Made by a program: the position numbers and the translations under genes
Source: Actinopolymorpha cephalotaxi
GTDB taxonomy: Bacteria; Actinomycetota; Actinomycetes; Propionibacteriales; Actinopolymorphaceae
Direction of reading: 5' to 3'
Assembly: GCF_013408535.1 (NCBI RefSeq)
Contig: NZ_JACBZA010000001.1
Location: forward strand, 5,726,850 to 5,790,849
DNA length: 64,000 nucleotides
In this document: one piece after another, positions 1 through 64,000 of the stretch
Layout: every line of letters starts with the position of its first letter
Position numbering within the stretch: the stretch's first letter is position 1
Notes under the pieces: generated by a model
Database searches by the model: none
What the model saw: the letters and a program-made list of their open reading frames with translations, nothing else
What the model was told of the DNA's origin: nothing

Positions 1-67
1 TCCATCGACACGTCGAAGGCCGGCCGGGAGCGGCGTGAGCCGTCCGGCGCGCCGGCACGGGTACCCG

Positions 68-1258
68 TCATCGGACGCCTTCCTTCCCGTCGTACTCACC
101 GCGCGCCGCGTCGCTTCCGGTCGCCCGGCGGTAGGCGTCGAGGGCTTCCCGGGCCTTGTCGTCGAGATGGTCCGGAACGACCACCTCCACGGTGACCAGC
201 AGGTCGCCCTTGGTGCCGTCCCGGCGGGCCGCTCCCTTGCCGCGTACGCGGAACGTACGGCCGTTGGGTGTGCCCGGCGGGACCTTCAGGGTGACCAGCG
301 GGCCGGCGAGCGTGGGCACCTTCACCTCACCACCGAGCGCCGCCTCGGGGAACGAGATCGGCACGGTGACGGTGAGGTGCTCGCCCTTGCGGCCGAACCG
401 CTCGTCCGCCTGTACGTGCACGGTGACGTACAGGTCGCCGGCCGGTCCGCCCCGCTCGCCCGCGGCGCCCTTGGCGCGCAGGCGGATGCGCTGGTTGTCG
501 TACACCCCGGCCGGGATGCGCACCTGCATCGTGCGGGCCGACTCCGCCCGGCCCGAACCGTGGCAGGTGGGGCACGGGTTGTCGACCACCAGGCCGCGGC
601 CCCGGCAGGAGCGGCACGGCTCGGTCATCGCCAGCCGGCCGCCCTGGGAGGTGGCCCGCATCCCGACGCCCTCGCAGTCCGGGCACACCCGCGGCATCGT
701 GCCGGCCTTCGCGCCGGTGCCCGAACACGCCGGGCACGGCGCGTCGCTGGTCATCCGGAGCGGGACCGTCACACCGTCGACCGCGTCCCGGAAGCCGATG
801 GTGACCTCGGTCTCCACGTCGGCGCCCCGGCGCGGGCGGGTGCCCGGCGGGGTCCGGGTGCGCCCGCCGGTGAAGATGCCACCGAGGATGTCGCCCAGAC
901 CGCCGCCCCCGCGGTTGCCGCCCTGCTGCTGGGTGAAGATGTCGCCGAGGTCGAACGGAAAACCGCCGCCGGCCTGGCCGCCGGCTCCTCCGCCGCCGCC
1001 GGGGAAGCGGAACCCGCCTCCACCGAACAGCGACCGAGCCTCGTCGTACTCCTTGCGCTTGGCCGGGTCGGAGAGGACGGAGTAGGCCTCGGAAACCTCC
1101 TTGAACCGCTCCTCCGCCTTGGCGTCACCCCGGTTGGCGTCGGGGTGGTTGGCCCGGGCGAGCTTGCGGTAGGACTTTTTGATCTCCTCGGGCTTCGCAT
1201 CCTTGGAGACGCCGAGCACCTTGTAGAAGTCCTTCTCGAGCCATTCCTTGGTGCCCAT
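68..1258 (-). CDS. dnaJ: Chaperone protein DnaJ
   Basis: Hsp40 co-chaperone that delivers unfolded clients to DnaK and stimulates its ATPase. About 396 residues in the classical type I order: J domain with an HPD motif (RANHPDAN) at about residues 10-70, a Gly/Phe-rich linker, four CxxCxGxG zinc repeats (CPACSGTG, CPDCEGVG, CRSCRGRG, CPTCHGSG) and a C-terminal client-binding domain. The ATG at 1258 is preferred over the in-frame GTG at 1270 because GGGGGAGGTGGGG lies just upstream of it. It is last in a dnaK-grpE-dnaJ operon, 23 nt after grpE. In many actinomycetes hspR follows dnaJ, but the window ends before this can be seen. Confidence 0.97.
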   Translation of the reverse strand: MGTKEWLEKDFYKVLGVSKDAKPEEIKKSYRKLARANHPDANRGDAKAEERFKEVSEAYSVLSDPAKRKEYDEARSLFGGGGFRFPGGGGGAGGQAGGGFPFDLGDIFTQQQGGNRGGGGLGDILGGIFTGGRTRTPPGTRPRRGADVETEVTIGFRDAVDGVTVPLRMTSDAPCPACSGTGAKAGTMPRVCPDCEGVGMRATSQGGRLAMTEPCRSCRGRGLVVDNPCPTCHGSGRAESARTMQVRIPAGVYDNQRIRLRAKGAAGERGGPAGDLYVTVHVQADERFGRKGEHLTVTVPISFPEAALGGEVKVPTLAGPLVTLKVPPGTPNGRTFRVRGKGAARRDGTKGDLLVTVEVVVPDHLDDKAREALDAYRRATGSDAARGEYDGKEGVR

Positions 1259-1281
1259 GGTGCTCCCCACCTCCCCCTTGC

Positions 1282-2022
1282 TCAGCCGTTGTCGGTCGGC
1301 GGCTGGTCATCGGCGCCCGCCGTGGCACCTTCGTCCGCCCCGGCGGCCGGCTCGGCGTCGGCGCTCTGCGCCGCCTGCTCCGGCGGCAGCCCGACGGTGG
1401 GTTCGGTGACCGCGACCCGGGCCGGCCGCAGCACCCGCTCGCCCAGCCGGTAGCCCGGCTGGAGGATGGCCGAGCACGTCGGCCCCGACACGTCGTCGGA
1501 GTACGCGTGCATGAGCGCGTCGTGCACCCGCGGATCGAACTCGTCGCCGGCCTCGCCGAACTTCACCAGCCCGAGCTTGGACAACGAGGTTTCCAGCGCC
1601 TCGGACACCGCCTTGAACCCGCCGGACAACTCCTCGTGCTCACGGGCCCGGCCGATGTCGTCGAGGACCGGGAGGAGTTCGGTCAGCACGCTGCCGACGG
1701 CGTGTTCCTGGTTGGCCTGCCGGTCGCGGTCGACCCGCCGCTTGTAGTTGACGTACTCCGCCTGGAGCCGCTTGAGGTCGTTGGTGCGTTCGGCGACGGC
1801 CAGCTTGAGCGCCTCCACCTCCGCGGCGGACGCCGCGGAGGCCTCCTCGGCACCGCCAGGCTCACCGGTCGTGGCAGTGGCCCCCGCGTCGGGTTCGGCC
1901 GCTTCGCCGGCGCCGGGCGAAGGCGCGGTCGCGCGCGCCTCCTCCCGGATCTGCCCGGTGCGCGGGTCGATGCGCCGCCGGTCGTGGACCACGGGTCCTT
2001 CGTGTTCCTCGGCCTGGCTCAC
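1282..2022 (-). CDS. grpE: Nucleotide exchange factor GrpE
   Basis: Nucleotide exchange factor that releases ADP from DnaK. 246 residues: an acidic, Ala/Glu-rich disordered N-terminus (about 1-75), a long coiled coil with the conserved stretch [18 protein letters not shown], then the beta domain containing [11 protein letters not shown]. An Ala/Asp-rich tail of about 35 residues follows the domain. The GTG start overlaps the dnaK stop as GTGA, so it is probably translationally coupled to dnaK and expressed from the dnaK promoter. Confidence 0.96.
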
Positions 2023-3911
2023 TTCTGACCGCCCTGTCCCTCGTCGCCCGCGGCACCGGCGGGCTTGTCGTCGTCGACGATCTCGGCGTCGACCACGTCG
2101 TCGTCCGCGGCGGCGGAGCCGTCACCGCTGCCGGTGGCGTCGCCGGCCTCGCCGGCCGGGGCGCCCTGGGACTGCTGGGCGTTGGCGTAGATCGCCGAAC
2201 CCATCTTGGTGCGCGACTCCGACAGCTTGTCGAAGGCCGCCTTCAGCGCGTCGGCGTCCTCACCTTCGAGGGCCTTCTTCAAGGCCGCGGTGTCCTGCTC
2301 GACCTCCGACTTGACCTCGGCCGGAACGCTGTCGGGGTTGTCCGCGACGAACTTCTCCGTCTGGTAGACGAGGCTGTCGGCCTGGTTGCGAAGCTCCGCG
2401 GCCTCACGGCGGCTGCGGTCCTCCTCGGCGTACTGCTCCGCGTCCCGGACCATCCGGTCGATGTCGTCCTTCGGCAACGCCGATCCACCGGTGACCGTCA
2501 TCTTCTGCTCACGACCCGTGCCCAGGTCCTTCGCCGACACGTGCACGATGCCGTTCGCGTCGATGTCGAACGCCACCTCGATCTGCGGGACGTTCCGGGG
2601 AGCGGGCGGCAGGCCGGTGAGCTCGAAGTTGCCGAGCGACTTGTTGTCCCGGGCCATTTCGCGTTCGCCCTGGAACACCTCGATCATCACCGAGGGCTGG
2701 TTGTCCTCGGCAGTCGTGAAGACTTCGGAACGCTTCGTGGGAATGGTGGTGTTGCGCTCGATGATCTTGGTGAACACGCCGCCCTTGGTGGCGATGCCGA
2801 GGGACAGGGGAGTGACATCCAACAACAGGACATCCTTCACCTCACCCCGCAACACACCCGACTGCAACGACGCACCAATCGCCACCACCTCATCAGGATT
2901 CACACCCTTGTGAGGCTCCTTACCACCCGTCAACTCCCGCACCAACTCAGCCACCGCAGGCATCCGCGTGGACCCACCCACAAGAATCACGTGATCGATC
3001 TTCGCCACCTCGACCCCGCCATCCCGCAACACCTGCTGGAACGGACGACGACACCGCTCCAACAAATCCCCCGTCAACCGCTGGAACTCAGCACGAGTCA
3101 ACTTCTCATCCAAATGCAACGGACCCGACTCACCCAACGTCACATACGGCAGATTGATCGACGTCTCCGACGCCGACGACAACTCGATCTTCGCCTTCTC
3201 CGCAGCCTCCGTCAGCCGCTGCTTCGCGATCTTGTCCGCCCCAAGATCCACACCATGCTTGTTCTTGAACTGACCCACCAGCCAGTCCACGATCTTCGAA
3301 TCCCAGTCATCCCCACCCAAAAGATTGTCACCCGAGGTCGCCTTCACCTCGAACACACCCTCACCAATCTCCAACAACGACACATCAAACGTGCCACCAC
3401 CCAGATCGAACACCAGAATCGTCTGATCCGACCCCTTGTCCAACCCATACGCCAACGCAGCCGCCGTCGGCTCATTGATGATCCGCTGAACATTCAGCCC
3501 AGCAATCTCACCAGCCTCCTTCGTCGCCTGACGCTGCGCATCCGAAAAATACGCCGGCACGGTAATCACCGCATCCGTCACCGACTCCCCCAGATACGCC
3601 TCCGCATCACGCTTCAACTTCTGCAACACAAACGCAGAAATCTGCTGCGCCGTAAACGGCTTCCCATCCACAGACGCCGACCAATCCGACCCCATATGAC
3701 GCTTCACCGAACGAATCGTCCGATCAACATTCGTCACCGCCTGCCGCTTCGCCACCTCCCCCACCAACACCTCACCATTCTTCGCAAACGCCACCACCGA
3801 CGGAGTCGTCCGCGCACCCTCCGCATTCGTCACAACCGTCGGCTCCCCACCCTCAAGAACCGCCACCACAGAATTCGTCGTACCAAGATCGATACCGACC
3901 GAACGAGACAT
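2019..3911 (-). CDS. dnaK: Chaperone protein DnaK (Hsp70)
   Basis: ATP-dependent Hsp70 chaperone of 630 residues. The N-terminal nucleotide-binding domain begins [16 protein letters not shown] and contains [13 protein letters not shown] and [10 protein letters not shown]. The interdomain linker [12 protein letters not shown] lies at about residue 365, followed by the substrate-binding domain, lid and an acidic Ala/Gly/Asp-rich tail. The ATG at 3911 is preferred to the GTG two codons upstream because [10 protein letters not shown] is the usual actinobacterial N-terminus. The coding strand changes character at the linker: codons for residues 1 to about 364 end mainly in G or T (GTG TTG CGG GGT GAG), those after it in C or G (GTC ACT CCC CTG TCC CTC). 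First gene of the operon, controlled by the HAIR-flanked promoter upstream. Confidence 0.98.
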
Positions 3912-4044
3912 AACCACAAGCCTCCGAGTTGAGAGCCGCCGGCGGACGCCGTGCGGATGGATCTGGTGTCGTGTGTGCGATGCGCCTGCGTGATCGTGCT
4001 GGTGTCACCCCCGCGGGCGGACGGCCGGGATCCGACCTGTCAGC

Positions 4045-4065
4045 CTTGAGTGCAACCGGCTCAAT
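4045..4065. promoter_or_regulatory. HAIR-like HspR operator 1 (overlaps dnaK -10)
   Basis: CTTGAGT, seven bases, then GCTCAAT. This matches the actinobacterial HspR recognition repeat CTTGAGT-N7-ACTCAAG with two mismatches in the right half. Its position over the -10 is what is expected of a repressor site. Confidence 0.75.
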
Positions 4066-4092
4066 AGTGCCGACCTAGCGCGCTTCAGTCAA
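4064..4092 (-). promoter_or_regulatory. Predicted dnaK promoter (-35 TTGACT, -10 CACTAT)
   Basis: Read on the minus strand, TTGACT (4087-4092) and CACTAT (4064-4069) are separated by exactly 17 nt and point at dnaK. HAIR-like repeats sit on both sides, one overlapping the -10 and the other just upstream of the -35. Seen by eye only; the transcription start is not known. Confidence 0.6.
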
Positions 4093-4096
4093 CAGA

Positions 4097-4117
4097 GGTG
4101 AGTCAGGTCGGCTCAAG
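4097..4117. promoter_or_regulatory. HAIR-like HspR operator 2 (upstream of dnaK -35)
   Basis: GGTGAGT, seven bases, then GCTCAAG, again on the CTTGAGT-N7-ACTCAAG pattern. Its start is 52 bp from the start of operator 1, about five helical turns, so the two sites could be bound on one face of the DNA. Confidence 0.65.
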
Positions 4118-4260
4118 TTCAGGGTCGCCTCAGGGTCTCCTCCGGGTAGGCCGGGGCGGCGAGGCCGCAGCTCAGGGCGACTGCCGGGACGCCTGCCCGC
4201 CGGCGCCCGACTCGAACCCCGGCCCGCGGTCGCCGTCGCGGCGGCAGCGGGCGGGCATGC
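4118..4260. other. Intergenic DNA between dnaK control region and protease terminator
   Basis: About 140 bp of GC-rich sequence in which I see no credible gene or site. A plus-strand open frame here is GC-driven and has no ribosome binding site or recognisable product. Confidence 0.5.
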
Positions 4261-4303
4261 GAGAGGGCCCCGAGATCACCGGTGGTGATCTCGGGGCCCT
4301 CTC
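4261..4303 (-). terminator. Terminator-like perfect hairpin after the first M4 protease
   Basis: Two perfectly complementary 20-bp arms (4261-4280 and 4284-4303) around the 3-nt loop GGT. It lies about 90 bp past the protease stop and upstream of the dnaK operators. There is no clear U-tract, which is common for actinomycete terminators. Confidence 0.85.
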
Positions 4304-4392
4304 GGTTTCGTACCGTGGTGACTACGAGTGGCTACTCCTGCAGGCTGCTCCGCCGACGCGGCGGCTCACCTGGCTCGGCCACCCGAGGTCGG

Positions 4393-6603
4393 TCATGCGC
4401 AGGTGTAGATCTTGAAGTTGTCCACCGTCATGATCGACGCGTCGCCGTCGCCCGCGACACCGCTGACCGTGATCCGGAACCGGACGTTCTTTCCGGTGAG
4501 GGTCAGCAGGTTGTACTTCGCCGAGGCCCAGCCGTGGGAGTCGTGCTGGGTCCACGGGCCACCGTTGACGGAGCCGGGCAGGTTGTTGGCGTTCTTCCAC
4601 CCACTGCCGTCGTCGTACTCCAGCTTGGCGGTGGCACCAGCGGACGGCTGGTACAGGCCGAACAGCGTGGCGTAGTCGATCCGCAGCCAGCTACCGGCCG
4701 GGATCGTCTTCTTGGCGGACATCGCCGTGCTGGTCGTGACCGCGGGGTAGGGCCCGCTCGCCGGCTGGGTGAACAGCGCGAGCGCGTCCTTGCCGGTGTT
4801 GACATAGTCGAAGTCGTAGGCCGACTTCGTCAGGCCGGCGCCACCGGCCATCGACCAGTCCGACGGGGTGGCGTCGAAGGTCTGGACGTAGGACGACTTC
4901 ACGTTGCCGGTGGTGCAGTACGGCGTGGCAACCGGGGCGGCGTTGGCCGGGTCCTTGTAGAGCTCGGTCGCGCGGACGGCCTTGTCGACCTGGGCGCAGT
5001 CGTCCTCGGTGATGTAGGTGCCCGTCTTGCCGATGTTCTTACGGCAGGACAGCGGCAGGACGTTGAACAGATCCTTGTAGTCCGTACCCGAGGTCATCAG
5101 GTTTTCGGCGGTCCAGTAGATCTTGAACGCCTTCGCCAGGCCGATACCACGGATGGTGTAGCCGTTGAAGGTGTCGCCCTGCGTCAGCAGGTAGGCGGTC
5201 TTGTTGCCCGGCCCGCTGTTGGTGTGCACACCGCCGCTGTCGCGGTACTGCTGGTCGGCGGTCCACAGCGAGGAGGTCAGCCGGTCAGGCTGGTCGTACT
5301 TGGTCGGGTCCTTCAGGCTGCGCAGCGGCGCGGGCAGGTCCGGCGACGCCGGGTGCTCGTCCTCACCGATCAGCCAGCCCTGGTCGCTGCCGGCCTTGCC
5401 GGGGTTGGCGGCCAGGTCGATCAGCTCGCCCATCGTGTCGGAGACCGACTCGTTGATCGCGCCCGACTGGTAGGCGTAGAAGAGCGCGGAGGTGTTCGAG
5501 GTCACGCCGTGGGTCAGCTCGTGGCCGGTCACGTCGAGGCCGGTCACGCCCTCGCCGTAGACCATCTGACCGATGCCGTCGCTCCAGAACGCGTTGGCCA
5601 GGGGGCAGCCCGGCTGCAGCTGGGAGAGGCAGGTACGGGTGGAGGCCCTCAGCGTGCCGCTGTCGCCGCCGATGAACGTGGAAACGTCCAGGCCGGCGTA
5701 GGAGGCGTACCACTTGGAGACCACGCCGAGGTTGTCGTAGACCTTGTCGACGTCGGCGATGCCGGACTTCGCACCACCCTCGCGGCGGGTGTACTTGTTG
5801 GTGGACCCGTCGCACTTGGCGCCGTCCAGGTCACCGGCGTCCTTGTTGTTCAGGTCGCAGATGTCGCGCTTGAGCGCCGCGTGGTTGTTGCTGACGGCCA
5901 GCGCGACGGTGTGGAAGCCGCTGTCGACGAAGACGGTGTAGTCGACGGCGTGGTCGGGGGTGTTGACCTGGAACTTCAGCGTCTCGCGGTTGACCGGCGC
6001 ACCGGGCGCATCCAGCAGCGAGGGGTTGTAGATCCAGCGGCCCTCGCTCTTGACCTCGAGCTTGGCGGCGGACACTTCCGCCTTCTTGGCGACATACTCG
6101 CGCGCCACGACCCGGCTCGCGCCGGCGCTGAACAGCTTCTTCGGCGCCTGCACCGAACCCTTGGCGGTCTTGCCGAGCAGCGCCTCGAGGTTGTTCTGCT
6201 TGTCGAGAGACGCGACCAGCTCACCGGCGACGACGGGGATGCCGTTGATCTCCTGCTGCATCCGCACGACGTTGCCGCCGTCGACCTTCTGCGACCTGAC
6301 GGTCTTCATCTGGGCGGCGTCGACACCGAGCTTGCCCGCGAAGTTCTGCAGGTGTGCCTTGGCCGCGGCCTTCGGAGACGCGGACGTCCCCTTCGGCAGC
6401 TTGATCGCCGACCCCTTGGCCGCGATGCCGGTGACGTCGCCGTCGGACCCCTCTAGAACCTTGATCGAGCTGTCCGCCTTCTTGGGCAAGAAGCTCGGGC
6501 CGGACATCGTGCCGGCATATGACGGTGCGGCGAGCGCCAGAGCGCTCCCACTGACGACCGTCGCCAGGGCGGCGATGCCGCCGACTGTGCGTCGGTACTT
6601 CAC
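4393..6603 (-). CDS. Secreted M4 (thermolysin-like) zinc metalloprotease
   Basis: Extracellular neutral protease preproprotein of about 736 residues. Signal peptide VKYRRTVGGIAALATVVSGS...ALAAPSYAG; FTP/PepSY-type propeptide to about residue 240; M4 catalytic domain with HELTH (about 358-362), the third zinc ligand in INESVSD, and the catalytic His in GGVHTNSG. A C-terminal beta-sandwich-like extension of about 170 residues ends VDNFKIYTCA. Paired Cys flank the end of the catalytic domain (SCRKNIG and DDCAQVD). The GTG at 6603 is preferred because it gives a proper signal peptide after a GGGGG-type ribosome binding site; the open frame extends further but without a signal. Paralogue of the next gene upstream. 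Confidence 0.95.
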   Translation of the reverse strand: MKYRRTVGGIAALATVVSGSALALAAPSYAGTMSGPSFLPKKADSSIKVLEGSDGDVTGIAAKGSAIKLPKGTSASPKAAAKAHLQNFAGKLGVDAAQMKTVRSQKVDGGNVVRMQQEINGIPVVAGELVASLDKQNNLEALLGKTAKGSVQAPKKLFSAGASRVVAREYVAKKAEVSAAKLEVKSEGRWIYNPSLLDAPGAPVNRETLKFQVNTPDHAVDYTVFVDSGFHTVALAVSNNHAALKRDICDLNNKDAGDLDGAKCDGSTNKYTRREGGAKSGIADVDKVYDNLGVVSKWYASYAGLDVSTFIGGDSGTLRASTRTCLSQLQPGCPLANAFWSDGIGQMVYGEGVTGLDVTGHELTHGVTSNTSALFYAYQSGAINESVSDTMGELIDLAANPGKAGSDQGWLIGEDEHPASPDLPAPLRSLKDPTKYDQPDRLTSSLWTADQQYRDSGGVHTNSGPGNKTAYLLTQGDTFNGYTIRGIGLAKAFKIYWTAENLMTSGTDYKDLFNVLPLSCRKNIGKTGTYITEDDCAQVDKAVRATELYKDPANAAPVATPYCTTGNVKSSYVQTFDATPSDWSMAGGAGLTKSAYDFDYVNTGKDALALFTQPASGPYPAVTTSTAMSAKKTIPAGSWLRIDYATLFGLYQPSAGATAKLEYDDGSGWKNANNLPGSVNGGPWTQHDSHGWASAKYNLLTLTGKNVRFRITVSGVAGDGDASIMTVDNFKIYTCA

Positions 6604-6828
6604 AAGTAACCCCCATTGGTCCGGAGCGTGACGTGACCTCGCGCGCCGAAGATCGCCGCGCAGACAGTGCCCGAGGAGCCTAGTGGCAAATCGGACGATT
6701 TGGATACCCAAGATCCCGTAAATCCCAGGTCCCCCCGAGATACCAGAAACCGGACATGACGACCCGGTCACCGTGCGCTAGATCGCGTCACTCGACGCGT
6801 TCGGGGAGTACGAAGCGGCGGGTACGAA
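6604..6828. other. Upstream region of the first M4 protease, with a 16-bp palindrome
   Basis: Non-coding. It contains CAAATCG-GA-CGATTTG (6687-6702), an AT-rich palindrome with perfect 7-bp arms in otherwise GC-rich DNA, 84 bp upstream of the GTG. It could be an operator for the protease; the corresponding region of the second protease lacks it. Confidence 0.45.
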
Positions 6829-6870
6829 ACGGCCTCGGTACCAACCGTTTCCGGTTGGTACCGAGGCCGT
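6829..6870 (-). terminator. Terminator-like perfect hairpin after the second M4 protease
   Basis: Perfect 18-bp arms (6829-6846 and 6853-6870) around the loop GTTTCC, 35 bp beyond the stop codon of the second protease. Confidence 0.85.
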
Positions 6871-6904
6871 CGTTCCCTCGGCTACGCGACAGGTGCGCCG
6901 CGGA

Positions 6905-9097
6905 TCAGCCGCAGGTGTAGATCTTCAGGTTGTCGACCCACCAGTAGGAGGTGTCCGTCCCCACCTTGGAGTGGAAGCGGAACTGCACCGTCCTGCCCGA
7001 CAGGCTGGACAGGTCGTACCGCGTTCCGCCGAAGCCGTTGGACGTACCCGCGAAGCTCTTCAGGCCGCCGAACTGAGCGGCCGGGGTGTCCTCACCGTTG
7101 ACGTTGGGCAGAGCCGCCATCCCGTGCCAACCCGAGCCCGAGTTGTACTCGATCCTCGCTCCGTCGCCGTTCTCGATCAGGTAGGAGTGGTCGAAGCGAA
7201 GGTACGAACCCGCCGGGATCTTCACGCCCGCCTTCTGAGTCAGCGCAACGTTGTCGCCCGCATTGGTCCACGAGGTGGCGGAGTCCTTGCCGACGGTGGC
7301 GTAGGGCATGCCGACCTCGCTGGAGAGCACCCAGTTGCCCTGGAACGTCCAGCCACCGCTCTTGGACTCGAAGCCCTCGGTGTAGCTGGCCTTGGGCGAC
7401 GTGCCGTTGGCGCAGTAGTCGACGTTCTTGGCGCTGCCGCGCACCGGGTCCTTGTACATCTCGGTGGCCCGAACCGCCTTGTCGACCTGCTGGCAGTCGT
7501 CCTCGGTGATGTAGGTGCCCACCTGGCCGATGTTCTTCCGGCAGGCCAGCGGCATGGTGTAGAAGACGTCCTTGTAGTCCGCGCCCGGGGCGAGGAGGTT
7601 CTGGGTCGTCCAGAGGACCTTCGCGGTCTTCGCCAGGCCCAGGCCACGGACGGTGTAGCCGTTGAAGGACGCGCCGTCGGCGAGCAGGTAGACCGACTTG
7701 TTGAAGACCCCGCTGTTGTAGTGGACGCCGCCGTTGTCCTCGAAGTTGACGTCGTCGTACCACATGCCGGAGGTCATCTTGTCCGGCTGGTCGTAGGCGT
7801 TGGGGTTCTTCATGTCCCGGATCACGCCCAGGGACGAGCCCTCTGCGATCTTCCAGCGGTTGGCCGCGGTGTCGTCGGCGCTTCCGTTGGTGAGGTCGAC
7901 GATCTCACCCCACGCATCCGACAGGCCCTCGTTGATCGCACCGGACTGGTAGAGGTACGCCAGGGCGGCGGTGCGCTCGGTGACGCCGTGGGTCAGTTCG
8001 TGCCCCGTCACGTCGTCGGTGGTCACGCCCTCGCCGAAGACCATCTGCTGGCCGTCCCAGTAGGCGTTGGCGAACGGGCAGCCGTTGGGGTCGGAGGTGC
8101 AGACGCGCACCGTGGCCCGCAGCGCCTTGCCCTTGCCGTCGCCGTAGTCGATGCCGATGAGCTTCGTCAGGTCGAGGTTGACGTAGCTCGCGTAGCGGAC
8201 CGAGGTGTCCTTGAAGAAGTCGTAGACCTTGTTGACGTCGGCCACGCCGGACGGGCCCTGGCCCTCCACCCGCGCGTAGGGGTTGGCGTCGCCGTCGCAC
8301 GTGGTGTCCGCGTCGACCCGGCGCTTGGCGTCGCAGACCACGCGGTTGAGCGCGCGCTCGGTGAGCGAGTAGGCCAGTGCGGCCTTGCCGGTGGAGGCGT
8401 CGACGAGGACGCGGTACTGCAGGGCGCGCCGGGCGTCGCCGACGACGTAGGTGTAGACCGGCTGGACGCCCTTGGCCCCGGGCACGCCGAGGATGGAGCC
8501 GTCGTACCAGTTACGCCCCTCGGACCGGACCTTCAGGCCCGCGGTCGAGCCGAGCTTCTCCCGGGTCGCGACGACCTTCCTGGCAACACCGGCGAACTTG
8601 TTCGCCTGGAGCTTTCCGACGCTCGGGAACGAACGGGTGGGCTTGCCACCGGTCTCGCCCGCGATGAACTGCAGGTTGTTGGACTGGTCCAGTGCGACGA
8701 CCAGCTGGCCGGCGAACACCGGGACGCCGTCGACGGATCGGTCGAAGCGGACCGCGGAGCCGTTGGCGAGCTTCGTCGACGAGGCCGCCGTCAGCTGCGA
8801 GCTGCTGACGCCGAACGCCTTGGCGTAGGTGGACAGGTGCGCCTTCGCGGCCGTCTCCGGCTTGGCGTCGGCGGCCACGCCCCTGGGGCGGGCAATGGTG
8901 CCGCCCTTGGGTTCGATGACGCGTACGGACCCGTCGTTGCCGCGCTGCGACACGACTGCGTCCGGGGTGGTGGTGCGAGCGAACGCGGGACTCGTACTCG
9001 AGCCCGCGCTGGCCGGCACGGCCATGGCAACCAGCGCCGAACCGCTGACAGCGGTGGCGAGGGCTGCAAGACCGCCGACCAGGCGACGCGATCTCAC
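6905..9097 (-). CDS. Secreted M4 (thermolysin-like) zinc metalloprotease, second copy
   Basis: About 730 residues with the same plan as its downstream paralogue: signal peptide (VRSRRLVGGLAALATAVSGS), FTP/PepSY-type propeptide, M4 catalytic domain with HELTH (about 366-370), INEGLSD and GGVHYNSG, and a C-terminal beta-rich extension ending VDNLKIYTCG. The stretch CRKNIG..GTYITEDDC..VDKAVRATE is almost shared between the copies. The GTG at 9097 follows a GGGGGG-type ribosome binding site and yields a signal peptide; the open frame runs on upstream but that part is out of character. The pair probably arose by tandem duplication, and each has its own terminator. Confidence 0.94.
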   Translation of the reverse strand: MRSRRLVGGLAALATAVSGSALVAMAVPASAGSSTSPAFARTTTPDAVVSQRGNDGSVRVIEPKGGTIARPRGVAADAKPETAAKAHLSTYAKAFGVSSSQLTAASSTKLANGSAVRFDRSVDGVPVFAGQLVVALDQSNNLQFIAGETGGKPTRSFPSVGKLQANKFAGVARKVVATREKLGSTAGLKVRSEGRNWYDGSILGVPGAKGVQPVYTYVVGDARRALQYRVLVDASTGKAALAYSLTERALNRVVCDAKRRVDADTTCDGDANPYARVEGQGPSGVADVNKVYDFFKDTSVRYASYVNLDLTKLIGIDYGDGKGKALRATVRVCTSDPNGCPFANAYWDGQQMVFGEGVTTDDVTGHELTHGVTERTAALAYLYQSGAINEGLSDAWGEIVDLTNGSADDTAANRWKIAEGSSLGVIRDMKNPNAYDQPDKMTSGMWYDDVNFEDNGGVHYNSGVFNKSVYLLADGASFNGYTVRGLGLAKTAKVLWTTQNLLAPGADYKDVFYTMPLACRKNIGQVGTYITEDDCQQVDKAVRATEMYKDPVRGSAKNVDYCANGTSPKASYTEGFESKSGGWTFQGNWVLSSEVGMPYATVGKDSATSWTNAGDNVALTQKAGVKIPAGSYLRFDHSYLIENGDGARIEYNSGSGWHGMAALPNVNGEDTPAAQFGGLKSFAGTSNGFGGTRYDLSSLSGRTVQFRFHSKVGTDTSYWWVDNLKIYTCG

Positions 9098-9291
9098 GTG
9101 GGACCCCCCGAGGGTGTCGTCTGGGAAGAGAGAACTGACCGGAGCGTAAGGCAGATCGGGCGGGAGGAAGCGGAGGATCTGTGGAAAAAACCCCGCCATC
9201 GGGTCGAAATGCCGACGAGAGCGTACGAACACCCACGCACTGTAGCAGCGCGGGCACCGCGTGTGATCAACGGGCGGGCGAACTCCCGGTC

Positions 9292-10683
9292 TCACGCCAG
9301 GGCGGCGCGGATGGCGGCGTCCAGCCGGCCGGCGACGTCGTCCACCCGTCGGTGCCGGCCGCCGGCCACCACCTGCACGCCGCCGCCGACCACCGCGTGG
9401 ACGTCGGCAGCCGTGGCGGCGAACACCACCGTCTGCGCGGCGTGGGCCGGGTCGGTCCCGGCGGTACGCACCGAGTCCAGCCGGACACTCACCAGGTCGG
9501 CCCGGGCACCGGCCTCGATCACCCCGGTGTCCGGGAAGCCGAGCGCGCGGTGGCCCGCCTCGGTGCACGCGGTGAGCAGGGCGGACGCCGGCCAGTGGCC
9601 GCGGCGGCCGGTGGCGAGCCGCTCACCCCACTCCAGCGCGCGGGCCTCGGCGAACAGGTCGACCACCGCGTGGCTGTCGCTGCCCAGGACGAGGGTGGCG
9701 CCGGCCCGGGCCAGCGCGCCCGCGGGGCCGAGTCCGTCGGCGAGGTCGCGTTCGGTCGTGGGACACAGGCACACGGTCGTCCCGGTCTCGGCGAGCAGCC
9801 CGACGCCGCCATCGTCCAGGTGCGTGGCGTGCACCGCCGTGGTCCGGGGGCCGAGGACGCCGCGCTCGAACAGCAGGCGTACCGGATCCATGCCGTACGC
9901 CGCGACGCAGTCGGTGTTCTCGCGGGGTTGCTCGGCGACGTGGACGTGCAGTGGCGCGGCCCGGGCGTGCGCCCACGCGGCCACGGTCGGCAACTGCTCG
10001 GCGGGTACGGCACGGACCGAGTGCACCGCGGCCCCGATCGTCACGTCGTCGGCGCCGGCGTACCTCTCGTGCAGGGCGTCCACGCGTCCGGCCCATCGTT
10101 CGGCGTCCCCGTCGCCGAAGCGTTCCTGCACACCGGTCAGCGGCGCGCCGATCCCGCCGGTGAGGTAGCACGCGTCGAGCAGGCAGATCCGGATGCCGGC
10201 GGTCCGGGCCGCGGCGACCAGCATGTCGGCCATCGCGTTCGGGTCGTCGTAGCGGCGCCCGCCCGGCCCGTGGTGCAGGTAGTGGAACTCACCGACGCAG
10301 GTGACCCCGGCCAGGGCCAGCTCGGCGTACACCGCGACGGCGAGGTCGTAGTAGCTGTCGGGATCCAGTCGCTCTGCGACCTCGTACATCCGGTCCCGCC
10401 AGGTCCAGAACGTGCCGGTGCCCGCGCCGCTGTTGCCACCGTCGCCGCCGGGCGGGTCCTGGGTTCGCCCGCGGAGCACACGGTGGAACGCGTGCGAGTG
10501 CACGTCGGCCAGGCCGGGGATGGTGAGGCCGGGCAGCTGTACGGCGGAGGCGGGCGGCCGCGGGACGTTCGTGCGGACGGCCTCGATGCGCGTCCCGGCC
10601 ACCTCGACCAGCACGCCGGCCTCGACCCGGCCGGGCGGCAGCCAGGCGAGGGCGCACCAGTACGCGGTCGGCTCCGGGTTCAT
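9292..10683 (-). CDS. hutF: Formimidoylglutamate deiminase (HutF)
   Basis: Amidohydrolase-superfamily enzyme that converts N-formimino-L-glutamate to N-formyl-L-glutamate and ammonia in the Pseudomonas-type branch of histidine degradation. 463 residues. Metal-site motif PGLADVHSHAFHRVLRG, then the HutF-typical FWTWRDRMYEV and CVGEFHYLHH, and the later metal/active-site segments VHVAEQP, VHATHLDD and LGSDSHAVVD. HSHAFHR with GEFHYLHH separates it from imidazolonepropionase (HutI), which this operon lacks. Last gene of the hut operon, 18 nt after the M20 gene. Confidence 0.93.
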   Translation of the reverse strand: MNPEPTAYWCALAWLPPGRVEAGVLVEVAGTRIEAVRTNVPRPPASAVQLPGLTIPGLADVHSHAFHRVLRGRTQDPPGGDGGNSGAGTGTFWTWRDRMYEVAERLDPDSYYDLAVAVYAELALAGVTCVGEFHYLHHGPGGRRYDDPNAMADMLVAAARTAGIRICLLDACYLTGGIGAPLTGVQERFGDGDAERWAGRVDALHERYAGADDVTIGAAVHSVRAVPAEQLPTVAAWAHARAAPLHVHVAEQPRENTDCVAAYGMDPVRLLFERGVLGPRTTAVHATHLDDGGVGLLAETGTTVCLCPTTERDLADGLGPAGALARAGATLVLGSDSHAVVDLFAEARALEWGERLATGRRGHWPASALLTACTEAGHRALGFPDTGVIEAGARADLVSVRLDSVRTAGTDPAHAAQTVVFAATAADVHAVVGGGVQVVAGGRHRRVDDVAGRLDAAIRAALA

Positions 10684-10701
10684 GGCGTGCGCCCGGTTCG
10701 G

Positions 10702-11957
10702 CTATCCGGCCAGCAGGTCGGTGAGGACCGCGGCCAGCGCGTCCACGCCGGCGAGGCAGTCGGCGGGTTCGGCGTACTCCTCCGGCGCGTGCGAGACGCC
10801 GGTGGGGTTGCGGACGAACAGCATCGCGGCCGGGATCCCGGCGGCGGCGAGGATGCCCGCGTCGTGCCCGGCCTGGGTGGACAGCACCGGCGGTGAACCG
10901 AGCCGGGCGGCCACCCGGTCGCGCAGGCGTACGTCGAACTCCACCCGCGGCGTCCACGACTCCGGGTGCACCTCCAGCCGGGTGCCGTCGCGCTGGGCGC
11001 GGTCGCCGGCCTGGCGGCGGATCTCCTCCACCAGGGCGTCCAGGCTCGCCTCGTCGGCGGCGCGGGCGTCCAGCCAGGCGCGGACGAGGGAAGGCACGGC
11101 GTTGGTGGCGTTCGGCTCGACCCGCACCCGGCCGAACGTCGTCCGGGCGTTGGTGAGCCGGGCCCGCTTGTTGGCGGCGAGCGCGGTCATGGCGTACGTC
11201 AGCATCGGGTCGTGCCGGTCGGCCATCGCGGTCGTCCCGGCATGATCGGCCCGCCCGCCGAACTCGAACCGCCAGCGGCCGTGCGGCCAGATGTCCCTCG
11301 CGACGGCGACGGGCGCGCCCAGGTCGGCGAGGGCCCTGCCCTGCTCGACGTGCAGCTCGACGAACGCCGACGGCGCGCGCAGCAGGCCGGGTGCGGGCCC
11401 GAGGTCGACGGGCACACCGGCCCGCTCCATCGCGTCGGTGAGCGGTACGCCGTCGGCGTCTCGCAGGCCACGCGCCCGGTCCGGCTCCAGCGCTCCGGTC
11501 AGCAGCCGCGAGCCCAGGCAGGGCACGCCGAACCGCGCGCCCTCCTCCTCGGCGAACACCGCGATGCCCAGCGGCCGGGTCGGCGCGCTCGCCCCGGCCC
11601 CGGCAGCAGCGCCACCGGCCCGGATCGCGTCCAGCGCGGCGAACGCCGAGACCACGCCGAGCGGCCCGTCGTACGCGCCGCCGTCGGGTACGGAGTCGAG
11701 GTGGCTGCCGGTGACGACGCCGCCGGTCACCCGCGCGGGATCCGGCCGCCACCACGCGACCAGGTTGCCGTTGCCGTCGGCCTCCACGGTGAGGTCACGG
11801 CGGCCGGCCTCGTCGCGGAACCACCGCTCGCACTCCTGGTGCGCCGGCGTCCACGAGTAGCGGCGGTACCCGCCGGTCCGGTCGTCCCGGCCGATCGGGG
11901 CGAGGGCCTTCCACAGCTGCTCGAAGTCGTTCCCGAACGAGCCACTCCCGGCCGCTG

Positions 11958-11961
<4 letters not shown>
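10702..11961 (-). CDS. M20-family amidohydrolase (annotated type: allantoate/N-carbamoyl amino acid amidohydrolase)
   Basis: Di-zinc amidohydrolase of 419 residues. Family motifs: [59 protein letters not shown] and [10 protein letters not shown]. Its start overlaps the hutU stop as ATGA. By sequence it belongs with allantoate amidohydrolases and N-carbamoyl-L-amino-acid hydrolases. It sits between hutU and hutF and no HutG is present, so I infer that it cleaves N-formyl-L-glutamate, the HutF product. The family assignment is firm and the substrate is inference. Confidence 0.88.
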
Positions 11962-13738
<1,777 letters not shown>

Positions 13739-13742
<4 letters not shown>

Positions 13743-15397
13743 CCGGCACCTCCTGGCCGTGGTCGGTGCGGCTGGTCGCCGCCGCCCCCACCAGCCTCGT
13801 CCGGACCGCCGCCCTCCGCCAGTGCGCCGCGCTCGAGCACCGTGTCGGCGGCGGCCAGGGCCAGCCCGTCGGTGACCACGGCCACCGCGGCGTCGATCTC
13901 CCGGGACAGCTGCCGGTCCGGTCCGGGGCCGAAGACCCGCAGCCGCAGCTCGCGCAGCGCCGCCGCGGTCGCCGGTGCCGGCGCCAGCGGCACCCGCAGG
14001 TCCAGTCCCCGCGCGGCGGTCAGCAACTCGATCGCCAGCACCCGGGTGAGACCGTCCACCGACAACCGCAGCTTGCGCCCCGCCGACCAGCCCATCGACA
14101 CGTGGTCCTCCTGCATCGCCGAGGACGGGATGGAGTCCACGCTGGCCGGCACGGCGAGCCGCTTCAGCTCGCTGACGATCGCCGCCGCGGTGTACTGCGC
14201 GATCATGTGGCCGGAGTCCAGGCCCGGGTCGTCGGCGAGGAACGCCGGCAGGCCGTGGTTGCGGGCGACGTCGAGGAACCGGTCGGTCCGGCGTTCGGAC
14301 ATGCTCGCCACGTCGGCGGCGACGATCGCGAGGAAGTCGAGCACGTACGCGAGCGGCGCGCCGTGGAAGTTTCCGTTGGACTCCACCCGCCCGTCCCGCA
14401 GCACCACCGGGTTGTCGATCGCCGCGGCGAGCTCGTACTCCGCCACCGTCCGCGCGTGCGCCAGCGTGTCCCGCGCCGCGCCGTTGACCTGTGGGGCACA
14501 TCGCAGGGAGTACGCGTCCTGGACGCGGGTGTCGGCGGGGCCGGCGTGACTCGCCACGATCGCGGACCCGGCCAGCAGCGCCCGCATGTGGGCGGCCGCC
14601 GCGGTCGGGCCCGGATGCGGACGCAACGCCTGGAGTTCCGGCGCGAACACCCGGTCGGTGCCGAGCAGCGCCTCCACACTCATCGCGGCGGTGAGGTCCG
14701 CGGTCTGGATCAGCCGGTCCAGGTCGTGGCAGGCGAGGACGAGCATCCCGAGCATGCCGTCGGTGCCGTTGATGAGGGCGAGGCCCTCCTTCTCGGCCAG
14801 CACGACCGGGGCGATGCCGGCCGCCGCGAGGGCCTGGGCGGCGGGTTGCACCATGCCGGCCGCCTCCAGCCCGGAGCCGACTGCGGTACGGACCTCGCCC
14901 TCTCCGGTGAGGGCCAGCGCCACGTGTGCCAGCGGGGCCAGATCACCGGAGCATCCGAGACTGCCGTACTCCGGGACAACCGGCGTGATCCCGGCGTTCA
15001 GCAGCGCCTGCAACGCCTCCGCCGTCTCCGGCCGTACGCCGGTCCGGCCGGTGGCGAGGGTGGAAAGGCGCAGCAACATCATCGCCCGGACGACCTCGGT
15101 CTCCGTCTCCGGACCAGATCCGGCGGCGTGGGAACGGATCAGACTGCGCTGCAACCTGGCCCGGGACTCCCGCGGGATGTGCCGGGTGGCGAGTGCACCG
15201 AAACCGGTGGATATGCCGTACGCCGGCGAGGTCGACGAGCCGAGCCGCTCCACCGCCGCCCGCCCGGCGGCCAGCGCGGTCAGCGCCTCGGGGGCGAGAA
15301 TCACCCGTGCGGCGTACCGCGCCACCGCGACGACGTCGGCCTCGGTGAGCGGGCCGGTGCCGACCTGGACGGTGTCGGCCTGGGCGAAGTCGACCAT
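13739..15397 (-). CDS. hutH: Histidine ammonia-lyase
   Basis: Converts L-histidine to trans-urocanate and ammonia using a self-made MIO cofactor. About 552 residues. The MIO loop reads [14 protein letters not shown], with Cys149-Ser150-Gly151 where many enzymes have Ala-Ser-Gly; I recall a Cys variant from other actinobacterial HutH, but this is from memory. Other family segments are [21 protein letters not shown] and [10 protein letters not shown]. The Gly/Pro-rich last 25-30 residues exceed the usual 500-515 length. The start at 15397 ([13 protein letters not shown]) is chosen by length; its ribosome binding site is weak and a start at 15469 is possible. First gene of the hut operon. Confidence 0.95.
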
Positions 15398-15551
15398 GCA
15401 CCAATTCCACTGCGCGCGAGGCCGCTGTGCCAGCGTTGGCGGGAATCCCTTACGTGATAGCACGTGCACGCAGCGGTGCGGTGAACATTCGACGGCGACG
15501 ACGGCAGCACCGGCAGGTCAGCCGGTGCCGTCAACCACCGACCACCGCCAA

Positions 15552-15602
15552 CCACTGGCCACCGGCAGCCATCCACTTCCGGTGGCCAGTGGCTGCCGGT
15601 GG
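15552..15602 (-). terminator. Two overlapping, mutually exclusive hairpins between the sulfur transporter and hutH
   Basis: Stem 1 pairs 15552-15563 (CCACTGGCCACC) with 15581-15592. Stem 2 pairs 15559-15571 (CCACCGGCAGCCA) with 15590-15602. Both are perfect but share bases on both sides, so only one can form at a time. The position suggests a terminator of the sulfur transporter gene, or a switch in the hutH leader. Confidence 0.5.
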
Positions 15603-15653
15603 TCGATGGCTGCCGTCAGCCCCTGGCGGTACGAAGACCGTCGCCGGCGTACG

Positions 15654-16970
15654 TCAGCAGACGCTGTCGTCGCGGCGCGGGTTGGCGAGCCCGAACGCGG
15701 CGCGGCCGCGCAGGCCGACCCACGTACCGGCGAGCGCGCACAGCCCCCACACCCACCCGTGCAGGCTGCCGGACGCGATACCGGCGAGGTACGCGCCGAT
15801 GTTGCAGCCGCCGGCCAGCCGGGCACCCACGCCCATCAGGATTCCGCCGAGCACGGCGGCGATCGCCGTACCCGCCGGGATGCGGCGGTGCAGCGTCCAC
15901 GCGCCACCGGCGGCCGCGGCCACCGCGGCGCCGAGCATGATGCCGATGTCTGTCAAGCTCGTCTTGTCAGTGAGGATCGGGCCGGCGAGCGACTGCGCCT
16001 GCTTGGGTTCCTGCCAGTACGCCCAGGTCTCCGGGTGGAAACCGACCGCCTGCAGCGCCTTCGAACCCCACAGGGTGAACGCGCTGGTCACGCCCCAGGC
16101 ACCGCCGGACACCACCAGGACGGCGGCGCCGAGCACCGCGAGGACGACCGCGCCGACCCACAGCGGCCACGAGCCGCGAACCGCCCGCAGTACGCCGCGA
16201 CTGGTCGGCACCGGTGCGACCGGCGGCGGCACCCGGCGGGCCTGCACCACACGCGTCACCGCGACGACCACGAGCAGCGCGAGGATCGTGATCGCCCACG
16301 ACCCCAGCCAGCCGACGTGGTCGGCGAGGACGTACGGCGGGAGGGCCGGCAGAGTGTCGACGACCGGGTAGGCCCAGGCGTAGAGGACCGAGCCGACGAT
16401 GAAGCCGCCGAGGGTGAGCACGATCGTGGACTGGCCGGAGCCGACCGCGAACAACGTCCCGGACGCGCAGGCGCCGCCGATCTGCATGCCGGCACCGAAG
16501 AGGAACGAGCCGACCAGCAGGCCGACGCCCAGCGGGCCGGCACTCGGTGCGGGAACGCTGCCGAACAGGCCGGTACCAGTGCCGATGACCAGCGCGAACA
16601 ACGTCGCGGTGGTGCCGAGCAGCAGCGCGTGCGCACGCAGGCCCGCGCCGTTGCCAACCGCGACCAGCTGCCGCCACGCGGAGGTGAAGCCGAACCTGGA
16701 GTGGAACAGCGCGACACCGAGCCCGGCGCCGAGCAGGAGCAGCACCCCGGGTTTCGCGCCGTACGACACCCAGACGTAGGCGGCCAGCGCGATCGTGGCG
16801 AGGGTGGCGATCACCAGCGGCACCCGGGAGACGCGGCCGAGTGGTGCGGCCTGCGGGGTGGGCGCGGACGTGGCGCCGGTCAGGAAGCGCGCCGGCCCGG
16901 AGGCGGTCCTGGACAGGACTCCGGTGCCGGTGGACGCGGATGTGGAGGGGGAGGTGGTGCCGCTGGACAT
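15654..16970 (-). CDS. YeeE/YedE-family (TsuA-like) thiosulfate/sulfur transporter
   Basis: Integral membrane protein of 438 residues with about 10 predicted helices and a Ser/Thr/Pro-rich cytoplasmic N-terminus of about 45 residues. Two family motifs, each with conserved Cys, mark the two halves: FGAGMQIGGACASGTLFAVG and GVGARLAGGCNIGAYLAGI. In this family these Cys relay thiosulfate through the membrane. The usual TusA-like partner is not adjacent. An upstream Cys-containing leader peptide suggests control by sulfur or cysteine supply. Confidence 0.9.
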   Translation of the reverse strand: MSSGTTSPSTSASTGTGVLSRTASGPARFLTGATSAPTPQAAPLGRVSRVPLVIATLATIALAAYVWVSYGAKPGVLLLLGAGLGVALFHSRFGFTSAWRQLVAVGNGAGLRAHALLLGTTATLFALVIGTGTGLFGSVPAPSAGPLGVGLLVGSFLFGAGMQIGGACASGTLFAVGSGQSTIVLTLGGFIVGSVLYAWAYPVVDTLPALPPYVLADHVGWLGSWAITILALLVVVAVTRVVQARRVPPPVAPVPTSRGVLRAVRGSWPLWVGAVVLAVLGAAVLVVSGGAWGVTSAFTLWGSKALQAVGFHPETWAYWQEPKQAQSLAGPILTDKTSLTDIGIMLGAAVAAAAGGAWTLHRRIPAGTAIAAVLGGILMGVGARLAGGCNIGAYLAGIASGSLHGWVWGLCALAGTWVGLRGRAAFGLANPRRDDSVC

Positions 16971-17011
16971 GGGCGCACTCTCTGCTGAGGGGAAGTTCAG
17001 GATTTCGGCGC

Positions 17012-17030
17012 CGCTCGCGCGATGCGAGCG
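17012..17030 (-). promoter_or_regulatory. Hairpin between the leader peptide and the sulfur transporter
   Basis: Perfect 7-bp stem (CGCTCGC/GCGAGCG) with a 5-nt loop, 41 bp upstream of the transporter start and just after the leader-peptide stop. This is where an attenuator would lie. No U-tract is visible. Confidence 0.4.
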
Positions 17031-17035
17031 AGGGT

Positions 17036-17116
17036 TCAGCGGCAGAGCTCGTCGTCGACGAGGACGAGCTCGGTGGCGAACAGGGCCAGGCAGAGCTGGC
17101 CGGCCGGGTTACGCAT
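17036..17116 (-). CDS. Putative 26-residue leader peptide with two cysteines
   Basis: Short ORF beginning MRNPAGQLCLALF and ending DDELCR, with TGC as the second-last sense codon. It ends 65 nt before the YeeE-type sulfur transporter and is followed by a small hairpin. Actinobacterial sulfur-assimilation genes are often preceded by unannotated peptides of this size starting MR and carrying Cys near the end; ribosome progress over the Cys codons is thought to sense cysteine. The ribosome binding site is weak. Coding status is inferred from position and composition. Confidence 0.5.
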   Translation of the reverse strand: MRNPAGQLCLALFATELVLVDDELCR

Positions 17117-17217
17117 GGCGGCCACGATAAGCCGCATTCGTCGCGTTCGCCGAACGGCCGTCTCGATCAGCGGACACCGAACTCGGAATGTGGACGATCG
17201 GCAGGCGGTGGAGACAC

Positions 17218-17269
17218 GAAACCGGTGGGCACCCGCTCCGGTCTCCCGAAGCCGGCGCCCACCGGTTTC
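17218..17269 (-). terminator. Inverted repeat ending the osmoprotectant transporter operon
   Basis: Perfect 13-bp arms GAAACCGGTGGGC (17218-17230) and GCCCACCGGTTTC (17257-17269) with a 26-nt loop, about 65 bp past the last gene of the operon. Probable transcription terminator. Confidence 0.7.
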
Positions 17270-17289
17270 TCCCGTACGAACCCTTGGCC

Positions 17290-17333
17290 CAGCCTGGGTG
17301 GCTCAGCCTGGGTGGCTCAGCCCTGGGTGGGGC
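17290..17333. repeat. Short tandem repeat (14-bp unit, about three copies)
   Basis: CAGCCTGGGTGGCT occurs twice exactly and a third time with three inserted bases, immediately after the stop codon of the substrate-binding protein gene. Confidence 0.8.
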
Positions 17334-18254
17334 TCAGACGAGGCCGTTCTTGGTGAGCCACTCCTTGGCCACCGCGGACGCGTCCTTCTTGTCCACGACG
17401 ACCTGGGTGTTCAGGGCGAGGAGCGTCTTGGTGTCGAGCTTGGCCGAGACGCCGTTCAGCGCCTCCTCGACCTTCGGCGACGCCTTGGACTTGTTGATCA
17501 GCGGTACGACGTTCTGCGCCGGGAAGAGGGCCTTGTCGTCCTCGAGCAGGATGAAGCCGTTCTTCTGCACCACCGGGTCGGTGGTGAACATGTTGGCCGC
17601 GTCGACCTGGCCGTTGGCCAGCGCCTGCGGGAGCAGGGTCCCCTTGAGCGACTTGAAGTCGCCCTTGAACTTCAGGCCGTACACCTTCTCCAGCGCGGGG
17701 ACGCCGGAACGCTCGCGGGTCTTCCACTCCGGCGGGCCGCCGAGCACGAGCTTGCCGGCGACCGGCTTGAGGTCGCTGAGCTTCTTCAGCTTGTACTTCG
17801 CGGCGGTCTCCTTGGTCACCGCCACCGCGTCCTTGTCCTCCGCAGTGGCCTGTTCGAGCACGGTGAGCTTGCTCGGTGTGGCCTTCTTCAGCTCGGCGTA
17901 CACGTCGGCGGAGGTGGAGGCCTTCGTCTTCTCGTCGAACGCCTGCAGGAGGTTTCCGGTGTACTCGGGGATCAGGTCGATCGACCCGTCCTCGAGCGCC
18001 TTGAGGTAGATCTCGCGGGCGCCGATGCCGAACTTCGTGGTGACCTTGACTCCCTTGGCCCGCAACGCGCCGGCGTAGATCTCACCGATCAGCGTGCTCT
18101 CGGGGAAGTCGGCGGAGCCGACCACGATCGTGTCGGCCGGCGCCTTGGTCGCGGGAGCCTTGGTGTTCTCGGTCATCGGGTTGCCGCCGCCACCGCACCC
18201 GGCGAGGGCGAGCAACGCGACCGTCGCCGCGGCGGCGATCTTTGCGAACTTCAT
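17334..18254 (-). CDS. Osmoprotectant (glycine betaine/choline) ABC transporter substrate-binding lipoprotein
   Basis: Periplasmic-binding-protein-type lipoprotein of 306 residues. Signal peptide with lipobox LAGC at about residue 20, then an OpuAC/QAT-type domain: IVVGSADFPESTLIGEIYAGAL, KFGIGAREIYLKALEDGSIDLIPEYTGNLLQ, and VDAANMFTTDP. The phrase DLIPEYTG is typical of OpuC/OsmF proteins. AAGGAGAT precedes the ATG. Last gene of an ATPase-permease-permease-binding protein operon, 82 nt after the second permease. Confidence 0.92.
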   Translation of the reverse strand: MKFAKIAAAATVALLALAGCGGGGNPMTENTKAPATKAPADTIVVGSADFPESTLIGEIYAGALRAKGVKVTTKFGIGAREIYLKALEDGSIDLIPEYTGNLLQAFDEKTKASTSADVYAELKKATPSKLTVLEQATAEDKDAVAVTKETAAKYKLKKLSDLKPVAGKLVLGGPPEWKTRERSGVPALEKVYGLKFKGDFKSLKGTLLPQALANGQVDAANMFTTDPVVQKNGFILLEDDKALFPAQNVVPLINKSKASPKVEEALNGVSAKLDTKTLLALNTQVVVDKKDASAVAKEWLTKNGLV

Positions 18255-18336
18255 GACGGGTATCTCCTTGGTGGGTGACGGTGGTGCACGGCCTGGTCGC
18301 GCCGGAGTTCCGGGGCGTGTCAGGCGTAGGGGTCTG

Positions 18337-19107
18337 TCAGCGGACTCCGGCGAGTTCTTCGCGGCCGACCTCGGCGTCCGGCTCCGGCTCGGTGCGTTCG
18401 GCGGAGACCGCCGACGCCCGTCGCTGTGCCCTGCTGGTGAGGCCGGCGGGGACCACCAGCCGCTGCACCAGCGCCAGCACCGCCTCGACCACGATCGCCA
18501 GCGCGGCGACCAGGATCGAGCCGCCGACCATCTGGGCGTAGTCGCGGACCGCCTGGCCGTCCACGATGAACCGGCCGAGGCCGCCGAGTGAGGTGATCGC
18601 GGCGATGGTGGCGGTGGCGATGATCTGCAGCATGGCGCTGCGTACGCCGGACAGGATGAGCGGCAGTGCGCACGGCGCCTCGACCTTGGTGAGCACGCTC
18701 ATGCCGGTCATGCCCATGCCGTACGCCGCGTCGCGGGCGGCCGGGTCGACGCCCTGCACCCCGGAGTACGTACTGGCCAGGATCGGTGGGACGGCGAGCA
18801 CGACCAGGACGAGGATGCTCGGGATGACGTAGACCAGGTCGCCGTGGATCCGGGACCCCAGCAGCAGCGCCATCACCACGAGCAGGCCCAGCGAGGGCAG
18901 CGCGCGCAGGGAGTTGGCGAGGCCCGCGACGAGGAACGCGCCGCGCCCGGTGTGCCCGATGTAGAGGCCGAGGGGGATGCCGATCAGCGCCGCGATCAGC
19001 AGGGCCGCCAGGGAGTACTCCAGATGCTGGAGCAGCCGGACCGGGATGCCGCCGTCCCCGGTCCAGTTGTCCGGATTGCCGAACCAGCCGATCACCGACG
19101 AGATCAC
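18337..19107 (-). CDS. Osmoprotectant ABC transporter permease (second)
   Basis: Membrane permease of 256 residues with about six helices and the EAA-type loop DAAYGMGMTGMSVLTKVEAPCALPLILSGVR. Shares RALPSLGLLVVMALLLG with OpuCB/D-type permeases. The GTG at 19107 overlaps the stop of the first permease as GTGA and follows GAGGGGG. An Arg/Glu-rich C-terminal tail of about 35 residues extends into the cytoplasm. Confidence 0.92.
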   Translation of the reverse strand: MISSVIGWFGNPDNWTGDGGIPVRLLQHLEYSLAALLIAALIGIPLGLYIGHTGRGAFLVAGLANSLRALPSLGLLVVMALLLGSRIHGDLVYVIPSILVLVVLAVPPILASTYSGVQGVDPAARDAAYGMGMTGMSVLTKVEAPCALPLILSGVRSAMLQIIATATIAAITSLGGLGRFIVDGQAVRDYAQMVGGSILVAALAIVVEAVLALVQRLVVPAGLTSRAQRRASAVSAERTEPEPDAEVGREELAGVR

Positions 19108-19750
19108 GATGTCCCCCTCGCGATGCGCTGCCACGGGGCCAGCAGCCGGGTCAGCACCAGGATCAGCCCGTCCAGCGCCAGGGCGAGCAGGACGCACAGC
19201 ACGATGCCGGCGACCAGCGGCGGGAAGTAGTCGCGGTTGAGCCCGTCGGTGAACAGCAGGCCGAGCTGGGGTACGCCGAGCAGCGCCGACACCGCGACCA
19301 GGCTGACGTTGGACACCGCGGCGACCCGCATGCCCGCGGCGATGACCGGCACCGCCACCGGCAGGTCGACGGCGAAGAACCTGCGGAAACCGGTGTAGCC
19401 CATCGCGGTCGCCGCCTGCTCGACGTCGCCCGGAACCGAGCCGAGGCCGTCGGCCACGGTGCGGACCAGCAGCGCCAGCGAGTAGATCGTCAACGCCACC
19501 ACGACGTTGATCGGGTCGAGGATCTGAGTACCCAGGATGAGCGGCAGCACGACGAACAGCGCCAGCGACGGAATGGTGTAGAGCAGGCCGGTGAGGCCGA
19601 TCATCGGCGTGTGCAGCCAGCCATAACGCCTGGCCACCCAGCCGAGCGGGATCGCCAGCACCAGGGCGATCACCAGCGGCAGCGTCGCCAGCCAGACGTG
19701 CTGCAGGAAGTACGACGCGACGGTGCCGGCGTTGTCGCGAAGCCAGGAGA

Positions 19751-19754
<4 letters not shown>
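19104..19754 (-). CDS. Osmoprotectant ABC transporter permease (first)
   Basis: 216-residue ProW/OpuCB-type permease with about six helices and the conserved segments YTIPSLALFVVLPLILG and VEQAATAMGYTGFRRFFAVDLPVAVPVIAAG (EAA loop). The GTG start overlaps the ATPase stop as GTGA, so the operon is translationally coupled. Confidence 0.93.
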
Positions 19755-20890
<1,136 letters not shown>

Positions 20891-21207
20891 GTCGGCCCTC
20901 CTCGGTCGACGAGCACACATTGGTCGCCTGGTGTCGTAGTGACTCCGGCCTGTCACGACCGCGCGCCGAAAAACCCACCCCACCCTAGCCGCGTGCACCG
21001 ACAGTGGCTGAACGCGGAAATGTTCACCCTCGGTCGCGACCAGCCAATGAAACTACCCCGGCCGGTCCGGCGCCACCCGCCCCGGTGGACCAGTCGTGAC
21101 GATCGGTCAGGCGAAACGGACCGGGCACCCGTCGTGTCGGTCCGACCTCCTACCCTCGAACCACCACAGCCGTTTCCGAGCAGGCCGTTCCGAGAAGGGC
21201 GCCGCGA
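20891..21207. other. Divergent intergenic region
   Basis: 317 bp between the minus-strand transporter operon and the plus-strand EtfD-like gene. It must hold both promoters, but I could not assign a convincing -35/-10 pair or operator for either. Confidence 0.5.
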
Positions 21208-23547
21208 ATGCGTGTCGCAGCGATCGTCATCTCCACCGTGATCACCCTGGTCGCGGTCGCGCTGGTCGCGCGCACCGCCGCCTCGATGGTCGGGGTGATC
21301 CGGCTCGGCCAGCCCGCGCCCGGCCGTACCGACCGGCCCGGTCAGCGCTGGCTGACCCTGCTGCGGGAGACGATCGGCCACTCCAGGCTGGCGAAATGGC
21401 GCCTGGTCGGGGTGGCGCACTGGTTCGTGTTCGTCGGCTTCGGCGCGCTCTTCTTCACCCTGGTCACCGCCTACGGCCAGATCTACGCCGGGCCCGCGTG
21501 GGCGCTGCCGGTGGTCGGGCACTGGTGGCCCTACGAGGCCGGGTCCGAACTCATCGCGTTCCTCACCCTCGTGGCGATCCTCACGCTGATGGTGATTCGT
21601 CAGGTCAAGCACCCCCGGCGGCTCGGCCGGGGCAGCAGGTTCGCCGGATCGACGTTCTGGCAGGCCTACTACGTCGAGTGGACGATCGTCGCGATCGCGG
21701 TGTGCATCCTGGTGCTGCGCGGTCTGGAGGGCGCACTGGCCGGTCAGCGCGGATGGAGCATCCACTACCCGATCAGCACGCCGCTGGTCGCAGGCTTCAC
21801 CGGCATGAGCGCGGGCGCGCTGGGCACCGCGATCCTGGCGGTGGCGACGGCCAAGATCGTGGTGTCGATGGCGTGGTTCCTGGTCATCGCGCTGAACGCC
21901 ACCATGGGCGTGGCGTGGCACCGTTTCACCGCGTTCTTCAACGTCTGGTTCAAGCGCGAGGCGGACGGCGGCACGGCGCTCGGCCCGCTGCCGCCGATGC
22001 GTTCGCGGGGTGAGCCGATCGACTTCGAGGACCCCGGCGAGGACGACATCTTCGGTGTCGGCGCGGTCGAGGAGTTCACCTGGAAGGGCCTGCTCGACTT
22101 CACGACCTGCACCGAGTGCGGCCGCTGCCAGTCGCAGTGCCCGGCCTGGAACACCGGCAAGCCGCTGTCACCGAAGTTGCTGGTGACGACGTTGCGCGAC
22201 CACGCGTACGCGAAGGCTCCCTATCTCCAGGCCGGTGAGGAGGCACGCGCCTCCCTGCCCGACGCCGTACGCGCCGAGGGCGAACGGCCGCTGGTCGGCC
22301 CGACCACCGCGAGCGCCGACGGCGCGACCGGTGACGCCGCCACCGGTCACGGCCCGTCCGGCCACGGGATCACGGGTTACGGCGTGGCCGGCGACGGTTC
22401 GGCGACCGCGCTGATCGACCCGGACGTGCTGTGGGGCTGCACCACCTGTGGTGCCTGCGTGGAGCAATGCCCGGTTGACATCGAGCACGTCGACCACGTG
22501 CTGGACCTGCGCCGCAACCAGGTGCTGGTCGAGTCGGAGTTCCCGAGCGAGCTCAACCAACTGTTCAGGGGCCTGGAAAACAAGGGCAATCCGTGGAACA
22601 TGAACCCCTCCGCGCGACTGGACTGGGCGAAGGACCTGCCGTTCGAGGTGCCCGTGCTCGGCGGTGACGTGGACAGCCTGGGCGAAGTGGAGTACCTCTT
22701 CTGGGTCGGGTGCGCCGGCGCCTACGACGACCGCGCGAAGCGGACCACCCGAGCCGTCGCCGAACTGCTGAACATCGCCGGGGTGTCGTTCGCCGTGCTC
22801 GGCCAGGCGGAGACCTGCAGTGGCGACCCCGCCCGGCGCGCGGGCAACGAGTTCGTCTACCAGATGCTCGCCCAGCAGAACGTCGAGACGCTGAAGGAGG
22901 CCGGCGCCACCAAGGCGGTGGTCACCTGCGCGCACTGCTTCAACACCATCAAGAACGAATACCGCCAGCTCGGCCTGGAGCTCGAGGTGGTGCACCACAC
23001 CCAGCTGCTCAACCGGCTGGTGCGGGAGAAGAAGCTGACGCCCGTCGCGGCGGAGCCCGGTGACGGCCCGACCGGCAACGGCTCGGCGGGCCGGCCGATC
23101 ACCTACCACGACCCCTGTTACCTCGGCCGGCACAACCAGGTCTACGAGCCGCCGCGGGAGCTGCTCGGCGCACTGCCCGGGGTCGAGGTACGCGAGATGC
23201 CCCGCAGCGGCAAGGAATCGTTCTGCTGCGGTGCCGGCGGGGGCCGGATGTGGATGGAGGAGCGGATCGGCTCCCGGATCAACCTCAACCGCACCGAGGA
23301 GGCGGTGGCCACCGGCGCGGACCAGATCGCCACCGGCTGCCCGTTCTGCAAGACGATGCTCTCCGACGGACTGACCCAGAAGCAGTCCGAGGGCGCGGCC
23401 CGGGACGAGGTCGAGGTGATCGACGTCGCCCAGCTGCTGCTGGAGTCGGTCCGGCGCGGCACCCTCGCCCCGCGGGCGGCGGACAGTGACGGCGACGGGA
23501 GCCAGGCGGACGGAGACGCGGACGGCGAGGGCGTGACGTCGCGATAG
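21208..23547 (+). CDS. Membrane-bound Fe-S oxidoreductase, EtfD-like (ETF:quinone oxidoreductase type)
   Basis: 779-residue fusion. The N-terminal 240 residues carry about five membrane helices, the first starting at residue 5. Two ferredoxin-type 4Fe-4S motifs follow, CTECGRCQSQCP (about 301) and CTTCGACVEQCP (about 411), then two CCG (heterodisulfide-reductase-like) domains with VGCAGAYD, TCSGDPARR, HDPCYLGRHN and SFCCGAGGGRMWMEE. This is the architecture of mycobacterial Rv0338c/EtfD, which passes electrons from ETF, reduced in fatty acid beta-oxidation, to menaquinone. A Gly/His/Thr-rich insert of about 35 residues lies between the two ferredoxin motifs. GAAGGG precedes the ATG. Confidence 0.88.
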   Translation: MRVAAIVISTVITLVAVALVARTAASMVGVIRLGQPAPGRTDRPGQRWLTLLRETIGHSRLAKWRLVGVAHWFVFVGFGALFFTLVTAYGQIYAGPAWALPVVGHWWPYEAGSELIAFLTLVAILTLMVIRQVKHPRRLGRGSRFAGSTFWQAYYVEWTIVAIAVCILVLRGLEGALAGQRGWSIHYPISTPLVAGFTGMSAGALGTAILAVATAKIVVSMAWFLVIALNATMGVAWHRFTAFFNVWFKREADGGTALGPLPPMRSRGEPIDFEDPGEDDIFGVGAVEEFTWKGLLDFTTCTECGRCQSQCPAWNTGKPLSPKLLVTTLRDHAYAKAPYLQAGEEARASLPDAVRAEGERPLVGPTTASADGATGDAATGHGPSGHGITGYGVAGDGSATALIDPDVLWGCTTCGACVEQCPVDIEHVDHVLDLRRNQVLVESEFPSELNQLFRGLENKGNPWNMNPSARLDWAKDLPFEVPVLGGDVDSLGEVEYLFWVGCAGAYDDRAKRTTRAVAELLNIAGVSFAVLGQAETCSGDPARRAGNEFVYQMLAQQNVETLKEAGATKAVVTCAHCFNTIKNEYRQLGLELEVVHHTQLLNRLVREKKLTPVAAEPGDGPTGNGSAGRPITYHDPCYLGRHNQVYEPPRELLGALPGVEVREMPRSGKESFCCGAGGGRMWMEERIGSRINLNRTEEAVATGADQIATGCPFCKTMLSDGLTQKQSEGAARDEVEVIDVAQLLLESVRRGTLAPRAADSDGDGSQADGDADGEGVTSR

Positions 23548-23551
23548 CGCC

Positions 23552-23618
23552 GGATGACGTCATCCTGACGATATCGACGCTTGACATGGCGTCGCACATG
23601 ACGCCATGATGACGTCAT
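23552..23618. promoter_or_regulatory. Promoter and cluster of palindromic operators for the RHH gene
   Basis: Three palindromes of one type: GGATGACGTCATCC (23552-23565), ATGGCGTC-N6-GACGCCAT (23586-23607) and ATGACGTCAT (23609-23618), the last covering the start codon. TTGACA (23581-23586) and CATGAT (23605-23610) are 18 nt apart and put the transcription start at about 23617, so the mRNA is probably leaderless. The arrangement fits autoregulation by the ribbon-helix-helix protein encoded downstream. Confidence 0.7.
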
Positions 23619-24147
23619 GGAACTCGCACCGTACGTCGACAGCATCCGCCGCGACCTCTCGGTCGCCGCGGAGGTTGCCGGGCAGGAAGCCCGGATCGCC
23701 GCGGAGCGCCTGACGGCCGCGCTGGACGCTGCCGTACGGCTCGCTCTGATGGACGCGCTCTCCACCGCCGCCGAGGAGGTCACCCGCGAGCTCGCACCGG
23801 GCTCGGTCGAGGTGCGCCTGCGCGGCCGCGAGCCGGAGTTCGTCGTCACCCCGCCCCCGAGTGCACACCTTCCGGAGGAGGAGCCGGCGGGACCGCCGTC
23901 GCCTCCGCCGCCGCCCCCGCCCGGCGAGACCGAGCAGGGCACCTCCCGGGTCACCCTGCGACTGCCCGAGTCGCTGAAGACCCGGGCCGAGGAGGCTGCC
24001 GCCCGCGAGGGCGTCTCGGTCAACACCTGGCTGGTCCGCGCGGTGAGCTCGGCCCTCACCGACAGCTCCCCGGGCGGAGGGCCCCGCGGCTCGCGCGGCC
24101 GGTCCGGTCCGCGCGTCGGCAAGCGCGTCACCGGCTGGGTGCGCTAG
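23617..24147 (+). CDS. Ribbon-helix-helix (HicB/Arc-type) DNA-binding protein
   Basis: 176 residues in three parts: an N-terminal Ala-rich helical region (about 1-60), a Pro/Glu-rich linker with a run of seven or more Pro (about 75-110), and a C-terminal RHH segment SRVTLRLPESLKTRAEEAAA..EGVSVNTWLVRAVSSAL typical of antitoxin-like repressors, then a basic tail. No ribosome binding site precedes the ATG and the predicted transcription start falls on it. No toxin gene lies beside it. Related actinobacterial proteins are often annotated as HicB-family antitoxins; here a stand-alone regulator is equally likely. Confidence 0.8.
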   Translation: MELAPYVDSIRRDLSVAAEVAGQEARIAAERLTAALDAAVRLALMDALSTAAEEVTRELAPGSVEVRLRGREPEFVVTPPPSAHLPEEEPAGPPSPPPPPPPGETEQGTSRVTLRLPESLKTRAEEAAAREGVSVNTWLVRAVSSALTDSSPGGGPRGSRGRSGPRVGKRVTGWVR

Positions 24148-24179
24148 CGCCGGCCCGGCCGGCCGACCGACGAACCACC

Positions 24180-24218
24180 GCGGCTCAGGGCCACCCAACC
24201 CCCACAGCCCTGAGCCGC
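24180..24218 (+). terminator. Terminator-like hairpin after the RHH gene
   Basis: Perfect 12-bp arms GCGGCTCAGGGC (24180-24191) and GCCCTGAGCCGC (24207-24218), 15-nt loop, 33 bp past the stop. Confidence 0.7.
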
Positions 24219-24284
24219 GCGGCGCCCGAGATGCGGGTGCCCAGCACATCTCCTTCACTCACCAGCTCACTCCCAGGAGCCAGC

Positions 24285-25133
24285 ATGCCTACTTTCGCCA
24301 CCCCTGAGCCCGTCAACCTGCGACTGCGCGTCCAGTCCGGCGAGATCCTCATCGAGGCCTCCGACCGCGCCGACACCGAGGTCGAGGTCCGCCCGTACAA
24401 CTCGAACAAGCCCGCCGACACCGAGGCGGCGCAACACACGCTCGTGGAGCAGCGCGACGGCTCGGTCGTGGTCGAGTCGCCCGACGGCAACGAGTACGGC
24501 CGGCTCGGCCGCTCCGGCGCCCTCTACGTACGCGTCGCCCTGCCGACCGGCTCGCACCTGCGGGGCACCAAGGCATCCGCGGACCTGCGGGCGGTCGGCC
24601 GGCTGGGGGACGTCAACCTCACCACCGCCTCCGGCGACGTCGAACTCCAGGAGGTCGGCGAGCTGGAGATCCAGACCGCGAGCGGGGACGTCACCTGCCG
24701 GCGGGTGGACGGCGCCGCGAAGGTGCAGAGCGCGTCCGGCGACGTCACCCTTGGCGAGGTCGGTGGTGACCTGCAGGTGGCCAGCGCCTCCGGCGACCTC
24801 GACCTCGGCCCGGTCGGCGGGAACGTCCGCGTGCACACCGCGTCCGGCGACACGACGGTCGCCGTCGCGGGCGGCTCGGTCGAGGCCCGGTCCGCGTCCG
24901 GCGATGTCTCGCTGCCCAGCGTCCGCCGTGGCCAGGTCTCGGTGGAAACCGCTTCCGGAGACGTCACCGTCGGCATCGTCGCCGGAGTGGCCGCCTGGCT
25001 GGACGTGTCCTCGCTGTCCGGTGACGTGCACTCCGCCCTCGACGACGCCGGCGAGCCCGGCGAGGGTGACGAGTCCGTCGAGCTCCGCGCCCGGACCCTC
25101 AGCGGGGACGTCTCGATCGTCCGCGCCCGCTGA
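24285..25133 (+). CDS. DUF4097-family beta-repeat protein
   Basis: 282 residues with no signal peptide or membrane helix. Nine repeats of about 20 residues, each with (A/L)SGD(V/L/T), run from residue 105 to the end and predict a right-handed beta-solenoid (DUF4097/adhesin-like fold). The N-terminal 100 residues form a separate beta-rich part. The ATG at 24285 follows AGGAG; an upstream ATG at 24231 gives an unlikely N-terminus. Two small genes follow in the same direction, probably one transcript. Cellular role unknown. Confidence 0.85.
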   Translation: MPTFATPEPVNLRLRVQSGEILIEASDRADTEVEVRPYNSNKPADTEAAQHTLVEQRDGSVVVESPDGNEYGRLGRSGALYVRVALPTGSHLRGTKASADLRAVGRLGDVNLTTASGDVELQEVGELEIQTASGDVTCRRVDGAAKVQSASGDVTLGEVGGDLQVASASGDLDLGPVGGNVRVHTASGDTTVAVAGGSVEARSASGDVSLPSVRRGQVSVETASGDVTVGIVAGVAAWLDVSSLSGDVHSALDDAGEPGEGDESVELRARTLSGDVSIVRAR

Positions 25134-25200
25134 GCCGCGCCACCCGCTTCCTGACCAGCAACTTCCGAAGATTCACCGACTCCGCCGCGAGAGGCGCACC

Positions 25201-25410
25201 ATGAACGACCACTACCTCCACCACGTCGCCCGGCAGCGCACCGAAGCCGTCCTCGCCGAACGCCGTACCGACCAGCTCGCGGCTCGCCTGCGCACGGCCG
25301 GGGGCACCACCCCCGGCCCGGCGCGGCGCGAGGTGGCCGGCCTGCTGCACCGGCTGGCCGACCGCATCGCTCCGGCCACGGCGCAGCGCCCGGCACTACC
25401 CCTCACCTGA
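25201..25410 (+). CDS. Small protein of unknown function (69 aa)
   Basis: Starts MNDHYLHHVARQRTEAVLAE and ends in a helix with GLLHRLADRIAP. Charged, soluble, predicted helical. GAGAGG lies upstream of the ATG, 67 nt after the DUF4097 gene. It resembles the next gene in its N-terminal Y..A.QR.AE pattern and C-terminal LADR(I/L).P motif, so the two are probably paralogues. No known domain recognised. Confidence 0.6.
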   Translation: MNDHYLHHVARQRTEAVLAERRTDQLAARLRTAGGTTPGPARREVAGLLHRLADRIAPATAQRPALPLT

Positions 25411-25494
25411 TCCGTTCAGCCGGCGCAGTGCCCGCCGCCACCCGCGCCGGCACTCCCCTCGAAGCCGCACATCCCCCGAAACGGAGCGCGCACC

Positions 25495-25728
25495 ATGAGC
25501 ACCTTCCCGACGTACGAACTCGCACAGCAGCGCCAGGCCGAACTCCGCGCCCTCGCCGACAGGCACCACAAGACGACGCCCCTCCGCACCGCGGGCAGTC
25601 CCACGATTCGCCCGTGGTTCGCCCGGGTCCTACGCGGGCTCGCCGACCGGTTGGAGCCGATGGGACACCCCCGCACGCAGCGCCGGATGACGTTGCCGGC
25701 GCAACGCCTGGCCCGCCCGTCCGGTTAG
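25495..25728 (+). CDS. Small protein of unknown function (77 aa), paralogue of the preceding one
   Basis: Starts MSTFPTYELAQQRQAELRAL and contains FARVLRGLADRLEPMG. The same layout as its neighbour: N-terminal Gln/Arg-rich helix, short linker, C-terminal amphipathic helix with LADR. GGAG precedes the start. Function unknown. Confidence 0.6.
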   Translation: MSTFPTYELAQQRQAELRALADRHHKTTPLRTAGSPTIRPWFARVLRGLADRLEPMGHPRTQRRMTLPAQRLARPSG

Positions 25729-25743
25729 GGCGTGTCCTGCGGA

Positions 25744-26625
25744 TCAGGCGCGCGGAAGCTCGACCAGGGCCTGGACCGGCCAGTGGTCGGAGGCCCACCG
25801 GCCGTCGAGGGTGAAGGTGTTGACCGCCGCGACCGGGACCCGCACGCCAGGACGGGTGAGGATCCAGTCGATGCGGTCGCCACCCACCTCCGGCGGCTGG
25901 TAGCCGTGGAACGTCGCGTACGGCGGTGAGAGACGCTCGTCGGCGGCGGTCCAGGTGTCCACCAGTCCGGCCTTCCCGACCAGGGTGGCGTACGGCTCGG
26001 ATGCCTCGGCCGCGACGTTGAAGTCGCCGGTCACCAGCACCGGCAGGTCGGCGTCGAACTCGCCCAGCCGCTCGGCGACGAGTTCGGCGCCGCGGCGCTG
26101 CGCCTCGTCCACGGCGTGGTCGAGGTGGGTGTTGAGAACCACGAACGTCACGCCCGTCGACCGGTCGCGAAAGCGCACCCAGGTCGCCATCCGGACCACC
26201 TGGTTGCCCCAGGACGACGAACCCACCAGGTTGGGCTGGTCGGAGAGCCAGAAGTGGTCGAACTCACGGGGTTCGAGCCGGGAGGCGTCGAAGAACACGG
26301 CCATGAACTCGCCGCGACTGCCGCCCTCCCGCCCGGTGCCGATCCAATCGTACTCGGCGGGCAACGCCCCGGCCACCTCGCGTAGCTGCTGGTAGAGGCC
26401 TTCCTGGGTGCCGATCACCGTCGGCAGCTCGGCCCGGAGGAGGGCACGGTTGGCGGCCCGGCGTTCGGGCCACGGGTCGGTTCCGTCGCCGACGGCGTTG
26501 CGCAGGTTGAACGACATCACCTGCAGGTGGGGCGGCGCGGCGTGGCCGACCAGCGGCGTGGACTGGGTGTCAGTTTCCGGCTGCAACACGGTGCCACTGT
26601 GGCCCAGATCGGGCGGCGCCGCCAC
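25744..26625 (-). CDS. Endonuclease/exonuclease/phosphatase (EEP) family protein
   Basis: Metal-dependent phosphodiesterase or nuclease fold of up to 293 residues. Motifs: MSFNLRNA (metal-site Asn), IGTQEGLYQQL (Glu), NTHLDHAVDEAQRRGAE, VTGDFNVAAEA (catalytic Asp/Asn), DRIDWILT and SDHWPV (catalytic His). No signal peptide. Close relatives act on nucleic acids, phosphoinositides or sphingomyelin, and the substrate cannot be read from the sequence. The GTG at 26625 gives a 36-residue leader before the domain, and an internal start is possible. Confidence 0.85.
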   Translation of the reverse strand: MAAPPDLGHSGTVLQPETDTQSTPLVGHAAPPHLQVMSFNLRNAVGDGTDPWPERRAANRALLRAELPTVIGTQEGLYQQLREVAGALPAEYDWIGTGREGGSRGEFMAVFFDASRLEPREFDHFWLSDQPNLVGSSSWGNQVVRMATWVRFRDRSTGVTFVVLNTHLDHAVDEAQRRGAELVAERLGEFDADLPVLVTGDFNVAAEASEPYATLVGKAGLVDTWTAADERLSPPYATFHGYQPPEVGGDRIDWILTRPGVRVPVAAVNTFTLDGRWASDHWPVQALVELPRA

Positions 26626-26683
26626 CTCTGGCCGGCGACCGCGGCCAGGATCGGGCTGGACAAACGGTCTGCAGTACGACCCG

Positions 26684-28780
26684 TCAGCCGTCGGCGGGGC
26701 GGGGCCGCGGCACGAGCGGGCCGGGCTGCCGCTCGGCCCGCTGCTTCACCCCGTACAACATCGCCCGGTCCATCACGACGCTGATCGGCTCCAGCAGACT
26801 CGGCCCGAACGTCAGCCGGGTGAGCAGGTCCTCGGAGGAGTCCGCACGGAACCTGCTGAGGAACCTCGTCCGCCGCGCGTTCAGCGGTTCGACGGCGAAC
26901 AGCCAGGTGGCCCGCGCCCACGGCCGGCCCTCCGCGCGCGCGGTCTCGTCGTCCACGTACGCCACAAACGACCGGCCCGGTGAGACCGTCACCAGCCGCA
27001 GCGGCGCCACCTGGGGATGGACGAGGAGTTCGCCGCCCTCCTCCGCGGTCCACTCCGCGTGCAGCGTCTCGGCGTTGCGGATCCGGCAGCCGACGAGGTT
27101 CTCCAGCCACTGGTAGCTGTAGAAGCCGGCCCGGTCGGCGCCGATCTGCTGCACCCACGGCCACACGCGTTCCACCGGCGCGTTGATCTCGATCGCGTGG
27201 GTGAAGCCCCATCGCGGCTCCGGGATCAGGTGGTCGCCGGGGTAGGTCCGGTCGCGCCTGGCCGCCGGGTCGTCGTCGAGCCCCCAGGTACGCCGGCGCC
27301 CGCGCAGGAACGGCGTCGCCACGCCGGCCGCCATCCGGGTCGCGGCGCCCAGGCCGGCGGTGACGTCGCGCCAGTCGTCGCGGGGCAGGCGTCCTTCCGC
27401 GCGGGCGGCGAGCCGGCGCAGCTGGTGGTTCTGGGCCAGGTGGTGCAGCGGGCTGATCCAGCGGGTGTGCAGCTGCCCGCGTGCGCCGAACGCCATCCGC
27501 AGCCGCGCGGTCAGCCGGGTGGTGTCGTCGTCGAGGGGTTCGAGGACGAACGCCCAGGTCGCCTGCCAGAAGCGTTCCGGTCTCGTGGCGGCGAACGGCA
27601 ACTGCGTGTTGCTCAGCCGGTCGACGAGGCCGCCGAGCACGAGGACCCGGGCAGGGTGCAGGACGAGTACGTCGAACCCCGCCCCGCCGTCCGGTGTCGC
27701 CGGGATCAGGTCGCCGACCCGCAGGTCCTGAAACTCCGGGTGCAGCTCCCGGGCGCTGCGCCGGCCGGCGTTGCCGAGGAGGTCGAGGCTGTAGAAGCCG
27801 GCCCGGCCGGTGCCCATCTGCATCAGCCACGGCCAGATCGTCGTCGGGCGGGCGTCGATGGTCACCTCCTGGGTCAGCTGGCCGTCGGCGTCGGGGATGA
27901 GCTCGTCGCCGGGCAGGGCGCGGGCGGCGTCGGGGGCCCGCCGGGGCTTCGCGGGGTGTTGGTGTTGCCTGGTCAGCCGGCGGGCAAGTCCGCCCGCCGC
28001 CGTGCCGGCCGCCGCGCTCGCCGCGCCCACGGCGGCGCTCAGTCCGCGCCGTCCGCCGCCGGCCTCCGCGAGTTCGCGCGCCGTACGGTCTTCTGCCGTA
28101 CGACCCTCTGCCGTACGACCTCCGGCCTCGTCGCGCAGCTCGTCGGTGCCCAGCTCGGCGTCGGTGCCCAGCTCGGCGCCGACCATCGCCTCCGTACCTG
28201 CCTCCTCCGCCGGGCCGTGCGCCCGGCCGAGGCCCGCCATCATCCGCCGGCGCAGCAGCCGTGACCCGGGGCCGAAGACCCGCAGGTACCGCCGGAACCG
28301 CCGCCAGGTGGCCGGGTCGGTCGCGTCCGCCCGTACCTCCAACGTCACCCGGGTCGCGTGCTCACCCAGCGGCACCAGCCGCAGCGCCCACGCCGCCTTG
28401 ACGAAGCCGGGCTGGTCGAACTCCATGAACGCCTTCGCCGACGGCACCTCGACCAGCGCGACCCGTGCCCGCCACACCCTGCCGATCGCGCCGACGACCA
28501 TCTCGTGCGGACTGTCCTCGGAGAGCACCTGGACGCCGGGTTCCCGCATCGGCGTTCCCAGGCGTTCGGGCATCCGGCGCAGCGAGGAAAGTGCCCGGAC
28601 CAGCCGGGAGTGGGCGAAGAGGTCGCCGTGCCGGATCACTTCCCAGGCGTCCTCGGGGGAAAGTGCGAGGTCCACCGTGTCGATCTCGACCATCCGGGCC
28701 GCCGGCAGCATCCGGTCCAGTGCCGTTGCCAGCTGTGCCTTGGTGGGGCGCTTGGTCTTCGCGCGGGTGGCGCCGGGCAT
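26684..28780 (-). CDS. Triple SRPBCC (START-like) domain protein
   Basis: 698-residue soluble protein with three ligand-binding-type SRPBCC domains: about 20-200, 285-465 and 510-690. Domains 2 and 3 are clear duplicates: GDELIPDADG..IWPWLMQMGTGRAGFYSLDLLGN against GDHLIPEPRW..VWPWVQQIGADRAGFYSYQWLEN. Domain 1 is more distant. A Thr/Glu/Arg repeat linker (GRTAEGRTAEDRTAREL) joins 1 and 2. The ATG at 28780 follows GGAGGTT; the open frame upstream of it looks spurious. The usual form of this family is one domain of about 170-200 residues. Function unknown; hydrophobic ligand binding is inferred from the fold. Confidence 0.82.
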   Translation of the reverse strand: MPGATRAKTKRPTKAQLATALDRMLPAARMVEIDTVDLALSPEDAWEVIRHGDLFAHSRLVRALSSLRRMPERLGTPMREPGVQVLSEDSPHEMVVGAIGRVWRARVALVEVPSAKAFMEFDQPGFVKAAWALRLVPLGEHATRVTLEVRADATDPATWRRFRRYLRVFGPGSRLLRRRMMAGLGRAHGPAEEAGTEAMVGAELGTDAELGTDELRDEAGGRTAEGRTAEDRTARELAEAGGGRRGLSAAVGAASAAAGTAAGGLARRLTRQHQHPAKPRRAPDAARALPGDELIPDADGQLTQEVTIDARPTTIWPWLMQMGTGRAGFYSLDLLGNAGRRSARELHPEFQDLRVGDLIPATPDGGAGFDVLVLHPARVLVLGGLVDRLSNTQLPFAATRPERFWQATWAFVLEPLDDDTTRLTARLRMAFGARGQLHTRWISPLHHLAQNHQLRRLAARAEGRLPRDDWRDVTAGLGAATRMAAGVATPFLRGRRRTWGLDDDPAARRDRTYPGDHLIPEPRWGFTHAIEINAPVERVWPWVQQIGADRAGFYSYQWLENLVGCRIRNAETLHAEWTAEEGGELLVHPQVAPLRLVTVSPGRSFVAYVDDETARAEGRPWARATWLFAVEPLNARRTRFLSRFRADSSEDLLTRLTFGPSLLEPISVVMDRAMLYGVKQRAERQPGPLVPRPRPADG

Positions 28781-28953
28781 CGCAACCTCCGGCTTCGGCG
28801 GCCCCGGACCCGAGTCCTCCCAGGCGGCACGTCGGCAGCCCGGGATGCACCCCCGGCCGCAGGACGGCGGACGGTCCCTTTCTCGCAGAATGTGTCCGCG
28901 AGGACCGCCGGAGTAGGGGACAGAAGCCCTAGCTGGCGGGCCGTCCGCCAGGC
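28781..28953. other. Intergenic region between dcd and the triple SRPBCC gene
   Basis: 173 bp of GC-rich DNA. No terminator or gene that I can support. Confidence 0.4.
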
Positions 28954-29529
28954 TCAGATGTCGGCGCGGTGGAAATTCCGGTACGACCTGGACGGAGTCG
29001 GGCCGCGCTGGTCCTGGTATCGGGAGCCGTAGCGCTCGGAGCCGTAGGGCTGCTCCGCCGGCGAGCTGAGCCGGAAGAAACACAGCTGGCCGATCTTCAT
29101 CCCGGGCCAGAGCTTGATCGGCAGCGTGGCGACGTTGGACAGCTCGAGCGTCACGTGCCCGGAGAAGCCGGGGTCGATCCAGCCCGCCGTGGAGTGCGTG
29201 AGCAGGCCGAGCCGGCCGAGGCTGGACTTGCCCTCCAGCCGGGCGGCGACGTCGTCGGGCAGCGTGATCACTTCGTACGTCGAGGCCAGCACGAACTCGC
29301 CCGGGTGCAGGATGAACGCCTCGCCCTTCTCGCACTCGACCTGGCGGGTCAGGTCGGGCTGCTCCTCGGCCGGGTCGATGTGGGGGTATCGGTGGTTCTC
29401 GAACACCCGGAAGTAGCGGTCCATGCGTACGTCCACACTGGACGGCTGGACGAACTCGGGCTCGAACGGGTCGAGGACCACCCGGCCCTTGTCGAGCTCG
29501 ATGCGGATGTCGCGGTCGGAGAGCAGCAC
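28954..29529 (-). CDS. dcd: dCTP deaminase
   Basis: 191-residue trimeric enzyme of the dCTP deaminase/dUTPase family. [12 protein letters not shown] start, [49 protein letters not shown] (active-site loop with catalytic Glu) and [11 protein letters not shown]. In many actinobacteria this enzyme is bifunctional, making dUMP directly from dCTP; that cannot be decided here. Adjacent to and divergent from tRNA-Gly. Confidence 0.96.
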
Positions 29530-29654
29530 GCAGGCAACCTACCGAACCCCGGATCGGCGGGAGGACATGCCGTCGGCGGCACGCCGGGGATGGGTAGTAT
29601 TCTGAGCGCTCGTCGCCTTCGTGGCGGCGGGTGCCGCCTCACCGGCGGCGCGCT

Positions 29655-29728
29655 GCGGGTGTAGTTCAATGGCAGAACATCAGCTTCCCAAGCTGACAGT
29701 GCGGGTTCGATTCCCGTCACCCGCTCCA
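29655..29728 (+). tRNA. tRNA-Gly (anticodon CCC)
   Basis: Full cloverleaf: acceptor GCGGGTG paired with CACCCGC, D arm with GTTCAATGGCAGAAC, anticodon stem around the loop TTCCCAA (anticodon CCC), T arm GCGGGTTCGATTCCCGT, discriminator T at 29725 and CCA encoded at 29726-29728. Its last 45 bp are repeated at 31290 and 32455, which marks it as an integration site. Confidence 0.97.
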
Positions 29729-29729
29729 C
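29685..29729 (+). repeat. attachment-site repeat copy 1 (inside tRNA-Gly)
   Basis: 45-bp block from the anticodon loop to the encoded CCA plus one base. Identical to copy 3 at 32455-32499 and one base different from copy 2. Integrating elements commonly use this half of a tRNA gene as attB. Confidence 0.9.
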
Positions 29730-29744
29730 AGCACCAACCACGAC

Positions 29745-29787
29745 AAAGCCCCAGGTCAGGGACCATGATCCCTCCGCCTCGGGCTTT
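29745..29787 (+). terminator. Terminator downstream of tRNA-Gly
   Basis: AAAGCCC (29745-29751) pairs with GGGCTTT (29781-29787); an inner AGGGA/TCCCT stem lies between. A closely similar element without a tRNA occurs at 36181-36225. Confidence 0.75.
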
Positions 29788-29841
29788 CCCACATCTACAG
29801 CCTCTGCTACCAGAAGCGGTCCGTGTGCCATCCACGTGCCA

Positions 29842-30036
29842 TTAGCCCGCGCCGGTGAGGCTGGTTCCGGAGCCGTCGTCACTGTCTCCACCCAGGTTGG
29901 TCAGACACACCCGAGCGGCCCGCACCCGCGCGTCGACGGCAGCCGCGATCGCCTCATCCGCTCCCCTCGTCCGGTGCTGGTAGATCAGCGCCGCCCGCAT
30001 CGAGTCGTGCCCCATTCGGTTCATGAGATCGCGGAG
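29842..30036 (-). pseudogene. Tyrosine integrase, C-terminal remnant 1
   Basis: The last 65 or so codons of a tyrosine recombinase: LRDLMNRMGHDSMRAALIYQH holds the GH and nucleophilic Tyr boxes, followed by an acidic tail and TAA at 29842. The N-terminal domain and the R and K boxes are missing. The break is at about 30036, next to a 22-bp sequence (30066-30087) repeated at 33568. It lies 113 nt from the att copy in the tRNA, the usual place of an integrase gene in such elements. Confidence 0.85.
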
Positions 30037-30065
30037 CCGCGGAAGCTTACGGCCCCCTGGTCTCC

Positions 30066-30087
30066 CGACCCGATGCAGGACACCGGC
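30066..30087. repeat. 22-bp dispersed repeat, copy 1
   Basis: CGACCCGATGCAGGACACCG plus GC, found again in the same orientation at 33568-33589. Here it sits at the broken end of an integrase remnant; the other copy sits in the 3' part of a truncated lipoprotein reading frame. Confidence 0.8.
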
Positions 30088-30107
30088 CAAAGCCCGCCGG
30101 CCCTCCG

Positions 30108-31055
30108 CTAGTGGCGGTAGAGCGTCGGAACGATTTCTGACCAGATCGTGTCCAGGATGTCGGTGGTCGCCCCCTGGTAGTGCGAAGTGACCGTGATGCA
30201 TGCGGCGTGGTGGGGAAACACCACGCAGAACTGTCCGTAGATCCCGTCCATTCGCCAGGCACCGTCGCGGTCGCAAAGCCAGACGTGGCGGCCGTAGGTG
30301 GCGTTCTGTGGATGAGGTTCGGTCCCGCAGGTGGCCAGGTGTCCGTCGGTGCTGGTCGTGTCGGTCGTGAGCGCGGCCACGTACTCGGCGGAGACGAGCT
30401 GGCGGCCCTGGTAGCGGCCTCCGTCCAGCAGGGTCTGCCCGAGACGGGCGAGTTCGGCCGTTCGCAGGAACAGCCCGACGGCCCCGAGGGAGTAACCAAG
30501 AGGACACCGGTGCCATTGCGGGTTGGCGATCCCCAGCGGTGTGAAGAGTCGAGGGACCAGATAGTCGCGCAGGTCCATACCCGAGCAGGCATGGATGATT
30601 CTGCTCAGCACGTAGGTGCTGCCGCCGCGATATTGGAACAGCGTTCCCGGCGTGGCAGCCGGTTTCGTAGACAGGAAGTCCGCGGCCGGGTCGCCCGGAT
30701 GGTCAGCGTCCGGGTCGGGCCATCGCCAGCCCAGGCCGGAGGTCATGGTCAGCAGGTGGCGTATCGTGACCGCCTCGACGCTGGCACTGGCCGCGGCGGC
30801 GAGGCTCGGCAGGTGTCGCAGGACCGGATCGTCCACCTTGAGCAGCCCTTCGTCGGCGGCGATACCGACAGCGACCGAGGTGAACGTCTTCGACACCGAG
30901 AACACGTCGCGGCGGATGTCAGCGGCCCAGTGTCGCTCCACCGGGTCGCGCCCCTCCTGGTACACATGCACGCCATCAACGCCCAGACCCTGCGCAGCGG
31001 CGGCACGGCCAAAGCGCTCCACGCCTTCCAAGACCGCCACCGCTGGTAGCTTCAT
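30108..31055 (-). CDS. Serine hydrolase, beta-lactamase (class C-like) family
   Basis: 315 residues with the SxxK nucleophile motif in DVFSVSKTFTSVAVGIAADEG and ITIRHLL-type context (VTIRHLLTMTSGLGW). The usual YxN box is not obvious (FQYRGGSTYVLSRI stands in that position) and the KTG-like box is not clear, so activity on beta-lactams is not implied; relatives are esterases and D-aminopeptidases. No signal peptide with the start at 31055 (MKLPAVAVLEGVERFG). Lies between att copies 1 and 2 and is therefore probably cargo. Confidence 0.8.
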   Translation of the reverse strand: MKLPAVAVLEGVERFGRAAAAQGLGVDGVHVYQEGRDPVERHWAADIRRDVFSVSKTFTSVAVGIAADEGLLKVDDPVLRHLPSLAAAASASVEAVTIRHLLTMTSGLGWRWPDPDADHPGDPAADFLSTKPAATPGTLFQYRGGSTYVLSRIIHACSGMDLRDYLVPRLFTPLGIANPQWHRCPLGYSLGAVGLFLRTAELARLGQTLLDGGRYQGRQLVSAEYVAALTTDTTSTDGHLATCGTEPHPQNATYGRHVWLCDRDGAWRMDGIYGQFCVVFPHHAACITVTSHYQGATTDILDTIWSEIVPTLYRH

Positions 31056-31289
31056 GGCGCCCGACCTTAACTCACACGCCTTTGACCAAGCTGCCCGCTC
31101 CAGACGGGTAGGCACACCCAGCCGCTCGGTGTAGAAGTCGGTGTCCGTCGGTACGGATGCGGTGAACGGGCCGCAGCCGCTCGCCTGCGCCATCCGCGTG
31201 CCATTACGGCGGGCCAGGACCGAAGCATTCAGTCACTCCAGTCCGCCGATCCACGCCACCAGACCACGTACGCAGTTCGATCTCTGCGA
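31056..31289. other. Non-coding region before att copy 2
   Basis: No gene I can support. It includes CCATCCGCGTGCCATTA (31190-31206), one of five near-copies of the sequence that follows integrase stop codons in this region. It therefore looks like debris of an earlier element end. Confidence 0.5.
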
Positions 31290-31334
31290 TTCCCAAGCTG
31301 ACAGTGCGGGTTCGATTCCCGTCACCAGCTCCAC
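31290..31334 (+). repeat. attachment-site repeat copy 2 (tRNA-Gly 3' fragment)
   Basis: 45-bp direct repeat of the tRNA-Gly 3' half with a single change (A at 31327 instead of C). There is no 5' half, so it is not a tRNA gene. The 45 bp after it match those after copy 3. Confidence 0.9.
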
Positions 31335-31582
31335 CACAAAGGCCCAGACCAACCTCATGATCGGGAAGCCCGGGCCTTCGCAGTCAGCCACCATGAGCGC
31401 GTCACGGGCCATTAGCTCGCGCGGTCGACATCCTCAGCCGAGTCGCCATCGTCCGGGCCATCGCCGGTCGTCGACCAAGACCCCAGCGACCTGGAACACC
31501 TGACGACGAGGAGCACCAGACCCAAGGCCTCCCGAGCGCGGGCCGCGCAGGTCGTGATCATGCTGCCCGTTGAGCCCTTACG
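31335..31582. other. Terminator-like repeat and vestigial integrase end after att copy 2
   Basis: Contains ATGATCGGGAAGCCCGGGCC, shared with the region after copy 3, then CACGGGCCATTAG (31403-31415), in the same relative position as the stop codon of the two integrase remnants. Upstream of that TAA the frame encodes an acidic tail (GDGPDDGDSAEDV), but no recombinase motif survives. Confidence 0.5.
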
Positions 31583-32086
31583 CTAATGAAACAGAGCACC
31601 AAAAACCCCGGCCAGTAAAAGCGAGATCGATGGGGAATAGCGGGCTGCACGCCAAGCCACTGGCCGGCTCGAAATTCGAGCTGCCGCCATCCGGTCCGGA
31701 TGGAGCAAGAAAAACCGCACCAAGCCCAAGAGGATCATATAGAGGGGGAGCCACATGATCAGGACCAGACCAATCGCCCATAGCATCTCGGTATATCTAC
31801 CTTTGATGCTTGTTAGCCCAACCAGTATTCCGAGAACGGGCCCCGCCACGAGTGCAGCTCTTATCCACTGCAAGTACGCCAAACCCTCCAGGACCTCCGC
31901 GGCAGCGCTAGACGTTAGCTGGTCGAATTGTTTCGATCCAAGTTGAGAAATGATTGGGTCGGCAACTCGAGGCGGGGTTCCTACGAGACCGAATCTCAGA
32001 AACGGTTCCAAGTAGGGTTTCGACGCCTTTACCAACGGTGATTCCTCCAGCACTTCCGTCAAGTCACCTTCCCGGCGAGGTGCCAC
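31583..32086 (-). CDS. Predicted membrane protein of unknown function
   Basis: Up to 167 residues with two or three hydrophobic helices in the second half (AALVAGPVLGILVGLTSI and WAIGLVLIMWLPLYMILLGLV) and one at the C-terminus (SISLLLAGVFGALFH). Base composition is visibly lower in GC than in neighbours outside the region, in keeping with transfer. The GTG at 32086 overlaps the upstream gene by 28 nt without a clear ribosome binding site, so the start is uncertain. Confidence 0.55.
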   Translation of the reverse strand: MAPRREGDLTEVLEESPLVKASKPYLEPFLRFGLVGTPPRVADPIISQLGSKQFDQLTSSAAAEVLEGLAYLQWIRAALVAGPVLGILVGLTSIKGRYTEMLWAIGLVLIMWLPLYMILLGLVRFFLLHPDRMAAARISSRPVAWRAARYSPSISLLLAGVFGALFH

Positions 32087-32277
32087 ATGAACAGACCGAA
32101 GAGGATTGCGGCCACGCCGCCCACGCGCGTAAGCATGTGGGACGCATCGCTCGGCTCGTTGGCTTCAGGGTGTCGATACTGCCAACTCGATAGCAGCTGC
32201 CACTGGGAGCGCGGGGCGATCACAGACCACACAGCCAAGGCAAAGAACACCACCAGGAACGCCCGCATGAACAGCAT
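32059..32277 (-). CDS. DUF6199-like small membrane protein
   Basis: 72 residues: N-terminal helix MLFMRAFLVVFFALAVWSVI, the signature WQYRHPEANEPSDASHMLTRVGG, and a C-terminal helix. The WQY(R/K)xPEANEPS motif is what I associate with DUF6199. The ATG at 32277 is chosen because GGAGGG precedes it. Overlaps the next gene. Function unknown. Confidence 0.7.
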   Translation of the reverse strand: MLFMRAFLVVFFALAVWSVIAPRSQWQLLSSWQYRHPEANEPSDASHMLTRVGGVAAILFGLFMWHLAGKVT

Positions 32278-32454
32278 GAGCCCTCCGCACGTCGGTGCTC
32301 GAAGCGTAAGCCATGATCGTCCTCCGAGGAGACGTTCCAAGGTTCCCGCCGGGCCATCCACGGGCCATTAGCCGAGGTCTCCGGCGGTCACTCCAGGACA
32401 CTCGCGGCCGATCATCCGGGCGTGGGACCGTCCACAGGACCCGTAGACGTACGT
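32278..32454. other. Non-coding region before att copy 3
   Basis: No gene. It carries CCATCCACGGGCCATTAG (32354-32371), another copy of the integrase-stop motif, 84 bp before att copy 3, as also seen before copy 2. Confidence 0.5.
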
Positions 32455-32499
32455 TTCCCAAGCTGACAGTGCGGGTTCGATTCCCGTCACCCGCTCCAC
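32455..32499 (+). repeat. attachment-site repeat copy 3 (tRNA-Gly 3' fragment)
   Basis: 45 bp identical to the tRNA-Gly 3' half at 29685-29729. No tRNA 5' half upstream. An integrase remnant begins 87 bp further on. Confidence 0.92.
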
Positions 32500-32586
32500 C
32501 ACAAAGGCCAGGCCAACCCCATGATCGGGAAGCCCGGGCCTTCGTCATGCCGCCGCTCGAAGCTCTGGCGTGCTATCTCCGTGCTA

Positions 32587-32880
32587 TTAGCCCGCATCGC
32601 CCCGGCTCCGTTTGTCCTCCCTCGGCGCGACGTCTCGTGCGATCTGTGCCGCGATCGCGTCCGCGATGGCACGGTCGGCATCACGGGTGACGTGCTGGTA
32701 GATCAGCGCCGCCCGCATGCTGTCGCGGCCCATCCGCGCCACCAGATCTCGCAGCGTCGCCCCCAGCGTCTGGGCCGCGAGGACGTTCCCCGTGTGGCGA
32801 AGATCGTGAAAGTGCAGACCCGGCAGACCGAGGTCCGCGACGGTCTTCGCAGCCGCCCGGCCGCGCGGACCCGTCACCAC
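32587..32880 (-). pseudogene. Tyrosine integrase, C-terminal remnant 2
   Basis: About 97 codons survive: VVTGPRGRAA, then GLHFHDLRHTGNVLAAQ (the HxxR box), LVARMGRDSMRAALIYQHV (GH box changed to GR, catalytic Tyr present) and a charged tail ending at TAA 32587. The segment between the TGPRG strand and GLHFHD is shortened, and everything N-terminal is gone, so it cannot be active. It is homologous to remnant 1. Confidence 0.87.
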
Positions 32881-33188
32881 CAGCGGGAGCATCGGCAGTA
32901 TGTGACCGCGTACACAGCCAGGCATCCGACAGTGGCAGCCGTCACAACCGAAGCCGTCGCCAGGCGACGATGCCGAACCCGCACGCCCCGTCGCGACGCA
33001 CGAAGCCACTCGACGCAGCCGTAGCCAGCCAGAAGCAGCCCCGGCACAGCCACCGCGACCGTGAGCGCTGGAGCCGCTACGAGGCCAAGGCCCACAAGCG
33101 CGACCAGGCCACACGCAGCAAGCCTGACCGCCGCCTCGCCTAGCCCGTCCAGGACCCGCTCGCCGGCGAACACGAACCACGCCAACAT
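32874..33188 (-). CDS. Predicted small membrane protein
   Basis: 104 residues with three hydrophobic segments (LAACGLVALVGLGLV, LTVAVAVPGLLLAGY, SVVTAATVGCLAVYAVTY) and an Arg-rich loop. The ATG at 33188 is preceded by GGTGGAG. Its 3' end abuts and slightly overlaps the broken end of integrase remnant 2, so its C-terminus (CRCSRWW) may be altered by that junction. Function unknown. Confidence 0.5.
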   Translation of the reverse strand: MLAWFVFAGERVLDGLGEAAVRLAACGLVALVGLGLVAAPALTVAVAVPGLLLAGYGCVEWLRASRRGVRVRHRRLATASVVTAATVGCLAVYAVTYCRCSRWW

Positions 33189-33328
33189 CCGGGAATCTCC
33201 ACCGGGAGCGCGGTGCCTCATAGCCGAGAAGTTGACACGTGGAACCGCGCGCTTGCAAGTGACCCTCCCCGTCCTCCTCGCAAGCCACAGTTCCGTTGGC
33301 GTCGTTCTGTCGCCATTACCCTCACCGC

Positions 33329-33592
33329 ATGCGCTGGCGTCTGGCGATGTACGCAGTGGCCATCACGGTCCTCACGGCAGGTTGTTCGGTGGTCGACAAC
33401 GGGCTTCGCCCACTCCCCACACAGCGGAGTTCCGATCCGGAAGGCGCACCCGAAGGCAGTCGCCGCGACCTACCTGACACCCGTTGTGGCAACGGCGCTG
33501 AGCCTGCTGCTGGGAATCGTCGCCCACTGATGCCACGTTCGCCCCTGCATCGACAATTCCGGCTCCGCGACCCGATGCAGGACACCGGCTAA
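33329..33592 (+). pseudogene. Truncated lipoprotein gene
   Basis: A believable lipoprotein signal, MRWRLAMYAVAITVLTAGCS (lipobox LTAGC), followed by about 65 residues without recognisable domain. The 3' part runs through the 22-bp dispersed repeat (33568-33589) and stops there, so the original C-terminus is probably lost. A different frame at about 33440-33530 encodes a membrane-helix-like stretch (YLTPVVATALSLLLGIVAH), so a frameshift is also possible. Confidence 0.4.
33568..33589. repeat. 22-bp dispersed repeat, copy 2
   Basis: Same sequence and orientation as 30066-30087. A short inverted partner, CCTGCATCG (33544-33552), lies 20 bp before CGATGCAGG within it. Confidence 0.8.
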
Positions 33593-33632
33593 ACCCTGTC
33601 GGTCCTTCCACTCCGACTGACAAGATCGGCTT

Positions 33633-34364
33633 GTGGCTGGTGGAGGAGGTGGTGGTGGTCGCGGCCAACCCGACGAGCACCAGACCGAGACCGAAAAGCT
33701 CTACGAGAAACTGCTCGAGGGCGTTCCGCCGCGAACCCGCATGTGGGTAGCTCCGGGCTTCGTCTGCGTGATCGTCGGGCTGATCGCGGCCGGAGTTCTC
33801 GCCGGGGTCCAAGCCGTGGCCGACCATCCCTTGATTGTTGGTCCGGTCACTGTCTTGTACTGGCCGGTCGCCTTCACTTGGGCACGGCGAAGGAGCGGCG
33901 CGGATGCCAACGCCTCACCCGAGGACAGCCAGGTTCGTCCCCAGGATCGAATGCGGGTCTGGGCCGTCGTGGCGGCCACGGCGGTGCTCGCCGGGTTCGG
34001 CGGATGGCTGGGCCTGGTACGGGCCCAGGCCGTAGAACGTAGCGGAGCGCGGGCTGTCGGAGTCCTCGTACGCGTCCAGGACGACGCCCCCGACGGGTCG
34101 ACGCTGACGGTACGGTTCGCGCCGGCCGGCAGCGGGACGCCGGAGCAGTTCCAGCAGGTCGTGTTCGACGCGTTCGATGACCGGCGCGGCAACCGAGTGA
34201 ACGTCGCCTACGACCCGGCCAATCCTCGACACGCACGAGTGGTCGGACGATGGCCCTCCGCAGCGGACGTACTGATCCCGGCCGGCGTCATCGGCGGAGC
34301 GATCTCGCTCTTCGCCCTCGCTTTCAACGCTGCCGCGACTCGCAAAGCACGCGATCAGCAGTGA
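33633..34364 (+). CDS. DUF3592-like membrane protein
   Basis: 243 residues. Gly-rich N-terminus, two helices at about 40-75 (APGFVCVIVGLIAAGVLAG and LIVGPVTVLYWPVAFTWA), one at about 107-128, a beta-rich domain with VRFAPAGSGTPEQFQQVVF and VNVAYDPANPRHARV, and a C-terminal helix. V.YDP.NP is typical of DUF3592 domains. The GTG start lacks a strong ribosome binding site. A second protein with the same domain type lies at 35593 on the other strand. Function unknown. Confidence 0.65.
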   Translation: MAGGGGGGGRGQPDEHQTETEKLYEKLLEGVPPRTRMWVAPGFVCVIVGLIAAGVLAGVQAVADHPLIVGPVTVLYWPVAFTWARRRSGADANASPEDSQVRPQDRMRVWAVVAATAVLAGFGGWLGLVRAQAVERSGARAVGVLVRVQDDAPDGSTLTVRFAPAGSGTPEQFQQVVFDAFDDRRGNRVNVAYDPANPRHARVVGRWPSAADVLIPAGVIGGAISLFALAFNAAATRKARDQQ

Positions 34365-34540
34365 CCGCTCGCCGGCATGGCGATCGACCGCCATCCCGTG
34401 TCCCTCGACTTGCCCCGACCCGCCGCCATTCGTTGCCGACAAGAGGACTGGATGATCAAGAACTGCTCCGGTCGCTTCGGCGGCAGACGGATCCGGTGGT
34501 CATCGGCAGGAACGGTGTACGTACGTGCCCGAGGGATATC

Positions 34541-34972
34541 GTGCGCGGCATGGCGCTCGTCCTCCGCCCGTTGGCAGCGAATCGGCTGGCCAATGGCTTG
34601 CCGGGCCTGTGCGTGGTCGGCGTTGCCGTAGGAGTGTTCGTGGAGTTCGGGTCGACGCCGTTGGGGCTGATCATCGCTACCGCGTGCGCGTCCGGTGGTC
34701 TCCTGTTGGCCGTCCGGGGCTACCGAAGCGGCGTCCTTTGCGATCGAGGCACTGCGACGGTCCGTGGCCTCCTGAGGACCAGGACGATCGCCCGATCGCA
34801 CATCGTGGAGGTCACCGACTTCCCAGCCATACGCTGGCGGACGGAGGCTGGGAGACCGCGCTGGACCCCGATCATCGCGCTCATGGCCGACAATCGGGAG
34901 CTGGCCTACTTCAGGAACCACAAGCTGCGCTCCCTTAGCCAACTTCGTCGGTGGGCGCGGAGACGCCGCTAA
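34541..34972 (+). CDS. Membrane protein with PH-like C-terminal domain
   Basis: 143 residues: two N-terminal helices (LPGLCVVGVAVGVFVEFG, GLIIATACASGGLLLAV) then a soluble region with GTATVRGLLRTRTIARSHIVEVTDFPAIRW, the pattern of bacterial PH-like domains in actinomycete membrane proteins. The GTG at 34541 (VRGMALVLRP) follows GAGGG; the ATG three codons later is the alternative. Function unknown. Confidence 0.6.
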   Translation: MRGMALVLRPLAANRLANGLPGLCVVGVAVGVFVEFGSTPLGLIIATACASGGLLLAVRGYRSGVLCDRGTATVRGLLRTRTIARSHIVEVTDFPAIRWRTEAGRPRWTPIIALMADNRELAYFRNHKLRSLSQLRRWARRRR

Positions 34973-35109
34973 GGATGCCCATCAGCTGAACGGATCCCTC
35001 AAGTCCCCGGACGGCTGTAACGCAAGGCGCCACTGACACGGCGCGGCCGCCCGGCCGCCCGGCGGGCGTATGAACAGCGCACTGTCGCTGCGGCCGGTAG
35101 GTTCGGGCG

Positions 35110-35432
35110 GTGCCCTGGTACTGCCTCCCGATCATGTGGCTCGGTGCGACTGTGATCTGCGCTCAGGTCCTGCTTGTGGGTAGCCGCCAACGTTCCTTAC
35201 GCCAACGGCTCGGCGAGATCGGACAGGGCGGGGATGCATGGGGGCTTGCCCTCGTCGCCGTCATCGCGGGTGGCGTGATCGGAGCGACGGCAGGCGCCGC
35301 CGGACCGGGCGTGGGGACAGTGCCGCAGTCGGCATGGGCGTAGGCCTCCTGGCCTGGACCATCGGGGTCGCCGTGGCCCTCATCTCGTCCAACCGCGACA
35401 CCAGCGGTGGCGACCACCGGGCCAACGAATGA
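35110..35432 (+). pseudogene. Small membrane protein gene, probably frameshifted
   Basis: The frame from GTG 35110 encodes a membrane protein start (MPWYCLPIMWLGATVICAQV...LALVAVIAGGVIGATAG) and stops at 35343. A neighbouring frame over about 35310-35432 encodes another good helix, GMGVGLLAWTIGVAVALISS, and a hydrophilic tail to a stop at 35432. Joining them needs one shift around 35310-35330. Either the gene is broken, the assembly has an indel, or the two reading frames are unrelated. Confidence 0.45.
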
Positions 35433-35592
35433 CGTTCCCGCCCCGTTCTCCTCGCAGGCCGGCCTGGCTGGTTGCGAAGAACGCCACCTGCTGGTGGAGA
35501 CCAGGTATGTGCCGGCAGCGCGCCGAGAGCACTACGCCGATGACGGTGAGCCAGGCGGCGAAGGACGAAGCGGTTCCCACGAAGCGTCGACC

Positions 35593-36081
35593 CTAGTCGT
35601 CCGCGTCCGCATGCGCCCGCGAAGATCGGCCGTGGGATCGGTGCCGCGCCGTGCGGTCCGGGCGCAAATCCCACAGGGCGAAGGCCGCCGAGACAACGGC
35701 GCCGCCACCGAAGACCGCCGGCCCGAGGTAGTCGCCACCCCACCGAACGTCCTGAAACATGGATGGGTCGTCGGGGTCGTAGACCACGCGGATCGGATCG
35801 CCCTTTCCTACGGGAGGGTCGTCGACGAAGTCGCCGGTCCAGTCCTCCACCTGGCGGCCGTCCTTGGTGGTGAAGCGCACCGTGATGCGCGGACCGTCAC
35901 TCCCTTTCCCCACCCAGTAGGGAGCACGCGTCCTGTCGAGGACCACCCCCTCCGCGATCTGGCCATGCGTAGCCAGGACGTACCTTGCATAGCCGAGAAC
36001 GATGGCAAGCGCGGCGAAGAGGGCAGCCGCCACCAAAGCTGGAATGACCGAGCGTGGAGCCCGTTGACCTCCGCTCCCCAT
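35593..36081 (-). CDS. DUF3592-like membrane protein
   Basis: 162 residues. A helix near the N-terminus (VIPALVAAALFAALAIVLGYARYVL), a soluble domain with GEVV/EGVVLDRT-type strands, ITVRFTTKDGRQVEDW and IRVVYDPDDPSMFQDV, then a second helix (GPAVFGGGAVVSAAFAL). The ATG at 36081 follows GGAGAGGAG; an open frame continues 16 codons upstream. Same domain family as the gene at 33633. Function unknown. Confidence 0.65.
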   Translation of the reverse strand: MGSGGQRAPRSVIPALVAAALFAALAIVLGYARYVLATHGQIAEGVVLDRTRAPYWVGKGSDGPRITVRFTTKDGRQVEDWTGDFVDDPPVGKGDPIRVVYDPDDPSMFQDVRWGGDYLGPAVFGGGAVVSAAFALWDLRPDRTARHRSHGRSSRAHADADD

Positions 36082-36180
36082 CCCGGGGTGCTCCTCTCCA
36101 TACAGTTCGGGCCGCGGATCCGACACCACGGCCCACGACCGGAGTATGCGCTACGTCGCCAACGTTCACCTGGCGCGCGA

Positions 36181-36225
36181 GAAGCCCCAGTCAGGGATCA
36201 TGATCCCTTCAGCCCCGGGGTTTTC
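36181..36225. terminator. Terminator-like element resembling the one after tRNA-Gly
   Basis: Outer GAAGCCCC/GGGGTTTTC arms and a perfect inner palindrome AGGGATCATGATCCCT (36193-36208). Nearly the same string follows tRNA-Gly at 29745-29787, yet no tRNA is here. It may be the distal scar of the accessory region. Confidence 0.6.
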
Positions 36226-36286
36226 TCATGACCGGCCGGGTCCCGGGTGGTAGCCGTTCGTCTCAGGTGAGTGGGATACTTCGCGG

Positions 36287-36469
36287 GTGAACGCGCCTCC
36301 TGACGGATTGCCGGTATACCGGGTGCTGACCGGTCCCGACGACGAGAAGTTCTGCCGCCGAGTGAGCGAAGCAGTAGCGCTTGGCTACCAGCTGTACGAG
36401 GGCCCTGCCGTCACCTTCAACGGTCAGGACGTCATCGTCGCCCAAGCGGTGATCTGGCCGACGCACTGA
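36287..36469 (+). CDS. DUF1737-like small protein
   Basis: 60 residues, starting GTG. YRVLTGPDDEKFCRRVSEAVALGYQLYEGPAVTF..VIVAQAVIW matches the DUF1737 pattern (a short beta-alpha-beta module with a G(Y/W)xL motif). Function unknown. Confidence 0.7.
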   Translation: MNAPPDGLPVYRVLTGPDDEKFCRRVSEAVALGYQLYEGPAVTFNGQDVIVAQAVIWPTH

Positions 36470-36540
36470 GGGCCCCGCGCTGTACGTGAGCAAGCTCGCG
36501 ACAGCACTCAGTCCGTGGCGGCCGACAGAAGCCTTCGAAG

Positions 36541-37521
36541 TCACCCGGACAAGGCTTCGGGATGGGCGAGAAGCCACTCGCTGAATTGCTGGAACGGTTG
36601 CGTCCGGCGAAGCCACTCGGCTGGATCTTTGTCGAGCCACGCACCAGCGGGAAAGAAGAGCATCACCGCAACCGTGTAGGGAGTCAGGGCTTGCCCTTCC
36701 TGGGCGGTAAGTTTCCATCCGGCAGCATTTTCGTATTCTTCGACAAAGCCTGCCACTCGCTCCCAGGGGACTGCGCTCGGCTCTACCGGCAACTCTTCGG
36801 CGTGCGTGAACACCGTCTGCCCGAAGGAGAAGGCCAGGTCATGGATGCGTGGCCTGTTGGCCGCGCAGGCGAAGTCGAGGTAGACAGTTTCCTCGCCTTG
36901 GGCTCTACCGACATTCTCCAGATTGATGTCACCGTGGACGATCTGACCCGGAAGCTCGGCAGTCGGAACCCACTGGCGACGCATCGTCTTGATGAGGTCA
37001 TGAAGAGTGTCGACGAGCCCGATCGCTTGGGAATCGACTCCCACAGCAGTCCGGGTGAGCGTCAACCAGCGCTGTAACGTGCTCGGCGCAGCGAAGAACG
37101 GCAGAACCGGACGCGGTATCACTGCATCAATATTCACGAGTGCGCGCTGCAGTTGGCCCATGGCCTGGAACATCCAGGGGTAGGAGTCCCAGGTCGGTTT
37201 CAGCTCCTCGTACGGCATGTATGGCTCAAGCTCCGCCCACGAGAACGCGCACCGCAAGGCCGCCGAACCCGCATGCGGAAGCGGCCTCGGCACCGCCAGA
37301 CCCATGTCGGCAAGCTGCCGCCGAACTTCCTGAACGGCTACGAGCCGACGGCGAGAGACATACTTCGGATGTATCCGCAGCACCAAGTCCTCGGTCCCGT
37401 CAGTCGCGCCATCCACGGGTCCCAGCCGAAGGTTTCTGCTCGTGAAACCGCCGAGCTCAATCACGGAACCACCAGGCACAATCTTCGCCGCCAGACGCTG
37501 CACATCCGAGTCGCCGGGCAT
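36541..37521 (-). CDS. Aminoglycoside phosphotransferase-like kinase (APH family)
   Basis: About 326 residues with the protein-kinase-like APH fold: VLRIHPKYVSRRRL (nucleotide Lys region), catalytic loop IVHGDINLENVG, and metal-binding VYLDFACAANRPRIHDLAFS. The loop has Asp in HGD and Asn in the expected places, so catalysis is plausible. The substrate is unknown; most such actinobacterial proteins are not resistance enzymes. The start could be ATG 37521, which follows AAGGCGG, or codons up to 37554. Confidence 0.8.
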   Translation of the reverse strand: MPGDSDVQRLAAKIVPGGSVIELGGFTSRNLRLGPVDGATDGTEDLVLRIHPKYVSRRRLVAVQEVRRQLADMGLAVPRPLPHAGSAALRCAFSWAELEPYMPYEELKPTWDSYPWMFQAMGQLQRALVNIDAVIPRPVLPFFAAPSTLQRWLTLTRTAVGVDSQAIGLVDTLHDLIKTMRRQWVPTAELPGQIVHGDINLENVGRAQGEETVYLDFACAANRPRIHDLAFSFGQTVFTHAEELPVEPSAVPWERVAGFVEEYENAAGWKLTAQEGQALTPYTVAVMLFFPAGAWLDKDPAEWLRRTQPFQQFSEWLLAHPEALSG

Positions 37522-37731
37522 GGCGAAACCGCCTTCGCGCACCGTCATGGGCACAGTCTCGGGGGAGGTCCCGGTTCACGTCCACAGACTTGTCAGGGGC
37601 CCAGACGTCGGACGCCACGTCACGGCCCACGGCCCAGTCAGATCGCGACGATAATCGAACACGACGATGCGGTCTGTGCCGCGGGCAGCGGCACATGCCG
37701 GCCGGCGGTGCCGCGCAGGAGGAGTGGACGG

Positions 37732-38232
37732 GTGACGAGCGAAGCATGGTGGACCACCCAGAAGGCTCAGGCGAGCATCCAGGCGATCGGCGACGCCGTG
37801 GCGCAGGAGTTCGGAGAGTCCAGTAAAGAGGACGAAGCCGGCCCGTTGTCGCGGGGATACGTCGGGACGAGTCTGGACCACGCGACGCAGACTGTGGTCG
37901 TGGTAGTCGACCCCGAGCTCGTCGACATGGAGCGGCTGACCGAGCGAATGTCCGCCGCCCCCGGCGTCAGTGGCATCCCTTTGCGCGTGGAGCCGAGCGC
38001 CTACACCTCGGCGGAGTTGCTCGAAGCGGGGGCGGTCGTCAGGAACCGCGCCTGGCATCCGCGGGCGGCGCAGGTGCCGTTCACCTCCTGGCTGGCCGCC
38101 GACTCACGCTTCGTCGTCACGCTGCGGCAGGAAGACGAAGACGTGGCCCGCGCGCTGACGGATCGGCTGGGCGACCGAGTACGCATCGAGCGGGGATCGC
38201 CCCGCCGAATGCCGAGACGTGCCCCTGGCTGA
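37732..38232 (+). CDS. Protein of unknown function (166 aa)
   Basis: GTG start after AGGAGG. The sequence alternates helices and strands: a helical N-terminus (WTTQKAQASIQAIGDAVAQEFG), GYVGTSLDHATQTVVVVVDPE, and a late segment FVVTLRQEDEDVARALTDRLGDRVRIERG. The strand-rich GTSLDHATQTVVVVV part faintly resembles protease prodomain modules, but there is no signal peptide or protease domain, so I make no functional claim. Confidence 0.6.
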   Translation: MTSEAWWTTQKAQASIQAIGDAVAQEFGESSKEDEAGPLSRGYVGTSLDHATQTVVVVVDPELVDMERLTERMSAAPGVSGIPLRVEPSAYTSAELLEAGAVVRNRAWHPRAAQVPFTSWLAADSRFVVTLRQEDEDVARALTDRLGDRVRIERGSPRRMPRRAPG

Positions 38233-38251
38233 GTGACAGAGCGATCTTGCG

Positions 38252-39037
38252 TCACGCAACGGCCAGGTTGAGAACGCCGCGATGCTGTTGGACGTACGCC
38301 AGGTCCCCGAGCATTCCGTCGCGATGCGTCCTCTCCTGCCACATCCTTGCCCAGCCCGGCTTGCCCGCCCTTCCCCAAGACTCGAGCGTGTCCAGTGCGC
38401 ACCGGATCCGCCGCTCGATCAGCTCCGGCAGACGGGCACGCTCGTCGGGGGTGAGTTCGTAGGCGTCGCAGAGGAGCCGGAGCCGGGTAGCGCGGTGTGT
38501 GACGTCGGTTGGCCAACCTCGCCCTGCCGAGTCGCCGTAGAACGGTACGAACCGCCAGGCTGCGTAGGCGACGTCCCACACCGGCGGGCCGGGGGCCGCC
38601 AAATCCCAGTCGAGGAAGGCGACGGGCACTCCGCCGTCGTACACCGTGTTGAACGGCGCCAAGTCGTTGTGGCAGATGACTTCGCCTTCAGCCGGTGCTC
38701 CCACCATCAGTTGCCACTCGGCGTCGACGGGTGGCCGAAAGCTGCGGCACAGGTCGTGGTAGCGGCGGATGAGGCGGCCGGCCTCGACCAGTGCGCGCTC
38801 CGACCAGACCCAGTCGGGGTCGCCGGAGCTGTCGGTCGATCCGTGGATGAAGGTCAGTACCTCCCGGCCCTGCTCGTCGAGACCGATCACTCGGGGAGCC
38901 GCTTCGAAGCCGTGAGCTTCGAGATGCCGGAGAAGCTGGTGAACGGCAGGCGTCCAGGCGCCGACAGGCCGGCGCACCGTGTCGCCCATACGGACAACAG
39001 GGCCGAGGTTCCCACCAGTGAGCGCTTCTTCTGGCAC
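38252..39037 (-). CDS. Aminoglycoside phosphotransferase-like kinase (APH family), second
   Basis: About 261 residues from the GTG at 39037; an ATG at 39094 is the alternative but would overlap the divergent padR promoter. Motifs: NLGPVVRMGDTVRRPVGAWTP, the HIND-type catalytic loop ICHNDLAPFNTVYDG, and VAFLDWDLAAPGPPVWDVAYAAW. Unlike the gene at 36541, this belongs to the subgroup that begins with a VVRVGDTVRRP strand. Substrate unknown. Confidence 0.83.
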   Translation of the reverse strand: MPEEALTGGNLGPVVRMGDTVRRPVGAWTPAVHQLLRHLEAHGFEAAPRVIGLDEQGREVLTFIHGSTDSSGDPDWVWSERALVEAGRLIRRYHDLCRSFRPPVDAEWQLMVGAPAEGEVICHNDLAPFNTVYDGGVPVAFLDWDLAAPGPPVWDVAYAAWRFVPFYGDSAGRGWPTDVTHRATRLRLLCDAYELTPDERARLPELIERRIRCALDTLESWGRAGKPGWARMWQERTHRDGMLGDLAYVQQHRGVLNLAVA

Positions 39038-39105
39038 AGCGCAATGGTACGAACCACTGTCGAGCGTTGACGTACGCCGACTTCGCAGCCGCAAGAACAG
39101 CCCTA

Positions 39106-39134
39106 TGGACCTGGCTATTCACTCGGTATATAGT
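39106..39134 (+). promoter_or_regulatory. Predicted padR promoter (leaderless)
   Basis: TGGACC (39106-39111), 17 nt, TATAGT (39129-39134), then seven bases to the ATG at 39142. The start of transcription would coincide with the start codon, and no ribosome binding site is present, so the mRNA is probably leaderless. Confidence 0.55.
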
Positions 39135-39141
39135 CCGCGGC

Positions 39142-39678
39142 ATGTCGATCCCTCGGACGCTGCTCGGACTGCTCGAGGATGAGCCGTCGTACGGCTACAC
39201 CCTGAAGCAGCGTTACGACGAGCTCTTCGCCCGCACCAAGAATCTCGCCTTCGGTCAGGTGTACTCCACGCTCGCGAGGCTCGAACGCGACGGCTTCGCA
39301 TCAGTTGTCGGGGTCGAGTCCGGTGAGGGACCGGAGCGGCGCCGCTATGCGATCACCGACGACGGCGTGGTCGAACTCGACACCTGGATCCGCACGCCCG
39401 AGCCGGCCACCTCGTTCGCGCAGAGCGTGCTGTTCGTCAAGACGACGCTGGCACTGCTGTCGGGGCGTTCGCCGTCGGACGTTCTCGACGCACAGCGCAG
39501 GGTCCACCTGGCACGCATGCGCGAGCTCACGGCCTCGCGCGCGGAGTCGGACGACGTGCAACTGCTGGCGGTCGACTACGAGATCGCTCACCTCGACGCC
39601 GACCTGCGCTGGATCGAGGAGACCGGGCACCGTCTCGAGCAACGCCGTGGGAGCCGGCGGGCGAGGGGCCGGAGCTGA
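39142..39678 (+). CDS. PadR-family transcriptional regulator
   Basis: 178 residues. N-terminal winged helix MSIPRTLLGLLEDEPSYGYTLKQRYDE...LAFGQVYSTLARLERDGF..VVGVESGEGPERRRYAITDDG is the PadR pattern; the C-terminal half is a helical dimerisation domain with a charged tail. It precedes an ABC ATPase and permease in the same direction. In such sets PadR usually represses the transporter and is released by a drug or lipid-like ligand. Confidence 0.92.
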   Translation: MSIPRTLLGLLEDEPSYGYTLKQRYDELFARTKNLAFGQVYSTLARLERDGFASVVGVESGEGPERRRYAITDDGVVELDTWIRTPEPATSFAQSVLFVKTTLALLSGRSPSDVLDAQRRVHLARMRELTASRAESDDVQLLAVDYEIAHLDADLRWIEETGHRLEQRRGSRRARGRS

Positions 39679-39746
39679 ACGGGGCACTCGTAGCCCGTCA
39701 AGGCTGTGGTCCGACGCCGACCTAGAACAACCAACGGGGAGAACAG

Positions 39747-40427
39747 ATGAACTCGTCACGGGAACTACTCGGGGCCTCCGGGCTCCGGCTGTCGTTCGGC
39801 CTCACCACGGCTCTGGACGGCGCGTCGATCGTCGTCCAGCCTGGTGAGATCGTCGCTTTGATGGGGCCCTCCGGGGCGGGCAAGTCGACGCTCCTGCACT
39901 GCCTGGCAGGAATCCTGCGGCCGGACGACGGTGAGGTGTGGTTCGACGGAGAACGACTGGACACGATGTCCGACCGTGCCCGGAGTGCACACCGGCTCCG
40001 GCGGTTCGGCTTCGTCTTCCAGTTCGGCGACCTCGTTCCGGAGCTCACGCTGCGCGAGAACGTCCTCCTCCCCCTTCGCCTGCTGCGGGCGGGTTCGGAT
40101 GCGCTGGACCGGGCAGCCGAACTGCTCGACACCCTGGAGATCGACCGGGTTGCCGACCGGTTGGCGGCCGAGGTCGCGGGCGGCGAGGCCCAACGCGCCG
40201 CCGTGGCACGGGCGCTGGCCCACCAGCCGGCAGTGATCTTCGCGGACGAACCCACCGGCGCCCTCGACAGCGTGTCGGGTGAGGTCGTCCTGTCGACGCT
40301 GATCAGGCTCGCCCGCCAGCACGGCAGCAGCGTCATCCTGGTGACCCACGACAACCGGGTCGCTGCGCACGCCGACCGTGAAGTCGTCATGCGCGACGGG
40401 CGTCTCGCCGCGGGGGTGGCAGCATGA
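39747..40427 (+). CDS. ABC exporter ATP-binding protein (MacB/LolD type)
   Basis: 226 residues. Walker A GPSGAGKST, Q-loop FVFQFGDLVPELT, signature VAGGEAQRAAVARAL, Walker B VIFADEPTGALDS, H-loop VTHD. ADEPTGALD is typical of the type VII (MacB/FtsE/LolD) ATPases. GGGGAGA precedes the ATG. Its stop overlaps the permease start (ATGA), and padR is 68 nt upstream. Confidence 0.94.
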   Translation: MNSSRELLGASGLRLSFGLTTALDGASIVVQPGEIVALMGPSGAGKSTLLHCLAGILRPDDGEVWFDGERLDTMSDRARSAHRLRRFGFVFQFGDLVPELTLRENVLLPLRLLRAGSDALDRAAELLDTLEIDRVADRLAAEVAGGEAQRAAVARALAHQPAVIFADEPTGALDSVSGEVVLSTLIRLARQHGSSVILVTHDNRVAAHADREVVMRDGRLAAGVAA

Positions 40428-42358
40428 CGCCGACGATCGTCCTCGGGCTCCGCCTCGCGAGGGGCATCGGAGTCAGCGGCCGGCTACGGGCCAGCCTCGT
40501 CGTCGCGGCGACCGGCGTCGCCTCCCTCGTCCTGCTCGCAACCGTCACCCTGATTCAGGTCGGCGTGGTCTCCTCTGGTGGGGGCCTGCGTCCCGAGGAC
40601 CAGGTGCTCTACTCCGCGATCGCGGCCACCGTCGGCGTACCCGTCCTGCTGCTGCTCGCCTCCGTCACAAGGCTTTCCGTCTCGGTACGGGACCGGCGGT
40701 TGGCCGCCCTGCGGTTGCTCGGCCTCTCTCCCGGACAGACCCGGATGGTCGCCGCGACCGAGGCTGCCGTACTCGCGGTCGGAGGGCTTCTCCTCGGCGG
40801 ATGCGCGTTCTACGCCGTCTGGCCTTTCGCCGGCGAGCTTCTCGCCATCGGTCGCCGGTTCACGGCCGCGGACATCTATCCGACCGTGCCGCAGGTCCTC
40901 GCCGTCGCCATCGGCGTGCCGGTGCTGGCGGTCGTGGCCGCGCTCGCTCCCACGCGTGCGGTGACGGCCCGCCCGCTCGCCGTTCGACGAGGCGCTACGG
41001 CGAAAAGGCCGAGCCTGTTGCGCGTGGTGCCTGTTCTGGCCGGTGCGGCCCTGATGTCGTGGATGTTCACGAAGCCGCAGGAGGAGTTCGCGTCGCCTGA
41101 GGACCTGTCGGGATTCCAGCTCTTCCTCGTGGGAGCGATCCTGTCCGCCGTGGGCCTGGTCCTGGTGGTGCCCGTCCTGGTGCGTACTGTCGCCGAACTG
41201 CTGGCCCGGCTGACCCGCAGGTCCGTCGTCCTCGTGGCCAGCCGCAGGTTGCGGCAGGAGCCGGCGGCGACCACCCGCCTGGTGGCGGGCCTGCTTCTGG
41301 CGGTCTTCGTCGTCACCGGCGCCCGGTGTCTCCTCACCGCCTGGGAGCGGGATCCGGCGTACATCGAGGTCTCTCAGGCGGCCGCGACCGGCACGCAGGT
41401 GATCACCGTGACAGGTATGGGCCCCGCAGACGCTGCCGCCTCACTGCGCTCGCTGGCTGCCACGCCCGCGGTCCGCAAGGTCGTACCGGCCGACTTCCAC
41501 CAGGACCTGTGCGACGGCGACTACTGCTTCAACGTGTACGTCGGCACCTGCGCGGAACTCAGTCGGCTCCAACCGGTCTCCGGATGCCGAGACGACAGGA
41601 TTGCCTGGATCAACCCGACCGGCACGGACACCGATGCGGACCCAGCGCAGGATGCCCTCCCGCCACCAGGTACACCTCTTGTCCTCCAGCCCGAGAGCGG
41701 TTCGGCGAAGGTCGAGATCCAAGCTCCGTCCGCCCACATCCTCCCGTCCGGGGGTGATGGAAACGCCGTCCCGTATCTGGACTCGGCTGTCTTCCTGCCC
41801 AGGAGTGTTCCGGGGACTGCCGCCCTGGTGCCGCCGGCAGAGCGCAGCTACGTCATCTTCGCCGATGCAGGTGAAGAGAACGCGGACAGGGTTGTCGATG
41901 CGCTGCCGGCGATCGACTCGGCGGGCGTCTCCGTGATGGCACCCGACTACACGGCCTTCAAGCAAGTCAGCAACTACCGCCACATGCTGTGGGGTGTCAC
42001 CGGGGTCGTGGTGCTGACCGGCCTCGTGGCGTTCGGGATCGCGGCGATCGACAGGGCGCAGGAACGCCGCCGCGAGGTCGCCTCCCTGCACGTGCTCGGC
42101 GCTCCCGCGGGGCTCGTCCGGGGAAGCCAGCTGCTCCAGGCGCTGATCCCCCTCGGCATCGGCCTCCCGCTCGCGGGCGGGCTCGGCTTCCTTGCCGGCT
42201 CTGGCTACCTCGCGTTCGCCCAGCTCCGTGAGTACGCGCCCTGGCAGTCGGTCCTCACGCTCATGACGATCTCGTTGGCGGCGGCCGTTCTTGTCGCGGC
42301 CTCGTCCGTCGTCGCACTTGGTGCCGGTTTCAGCCCGGCCATGCTCCGGCGCGAGTAG
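40424..42358 (+). CDS. FtsX-like ABC permease
   Basis: 644-residue membrane protein with two FtsX-type halves, about eight to ten helices in all: helix at 20-45, three at 65-180, two around 205-260, then a large extracellular domain (about 300-510) that contains Cys pairs (DLCDGDYCFNVYVGTCAEL), then three C-terminal helices. It partners the ATPase upstream. Export of a peptide, lipid or drug, or mechanotransmission, is inferred from the family; the substrate is unknown. Confidence 0.9.
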   Translation: MTPTIVLGLRLARGIGVSGRLRASLVVAATGVASLVLLATVTLIQVGVVSSGGGLRPEDQVLYSAIAATVGVPVLLLLASVTRLSVSVRDRRLAALRLLGLSPGQTRMVAATEAAVLAVGGLLLGGCAFYAVWPFAGELLAIGRRFTAADIYPTVPQVLAVAIGVPVLAVVAALAPTRAVTARPLAVRRGATAKRPSLLRVVPVLAGAALMSWMFTKPQEEFASPEDLSGFQLFLVGAILSAVGLVLVVPVLVRTVAELLARLTRRSVVLVASRRLRQEPAATTRLVAGLLLAVFVVTGARCLLTAWERDPAYIEVSQAAATGTQVITVTGMGPADAAASLRSLAATPAVRKVVPADFHQDLCDGDYCFNVYVGTCAELSRLQPVSGCRDDRIAWINPTGTDTDADPAQDALPPPGTPLVLQPESGSAKVEIQAPSAHILPSGGDGNAVPYLDSAVFLPRSVPGTAALVPPAERSYVIFADAGEENADRVVDALPAIDSAGVSVMAPDYTAFKQVSNYRHMLWGVTGVVVLTGLVAFGIAAIDRAQERRREVASLHVLGAPAGLVRGSQLLQALIPLGIGLPLAGGLGFLAGSGYLAFAQLREYAPWQSVLTLMTISLAAAVLVAASSVVALGAGFSPAMLRRE

Positions 42359-42402
42359 GACGCCTGACTGGGAAAGGACGTCTCGATGCGCACAGCGAGC
42401 TG

Positions 42403-42666
42403 TCATGCGGTCCAGTGCAGGAACACGTCTCCGAGCCACAGGACCGCGAACCACAGCGCCAACCCCAGTAGGGGCATGGCGAGAGTCAGCAGAGGTCGGC
42501 GGCGGCGCGATCGTACGGCAGCCAGGAGCAGCAGGCACCAGACCAGGCCGAAACCCACCACCGCCCACCACGGCACGGCCAGCCCGCTGACGACGTAGAG
42601 GAACAGCAACGGGACGAGGCCGACGAGACCCAGCCAGCCCAGGGCGACCCGCACTCGATTGCTCAC
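42403..42666 (-). CDS. Small membrane protein of unknown function
   Basis: 87 residues, three predicted helices (ALGWLGLVGLVPLLFLYVVSG, WWAVVGFGLVWCLLLLAAV, TLAMPLLGLALWFAVLWLG). GTG start with a weak ribosome binding site. Convergent with the FtsX gene, 44 bp apart. Confidence 0.6.
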   Translation of the reverse strand: MSNRVRVALGWLGLVGLVPLLFLYVVSGLAVPWWAVVGFGLVWCLLLLAAVRSRRRRPLLTLAMPLLGLALWFAVLWLGDVFLHWTA

Positions 42667-42717
42667 GCGCCCATAGTCGCTGGGGACCGGGCCCCGCCGC
42701 CAGCGATCCCTGCACCA

Positions 42718-43269
42718 CTAGCCGATGGCGGCTGCCAGATCTTGATAGGCCGGTACGAGTTCGCCCCAGCGCGAACCGTCGTCGGCGGCGGCCTCGCGCC
42801 CGGCGAGGTAGCCGGCCAGGTGTTCGGCATGGATCTGCCACCCGGCTCCGTAGAACGCGACCTTGTCCAACGGCATGCCGTAGGTCTCGATCACCAGGAT
42901 GGTCTGGTTGCCGTCGGCAGTCAGCGTGGCCTCGAGGGTCTGGTCGAAAGGTGGCACGCCGCCGTCACCCTTCCGCCAGGACTCGTCGGTCTCCCTGGTC
43001 GTCACCTGCAGCCGCCGTGGGGGTTCGCACACCTTCACCCGACCGGCCGCACGCAGGTCCGCGCCTTCGAGATAGCTCTGGAACTCTCCACCGGCACGGA
43101 GGTCACCGTCGACCTTGCCGTACCAGCGGGCCAGCCGGTCCGGATCGGTGAGTGCCGACCACAGGTCGTCGATGTCGGTGTCGTAGCGATCCTCGATACG
43201 TACGAGGCCAAGGCCGTCGGCAGTCCCGAGACTCCCCAGAATGCGAGTGCCGCCACCTGTGCTGGTCAT
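42718..43269 (-). CDS. SRPBCC (AHSA1-like) domain protein
   Basis: 183 residues. IEDRYDTDIDDLWSALTDPDRLARWYGKVDGDLRAGGEFQSYLEG is the AHSA1/START-like signature, and HAEHLAGYLAG lies near the C-terminus. GGAGGTG precedes the ATG at 43269, which I prefer over the longer frame. Ligand unknown. Confidence 0.87.
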   Translation of the reverse strand: MTSTGGGTRILGSLGTADGLGLVRIEDRYDTDIDDLWSALTDPDRLARWYGKVDGDLRAGGEFQSYLEGADLRAAGRVKVCEPPRRLQVTTRETDESWRKGDGGVPPFDQTLEATLTADGNQTILVIETYGMPLDKVAFYGAGWQIHAEHLAGYLAGREAAADDGSRWGELVPAYQDLAAAIG

Positions 43270-43440
43270 CTGGTGCACCTCCGTCAGCGTTCCCCTAGCC
43301 CCGCTTCGATGTGCAGCGCGTCCAGCGCTTCCACGCAAGCAAAGGTACCCATCCGGTTACGTAACCGTCAAGGTACACAACTGCCGGGAGGTGACCGCGC
43401 TACGGCACTGTGGCCCAGGGCCCGCTGATCGGAGAGCCGT

Positions 43441-43899
43441 TCATGCCTGGGAGTCCTCGCCGTGCACTCGTTCGTTCGATGAGGCGGGCCAACGGCCAAA
43501 GACTCCGCGCAGTACGAGCAACGTCGCGATGATGCCGGCCAAGGTCGCCGTCGCAGCCTGGAGCGCCGCCTCACCTCCGGCGAATGTCGCCGTGCTCGAC
43601 ATGAGCACGATCACGATCACCGACGTCGCGAGCAGAACGGCGCCGCCTCCGACCCACGCCCACTGCGGCGAATGCAGATCGTGGTGAGAAGCTGCCGTCT
43701 CCGGGAACGGCAGGTCGCTGAGGACCCGTCCGAGCTCACCAGCCGTCTGGGCGGTCAGCGCGATCCCCAGGCGTTCCTCGAACTCCTCGGCACTCAGCCT
43801 GCCCTTCGCATGGTGGGCAGCGAGTTGGTCCGCGCACATGTGGCGTTCCTCATCGCCCACGCGTCGCGGTCTGTGAGCGGGCTCGGGTTGTACGGTCAC
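43441..43899 (-). CDS. DUF1707 (SHOCT-like) membrane protein
   Basis: 152 residues. N-terminal DUF1707 module: RVGDEERHMCADQLAAHHAKGRLSAEEFEERLGIALTAQTAGEL..LLSDLP; then two helices (WAWVGGGAVLLATSVIVIVLM and ATATLAGIIATLLVLRGVF). The GTG at 43899 gives the short N-terminus usual for the family. Function unknown; the module is common in actinomycete membrane proteins. Confidence 0.85.
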   Translation of the reverse strand: MTVQPEPAHRPRRVGDEERHMCADQLAAHHAKGRLSAEEFEERLGIALTAQTAGELGRVLSDLPFPETAASHHDLHSPQWAWVGGGAVLLATSVIVIVLMSSTATFAGGEAALQAATATLAGIIATLLVLRGVFGRWPASSNERVHGEDSQA

Positions 43900-43986
43900 C
43901 GAACCGACCCTAATCCCGGGACCAGCCGTCAAGTTGTACTTGCGCGGTCGACGTGCCGCCTGCCGCGATCGAATGACCGAGCGCTG

Positions 43987-44745
43987 TCAGCGGACCGGAT
44001 GTCCAGGTGCGAGGAGCGCCGGCGGCGGGCCGGCCAGCACGGTCGCCGCGTCACTCACGGACAGATCCAGCAAGGCGTCACACGTCGGTGCCGCGCATTC
44101 GCAGTCGAACGTCCGGACGAGCCGACCGGCATCGGGTAGGCCGTGCCGGCGCGCGAGTCCGGTCATCGAGTGGGTGACGGCGACCTCGTTGGCGTACCGC
44201 AGCAACTGCTGCCGTTCACGCGCACCCCGCGCTGTGGGGCCTGCGGCGATGCGCTCGGCGAAGTGGTTCTCGACAGCAGCCACGGTCTGGCCCACAGTCT
44301 GGTTGTCGACGACGATCGTGGCCGCGCCCGGGGCGGCCACGAGTTGGTCCTGGATCAACTGGCGGCCCCACAGGTATCCATCGTGCGCCTCGCCCGGGTT
44401 TCGTCTTTCGAGCCGGGCTCGTTGCTCTTCCTGCGAGGGCATCAACCACACCGCGTTGCTCGACGGCCCGGCCAGGTCGGGGGTGACGAGCGCACCCTCG
44501 ACCACGACCAATGGCCAGGGCAAGGACAGCAGGTCCGCACTGACCATCGGCCCGCGATCGAAGTCGCCCGGACCGTCGTCCGGAAACTCCACGCCTGCAG
44601 CCGCCGCCCGGTTTCTGTACTGCCACGTGTGCGCATCCATGCTGTACCACCGCAAGCCGTTGCGCCTCGCCAGCAGACGGCTCACCGTCGTCTTGCCGGC
44701 AGCGGCCGGGCCACCGATCCACAGAACATGCGAGAGATCTCCCAC
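43987..44745 (-). CDS. P-loop kinase-like protein
   Basis: 252 residues. Walker A WIGGPAAAGKTTVSRLLARR at the N-terminus and a second acidic strand PLVVVEGALVTP fit a nucleoside/adenylate-kinase-like P-loop fold. The C-terminus carries CECAAPTC, a possible metal site of the type seen in small actinobacterial P-loop proteins. GTG start. The HIT-family gene lies 11 nt upstream, so they may be cotranscribed. Substrate unknown. Confidence 0.72.
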   Translation of the reverse strand: MGDLSHVLWIGGPAAAGKTTVSRLLARRNGLRWYSMDAHTWQYRNRAAAAGVEFPDDGPGDFDRGPMVSADLLSLPWPLVVVEGALVTPDLAGPSSNAVWLMPSQEEQRARLERRNPGEAHDGYLWGRQLIQDQLVAAPGAATIVVDNQTVGQTVAAVENHFAERIAAGPTARGARERQQLLRYANEVAVTHSMTGLARRHGLPDAGRLVRTFDCECAAPTCDALLDLSVSDAATVLAGPPPALLAPGHPVR

Positions 44746-44756
44746 GGCCCGGCCTG

Positions 44757-45293
44757 CTACCTCGTAACCCCGAGCGAGCCGACGTCAGCCGGTGGAACCT
44801 TGGACGCGATGGCGCGGGCGAGCGCCGCCTGGTCCTCCTCCGGTACGTCGAAGTACCCCTGGGTCTCCATCATCAGCGCCCGAAACTGCTGCTCCTCGTA
44901 CGCCACACCAGGTGGCAGCGGCGCGAGGTGCCAGTGCACGTGCGAGTTTCCCTGCTTGCTTCCCAGGCTGAGTACGTACAACCGCTCGGTGGGCAGCACC
45001 TCCGAGACCGCGACGCCGACCCGGTGCACGACCGCCTGCAGCCGGAGGTACTCCTCCGTCGAGAAGTCGGTGACGGCGTTCTCCCGATGTTCGATCGGAG
45101 CGACCAGAACATAACCGAGAAGCGTCGGATAGCGATTCAGGAAGGCGATCGACGTGTCGTCCCGGTAGATCGGCGGATGCTCGTGCGGATTCGTTCCGTC
45201 GATGACCTTACAGATGAAGCAGGGGGCGGACTGCGACCTCGCGCTGTAGGCCTCGAGGTCGAGCTGCCGTCGGGGGTACGTCGCCTCACGCAT
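44757..45293 (-). CDS. HIT-family hydrolase
   Basis: 178 residues from the ATG at 45293 (an ATG at 45392 would add 33 residues). CFICKVI near the N-terminus, FLNRYPTLLGYVLVAPIEHRENA, and the histidine triad HVHWHLAPLPPG. HIT proteins hydrolyse or transfer nucleoside monophosphates; which branch (HINT, Fhit, GalT-like) is not clear. Confidence 0.87.
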   Translation of the reverse strand: MREATYPRRQLDLEAYSARSQSAPCFICKVIDGTNPHEHPPIYRDDTSIAFLNRYPTLLGYVLVAPIEHRENAVTDFSTEEYLRLQAVVHRVGVAVSEVLPTERLYVLSLGSKQGNSHVHWHLAPLPPGVAYEEQQFRALMMETQGYFDVPEEDQAALARAIASKVPPADVGSLGVTR

Positions 45294-45423
45294 GCTCGGC
45301 GATCTTGCCAGATCCCTCGGCGGGAGCCCGGCGAGGAGCGCCTCGAGCCCGTCTTCTCTTCCCACTGGCGCCCGGGCCTGATAGTCATGCAAGCCACCGC
45401 GCTGATCGATACGGGGAGCACAG

Positions 45424-45900
45424 ATGAAGAGTTGGCGCTACTTCACCGCCCTGACAGCGGCCTCGCTGGCCCTGGCGAGCACGGGGTGTTCTGGCTCTGC
45501 GGATCGCGGGGACCCGACCGAGACCCCCACGGTGACCGCGACCGCGACGAGGAAGCCGGCAACGACGCCATCGCCGGAGCAGGAACTCGAGATCCCGGCG
45601 GGAGTCACGCTCGTCGTCAAGCCGTTCCGCCACACCGGGGACCACACGCTGTCGTTCCGTCCTCGCACGGACGTCTTCAGCCTCAGGTTCCTCTGCACGG
45701 GTGGCGGACAGGTCCGCGTTTCTCTCACCGCTGGAAAACCTGCGGACGCGAAGCCATGCGACGGCGCTATCCTCCGCGCGACCTACGCCATAGGCAGTCG
45801 TGGCTCCCGCCAGACCCTCCGAGTCGACGCGGAGCCCGACGCGACGTGGCGGTTGGCAGTGGCCGAGGGGGACGCGTTGGGGCCGAAGGTCGATCAGTGA
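45424..45900 (+). CDS. Secreted lipoprotein of unknown function
   Basis: 158 residues. Signal peptide MKSWRYFTALTAASLALAST with lipobox ASTGC, a Thr/Pro-rich linker, then a beta-rich domain with one Cys pair (FLCTGGG and KPCDGA). GGGGAG precedes the ATG. No known domain recognised. Confidence 0.75.
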   Translation: MKSWRYFTALTAASLALASTGCSGSADRGDPTETPTVTATATRKPATTPSPEQELEIPAGVTLVVKPFRHTGDHTLSFRPRTDVFSLRFLCTGGGQVRVSLTAGKPADAKPCDGAILRATYAIGSRGSRQTLRVDAEPDATWRLAVAEGDALGPKVDQ

Positions 45901-45901
45901 C

Positions 45902-46726
45902 CTAGCGGGAGCCGGCGGCGTCGAGAACGGCGGAGATGGGTCCGAGGTCGGCGACGAACTGATCGAGTTCCTCCGGCTTGAGGATGTCGTACGCCGGTGC
46001 GGCTAGGTCGTCGGTGAGCGCCTCGATCCGTTCCTTGGTTTCGCGGCCGGCGTCGGTGAGCCATCCGGATTCGTCGACGAGTCCGCGGGCCCGCATGCCG
46101 TCGACGACCGCGGCCAGCTGCGCCGCCGGAAGGTGGTGGACCCGGCCGAACTTCTCGGCGGGGATGCCCTCGGACAGTGCGCCGAGGACGTGCGCCTCCG
46201 TACCGCCGATGCCAGCGGCGACCAGGGCGACGTTGTGACCGTCTCCGCGGTGCTCGCGGAGCAGCGTGGCCGCGTGCCAGAGCCGGGCCACGGGTTCCTC
46301 GGGGACGGGAAGCGCCCGGAGTCCGGCGTACAGGGGCCGGCCGACCATCGACGCCGAGGTCGCCGCCTTGGTGGCGAGGTCGGCGGCCCGAGCCAGCCCC
46401 GGCGAGTCGGCCAGGTCCCCCAGAATCCGCCGCAGCGCCGTGACCGCGCCCTGCTCGCGAGCCGCGAGTGCCGCTTCGGGAGTGGTCTTGGTCCAGACGC
46501 GGGGGATATGGCGCGCGACCTCGCCGTCGGCGAAGTTGTAGAAGACCGCGTGCACCACCTCGGCCGGGGCTCCCTGACCGAGCGGCGCGGCCCTCCCTGC
46601 GAAGTAGCCGTCCCAGTAGTTACGGAGACCGAGCGCCATCAGCGCGTCGGTCGGCTCCTCGCAGAAGTAGGCGACCAGGTGGATCGGCTCCACGAGCTGG
46701 TGCATCCGGCGGGCGGTGAGCTTCAC
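45902..46726 (-). CDS. SCO6745-family protein
   Basis: 274 residues. The N-terminal half matches the family pattern: MHQLVEPIHLVAYFCEEPTDALMALGLRNYWDGYFAGRAAPLG..VVHAVFYNFADGEVARHIP. The C-terminal half looks like a winged-helix module (AEKFGRVHHLPAAQLAAVVDGMRARGLVDESGWLTDAGRETKERIE). The GTG at 46726 follows AGAGGAG. Biochemical role not known to me. Confidence 0.82.
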   Translation of the reverse strand: MKLTARRMHQLVEPIHLVAYFCEEPTDALMALGLRNYWDGYFAGRAAPLGQGAPAEVVHAVFYNFADGEVARHIPRVWTKTTPEAALAAREQGAVTALRRILGDLADSPGLARAADLATKAATSASMVGRPLYAGLRALPVPEEPVARLWHAATLLREHRGDGHNVALVAAGIGGTEAHVLGALSEGIPAEKFGRVHHLPAAQLAAVVDGMRARGLVDESGWLTDAGRETKERIEALTDDLAAPAYDILKPEELDQFVADLGPISAVLDAAGSR

Positions 46727-46839
46727 GGGTGCTCCTCTGTCGGGCCGCGGCCGCGAGTACGACCGCCTCACCCCTGCCACGAACGCCGAGGCCCCGATCC
46801 GACAGCGGGTCGCGAGATTCCTTCGAGGAAAGCCGGGGC

Positions 46840-47280
46840 TTACCTGAGCTCTTCGGACAGGGCGACGATGATCTCCCCAGGGCCACGGACGTAGCACAGC
46901 CGGTAGATGTCCTCGTACTGCTCCACCTCGCCGATGAGCTCCCCGCCGTGGGCTCGCAGGCCCGCGACGGCGGCGTCGACGTCGTCGACGGCGAACATGA
47001 TGCTGCGCAGGCCCAGCGTGTTCCCCAGCGCGTTCTTAGGCTCCGGACTGATCACCTCCGGGTGGTGGAACTTCGTCAGCTCGAGCCGGCCGTGGCCGTC
47101 CGGGGTCCGCAACATCGCGATGTCGACGCGGACGCCGTCGAGCGCGTTGATCCGGTCCACCCAGGGTCCCTTGATCGGCGCCTCGCCCTCCAGCTCCATG
47201 CCGAGTTCCACGAAGAACGCCTTGGCGGCCTCGAGGTCCTCGACGACGACGCTCACGTGGTGCAGCTGCTGAATCGCCAC
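46840..47280 (-). CDS. VOC (glyoxalase/dioxygenase fold) family protein
   Basis: 146 residues, two beta-alpha-beta-beta-beta modules: IQQLHHVSVVVEDLEAAKAFFVELGMEL and LGLRSIMFAVDDVDAAVAGLRAHGGEL..YVRGPGEIIVALSEE. Metal ligands His (LHHV), Glu (RLELTKF), and a C-terminal Glu (GEIIVAL) are in place. GTG start after AAGGAG. Substrate unknown. Confidence 0.88.
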   Translation of the reverse strand: MAIQQLHHVSVVVEDLEAAKAFFVELGMELEGEAPIKGPWVDRINALDGVRVDIAMLRTPDGHGRLELTKFHHPEVISPEPKNALGNTLGLRSIMFAVDDVDAAVAGLRAHGGELIGEVEQYEDIYRLCYVRGPGEIIVALSEELR

Positions 47281-47403
47281 GGTGGTTCTCCTTGATCGTT
47301 TCCTCGTCGCGCGGCCTGTCGTGGCCACTGGTCTACCTGGGACGGAGCCGGTGCCGAGTTCTCGACACCCCGACCGTACAAAGTCTCCAGAAATCTGTAC
47401 GAG

Positions 47404-48255
47404 TCACCCGGCGGCGCTTCGTTCTTCGAGGCCAGTGGCGTTCAGGAAGGTACGGATGCGCTGGGACCAGACCTCGGGTTTCTCGAAGTGGCACATGTGT
47501 GCGGCATCGTCGATGGTCGCCAGCTCACTGGTGGGGAGCGCGGCGTGCAGCCGTCGGGCGAGTTGTACGGGAAAGCCCATGTCCTTGTCTCCGTGCAGGA
47601 TCAGGATCGGCTTTCCCCATGCCCGCAGAGCCTCCTCGGGATCGACCGTGAGCCACGGGTGCATCCGCCCGGCCACGTAGGCCTCCCAGCTCCAGTCGCC
47701 CTCGTCGAGGCCCTCCAGCAGATTGAGATAGGCGGGCGCCAGGTCGAGGTCCCAGACGAAGACCGTGGAGTTTCGCAGCGCACCGTGCTGGGCGTCCTCG
47801 GCACGCTGACGCCGTTGGTATTCCTCCCAGTGCTGGAGATACGGCTCGTTGTCGGCCGCGGTGTAGGCGGAGGTCGAGGCCAGCACGAGGCGGCGCACCT
47901 GGCCGGGATGCTCGGCCACGAACTGCATCGCGGCCCGCCCGCCGGTCGAGAACCCGAGCAGGTCGACCTGGCCCAATCCGAGGACGTCGATCAGCCGGTG
48001 AGCGTCCTCGACGACGTACTCCGGCTGCAGAGCTTCCTCGGGCAGACCGCGACTGCTCCGTCCACAGCCGCGAAAGTCGAACAGCACAACGTGATGGTCG
48101 CGTGCCAGGGGTTCGAACCCGGGCAGCAGATAGCTGTGGCCGACGTCCGGCCCGCCATGAAACACCAGCAACGACGGCTTGCCCGGCCGGCGCTCACCTA
48201 ACTGCCGTACGAACAGCGTCACGTCCCCTACGTCGACCAGCTCACCGTCGTCCAT
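47404..48255 (-). CDS. Alpha/beta-hydrolase
   Basis: 283 residues. LVFHGGPDVGHSYLLPGFEPLA (oxyanion HGGP as in prolyl iminopeptidase-like enzymes), FDFRGCGRSS, nucleophile elbow LLGFSTGG, acid in LHGDKDMG, and His in DDAAHMCHFEKPE. All three catalytic residues are present. The ATG at 48255 follows GGGAG; one at 48279 is also possible. Substrate unknown. Confidence 0.88.
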   Translation of the reverse strand: MDDGELVDVGDVTLFVRQLGERRPGKPSLLVFHGGPDVGHSYLLPGFEPLARDHHVVLFDFRGCGRSSRGLPEEALQPEYVVEDAHRLIDVLGLGQVDLLGFSTGGRAAMQFVAEHPGQVRRLVLASTSAYTAADNEPYLQHWEEYQRRQRAEDAQHGALRNSTVFVWDLDLAPAYLNLLEGLDEGDWSWEAYVAGRMHPWLTVDPEEALRAWGKPILILHGDKDMGFPVQLARRLHAALPTSELATIDDAAHMCHFEKPEVWSQRIRTFLNATGLEERSAAG

Positions 48256-48301
48256 GCCGAGCAGGCTCCCAGACCCCACCGACAGCCCCGGAAGCCTTCG
48301 G

Positions 48302-48943
48302 TCAGGTCCTCAGCTGGGCCGCGGCGTTCAGAGCCTGCTCCGCGAACGTCACCATGGTGCTCGCGCCCGATGCCGTACCGACTTCGATCGCTTCGCGCGC
48401 GATCCGTTCCGCGCCGGCCCGGTCGCCCCGGTCGACGGCGACGAACGCCAGTCCCACCAGGTTTGCCGCAACACCCTCCTCGAAGCCGACCGCGCGCCGC
48501 AGCCGCGTCGACTGCTCCAGCAGGTCCCGCGCGCCGTCGAGGTCACCGGCCTGGTGCCGGGCGATCGCCAGATGGCGCAGGGAGTACGACAGCCACAGGT
48601 CGTCGTCGGCGTCGCGGCTGAGAGTGGCAGCGCGTTCCAGCAGGGGCACCGCGGTCTCGCCGTCCTTGCCCAGCACCTGGTGGTAGCAGCCCTGCCAGAA
48701 CAACGCCCGGCCCTCGCCCGCCCTGTCCCCGCGCCGGCGGTACTCCTCCGCGGCTCGCTCGAAGCAGGCGAGTTCTTCGGCGTCCGGCTCCCCTCCCGCG
48801 AGGGCGAGGGAGTGCCGCAGCATGCCGCGAGCGAGGTCGGTGCCCGGCTCGTCGCCCACCAGCGACTCCAGCGCAGGCAGCAGGTCGCTCGTGTCGCCGC
48901 AGAACACGGCCTGTCGACAGGCGCGATCGGCTCGTTCGGTCAT
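48302..48943 (-). CDS. TPR-repeat protein
   Basis: 213 residues made of helical pairs with TPR character: FERAAEEYRRRGDRAGEGRALFWQGCYHQVLG, LLERAATLSRDADDDLWLSYSLRHLAIARHQAGDLDGARDLLEQS, and VAANLVGLAFVAVDRGDRAGAERIAREAIE. Soluble, protein-interaction type. GGGAGGAC precedes the ATG at 48943. Confidence 0.8.
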   Translation of the reverse strand: MTERADRACRQAVFCGDTSDLLPALESLVGDEPGTDLARGMLRHSLALAGGEPDAEELACFERAAEEYRRRGDRAGEGRALFWQGCYHQVLGKDGETAVPLLERAATLSRDADDDLWLSYSLRHLAIARHQAGDLDGARDLLEQSTRLRRAVGFEEGVAANLVGLAFVAVDRGDRAGAERIAREAIEVGTASGASTMVTFAEQALNAAAQLRT

Positions 48944-49022
48944 CGACGTCCTCCCAGTGGTCCGCGACGACTGTGCCAGCTGCTGATCACCGCGCGCCAC
49001 GCGTCCTCCTGCGGGCCGGTGG

Positions 49023-49619
49023 TCAGTCGAGGTGCCGGCGGATCGCACCACGGATCTGCTGCTTCGTCATGGGGTCGGTCGACAGGGCGCTGTGCAGCAC
49101 CAGCCCTTCGATGAACGCGTCGAGCTCCCTGGCGGTGGTGGGGTCGAAGTGGAGTTCCAGCGCCTTCCGGCTACGGGCCATCCATGCCTGGGTGACGGCC
49201 TTCAGCGTGGGGTTTCGGGCCGCGGCTCCGTAGAGCTCGACGGCGAGGACGAGGTCTCGGCCCGAGCCGGCGCCGAGCAGGTCCTCCCAGATCAGCGTCA
49301 CGACGGCTTCCACCGCCTCGTCCCGGTCACCCGCGGCACCCAGCCGCTCGTCGAAGGCGCGGGCGGCGGTGTCCGCGTGCCGGCTGAACGCCTCGGCGAG
49401 CACCTCCTCGAGTGAGCCGAAGTGGTAGGTCATCGATCCCAGGGGCACGTCGGCGACCCGGGCGATCTCCCGGTGCGTCGTTCCGGCCACACCCCGCTCG
49501 GCGATGACGGTGAGCGCGGCGTCGATGATCCGGTCGCGCCGCCCGGGGTCCTGCCGCCGGGGGCGCCGGCCGACCTGACCTGTGGAGGTGGCTGCAGCGG
49601 AGGTGGCGGCGGCGCTCAT
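49023..49619 (-). CDS. TetR-family transcriptional regulator
   Basis: 198 residues. After an Ala/Thr-rich N-terminus, RDRIIDAALTVIAERGVAGTTHREIARVADVPLGSMTYHFGSLEEVLAEAF is the TetR helix-turn-helix; the rest is the helical ligand domain. Its ATG overlaps the acetyltransferase stop (ATGA). Its likely target is the double palindrome at 50211-50244 between the acetyltransferase and the MFS gene. Confidence 0.93.
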   Translation of the reverse strand: MSAAATSAAATSTGQVGRRPRRQDPGRRDRIIDAALTVIAERGVAGTTHREIARVADVPLGSMTYHFGSLEEVLAEAFSRHADTAARAFDERLGAAGDRDEAVEAVVTLIWEDLLGAGSGRDLVLAVELYGAAARNPTLKAVTQAWMARSRKALELHFDPTTARELDAFIEGLVLHSALSTDPMTKQQIRGAIRRHLD

Positions 49620-50209
49620 GCCGCACCCGGCTCGATCGTACGGACGACGCGCGCCGGGTTGCCCACGGCGACGACGTTCTCGGGCAGGTCGCGGGTGACG
49701 ACCGCGCCGGCGCCGACCACGGTGTTGGCGCCGATGGCGACGCCGGCGAGCACGATCGCCCCGCTGCCCAGCCACACGTTGTCACCGATGCTGATCGGCT
49801 TGGCGGCTTCCCACTTCGCCCGGCGCAACTCGGGGTCGACCGGATGGGTGGGTGTGAGCAGTTGGACGTTCGTACCGATCTGGACGTCGTCGCCGATGGT
49901 GATCGCCGCGACGTCCAGCGCGACCAACCCGAAGTTGGCGAACGTCCGGGCGCCGATGCGGATGTTGCTGCCGTAGTCGACCCGCAGCGGAGCCCTGATG
50001 TAGGAGTCCTCGCCGAACGCGCCGAGCAGCTTGCCCAGCAGCCTTCGTTGCTGCTCGGGGTCGCGCGCCGACGTTGCGTTGAACTCGTCCATCAGGTCCA
50101 TCGCCTGGAGCTGGGCTTCCAGGATGGCCGGGTCGTCCGCGACGTAGAGATCGCCGGCCAGCATCCGCTCGTGCATCGAGCGCCCGTCCGCATCAGTGCC
50201 AGTACCCAT
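49616..50209 (-). CDS. Maltose/galactoside O-acetyltransferase-like protein (LbH fold)
   Basis: 197 residues. N-terminal Mac-type segment MHERMLAGDLYVADDPAI, then hexapeptide repeats building a left-handed beta helix: IRIGARTFANFGLVALDVAAITIGDDVQIGTNVQLLTPTHPVDPE..GDNVWLGSGAIVLAGVAIGANTVVGAGAVVTRDLP. The His of THPVD is the expected catalytic residue. Sugar acceptor unknown. First gene of a two-gene operon with tetR. Confidence 0.9.
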   Translation of the reverse strand: MGTGTDADGRSMHERMLAGDLYVADDPAILEAQLQAMDLMDEFNATSARDPEQQRRLLGKLLGAFGEDSYIRAPLRVDYGSNIRIGARTFANFGLVALDVAAITIGDDVQIGTNVQLLTPTHPVDPELRRAKWEAAKPISIGDNVWLGSGAIVLAGVAIGANTVVGAGAVVTRDLPENVVAVGNPARVVRTIEPGAA

Positions 50210-50210
50210 G

Positions 50211-50244
50211 TGTACGAGCGTACACATCCTAGGTACGCTCGTAC
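50211..50244. promoter_or_regulatory. Double palindromic operator between acetyltransferase/tetR and MFS gene
   Basis: TGTACG-AG-CGTACA (50211-50224) and GTACG-CT-CGTAC (50233-50244) are two palindromes about 21 bp apart, centre to centre. Together they also form a 12-bp inverted repeat with a 9-bp spacer. Position and symmetry fit binding of the neighbouring TetR protein, controlling both directions. It reaches to 2 bp from the acetyltransferase start. Confidence 0.75.
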
Positions 50245-50304
50245 GGCGCGGACCGGTGCAGTTCCTCGCCTGCTGTCTTCTCACCTCTGGGCCCGAAGGA
50301 CGTC

Positions 50305-51546
50305 ATGACCTCCACCATCGCCACGCCGACGACGCCGGCAACGGTCCGCGCCGCCACGGCGGCGACCTACGCCGCGTTCATCGGATCGGGTTTCGCGTTC
50401 GCCAGCTGGGCCTCCCGGATCCCGCAGGTACGCGACCGCCTCGAACTCGACTCGGCCGCGCTCGGCCTGGTACTGCTCGCGATCGCCGTGGGTTCACTGC
50501 TGGCGTTGCCGCTTTCCGGGCCGGTCGTCACCCGGATAGGTTCGGCCCGCACCGTCACGGCGATGGCCATCCTGCTCGCCGTCGGTCTGACCACGGCCGC
50601 GCTCGGCTCGCTCATCGGTGTCGTACCGGTGGTGATCGGGTTGTTCCTGCTCGGCTTCGCCAACGGCGCGTGGGACGTGGCGATGAACGTCCAGGGCACG
50701 GTCGTCGAACGCCACCTCGACCGGTCGATCATGTCCCGCTTCCACGCAGGGTTCAGCCTCGGCACCGTCGCCGGCGCGCTGGTCGGCGCCGCCATGGTGG
50801 CGCTGCACGTGGAGGTCGCAGTTCACCTGGCCGCGGTCGCCGTACTGGTGGTGATCCCCGTGGTGTGGTTCGCGCGGCGGTTCGTCCCCGATCACGACGG
50901 GACCGACGAGGACCACGACGAGGCCGGGCAGCCGCCGCGCGGCGGTGCGCTGGCCGCCTGGCGGGAGCCGCGCACCCTGCTCATCGGGCTCTTCGTCCTC
51001 ACCTTCGCGTTCGCCGAGGGCGTCGGCAACGACTGGATCAGCGTCGCCTCGATCGACGGCCACGGCGTCTCGCCCGCGCTCGGCACGCTCGCGTTCGCCG
51101 GCTTCCTCACCGCCATGACGGCCGGTCGCTGGTTCGGCCCCGGGCTGCTGGACCGGTACGGCCGGGTCCGCGTGGTCCGCACCATCGCCCTGATCGGCAT
51201 CGTCGGGGTGGGCGTGTTCGTCTTCGCGCCCGTGCCGGGCCTCGCCTACGCCGGCGCCCTGCTGTGGGGCCTCGGCGCGTCGCTCGGCTTCCCGGTCGGC
51301 ATGAGTGCCGGCGGGGACGACCCGCGGCGGGCCGCTGCCCGGGTCAGCGTCATCGCCTCGATCGGCTACTGCGCGTTCCTCGCCGGGCCGCCCGCGATCG
51401 GCTTCCTGGGGCACCAGATCACCGTGCTGCGTGCGCTGGTCGTCGTGGCCGTACTCCTCGGCCTGGCCGTGCTCATCGCCACCAGCGTCCGTCCCCTGTC
51501 CGCCGTACAGCCGGCGCCCGACGAGGCCGCCGACCGGGCCGCCTGA
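50305..51546 (+). CDS. MFS transporter
   Basis: 413 residues, 12 predicted helices in two halves. FIGSGFAFASWASRIPQVRDRLELD and GFANGAWDVAMNVQGTVVER are typical of the FucP/YbjJ-like branch of MFS proteins. An acidic cytoplasmic loop (DHDGTDEDHDEAGQPP) separates the halves. AAGGA precedes the ATG. Divergent from, and probably repressed by, tetR. Substrate unknown, probably export. Confidence 0.92.
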   Translation: MTSTIATPTTPATVRAATAATYAAFIGSGFAFASWASRIPQVRDRLELDSAALGLVLLAIAVGSLLALPLSGPVVTRIGSARTVTAMAILLAVGLTTAALGSLIGVVPVVIGLFLLGFANGAWDVAMNVQGTVVERHLDRSIMSRFHAGFSLGTVAGALVGAAMVALHVEVAVHLAAVAVLVVIPVVWFARRFVPDHDGTDEDHDEAGQPPRGGALAAWREPRTLLIGLFVLTFAFAEGVGNDWISVASIDGHGVSPALGTLAFAGFLTAMTAGRWFGPGLLDRYGRVRVVRTIALIGIVGVGVFVFAPVPGLAYAGALLWGLGASLGFPVGMSAGGDDPRRAAARVSVIASIGYCAFLAGPPAIGFLGHQITVLRALVVVAVLLGLAVLIATSVRPLSAVQPAPDEAADRAA

Positions 51547-51586
51547 CGCTGCCGCACGGCACGGGCGGGGCGCCACACCGGAGGTT

Positions 51587-52180
51587 CTATCGGGGCTTGA
51601 GAACGACCTGGGTGGGTGCGTCCTTGGGAACCACGACGGCCCGCCAGGTGTAGGTCTGCCCCTTCGGCCCGCCGGTGATGAACCGGTCGCCCCTGGCCTG
51701 TCCGGGCTTGTCGTCGACGAACGTGAAGGCGCGGTGTCCGTTCACGGTGATCTGGTGCAGGCCGCCCGCGCGGTCCGCGACGCCGATCCGCACCCCCAGC
51801 GTGCCCGGGTCCGCCACGTCTCCGGTCCGCACCACGACGGGATGCCACACCGAGGTGCAGGACCCGGTGCACACACCCACCTTCGAGTTCACCGGCCCGC
51901 TGTTGGTGTAGACGGTCAGCCCGCGATGGTCGGTCAGGAGACGGCTGAACCCCGCGATCTCCCGGCTCCGCAGCACCGACGGCCCCGCCGTCGGGGTGTA
52001 CGCGGGCGGCGCGCTCGGCACGAAGCCGGCCGGGTCGCCGGACTGGGAGGGCTTCGGGTTTCCCCCGCAGCCGGTGACCAGCAGCGCACCCACCACCGTC
52101 GCCGCCACGGCCAGCCGGACGACGCCCGCACGCGCGTGCGGGCCGCGTCCGTTCCGGTACCGCGCTCGGTTCGTCACCAT
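51587..52180 (-). CDS. COG4315-type secreted-repeat lipoprotein (copy 1)
   Basis: 197 residues. Signal peptide ending in lipobox LVTGC, a Pro/Ser linker, then a repeat-type domain: FSRLLTDHRGLTVYTNSGPVNSK, CTGSCTSVWHPVVV, LHQITVNGHRAFTFVDDKPGQARGDRFITGG and TYTWRAVVVP. These are PF03640 ('secreted repeat') features, normally with one Cys pair (CxGxC). Found in many actinomycetes; function unknown. Last of four tandem copies. Confidence 0.87.
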   Translation of the reverse strand: MVTNRARYRNGRGPHARAGVVRLAVAATVVGALLVTGCGGNPKPSQSGDPAGFVPSAPPAYTPTAGPSVLRSREIAGFSRLLTDHRGLTVYTNSGPVNSKVGVCTGSCTSVWHPVVVRTGDVADPGTLGVRIGVADRAGGLHQITVNGHRAFTFVDDKPGQARGDRFITGGPKGQTYTWRAVVVPKDAPTQVVLKPR

Positions 52181-52194
52181 CAGCTGACTCCATG

Positions 52195-52234
52195 CCTTCG
52201 TGGTTTCGGCAGAACCTTCGTGGTTTCGGCAGAC
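52195..52234. repeat. 20-bp tandem direct repeat
   Basis: CCTTCGTGGTTTCGGCAGA occurs twice with a 20-bp period, between the stop of copy 2 and the start of copy 1 of the lipoprotein array. A local duplication. Confidence 0.9.
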
Positions 52235-52268
52235 AGGGCTGCAACCCGCGCCGGGCCCGCGGGCCTGG

Positions 52269-52880
52269 TCACTTCCGTGGCTTGAAGACGACCTGGGCAG
52301 GTGCGCCCTTCGGGACTCGTACGGCACGCCAGGTGTAGGTCTTCCCGCTGGACGAGCCGGTGATGAACAGGTCGCCCTGAAGCTGCCCGGGCCGGTCCGC
52401 CACGAAGGTGTAGGCGCGGCGTCCGTTCACGGCGAGCTGGTGCCCCTGGCCGGGGCGGTCGATGGTGCTGATCCGTACCCCCAGCGTGCCCGGGTCGACC
52501 AGGTCGCCGAGGTTCACGAGTACGGGATGCCACACGGAGGTGCACGAACCCGTACACACGGCGTTCGCCGGGCTCGCGGGACCGTCGTTGACGTAGATGC
52601 TCAGGCCCTGGCTGGTGGTCATGATGCGGCTGTAGCCCTTGACCTCGCGGGTTCTCACCGCCGCGGCCTGGACGGTGGGGGTGTACGCGGGCAGGGCGCT
52701 CGGCACCCATGCGGCCGGCTTGCCACGCGTGGGTGAGTCACCCTGACATCCGGCGACCAGCGCCGCGACGATCACCACGGCCACGACGGAGACTGTGGCG
52801 AGACGTACGACACCCCGCGGCCGTCGCGAGCGTGGGCGCGCTGTGAGCCGGCTGTCCGGATACCGCGTTCTGTTCGTCAT
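52269..52880 (-). CDS. COG4315-type secreted-repeat lipoprotein (copy 2)
   Basis: 203 residues. Arg-rich N-region, hydrophobic core and lipobox VAGCQ; then YSRIMTTSQGLSIYVNDGPAS, CTGSCTSVWHPVLV, HQLAVNGRRAYTFVADRPGQLQGDLFITG and TYTWRAVRVP. GGAGTCGAC precedes the ATG. Same family and orientation as its neighbours. Confidence 0.87.
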   Translation of the reverse strand: MTNRTRYPDSRLTARPRSRRPRGVVRLATVSVVAVVIVAALVAGCQGDSPTRGKPAAWVPSALPAYTPTVQAAAVRTREVKGYSRIMTTSQGLSIYVNDGPASPANAVCTGSCTSVWHPVLVNLGDLVDPGTLGVRISTIDRPGQGHQLAVNGRRAYTFVADRPGQLQGDLFITGSSSGKTYTWRAVRVPKGAPAQVVFKPRK

Positions 52881-52893
52881 GTCGACTCCGTAC

Positions 52894-53493
52894 TCATCGC
52901 TCTAACGGGATCGTCGCCGGAGCGGTCGAGGGGAGGACGATCACCGACCAGGTGTAGACGTCACCGGTCGTGGTGCCGGTCAGGAAGTGCTGCCCGCGGG
53001 TCTGGCCGGGCAGCTTGTCGACCACGAACGTGTAGACGCGACGCCCGTTGGTGGTGAGCTGGTGCAGTCCGCCGGGCAGCGGCAGGGTCCCGAAGGTTTC
53101 CCCCGGCACCCCGGCGACCTTCGACCGGACGCTCGCCGACCCGACCACCAGCGGGCGCCAGATGTTCGTGCAGACGCCCTTGCAACGGGACACGACCTGG
53201 CTGGCGGGAACGCTGTCGGTGGCGTAGACCGTGAGGCCACGGGAGTCGGTCAGCACCCGCCCACCGCCCGGAAGCGTTCGCGAGCCCAGCCTCGTCGGCC
53301 CCACCGTCGGTGAGTACGACGGACGCGGACCTTCCCCGCTGGACGTCGGCACCGGAAACCCAGAACTCACCGGCACTCCCTTCCGGACTGGGGGCGAGCC
53401 CTGGCAACCGGTCACCGCGATGGTCACGACGACGGTGAGCAGGACCAACAGTCCCCAGGTCGATCCGCCGCTTCTTGACGTCGAACTGGTCAT
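52894..53493 (-). CDS. COG4315-type secreted-repeat lipoprotein (copy 3, divergent)
   Basis: 199 residues, lipobox VTGCQ. The domain is recognisable but divergent: GRVLTDSRGLTVYATDSVPASQ, CKGVCTNIWRPLVVG instead of C(T)GSCTSVWHP, and VYTFVVDKLPGQTRGQHFLTG. The His of the WHP motif is Arg. The gene ends 13 bp before copy 2 starts. Function unknown. Confidence 0.83.
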   Translation of the reverse strand: MTSSTSRSGGSTWGLLVLLTVVVTIAVTGCQGSPPVRKGVPVSSGFPVPTSSGEGPRPSYSPTVGPTRLGSRTLPGGGRVLTDSRGLTVYATDSVPASQVVSRCKGVCTNIWRPLVVGSASVRSKVAGVPGETFGTLPLPGGLHQLTTNGRRVYTFVVDKLPGQTRGQHFLTGTTTGDVYTWSVIVLPSTAPATIPLER

Positions 53494-53514
53494 CCGTACC
53501 CCTGATCCGTGGGT

Positions 53515-54120
53515 TCACCTGGGCGTGAAGACGACCTCGGTCGGCGCGGCATCCGCGACTCGTACCGCCCGCCAGGTGTAGGTCCGGTTCTGTGCCCCGC
53601 CGGTGATGAAGGAGTCGCCACCGACCTGCCCGGGCCCGCTGTCGGCGACGAACGTGTACGCGCGGTGCCCGTTGACGGCGAGCTGGTGCAGCCCGCCAGG
53701 ACGTTCCAGGACGGTGAGCCGAACTCCCAGCGAGCCCGGACCTGTCAGCTCCCTGGCGTCGACGATCACCGGATGCCAGACCGAGGTGCACGAACCCGTA
53801 CACCCGGGCACCTTCGAGTTGACCGGTCCGCTGTTGGTGTAGATGGTCATCCCCCGGTGGTCGGTGAGCAGCCGGCTGAAACCTTTGACCTCCCGGGTAA
53901 GCACCACGGACGGGCCAACCGTCGGGGTGTACGCGGCCGGGGCGCTCGAGACAACCGCTGCCGTCGGGTCGTCCCGGGTTGAAGGTGAGTTTCCCTGGCA
54001 TCCGGCGACCGCCGCCATCGACATGATCGCGGCCGTGGCCACCGCTCCTGCACACCACCCGAGACCGGGCCGCCGCGCACGCGGTGCGGGTCTGGAGTCC
54101 TGGGACCGCGCGCTCCCCAT
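53515..54120 (-). CDS. COG4315-type secreted-repeat lipoprotein (copy 4)
   Basis: 201 residues. Arg-rich N-region, lipobox VAGCQ, then FSRLLTDHRGMTIYTNSGPVNSK, CTGSCTSVWHPVIV, LHQLAVNGHRAYTFVADSGPGQVGGDSFITGG and TYTWRAVRV. Very close to copy 1. GAGGGGG precedes the ATG at 54120. First gene of the array. Confidence 0.87.
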   Translation of the reverse strand: MGSARSQDSRPAPRARRPGLGWCAGAVATAAIMSMAAVAGCQGNSPSTRDDPTAAVVSSAPAAYTPTVGPSVVLTREVKGFSRLLTDHRGMTIYTNSGPVNSKVPGCTGSCTSVWHPVIVDARELTGPGSLGVRLTVLERPGGLHQLAVNGHRAYTFVADSGPGQVGGDSFITGGAQNRTYTWRAVRVADAAPTEVVFTPR

Positions 54121-54235
54121 GGCCACCCCCTCTGCGGTGCCCCCTACCCTCCGTTCCGGATCGGCCAACCCATTACCAGGATCGCGGCGACCTGGACGGG
54201 CCGGACGAGGCCAAGGGTTGGCCTAGCCTGAGCGG

Positions 54236-54802
54236 GTGGTCACCAGAGAACGGGACGGACGCACATGGCTGATCGGGACCGGTGCCGACGTCACGTGGAT
54301 CGTTCGCGGCACCTCCGTGAGCCGGACCGTCACCGCGGCCATCCCGCCGGATTTCGCGGCGTACGCCACCCTGCTGCTGCCCCAGGAGACCGAGGAGCAG
54401 TACGAACGCGACCGCGCGCTGGTCTCGCTGCTGCGTGAGCAGTCGCCGGACCAGCCGTGGTGGATTGGTTACCTCGACACCGGTGCCGACGACATCGTTT
54501 TCCCCGACGCGCCCAAGGTGACCATGTACACGGGCTGGCGGTACGTGCTGGTGGAGGCCGGGCCGGAGCAGGCGACGACCTGGCGGCACCAGCAGGCCGG
54601 GGCGTTCTGGCTGGGCTCGTTGCCCAACCTGATGTTCCCCGCGGACCGTTCCTGGCTGGTGTCGACGATGTGGGACGACGACCGGACCTGCGTCGGCGGG
54701 CCGGCCGGGCTGGTGGACCGGCTCGTCCGTGACCCGGTCCTGCGGGGCCGGCAGGTGACCCTCGACCAGGACGCCACCCCGCCCGATCGCCCACCCTGCT
54801 GA
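54236..54802 (+). CDS. Conserved hypothetical protein
   Basis: 188 residues, GTG start, no signal peptide or membrane helix. Trp-rich: WWIGYLDTGADDIVFPDAP, AGAFWLGSLPNLMFPADRSWLVSTMWDDDRTCVGGP. I associate the LPNLMFPADRSWLVS string with uncharacterised actinobacterial proteins, but know no function. Confidence 0.75.
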   Translation: MVTRERDGRTWLIGTGADVTWIVRGTSVSRTVTAAIPPDFAAYATLLLPQETEEQYERDRALVSLLREQSPDQPWWIGYLDTGADDIVFPDAPKVTMYTGWRYVLVEAGPEQATTWRHQQAGAFWLGSLPNLMFPADRSWLVSTMWDDDRTCVGGPAGLVDRLVRDPVLRGRQVTLDQDATPPDRPPC

Positions 54803-54845
54803 GCAGTCCGGTCGATGTCGGCGCCGGCCACTAGGGTTTCCGACC

Positions 54846-55505
54846 GTGAGGACGGACGAATGGCTGGCGGACACCCGCACCTCCTACGACACCGTCGCGG
54901 TCGGCTACGCCGACTTCGTGCGGAGCGCCCTGGCCGAACAGCCCTACCTGCGAGCGGGTCTGGCGGTGTTCGCCGAACTCGTGCACGCCGCCGGGGACGG
55001 CCCGGGCCCGGTGGCGGACGTGGGCTGCGGGCCGGGACACGTGACCGCGCACCTGCACTCGTTGGGGCTCGACGCCTTCGGCCTGGACCTGTCACCGGCG
55101 ATGGTCGACGTGGCCCGCCGCGGCCATCCCGGCCTGCGGTTCGAGGTGGGCTCGATGACCGAGCTGCCACTCGCCGACTCCTCGGTCGCCGGACTGGTGG
55201 CGTTCTGGTCGTTGATCCACGTACCCGACGAGGTGGTGCCGACGGTGCTCGGGCACTTCCGGCGGGTGCTGCGCCCCGGCGGCCCGCTGCTGCTCGGCTT
55301 CCACGTCGGCGACGGATCGACGCTGAAGACGCAGGGCTACGGCGGCCATCCGATGAGGGTCCACGTCCACCGGCGACGCCCGGAGCAGGTGACGGACTGG
55401 CTGCGCGACGCCGGTCTCACGGTCTCCACCGAACTGCGGCTCGACGTCGACCAGAGTTCCCAGGGCGCGTTGCTCTTCGCCCGCCGCGGTGATTCGTTCC
55501 GCTGA
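54846..55505 (+). CDS. SAM-dependent methyltransferase (class I)
   Basis: 219 residues. SAM motif I VADVGCGPGHVTAHL, motif II with acidic FGLDLSPAMVDVA, motif III LVAFWSLIHVPD and IV VLRPGGPLLLGFHVG. GTG start. A HVGDGSTLKTQGYGGHPMRVHVHRR segment follows. Acceptor unknown. Confidence 0.9.
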   Translation: MRTDEWLADTRTSYDTVAVGYADFVRSALAEQPYLRAGLAVFAELVHAAGDGPGPVADVGCGPGHVTAHLHSLGLDAFGLDLSPAMVDVARRGHPGLRFEVGSMTELPLADSSVAGLVAFWSLIHVPDEVVPTVLGHFRRVLRPGGPLLLGFHVGDGSTLKTQGYGGHPMRVHVHRRRPEQVTDWLRDAGLTVSTELRLDVDQSSQGALLFARRGDSFR

Positions 55506-55511
55506 AGAACG

Positions 55512-55976
55512 TCACTCCGCTTCGGTGAGTGGGTGCACCATGAGCTGCGGGTCGCGCTGGAAGCCGGCGCGTTCGTAGACGGGAACCGCACGGCGGCCGG
55601 AGTGGACGGTGACCCGGCTGCAGCCTCGCTCCCGCCCGTGCTCGACGAGTGCGCGTACGACGCTCGAACCGATGCCCCGCCCGCGGTGGTCCGGCAGGAC
55701 GAAGACCGACTGGATGTCGCCGGTACGCCGGTCCAGTTCGCCGGGCACGGGCACGCGAGCGGCCAGCGCGAGAAAGCCCACCCCGACGAGGCCCGGCCCG
55801 TCGGCCGCCACCACCGCCACGTAGTCCTCGCGCCGCTCCCACCACGTCGAGAAGCTGCGGATGTAGTCGTCGAGGCCGCCGTCCGGCTCCGGACGGCGCT
55901 CGAAGGTGGATCGCCAGCGGAGCTTCGCCAGCTCGGCCGTTTCGCCCCGCGTCGCCTCGCGGATCTCGATGGTCAC
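55512..55976 (-). CDS. GNAT-family N-acetyltransferase
   Basis: 154 residues. Starts IEIREATRGETAELAKLRW; motif A for acetyl-CoA binding is IQSVFVLPDHRGRGIGSSVVRAL; motif B YERAGFQRDP. Convergent with the methyltransferase upstream (6 bp apart). Substrate unknown. Confidence 0.9.
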   Translation of the reverse strand: MTIEIREATRGETAELAKLRWRSTFERRPEPDGGLDDYIRSFSTWWERREDYVAVVAADGPGLVGVGFLALAARVPVPGELDRRTGDIQSVFVLPDHRGRGIGSSVVRALVEHGRERGCSRVTVHSGRRAVPVYERAGFQRDPQLMVHPLTEAE

Positions 55977-56010
55977 GGCCTGACTCTAGGTCGTTCTCTA
56001 CGATGGGTCG

Positions 56011-56487
56011 ATGCGGAGGCGACGGTTCACCGGGCGACTGCTCACGCTCGCCCAGGTCGGCCATGCTCACTGGCTCTTCGGCAATCTCTACGAAGCCGTG
56101 GTCAGGGTTCCGGACCGGCTGGCCGGTGCCGTCGACGGGGCGCGGGTGAGTTCACCCCTGGGTCCCGGAAGTCCGTTGCGCTACTACGTTCCGGCCGTAC
56201 CCGCGACCTTCCCCGCCGCGCTCGCCGCACTGTGGGCGGGCTGGGACGATGGCCCGGAGGCTCGCCGGTGGCTTGCTGTCGCCGCCTCCTGCTCCGTCTC
56301 CGGCGCCGCGGTGACAGCCGTTCTCGTACGCCTCAATCTCCGGTTGTTCTTCACCTCCGGCCCGTTGCCGACGGCCGAACGCGAAAAGCTGCTGCGCACG
56401 TGGTACCGCCTGAACGCCGTCCGGATGGCCGCCACCGCCGCCGCGTGGATCGCCGCCCGGCAGGCAGCAGACCGCATCGCCTACTGA
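56011..56487 (+). CDS. Predicted membrane protein (DUF1772-like)
   Basis: 158 residues with about three to four hydrophobic stretches and a conserved-looking N-terminal GHAHWLFGNLYEAVVRVPDRL. Resembles DUF1772/anthrone-oxygenase-like membrane proteins in layout (small, four-helix), but the match is by eye and weak. Next gene 38 nt downstream. Confidence 0.5.
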   Translation: MRRRRFTGRLLTLAQVGHAHWLFGNLYEAVVRVPDRLAGAVDGARVSSPLGPGSPLRYYVPAVPATFPAALAALWAGWDDGPEARRWLAVAASCSVSGAAVTAVLVRLNLRLFFTSGPLPTAEREKLLRTWYRLNAVRMAATAAAWIAARQAADRIAY

Positions 56488-56524
56488 TCGCCCGCTGATC
56501 GCCCGCTGACGAAAGGCGGAACGC

Positions 56525-57265
56525 ATGGAGTGGAACGAACGCCGCACCCTGCTGGACCAGGCGCGCGCGTGGTGGGAAGACCCCGAGCAGGTGTCCCACT
56601 ACAGAAAGGAGGTCGACTCCGGGCCGACCCCGGCCGAGCAGCTTCTGTTCCGGGCGCTACCGGCCTCCGGCCGCGTGCTCGACGTCGGCTGCGGAGCCGG
56701 GCGCATCGCGTTTCACCTTGCCGACAAGGGATACGACGTGACCGGCGTGGACATCAGCGAGGCCATGGTCGCCACCGCACGGGATCTCGCCGGGCAACGT
56801 CACTCCACCGCGACCTTCCGCCAGGTCGAGCAGTTGGCGTTGCCCTTCCCGGATAGCGGTTTCGACGCGGCCGTCGCCGGCAAGGTCCACTGTTACGTTC
56901 CTTCCCGCTCCGGTCGTCAAGAGTTCCTTGACGAGGTGGGGCGGGTCCTTCGGCCACGCGCGCCACTACTGCTCGTCAGCTATGTCGTACCCAGTGAGCA
57001 GGAAGCCGACGACGTGCTGGCTTCCGACGCCCTGCACCGGCGGGCGGCGGCGAGGTTCCGGTCGCTCGAACCGCTGGACACGTTCTGTGGGGACAGAGGT
57101 TACGTGCACTGGTTCACGCCGGAGTCGCTGCGGGAGGAGTTCGCCGACTCGCCGGCGTTCGAGCTCGAGTCGGTACGGGAGGACGAACCGGGCGGCTTCC
57201 TGCGCCTGGTCGTACTGCGGCGACGGAACACCACCGGAGCCGTGCCTGGGGGCACGAAGCTCTGA
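56525..57265 (+). CDS. SAM-dependent methyltransferase (class I)
   Basis: 246 residues. Motif I VLDVGCGAGRIAFHLADKG, motif II VTGVDISEAMVATA, acidic post-II region QLALPFPDSGFDAAVAGKVHCYV, VLRPRAPLLLVSYVVP. It starts EWNERRTLLDQARAWWEDP. Possibly cotranscribed with the membrane protein upstream. Acceptor unknown. Confidence 0.9.
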   Translation: MEWNERRTLLDQARAWWEDPEQVSHYRKEVDSGPTPAEQLLFRALPASGRVLDVGCGAGRIAFHLADKGYDVTGVDISEAMVATARDLAGQRHSTATFRQVEQLALPFPDSGFDAAVAGKVHCYVPSRSGRQEFLDEVGRVLRPRAPLLLVSYVVPSEQEADDVLASDALHRRAAARFRSLEPLDTFCGDRGYVHWFTPESLREEFADSPAFELESVREDEPGGFLRLVVLRRRNTTGAVPGGTKL

Positions 57266-57433
57266 GCCGTCGCGGGACTCCTCCCGGCGCCAGGTGGGCC
57301 AGGTACGAGCACACATCACGTCGCACACCAAGGGGATGGAATGTTCAACCACCAAGCCAGCAAGAGGTTCTCGCGTCGCACGAAGGGTGTCGCTGTCACC
57401 GCCGGCTGAGCCTGGCGTCTCACGCCGAAGCGC

Positions 57434-58171
57434 CTACGCCCATTCGGTTTCGACGTCACCGGCGATGTAGGTGCCGTGCTCCTCGCCCTGGCAGATCCCG
57501 GCCATCACGCCGGCCCGGTCGATGTCGAACACGTGCAGGGGAAGCTTCTGGTCGCGGGCGAGGATGAAGGCGGCCTGGTCCATCACCCGCAGGCCCTGTG
57601 CCAGCACCCGGTCGTAGCTGATCGAACGGTAGCGGCGGGCGTCCTTGTTGACGTTCGGGTCGCTCTCGTACACCCCGTCGGCACCGTGCTTGGCCACCAG
57701 GATCGCGTCCGCGTCGATCTCGGCGGCGCGCTGGACGGACGGGTAGTCGGTGGTGACGTAGGGCTGGCCGATGCCGCAGGCGAGGACGACGATCTTGCCC
57801 TTGGCCAGGTGGTTGAGCGCGCGAAGCCGGATGTACGGCTCGGCGACGGAGTTGATCGGGATCGCGGTCATCACGCGTACGTCGTGGTCGCTCAGAGCAC
57901 TGATCTTGCCCCGTAGGAGAATCGCGTTGATCAGCGTGCTCAGCATGCCGATGCTGTCGGCCTCCACGCGGTCGATGCCCCACTCGTCGGCCGAGCTCCC
58001 GCGAAAGACGTTGCCGCCGCCGACGACGATCGCGACCTGCAGGCCGAGGTCACGTGCGCGCAGGACCTCCCGTGCGAGGTGGTCGAGTGCGTCCGCACTG
58101 AACCCGGAGCTGAGCGTGCCCGCCACGGCCTGGCCGCTGAGTTTGATCAGGATGCGTCCGTACCGAGACAT
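57434..58171 (-). CDS. PyrH-like UMP kinase, solitary divergent copy
   Basis: 245 residues, amino-acid-kinase fold: MSRYGRILIKLSGQAVAG (nucleotide loop), IVVGGGNVFRG, ADSIGMLSTLINAILLRG, VAEPYIRLRALNHLAKGKIVVLACGIGQPYVTTDYPSVQRAAEIDADAIL, and VYESDPN. It phosphorylates UMP if it acts like the family. The canonical copy would sit in rpsB-tsf-pyrH-frr; here no such genes are near, and KLSGQA replaces the usual KLSGEA, so this is likely a paralogue with a different role. ATG at 58171 or 58174, after GAGGGG. Confidence 0.85.
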   Translation of the reverse strand: MSRYGRILIKLSGQAVAGTLSSGFSADALDHLAREVLRARDLGLQVAIVVGGGNVFRGSSADEWGIDRVEADSIGMLSTLINAILLRGKISALSDHDVRVMTAIPINSVAEPYIRLRALNHLAKGKIVVLACGIGQPYVTTDYPSVQRAAEIDADAILVAKHGADGVYESDPNVNKDARRYRSISYDRVLAQGLRVMDQAAFILARDQKLPLHVFDIDRAGVMAGICQGEEHGTYIAGDVETEWA

Positions 58172-58174
58172 CAT

Positions 58175-58445
58175 GCGTCCCCTCGTTCTGCGCCGCGACC
58201 GGGGTGCCGTGGCGCCCCGCACTCTACTGGTGCGTACGTCACCGGCCCGCGCACTCGCCGCCGGGGCTCACCGGGTGTTCACCCACCCCGCGTGGACGAC
58301 TACGAGCGGTCACCCCACGGTCCTCGACCTCGCTCCGCGATGAGCTCTCCGGACGTGCGGCTCCAACGTGCTAGCCAGCAACAAGTATGGGTCGAACACC
58401 TTGTGGACAATGCGATCTCTGTCGGTGGCGCCAGATACGATTCGA
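58175..58445. other. Region between the PyrH-like gene and the IS, with the original HNH upstream sequence
   Basis: No gene. The right end (about 58380-58453) is what lay in front of the HNH gene before the IS entered. TACGAT at 58436-58441 ends six bases before the original ATG context, so the original promoter could have produced a leaderless HNH transcript. I find no clear -35 at 17 nt. Confidence 0.45.
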
Positions 58446-58453
58446 TCATGTCT
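58446..58453. repeat. Target-site duplication (left) of the ISL3-like element
   Basis: TCATGTCT, identical to 59912-59919. Eight bp is the usual ISL3-family duplication length. Confidence 0.9.
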
Positions 58454-58547
58454 CCCTCTCCTCGGCTTGGTGTGGGTTCGTAACCAGGGCCGGGAGGGGG
58501 TTGGTGTGGCTGGGTTGGGGTGTGTGGCGCGGGGCGGGGCATGAGAA

Positions 58548-58619
58548 GACGCGCACGTGGTTGCCCTTAGGTTCTGGGTGTCGAATCCTTAACCGTCTGG
58601 AGCAACGCACGTGCGCGTC
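58548..58619 (+). promoter_or_regulatory. Hairpin that buries the transposase start codon
   Basis: GACGCGCACGTG-GTTGC (58548-58564) pairs with GCAAC-G-CACGTGCGCGTC (58602-58619): 12 bp, one unpaired base, 5 bp, loop 37 nt. The start GTG (58611-58613) lies inside the right arm and the GGAG at 58599-58602 at its edge. A transcript entering from outside would fold over the start. A transcript starting inside the IS after the left arm would not. This is a known way for IS elements to limit transposition after chance transcription. Confidence 0.6.
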
Positions 58620-59903
58620 ACCACGGTATTCAACCGCATTCTGGGTTTGTCCGGGGCATCGGTGTGCTCGGTGGACTTCACCACCGACGGCCTCGTTCTT
58701 GGCCTTCGCCGCCGGCGTGGCCGCCGCTACCGGTGTGAGTGCGGGTTCTCCACCCGGGCCCGCTATGACATATCCCGCCGCCGCTGGCGCCACCTGGACT
58801 TCGGGGCCACCAAGGTGTGGCTGGCCGCCGACATCGCCCGGATCGCCTGCCCGGCGTGTGGAATCCGCACCGAGACCGTGCCCTGGGCGCGGCGCAACGC
58901 CCGGCACACCCGCGACTTCCAGGACGTGATCGGCTGGCTGGCCCAGCGCATGGACAAGACGAGCGTGGCCCGGCTGCTGCGGTGCTCGTGGGAGGCGGTG
59001 GACCGGGCGGTGAGAATGCTGGTGGCCGACCATCTGCCCACCGACCGGCTGGACGGGCTGTATCGGATCGGGGTGGACGAGATCTCCTACAAACGCGGCC
59101 ACCACTACCTGACCATCGTCTGCGACCACGACACCGGCCGGGTGGTCTGGGTGACCAAGGACCGCACCCGCAAGGCGTTCGAGGGCTTCTTCACCGCCCT
59201 GGGCCCTGACCGCAGCAAACAGCTGACCGCGATCACCATGGACGGCTCCCCGATCTACATGCCCGTCGCCGCACAGAAGGCGCCACAGGCCGCGGTGTGC
59301 CTGGACCCCTTCCACGTCATCAAGTGGGCCAACGAAGCCCTCGACAGAGCCCGCCAGGCCAACCCCGCCGTCCCACCACTGCCAGCCGCCCCGGCCAACC
59401 CGGCCAGCCCGGCCGCCCCGGCCAGCCCGGCCAAGCAGCACACCGTCGCACAGGTCAACGCCCCGGCCAGGGCGTGGCGACGGCTGAAGACAGCGCTGCG
59501 CTCAGGCGCTGAAAACCTCACCGACGACCGCCGCGCCCTCATCAACGCCCTGCGCCGCCACAACTACCAGCTCTTCCGCGCCTGGACCCTCAAAGAACAA
59601 CTACGAGACCTCTACCGCATCCCACCCGAACAGGCCCGCCGCTACCTTCGAAGGTGGATCACCCGCGCGTTCCGATCCACCATCCCCGCGATGCGCCAAC
59701 TGGCCACCCGCCTGAAGAAGTACTTCCAACAAACCATCGCAGCCGTCGAACTCGGCCTGTCCAACTCACGAGCAGAAGGCATCAACAGCAAAATCCGCGT
59801 CATCCAACGCCGCGGCTACGGACACCCAGGACCAGACTCCCTCACCGCCATGATCTACCTCTGCCTCGGCGGAATCACCCTCAACCTCCCCACACAAACC
59901 TGA
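58611..59903 (+). CDS. ISL3-family transposase
   Basis: 430 residues. N-terminal zinc-ribbon-like part (CECGFSTRARYDIS...IACPACGIRTETVPWARR), then the DDE domain: first Asp in RIGVDEISYKRGHHYLTIVCD, second Asp in VCLDPFHVIKWANEALDRAR, Glu in SNSRAEGINSKIRVIQRRGYG. Between the second Asp and the helical region lies a Pro/Ala-rich insert (VPPLPAAPANPASPAAPA) that is unusual in these enzymes. GTG start with GGAG eight nt before. The 3' third is much poorer in G than the 5' part. Confidence 0.95.
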   Translation: MRVTTVFNRILGLSGASVCSVDFTTDGLVLGLRRRRGRRYRCECGFSTRARYDISRRRWRHLDFGATKVWLAADIARIACPACGIRTETVPWARRNARHTRDFQDVIGWLAQRMDKTSVARLLRCSWEAVDRAVRMLVADHLPTDRLDGLYRIGVDEISYKRGHHYLTIVCDHDTGRVVWVTKDRTRKAFEGFFTALGPDRSKQLTAITMDGSPIYMPVAAQKAPQAAVCLDPFHVIKWANEALDRARQANPAVPPLPAAPANPASPAAPASPAKQHTVAQVNAPARAWRRLKTALRSGAENLTDDRRALINALRRHNYQLFRAWTLKEQLRDLYRIPPEQARRYLRRWITRAFRSTIPAMRQLATRLKKYFQQTIAAVELGLSNSRAEGINSKIRVIQRRGYGHPGPDSLTAMIYLCLGGITLNLPTQT

Positions 59904-59911
59904 GGAGAGGG

Positions 59912-59919
59912 TCATGTCT
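59912..59919. repeat. Target-site duplication (right) containing the HNH start codon
   Basis: TCATGTCT. Bases 3-5 are the ATG of the HNH gene, so the duplication rebuilds the start codon. GAGGAGAGGG of the IS end immediately precedes it and is well spaced for a Shine-Dalgarno sequence. Confidence 0.9.
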
Positions 59920-61665
59920 TCGAGCGAGTGGGGTGCCTGGACCGGTGGTGATGCCGTCGGCCGGATCCTGGCTGCGCTCGACCGGGTCGACGCTCCGCTG
60001 GACGAGGCGTGGGTGGCCCCGAAGGGTGGCCTGAAGCCCGAGGACATCGGGGCGGTGATCGCTGCGGCGCGGGCGAAGAAGGCCCGCCTGGAGGCCCTGG
60101 AGCTGGACCTGGTGGCTCTGGCGGAGGCCTGTGACATCGGCAGGCTGACCGGCTCCCCCAACGCCACCGTCTACCTGCGCACGGCGCAGCGGCTCGCGCA
60201 GCGGGAGGCGTCCGCGGTCGTGGGGCTGGCCCGTGACCTGGGCAAGGTGGCGCGGCTGACGTTGGAGGCGATGGCCGCGGGGGCGGTGTCGGCCCAGCAG
60301 GCGAAGGTGATCGCCGAGGCGATCAAGAAGCTCCCCGAATATGTCGGGGCCGATGAGCGGCACCGGGCGGAGGAGTTCCTGATCGAGAAGGCCGCCTTCG
60401 CCAACCCCGACGAACTCCGCGGAATGGGCGAGTCGCTGCTGGAACGCATCGCCCCCGAAGAGGCCGAACGGCTGGAGGGGGAAGAACTGGCGAAGAAGGA
60501 CCGCAAGGCCGAACAGAAACGGTCCCTTCGCTACCTGCCCAACGGCATCCCGCAGTCGGAGACGGTGCGCATCACTCTGCCGTCGTGGGAGATGGAACTG
60601 TTCCGCAAGATCATCGAACCGTTGGCGGTGCCGGTGAAAGGTGCCGAGCCCGACACCCGCCCGATCGACCAGCGACGAGGAGACGCGTTCGCCGAACTCA
60701 TCCCCCGGCTCGCTGGTGCCGCCCCGACCAGCGGCGGCAGACCACCCCAGGTCACCGTCACCATCCCGATCGACACCCTCCTGACCGGCGTGGGGGCCGG
60801 GTTCATCGACAACACCGCCACCCCTGTACGCCCCCGGCCCTGCACCTGTCCCTGCACCGACCCCAAGTACGGCACCACCAAGGACACCGGCAACACCCGG
60901 AACGCCAAGAACGCCAGACAGGCCCGTACGGACGGGGAACCGACACCGGAGGAAGCAGCAGGCCAGGAACGAGCCCGGGAAACCCAGCCAGGTATGGGGA
61001 AAAGGCCACCATCGGGTACCGGCTCACCCACCGACGGGATACCACCACCGCGAACACCGGATCAACCGCACCACCCACAACCGAACACCGACCCCGAACC
61101 AGAACCCCGTACCGCAACGGGTTCGGGAACCGAACCCGATCCGCATACCGGGCAGGTTCCGGGGCGTGACGCCGAACCCGACCAGGGTGCGGTGGGGCTG
61201 AAGGACGCCATCGACCCGCACGACGGGTGCCCCAAGTGCGGAGGCGGCGGATCAGCCCGCTACCTCGGCACCGACGGCAAACCCATCTCCGCCGCCACCG
61301 TCCGCCGGCTGGCGTGCGAGGCCGACCTCATCCCCGTCGTCCTCGCAGGAGACGGGCAGGTGCTCGACCTCGGCCGCTCCGACCGGTTCTTCAGGGAACA
61401 CCAGCGGCGTGCGCTGGCCATCCGCGACGGGAGCCACTGCCACTTCCCCGGCTGCCAGATCCCCGAACCGCGCTGCATCACCCATCACATGACCGCCTGG
61501 GACCACGGCGGACCGACCGACCTGAACAACGGCGTGCTGTTGTGCCGCTTCCACCACGTCACCGTCCACCACAAAGGCTGGCAAGTCCGCATGGGCGCAC
61601 ACGGCCACCCCGAATACGTACCCCCGGAATGGGTGGACCCGCAACAGCGCGTTCTCCGCCCATGA
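59914..61665 (+). CDS. DUF222/HNH endonuclease-domain protein (13E12-repeat type)
   Basis: 583 residues. DUF222 region from about residue 20 to 290; a long low-complexity linker (about 310-430) rich in Pro, Thr, Glu and Arg; C-terminal HNH nuclease motif CHFPGCQIPEPRCITHHMTAWDHGGPTDLNNGVLLCRFHHVTVHH with both metal-binding CxxxxC/His elements. This is the actinobacterial 13E12/REP family, often present in many copies per genome. The start is now supplied by an IS insertion: the ATG is in the target duplication and the ribosome binding site in the IS end, 10 nt after the transposase stop. Function unknown. Confidence 0.9.
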   Translation: MSSSEWGAWTGGDAVGRILAALDRVDAPLDEAWVAPKGGLKPEDIGAVIAAARAKKARLEALELDLVALAEACDIGRLTGSPNATVYLRTAQRLAQREASAVVGLARDLGKVARLTLEAMAAGAVSAQQAKVIAEAIKKLPEYVGADERHRAEEFLIEKAAFANPDELRGMGESLLERIAPEEAERLEGEELAKKDRKAEQKRSLRYLPNGIPQSETVRITLPSWEMELFRKIIEPLAVPVKGAEPDTRPIDQRRGDAFAELIPRLAGAAPTSGGRPPQVTVTIPIDTLLTGVGAGFIDNTATPVRPRPCTCPCTDPKYGTTKDTGNTRNAKNARQARTDGEPTPEEAAGQERARETQPGMGKRPPSGTGSPTDGIPPPRTPDQPHHPQPNTDPEPEPRTATGSGTEPDPHTGQVPGRDAEPDQGAVGLKDAIDPHDGCPKCGGGGSARYLGTDGKPISAATVRRLACEADLIPVVLAGDGQVLDLGRSDRFFREHQRRALAIRDGSHCHFPGCQIPEPRCITHHMTAWDHGGPTDLNNGVLLCRFHHVTVHHKGWQVRMGAHGHPEYVPPEWVDPQQRVLRP

Positions 61666-61678
61666 ACCCGCCGGACTC

Positions 61679-62479
61679 CTACCGCGTGCGGTGGGCCACG
61701 ACGCGGGTGAAGCCGAGCAGGTCGCCGCCGTCGGCGCGCAGCATCCTCGCGTCCGGCTCGTGCCCTCGCCCCACCAGGTCGCAGGCATCCAGCCAGCGCA
61801 GCCAGTCCTCCCAGCCACCGGGCACCATGTCGGCGACATCGACCTCGACCAGCCCGGTCCGCTCCCAGTGCCGGCGCCACCAGGCCGGACCCAGCCAGGT
61901 GCACATGTCGGGGCCCCAGCGTTCGGCGAGGTACGCCGGCAGCTCCGGAACCGGACCCTGCCCCTCGCCCTGGTCCGGTTCGCGGCGAAGGCCCGGCGCG
62001 ACGAAGCCGATCGAGCCACCAGACCGCAGGAACTCCACGCAGTACGGAAGGTACAGAGCGTCGGTCCCGAAGTAGTGAAAGGCGTCCAGGCTGACGATCG
62101 CGTCGAAGAAGCCGTCCGCGAACGGCAGGGCGTGCGCGTCGGCGTGGATCGGGTGCACACGGTCGGCCAGGCCGGCCTGCTGGATGCGTTCCCAGTTCTC
62201 CGTCGGCTCGACCCACAGGTCCACCGCCCACACCCGGACGTCGAACTCGCGCGCCAGGAAGATCGAGGTGAGCGCCGTTCCACAGCCCAGGTCCAGCACA
62301 CGCATGCCGGGGCGTAGCGGCATCACCTGGGTCAGCGCCTCCGCCGCCCACAGCGGATGCGGCCCCATCAGGTTGTCGACCACCCAGTGCTGGTCGTAGG
62401 TGGACGAACGCGGGTAGCGCTCCACCGTGAGTGCCCGTCGCAGTTGCTCCTCGGTGCCCAGATCCTTCGTGTCCGACAT
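61679..62479 (-). CDS. SAM-dependent methyltransferase (class I)
   Basis: 266 residues. MRVLDLGCGTALTSIFLAREFDVRVWAVDLWVEP (motif I and II), HADAHALPFADGFFDAIVSLDAFHYFG, EFLRSGGSIGFVAPG. It starts MSDTKDLGTEEQLRRALTVE. Convergent with the HNH gene (14 bp). Similar to actinobacterial enzymes annotated as cyclopropane-fatty-acid or small-molecule methyltransferases; the acceptor cannot be read. Confidence 0.9.
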   Translation of the reverse strand: MSDTKDLGTEEQLRRALTVERYPRSSTYDQHWVVDNLMGPHPLWAAEALTQVMPLRPGMRVLDLGCGTALTSIFLAREFDVRVWAVDLWVEPTENWERIQQAGLADRVHPIHADAHALPFADGFFDAIVSLDAFHYFGTDALYLPYCVEFLRSGGSIGFVAPGLRREPDQGEGQGPVPELPAYLAERWGPDMCTWLGPAWWRRHWERTGLVEVDVADMVPGGWEDWLRWLDACDLVGRGHEPDARMLRADGGDLLGFTRVVAHRTR

Positions 62480-62646
62480 GCGCTGACGGTGCCACCGGGA
62501 CGACCTGTCCACAACAGGTTTCCGGGTCGTTCCGGGGCGGACGTACGGGCTGAAAATCGCTGTGCTCACGGCCGTTCCGCACGCAAGACTGGGCACCGAC
62601 CGCCAGATACGGTCGTCGAGAACGCCGCCAGCCACAGAGGTCCGAG

Positions 62647-63387
62647 ATGACGTACTACCACGCTGAACACGAGGCCGCGTACGAGCAGATCGCGCAGCGT
62701 GGCCTCACCAAGTGGGACGACCTCTTCGAGGACGGTCGCCCTAACCGCTACGAGGAGTTCCCGAACCGGCGCTTCCTCGAACGCACCCTGGCCCGGCTCG
62801 ACCTGCCCGCACCGGACGAGGTGGACGTGCTCGAGTACGGCTGCGGCACCGGACCGGCCGCCTGCTTCCTCGCCTCGCTCGGCTTCCGGGTGCGGGCCGT
62901 CGACCTGATCCCGCGGGCGATCGCACTGGCCCGCGAGTTCGCCCGGCAACGCGGCCTTGACATCACGTTCGACGTCCAGGACATGTGTGCGCTGGCGCAC
63001 GTACCCGCAACCAGGCGGTATGACCTCGTGGTGGACAGCTTCTGCCTTCAGTCCATCGTCACCGACGCGGACCGGGCCGACCTGTTCGCCGCGGTGCGCG
63101 CCCGGCTCGCACCCGGCGGCCACTATCTGATCTCGACGGCGATGTACGAACCGGAACGCGACTACGAGGGCAGCCGATACGACGAGGCCACCGGAGTCTG
63201 CCACGAGGAGGTGCCCGCCGAGGTCGTGGGCGCCGTGCGGATCGACGACAGGTGGTACCGCCCGCACCGCCGCCACCTGCGGCCGGAGGCATTTCGCGCG
63301 GAGCTCATCCATGCGGGCTTCGACATACTCTCCCAGGACACCCCGTCCGGAGGCGACGTCGTCTGCACCCTGTCAACACGATCTTGA
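62647..63387 (+). CDS. SAM-dependent methyltransferase (class I)
   Basis: 246 residues. Starts MTYYHAEHEAAYEQIAQRG; motif I VLEYGCGTGPAACFLASLGFRVRAVDLIPRA; YDLVVDSFCLQSIV; RLAPGGHYLISTAMYEPE. GAGG precedes the ATG. Divergent from the previous methyltransferase with 167 bp between. Acceptor unknown. Confidence 0.9.
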   Translation: MTYYHAEHEAAYEQIAQRGLTKWDDLFEDGRPNRYEEFPNRRFLERTLARLDLPAPDEVDVLEYGCGTGPAACFLASLGFRVRAVDLIPRAIALAREFARQRGLDITFDVQDMCALAHVPATRRYDLVVDSFCLQSIVTDADRADLFAAVRARLAPGGHYLISTAMYEPERDYEGSRYDEATGVCHEEVPAEVVGAVRIDDRWYRPHRRHLRPEAFRAELIHAGFDILSQDTPSGGDVVCTLSTRS

Positions 63388-63482
63388 CGAGGGTCGGCAG
63401 CCGGCCATGCCCGGGCCAGGAGGTCTTCGCCGGGAGGGTGTGTCCGGCGATCGGAGGAGGCGGTGAGAGTTAGGTTCGACCC
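63388..63482. other. Intergenic region before the potassium channel gene
   Basis: 95 bp with no feature I can support. Confidence 0.4.
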
Positions 63483-63977
63483 ATGCCCGTCTCGCCTCTG
63501 TACCTCCTGCGCCGCCTGGTGGGCAGTGAACGCTGGCAGCACATCCACGTGAAGGCGTCCGTGTGGGCGGTCGTGGGAGTCGTCGCGGTGCTGCTGCTCG
63601 GCTCTGCGATCATCGTCCCGGCCGAGTCGTCGAATCCGCGCGCGAACATCACCTCGTTCCCGCTCGCGTTGTGGTGGTCGATCGAGACCGCGACGACCGT
63701 CGGGTACGGCGACCTGTATCCGGTCACCCTGGCCGGACGGATCATCGCGACCGTGGTGATGATCGTCGGGATCGCGGCGTTCAGCATCGTGACGGCATCG
63801 CTGGCCACCTGGTTCGTCGGCAGCGCCTCACGCCGCGCTCACCAGGTGGCACAGGCCGTCGAACACGCCGAGCGGGAAGGGACGGCCGCGGCCGCACGTG
63901 AGCTGCATGCCCTGCACGCGCGCTTCGACCACCTCGAACAGCTCCTGTCCCGAGACTCCGGCGACGGCACGACCTAG
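63483..63977 (+). CDS. Two-transmembrane potassium channel (KcsA-like)
   Basis: 164 residues. First helix at about 27-48 (VWAVVGVVAVLLLGSAIIV), pore helix, selectivity filter TVGYGD (about 72-77) followed by second helix (GRIIATVVMIVGIAAFSIVTASLATWFV) and a cytoplasmic coiled-coil-like tail (HQVAQAVEHAEREGTAAAARELHALHARFDHLEQLL). Forms a tetrameric K+ channel by family analogy. No ligand-binding (RCK) domain. Confidence 0.93.
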   Translation: MPVSPLYLLRRLVGSERWQHIHVKASVWAVVGVVAVLLLGSAIIVPAESSNPRANITSFPLALWWSIETATTVGYGDLYPVTLAGRIIATVVMIVGIAAFSIVTASLATWFVGSASRRAHQVAQAVEHAEREGTAAAARELHALHARFDHLEQLLSRDSGDGTT

Positions 63978-64000
63978 CCGCAGGCCACGGAGGGAAGGCC

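Follow-up and report, generated by a model that had tools for sequence, protein, structure and literature searches.

Integrase, RepSA and an FtsK-like protein make up the gene set of AICEs, and the integrase of Tn916 carries an N-terminal domain, a three-stranded sheet with a helix, that binds arm sites. The AICE gene set also appears in passages of PMC3364876 and PMC3218068, and in the former the attP core of pACPL is flanked by repeats said to resemble the arm-type sites of pSAM2. Tandem accretion and decay between direct tRNA repeats has been described for Streptomyces and Frankia AICEs at tRNA-Arg and tRNA-Lys, in PMC9513070 and PMC3218068; neither text uses the terms arm-type or tRNA-Gly. 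Putative arm-type sites flank phage cores as well (a passage of PMC10865867). In cluster K mycobacteriophages, according to sections of PMC3203893, 11-bp arm repeats come in pairs that vary between phages, and residues 17 and 19 of the N-terminus are named as candidates for their recognition; the attP sites come from few phages, and in the K1 group the two pairs have opposite orientations.

We analyzed a 64,000-nucleotide stretch of DNA (the window) from Actinopolymorpha cephalotaxi, a soil actinobacterium with a genome of 6.86 Mb on one contig. The locus described here is very probably a tandem array, now decayed, of three or more AICE-kind elements with lambda-type tyrosine integrases, inserted at one half of a tRNA-Gly(CCC) gene in a way that left the tRNA intact. 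As in the class of pSAM2, pACPL and pMR2, complete relatives of these elements have Int beside a tRNA core, and two of them have RepSA, one together with an FtsK-like protein. Unlike in that class, the target is tRNA-Gly(CCC), the arm repeats are 8-base units with an 11-bp period that vary per element, and the copies in the window have no rep, tra or complete int. In contrast to cluster K, the present data comprise 85 integrases and a rule tested on held-out sequences, and the two pairs that flank the core share one orientation. Tandem accretion at a tRNA and arm sites are kinds of observation already known; in the literature searched (titles and abstract openings of open-access papers) we found no description of a family-wide residue-to-base rule or of this tRNA-Gly array.

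Three core copies beside an intact tRNA-Gly(CCC) gene

ARAGORN found one tRNA gene in the window, the Gly(CCC) gene that follows dcd, and both ARAGORN and Rfam indicated that it is still intact despite the insertions, as in tandem accretion (Table 1). A preliminary description had placed copies of its 45-bp 3' half at 29685, 31290 and 32455, all in one orientation, spaced by 1605 and 1165 bp and followed by TAA/TTA at 112, 77 and 87 bp (copies 1, 2 and 3), and all of these values agreed with the sequence, where the copies lie on the plus strand. No fourth copy was found in the window when the last 25 bp of the core were searched with up to 3 mismatches. The three direct cores delimit two intervals with matched ends, which we call E1 (att1 to att2) and E2 (att2 to att3), and are followed by the end of a third element, E3.

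The integrase C-terminal fragments reported at copies 1 and 3 were recovered by tblastn to relatives, ending at 29842 and 32587; both are too short to match in Pfam. The tyrosine integrase beside the core is thus present in the window as C-terminal stubs only, while relatives retain it complete. None of ten window ORFs scanned matched RepSA or the FtsK-like protein, an absence that is expected of remnants and is not proof. The true start of the E1 cargo gene probably lies inside the ORF given in Table 1. Among 57 genomes its nearest relatives were found in G004 (86%), G005 (62%) and G048 (58%); the surrounding DNA, to a distance of about 1.5 kb, contained neither a tRNA nor an arm pair of the typical form. 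Neither E1 nor E2 cargo had a nucleotide match in the tRNA islands of five congeners, so no intact copy of either element was found, which counts against our explanation.

Table 1. Features of the tRNA-Gly(CCC) locus, in window coordinates.
Feature	Position	Strand	Evidence or remark
dCTP deaminase gene (dcd)	28954-29529		precedes tRNA-Gly(CCC)
tRNA-Gly(CCC), intact, insertion target	29655..29728	+	ARAGORN; Rfam RF00005, 72 bits
att1 core	29685..29729	+	tRNA 3' half from anticodon loop
Terminator-like hairpin	29745..29787	+	between att1 core and E1 arm pair; RNA fold z -3.9
E1 integrase-side arm pair	29824..29842	+	TGTGCCAT-N3-CGTGCCAT
E1 integrase C-terminal fragment	29842..30069	-	TAA overlaps arm pair; tblastn to int3 and relatives' integrases
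Half of a genus-specific dispersed repeat	30034..30107	+	abuts int1 fragment
E1 cargo: beta-lactamase-fold gene	30108..31193	-	PF00144; Pfam 1e-34
E1 far-end arm pair	31186..31204	+	TGCGCCAT-N3-CGTGCCAT
att2 core	31290..31334	+	one mismatch (C to A)
E2 integrase-side arm	31405..31412	+	single unit CGGGCCAT remaining
E2 cargo ORF, 167 aa	31583..32086	-	matches no Pfam family
E2 cargo ORF, 100 aa	32059..32361	-	DUF6199
E2 far-end arm pair	32350..32368	+	CGGGCCAT x2
att3 core	32455..32499	+	
E3 integrase-side arm pair	32569..32587	+	CGTGCTAT x2
E3 integrase C-terminal fragment	32587..32850	-	tblastn to relatives
Variable region past E3, up to resumed congener synteny	32851..42400	.	

A motif that lies on both sides of the cores

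The motif YATCNNCGKGCYATTA occurs in the window at 29829, 31191, 32355 and 32574, each time without a mismatch; these remain the only matches when one mismatch is allowed, against 0.02 expected, and 0 of 100 shuffles reached four. Five copies had been counted previously, with starts one base low; four are full, and the copy at 31403 is partial. The proposal that they mark old integrase ends was not upheld, as the repeats occur at both ends of elements, with only three of the five next to an integrase end. A search for integrase reading frames ending at 31191 or 32355 found none, so that these two copies are not old integrase ends. Read on the tRNA strand, each motif copy consists of two 8-base units 11 bp apart, in direct orientation, which we predict to be arm-type integrase-binding sites. 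The repeats lie on either side of each core, separate from it and at set distances, whereas their distance from the integrase stop is not fixed.

Both halves of the pair change together between elements (TGTGCCAT/CGTGCCAT, TGCGCCAT/CGTGCCAT, CGGGCCAT twice, CGTGCTAT twice). The repeat of E1 is alike at its two ends (GTGCCAT, att1 with att2), as is that of E2 (GGGCCAT, att2 with att3), and the E3 repeat that follows att3 (GTGCTAT) differs from both. For E3 the far end was not found: a 20-base pattern with up to 3 mismatches returned no second GTGCTAT pair in the window other than the pairs of E1 itself. The tRNA island of the congener G005 has a CGTGCTAT/CGTGCTGT pair (L232:11393), which is no demonstration of its being the E3 end. 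Two features of the arms count against our explanation. The core-to-arm distance in E1 is +93, compared with the usual 57-73, and half of the right arm of E2 has been lost. The corresponding flank in congener G002 has two units, and its alignment leaves a 12-bp gap in the att2 flank of the window. The best-scoring window of the E2 right flank is another GGGCCAT 53 bp further on, and the half arm at 31405 was read from the sequence.

Arm repeats in related elements and arrays

We found 136 related integrase ORFs, of which 52 lie less than 700 bp from a convergent tRNA-Gly (47 CCC, 5 UCC), one lies near tRNA-Ala and 83 are near no tRNA. The full-length proteins belong to PF00589, with the conserved R, HDLRH, G and Y in alignment, and have a small N-terminal domain ahead of a SAM-like PF14659 domain and PF00589, an architecture of lambda-type integrases; the N-terminal domain is lost in the window. 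Complete relatives at the tRNA-Gly site mostly have 8-18 kb between cores. Both of the two tested encode Int and RepSA, and one also encodes an FtsK-like protein. In such complete relatives the two ends of one element share a repeat and other elements use other repeats.

Arrays were assembled from the window, 31 records with a related integrase (44 searched) and 14 relatives with a second core, giving 46 arrays with 71 intervals between neighboring cores. At least three cores were present in 15 of the 46, with a maximum of seven in Nonomuraea aurantiaca. The tandem unit shared by a right flank and the next left flank scored a mean of 26.5 of 32, compared with 24.3 for re-paired flanks of other genomes and 23.4 for other flanks of the same array, and 0 of 20000 permutations reached 26.5. 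Perfect 8/8 tandem pairs were found in 35/71 left flanks (4/710 shuffles) and 32/117 right flanks (10/1170 shuffles), usually at +57 to +73 from the core on its right and at -102 to -127 on its left. The flank's own partner was best or tied best among all flanks in only 26 of the 71 intervals, because different elements can have the same unit type and many of the intervals have decayed. The pairings of E1 and E2 pass by eye, with GTGCCAT (att1-att2) and GGGCCAT (att2-att3) as best shared units; by shared-unit score they come only 4th and 3rd of the 71 left flanks, since other elements use the same units and the E2 right arm is damaged. At 132 related integrase loci, the highest-scoring tandem match near the stop codon was perfect over 8 bases in 35, of which 30 had a period of 11, compared with 7 perfect matches in 660 shuffles.

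Alternative readings of the motif and the cores

The motif could instead be what is left of integrase genes with a conserved 3' end, given that the stop TAA of both integrase stubs in the window falls within it and that the pair has this offset, -1, in 11 of 49 relatives. However, pairs also occur at far ends that have no integrase end, at 31186 and 32350 and in relatives, and the joint variation of the two halves between elements argues against a gene end. Moreover, among 49 tRNA-Gly integrases the distance between the pair and the tRNA end was 60-88 bp, measured to the end of the pair (sd 6.9, in a scan limited to about 85 bp from the core), yet with respect to the stop codon the pair started anywhere between -104 and +295 (sd 74, with a few stops from truncated or misread frames). 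The tight distance to the core and the wide offset to the stop indicate that the motif belongs to the core rather than to the gene end, and we consider the gene-end reading very improbable; in many elements the integrase gene simply runs into the arm pair.

Near-identical cores and the absence of a complete integrase would also fit duplicated tRNA fragments that arose by segmental duplication, without site-specific recombination. This we regard as extremely unlikely: in most arrays the copies begin near position 29-31 of the tRNA and extend to its end, the intervals hold matched arm pairs at set distances, and, flanks aside, the DNA between core copies has no long repeat. The relatedness of the E2 and E3 flanks just after the core would fit an origin of the intervals from one integrated element broken by deletions and not from several integrations, but the arm units are of three kinds, with a matching pair of its own for E1 and another for E2, and the two separate integrase stubs differ in sequence, so that we give very little weight to a single element. 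Together, the related genomes and the arm repeats that pair the remnant ends back the earlier suggestion that this tRNA-Gly site was used repeatedly by elements that then decayed.

Integrase N-terminal residues and arm repeat bases

In the model of the N-terminal domain from relatives (pLDDT 82), strands span residues 12-15, 21-26 and 32-39 and a helix spans 42-58. Foldseek returned no match under E 0.001, and VIA-align returned weak matches with Z of at most 5.1 (AP2 domain 1gcc, 5.1), among them the arm domain of the HAI7 integrase. The N-terminal domain of the Tn916 integrase superimposes with an rmsd of 1.9 over 46 residues, with a Z of only 3.6, below that of AP2.

Distance between arms tracked distance between N-terminal domains beyond what the catalytic domain accounts for (0.38 in a partial Mantel test, permutation p 0.0005), compared with 0.14 (p 0.003) for the catalytic domain corrected for the N-terminal domain. 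For this set, proteins below 330 aa and L143, L159, L074 and L096, which have no clear pair, were omitted (63 to 54) and de-duplication at 97% left 47, the same 47 from which we derived a rule; the unit register of AATGGCCC, TCTGGTGC, TCTGGCAC, GCTAATCG and CCTAATCG was shifted by hand to a common frame after the survey of the related integrase loci had been inspected. In L033 numbering, and with units read on the integrase strand, L15/Q21 goes with CA at unit positions 5-6, R15-E16/Q21 with CC and Y15/T21 with TG. At unit position 3, R23 goes with G in 59/59, and another residue 23 (with Q21) goes with T or C in 10/11. The residues concerned sit on the first turn and second strand of the modelled domain. 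Residues 15, 16 and 21 predicted bases 5-6 in 84 of 85 non-redundant complete integrases (CC 9/9, TG 15/15, CA 60/61), a count that pools training and test rows and treats L, I or M at position 15 as one class, where the fixed rule named L or I only.

Once the rule was fixed, 60 further integrases were collected as a held-out set. Of these, 1 was set aside as close to a training sequence and 2 as duplicates, and no arm could be called in 13 under loose or 20 under strict criteria. On the strict set the rule was right in 36/37, with one case lacking a prediction, whereas a guess of CA alone would score 30/37. All 7 cases not of the common type were right; the 3 TG cases are 94-95% identical to training rows and the 4 CC cases 59-67%. 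On the loose set 39/44 were right, L258, L285 and L290 were wrong and two had no prediction. Independent contrasts on a tree of the catalytic part agreed for RE/CC in 4/4, for YT/TG in 2/2 and for R23/G3 in about 2.8 of 3, with none opposite, each contrast set alone being too small for significance. In the same tree, the R-E, CC integrases L103 (Micromonospora craterilacus, K-R-E, repeat ATGGCCCG) and L107 share one fully supported group with the L-P, CA integrase L109 (Salinispora pacifica, K-L-P, repeat ATGGCACG). The integrases of the window are all stubs, with no N-terminal domains to check against the arms, which also counts against our explanation. Under the rule, the integrases of E1 and E3 would have been of the L15 type and that of E2 of the R15-E16 type.

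Proposed order of insertion, and re-use of the site

The flank beside the tRNA in congeners resembles flanks that are internal to the window array: in G002 it is closest to the att2 flank (98/106), in G004 to the att3 flank (85/95), G001 is like the att3 flank (67/70), G003 is weakly so (77/97), and G005 is clearly like none of them. These identities are near those of the neighboring dcd-tRNA DNA, which is 92-96% identical to the window over G001, G002 and G004 (G002 96%, G004 92%). The position of att2- and att3-like flanks directly beside a congener tRNA suggests growth at the tRNA side, and the simplest reading of the sequences is that E3 and then E2 once adjoined the tRNA, with E1 as the last to arrive. 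Related elements that inserted separately could also give this likeness. On the right, synteny resumes at about 42.4 kb (G001), 42.7 kb (G004) and 45.9 kb (G002), so the stretch from the tRNA to synteny is variable in the genus.

Inner intervals of the 46 arrays had a typed right arm in 0/25 and a typed left arm in 13/25, compared with 29/46 and 31/46 for first intervals; only the inner comparison is fair, because a complete integrase was the reason for selecting most of the first intervals. A looser criterion gives at least three inner right arms (G215 copy 3; G202 copy 2, period 12; G225 copy 2). The asymmetry is also explained by int deletions that remove the neighboring arm as well. A strict form of the idea, re-use only after loss of the integrase-side arm, was rejected, as att3 keeps a full right arm though E2 and E1 precede it. 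The idea that neighbors avoid equal arm units was not supported either, since 2/8 adjacent typed left arms are equal, compared with 148/929 pairs across arrays.

Discussion

We propose that related lambda-type integrases would insert into the half of tRNA-Gly(CCC) that runs from the anticodon loop to the 3' end. The integrase may bind two arm units per side via its N-terminal beta-sheet domain, with its catalytic part presumably cutting in the core. E3, E2 and E1 would have inserted in that sequence, each beside the tRNA, and their integrases would have been deleted afterwards, with cargo genes left behind. Beyond this array, we think it somewhat more probable than the contrary that three statements hold jointly: that a simple rule reads the arms; that elements at one core and tRNA keep separate addresses that name the integrase kind, because the arms are read by that rule while core and tRNA are shared; and that inner elements of arrays retain the far arm but usually lack the integrase-side one, a loss that may permit re-use.

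Arm repeats allow the ends of elements to be counted and paired after the integrases have been lost and, because they pair ends without integrases, the history of a crowded tRNA site can be read from DNA alone. If the rule is true, the arm addresses left in the DNA would tell which integrase kind stood behind each dead element.

Arm pairs and repeats at related tRNA-Gly loci

The window's own genome carries a second array, at tRNA-Gly(TCC), which spans about 27 kb and holds three cores; the arm pair of its first flank is CGGGCCAC. In Nonomuraea aurantiaca (L188, G215), 13 kb holds seven tRNA-Gly cores, and the left arms there are of several types.

The second interval in Micromonospora zingiberis (L196, L225; G202) is a 10.6-kb element with the same core, both ends of which bear a differing arm unit, TTGTTGGG, with a period of 12, and which perhaps represents a different integrase family at the same site. 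Both ends of the element at L040 (G049) carry the unit CGTGGACT with a period of 10, and its integrase matched the Lsr2 DNA-binding domain model weakly, under the cut-off.

The C-terminal integrase remnant int1 is adjoined in the window by half of a dispersed repeat, which in full is about 110 bp long and hairpin-like. Each of the six genomes of this genus that were searched contained between 4 and 15 matches to the repeat; three searched genomes of the same order outside the genus contained none, and an Rfam search gave no family.

In the congener G005 (L232), the stretch of about 14 kb downstream of the tRNA holds eight arm pairs, whose units fall into at least five types, and only a single further clear core, itself partial. 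At this locus, arm pairs survive longer than cores and integrases.

Coordinates of the repeats and arrays
Feature	Location	Positions
Half of dispersed repeat	window	30034-30107
Half of dispersed repeat	window	33559-33608
Arm-pair cluster after tRNA	L232 (congener G005)	1363-15509
Second array, tRNA-Gly(TCC)	window's own genome (L043, L044)	G000:C1:1009835-1036627

Follow-up and report, generated by a model that had tools for sequence, protein, structure and literature searches.

An ISL3-family insertion sequence lineage with LexA-operator-like target sites, found at DUF222 start codons in Actinopolymorpha

Results

The locus

The window, meaning the whole 64,000-nucleotide stretch of Actinopolymorpha cephalotaxi DNA analyzed here, contains an ISL3-family insertion sequence (IS) of 1458 bp, flanked on both sides by an 8-bp target-site duplication (TSD), TCATGTCT. 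Each copy of the duplication (58446-58453 and 59912-59919) holds the ATG of a DUF222/HNH gene. The features are as follows.

58420-58441, + strand: DUF222 promoter of the PafBC (RecA-NDp) type, with TGTCGGTG (58420-58427), N8 and TACGAT (58436-58441)
58442-58453, + strand: left part of the split SOS box, made of half-site TCGA (58442-58445) and left TSD TCATGTCT (58446-58453), with the original start codon at 58448-58450
58448-58483, + strand: 11-codon frame remaining behind the old promoter, as read from the sequence, with its ATG in the left TSD and its stop within the IS
58454-59911, + strand: ISL3-family insertion sequence, 1458 bp
58454-58476, + strand: left terminal inverted repeat, whose first 10 nt read outward are GAGGAGAGGG
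58611-59903, + strand: ISL3 transposase, 430 aa, GTG start
59889-59911, + strand: right terminal inverted repeat, which gives AGGAG (59903-59907) 6 nt 5′ of the ATG
59912-59923, + strand: right TSD TCATGTCT (59912-59919) and right SOS half-site TCGA (59920-59923), with the new start codon at 59914-59916
59914-61665, + strand: DUF222/HNH (13E12-type) gene, 583 aa, intact reading frame

The transposase matches PF01610 (1.8e-56) and NF033550 (ISL3; 266 bits against a cut-off of 180). The terminal repeats are imperfect, being 87% complementary over 23 nt, with the first 10 nt perfect. The transposase stops 10 nt 5′ of the ATG at 59914, and the right IS end, GAGGAGAGGG, lies 2 nt from that ATG with its AGGAG 6 nt away, as the junction reads TGAGGAGAGGG-TC-ATG. 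The gene downstream has a DUF222 domain (PF02720, 6.5e-28), while its putative C-terminal HNH domain (PF01844, residues 514-553) scores 20.2 bits, just under the cut-off of 21.4. The old DUF222 promoter now runs into the 11-codon frame and then the IS. The sequence-only reading that preceded this analysis had described the duplication with its ATG, the 1458-bp ISL3-like element, the 10-nt gap and the AGGAG correctly in every detail checked. A Pro/Ala-rich repeat in the transposase, PANPASPAAPASPA (59375-59440), accounts for a length of 430 aa in two of the genome's copies against 421 aa in the other two.

Copies within Actinopolymorpha

The source genome carries four full copies of the IS, the one in the window and three others, plus one remnant; a congener carries two full copies and Actinopolymorpha rutila one. 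In all seven full copies from these three genomes, the IS splits the start codon (ATG or GTG) of a DUF222-family gene. Three of the genes (L003, L038 and L041) are below Pfam thresholds or lack a Pfam scan, and were assigned to the family by paralogy; they are 50-78% identical to paralogs, among which L026, L029 and L030 match PF02720. Because the three other copies in the genome and the three in two congeners also split DUF222-family start codons, chance is excluded as the reason for the placement in the window. Thus the regular association of IS and HNH/DUF222 genes that had been guessed from the window holds, and none of the seven full copies from these genomes lies at an unrelated site away from a start codon.

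Most of the Actinopolymorpha insertions look independent, because neighbor genes differ among the examined sites and the TSDs are of several types. For example, an amino-acid-kinase-family gene adjoins the window copy, and a GntR-like regulator, identified by sequence inspection, adjoins the A. rutila copy. That copies at different sites are nearly identical implies that the IS has moved recently. Reading frames 3′ of the insertions are mostly intact. At the A. rutila copy, the DUF222 frame 3′ of the IS stops after 364 aa, compared with 583 aa in the window, and may be broken. The duplications at L003 (1501-1508 and 2940-2947) differ by one base, TCATGTGT and TCATGCGT, and this copy may be older or altered after insertion.

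Target sites and the LexA operator

Empty sites read TCGA-TCATGTCT-TCGA, TCGA-ATGCATGT-TCGA, TCGC-TCATGTGT-TCGA and TCGA-ACTCATGC-ACGA, among others. The pattern TCGA-N8-TCGA is that of the actinobacterial LexA operator, or SOS box, whose consensus is TCGAAC-N4-GTTCGA in M. tuberculosis (PMC4181829) and tCGAAC-N4-GNNCGa by ChIP-seq in Streptomyces (PMC9380542). In the source genome, its own lexA (PF01726 and PF00717) has one perfect box and two one-mismatch boxes upstream, and a perfect box is also found at an ImuA/Y-polymerase-like gene (PF00817).

The window's empty site matches 10 of the 12 box positions. Among the insertion sites of the clade to which this IS belongs (10 genomes or replicons), 21 of 22 match at least 9 positions (range 9-12), a score attained by 0.09% of background positions. 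Four of these sites (L102, L103, L105 and L106) came to light once the hypothesis had been set, and score 11, 12, 12 and 10. The exception, L055, scores 6 in the strict register, apparently from a 1-nt change in one TSD; L052 was scored using its right-hand duplication, as the left one has a 1-nt difference. The inner 8 bp of the operator are exactly the stretch spanned by the 8-bp stagger. Each IS-target junction in Actinopolymorpha retains 7-8 of the 12 positions and the full box is lost, so that LexA binding and re-insertion at a filled site would both be expected to fail.

By pattern searches, 997 places in the source genome lie within two mismatches of the box, and nonetheless all four full copies are at DUF222 starts. 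The box sequence alone therefore does not account for site choice, and occupancy or selection probably also acts. Dispensability of the multicopy family or actual LexA occupancy may be what adds to it.

Relatives in other actinobacteria

Relatives with about 46-60% transposase identity occur in Saccharopolyspora spinosa, Dactylosporangium roseum (seven copies), Actinoplanes, a Rhodococcus opacus plasmid and other actinobacteria. They too have terminal inverted repeats and an 8-bp duplication, a few with a one-base difference, and the duplications are ACNNNNGT between TCGA-like half-sites.

The genes at these sites vary. At L106, the TSD contains the ATG of a Y-family polymerase gene (Pol IV type, dinB) in another actinobacterial genus, and L050 and L105 are box-targeted insertions at DUF222 genes outside Actinopolymorpha. 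An nrdH-like redoxin gene lies downstream of the perfect box at L079, and L102 is beside a DUF6319 gene. The decayed copy of the source genome (L005) sits at the box position of a gene whose paralog (83% over 496 bp), a non-DUF222 gene, has a perfect box. The start codon, on which the sequence-only reading had seen the IS land, is ruled out as the target, as most sites outside the genus lack one; what the IS targets is the LexA operator, and in the DUF222 family this operator overlaps the start codon.

Some D. roseum sites are box-like with no recognizable SOS gene. L052 lies within another transposase frame, and the box-like site L076 adjoins a TnpB-like frame (weak Cas12f1-like TNB match), suggesting that the IS uses box-like sequences in mobile DNA too. 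The neighbor of L048 looks DUF222-like by eye, for which Pfam gave no confirmation, and the D. roseum transposase had no relative among phage records. Separately, a gene family with the sequence VGQQRRYGxQxVDGYEVPTG... (L005 1490-1873, L092 1501-1516) lies under a perfect SOS box, and one member has the decayed IS copy at its box position.

Controls and transposase phylogeny

Seventeen sites of more distant ISL3 elements (L057-L063, L080, L082, L085, L086, L104, L107, L110 and L114-L116) match 0-5 of the 12 box positions and are mostly AT-rich. A preference for palindromes as such or for AT-rich DNA is ruled out by these control sites. The box users make up a single clade, with support of 100/99, in a tree of 34 transposases; its nearest sisters use other targets, and target use changes once in all 200 bootstrap trees. 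Two Actinoplanes aureus entries inside the clade are without resolved ends, one of which (L047) has an intact right half-site, ACTGATGTTCGA. We read these data as an ISL3 lineage that probably recognizes a LexA-operator-like sequence and cuts its middle.

Promoters of the DUF222 genes

The source genome has about 24 DUF222 genes by Pfam (L007-L030), most with a LexA box over the ATG. When the IS is excised in silico, the window reads TGTCGGTG-N8-TACGAT-N6-ATG, and 18 DUF222 genes of the genome share TGTCGGTG-N8-TANNNT-N6/7-ATG, one with a single change, starting GGTCGGTG. The consensus of PafBC-dependent (RecA-NDp) promoters, tTGTCRgtg-8nt-TannnT (PMC5656591), fits the excised window and the 18 paralogs, with a predicted transcript start at the ATG. 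The DUF222 genes look leaderless and under both DNA-damage pathways, LexA and PafBC; the suggestion that the window gene had been leaderless before insertion is borne out at the sequence level. Mycobacterial genes with both motifs are known (PMC8223512), and the genes that damage induces in a RecA-dependent way in M. tuberculosis include five HNH endonucleases (PMC8151990). Because the operator overlaps the start codon in DUF222 genes, the IS lands on the start codon. At least two further places in the source genome (G000:C1:7437 and 594073, TCGCTCATGTGTTCGA) seem to be additional members of the family.

Ribosome-binding site and orientation

Both IS ends read GAGGAGAGGG outward, and in all seven Actinopolymorpha copies AGGAG lies 6-8 nt from the ATG or GTG in either orientation. 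The orientation relative to the DUF222 gene is the same in four copies and opposite in three, and coupling of the HNH gene to the transposase, as proposed from the window, is not general. AGGAG-type ends also occur in ISL3 relatives inserting at AT-rich sites, whereas D. roseum ends begin with GCCAAT and have no AGGAG. Because such ends are common to box-indifferent relatives and missing in D. roseum, the best reading of the ribosome-binding site is that it came with the ancestral terminal repeat as a by-product, and its provision as an adaptation is rejected. An IS-supplied ribosome-binding site before an intact start codon, proposed earlier, thus stands as a feature of the junctions and falls as anything more than an ancestral by-product.

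Discussion

We consider it highly probable that an ISL3 subclade selects LexA-operator-like palindromes and cuts them on the inner 8 bp, and that DUF222 starts are hit via the overlapping box. The transposase, presumably reading the DNA directly, would select the palindrome TCGA-ACNNNNGT-TCGA. An 8-bp staggered cut exactly on the inner 8 bp would separate the TCGA half-sites and duplicate the core. The multicopy DUF222/HNH genes of Actinopolymorpha would have PafBC-type promoters and a LexA box over a leaderless start, and a hit on the box would land on the ATG. The duplication would restore the ATG, and either IS end would happen to supply AGGAG at a usable spacing. LexA control would presumably be lost at filled sites, and expression may change with it.

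Alternatively, operator-bound LexA could recruit the transposase, which would then be guided by protein, as TnsD guides Tn7, instead of reading the DNA. Despite the 997 box-like sequences, only apparent true operators (DUF222 starts and L005) are occupied in Actinopolymorpha, and Pol IV and DUF222 operators are targeted in another genus, as recruitment would predict. However, a bound dimer is expected to cover the inner 8 bp, where the cut falls with base precision, and no SOS gene is evident at several of the box-like D. roseum sites. We regard recruitment as unlikely.

It is improbable that the IS is adapted to start codons, supplying a ribosome-binding site and coupling the HNH gene to its transposase, as first proposed from the window. 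The AGGAG spacing in seven of seven Actinopolymorpha copies and the mostly intact downstream frames fit such an adaptation, but in other genera the insertions mostly occupy SOS boxes that lack a start codon, the orientation is mixed (four same, three opposite), and AGGAG-type ends go with AT-rich targets in ISL3 relatives and are absent in D. roseum. That the conserved 5′ end of the DUF222 family is the target, rather than the LexA box, is very improbable and was rejected: all seven full Actinopolymorpha copies, L050 and L105 are at DUF222 genes, but the 5′ sequences of these genes differ outside the box, and the Pol IV gene (L106), the redoxin gene (L079), the side of the DUF6319 gene (L102) and other sites have only the box in common, with the non-DUF222 sites L079, L106 and L005 contradicting it directly. 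Near-random insertion with survival only in dispensable multicopy genes is hardly credible, since survival, even in genes as numerous (about 24 by Pfam) and probably dispensable as DUF222, can neither set the same palindrome register in 21 of 22 sites nor confine the pattern to one clade; it is refuted as the sole cause, and selection may act on which boxes keep insertions.

A further idea, rather doubtful as yet, is that the IS lineage is SOS-gated. LexA would shield boxes in healthy cells and damage would clear them, gating the supply of targets. Insertion would put the transposase behind a damage-induced promoter and free the host gene from LexA, making transposition itself SOS-gated.

The element resembles the ISL3 family in its transposase (PF01610, PF13542, NF033550), length of about 1.4 kb, 8-bp TSD and GGCTCTCCTgA-like terminal repeats, but the sampled relatives outside the clade target AT-rich DNA, and the box clade targets LexA-box palindromes. 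TnGBS, ISLre2 and ISKra4 (Mutator-like), which insert upstream of sigma-A promoters (PMC3942029), likewise target regulatory DNA with a specificity that follows transposase lineage; they differ in transposase family and in targeting a promoter at a fixed distance, whereas here a repressor operator is cut through its center. REP-targeting IS elements (PMC1525189) also use repeated genomic palindromes, but REPs are extragenic repeats, whereas the palindrome in our case is an operator and often lies at a start codon. The mycobacterial 13E12 HNH genes in the LexA regulon (PMC4181829, PMC8151990) are a DUF222/HNH-type family under an SOS box and induced by DNA damage; in Actinopolymorpha, by contrast, the box lies over a leaderless ATG and serves as the target of the IS. 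No published description of an IS using SOS boxes was found in the open-access literature, which is weak evidence of novelty; the elements targeting sigma-A promoters and REPs came closest.

It is unusual for a one-gene transposon to select its targets at the level of an operator. The specificity can be traced to a single transposase clade, whose close relatives do not share it; this makes the protein determinant directly testable, and the element may offer a sequence-specific insertion tool for actinobacteria. For the hosts, operator targeting predicts that SOS-controlled genes would be released naturally from LexA, including the Pol IV gene at L106 and many HNH-nuclease-like genes.
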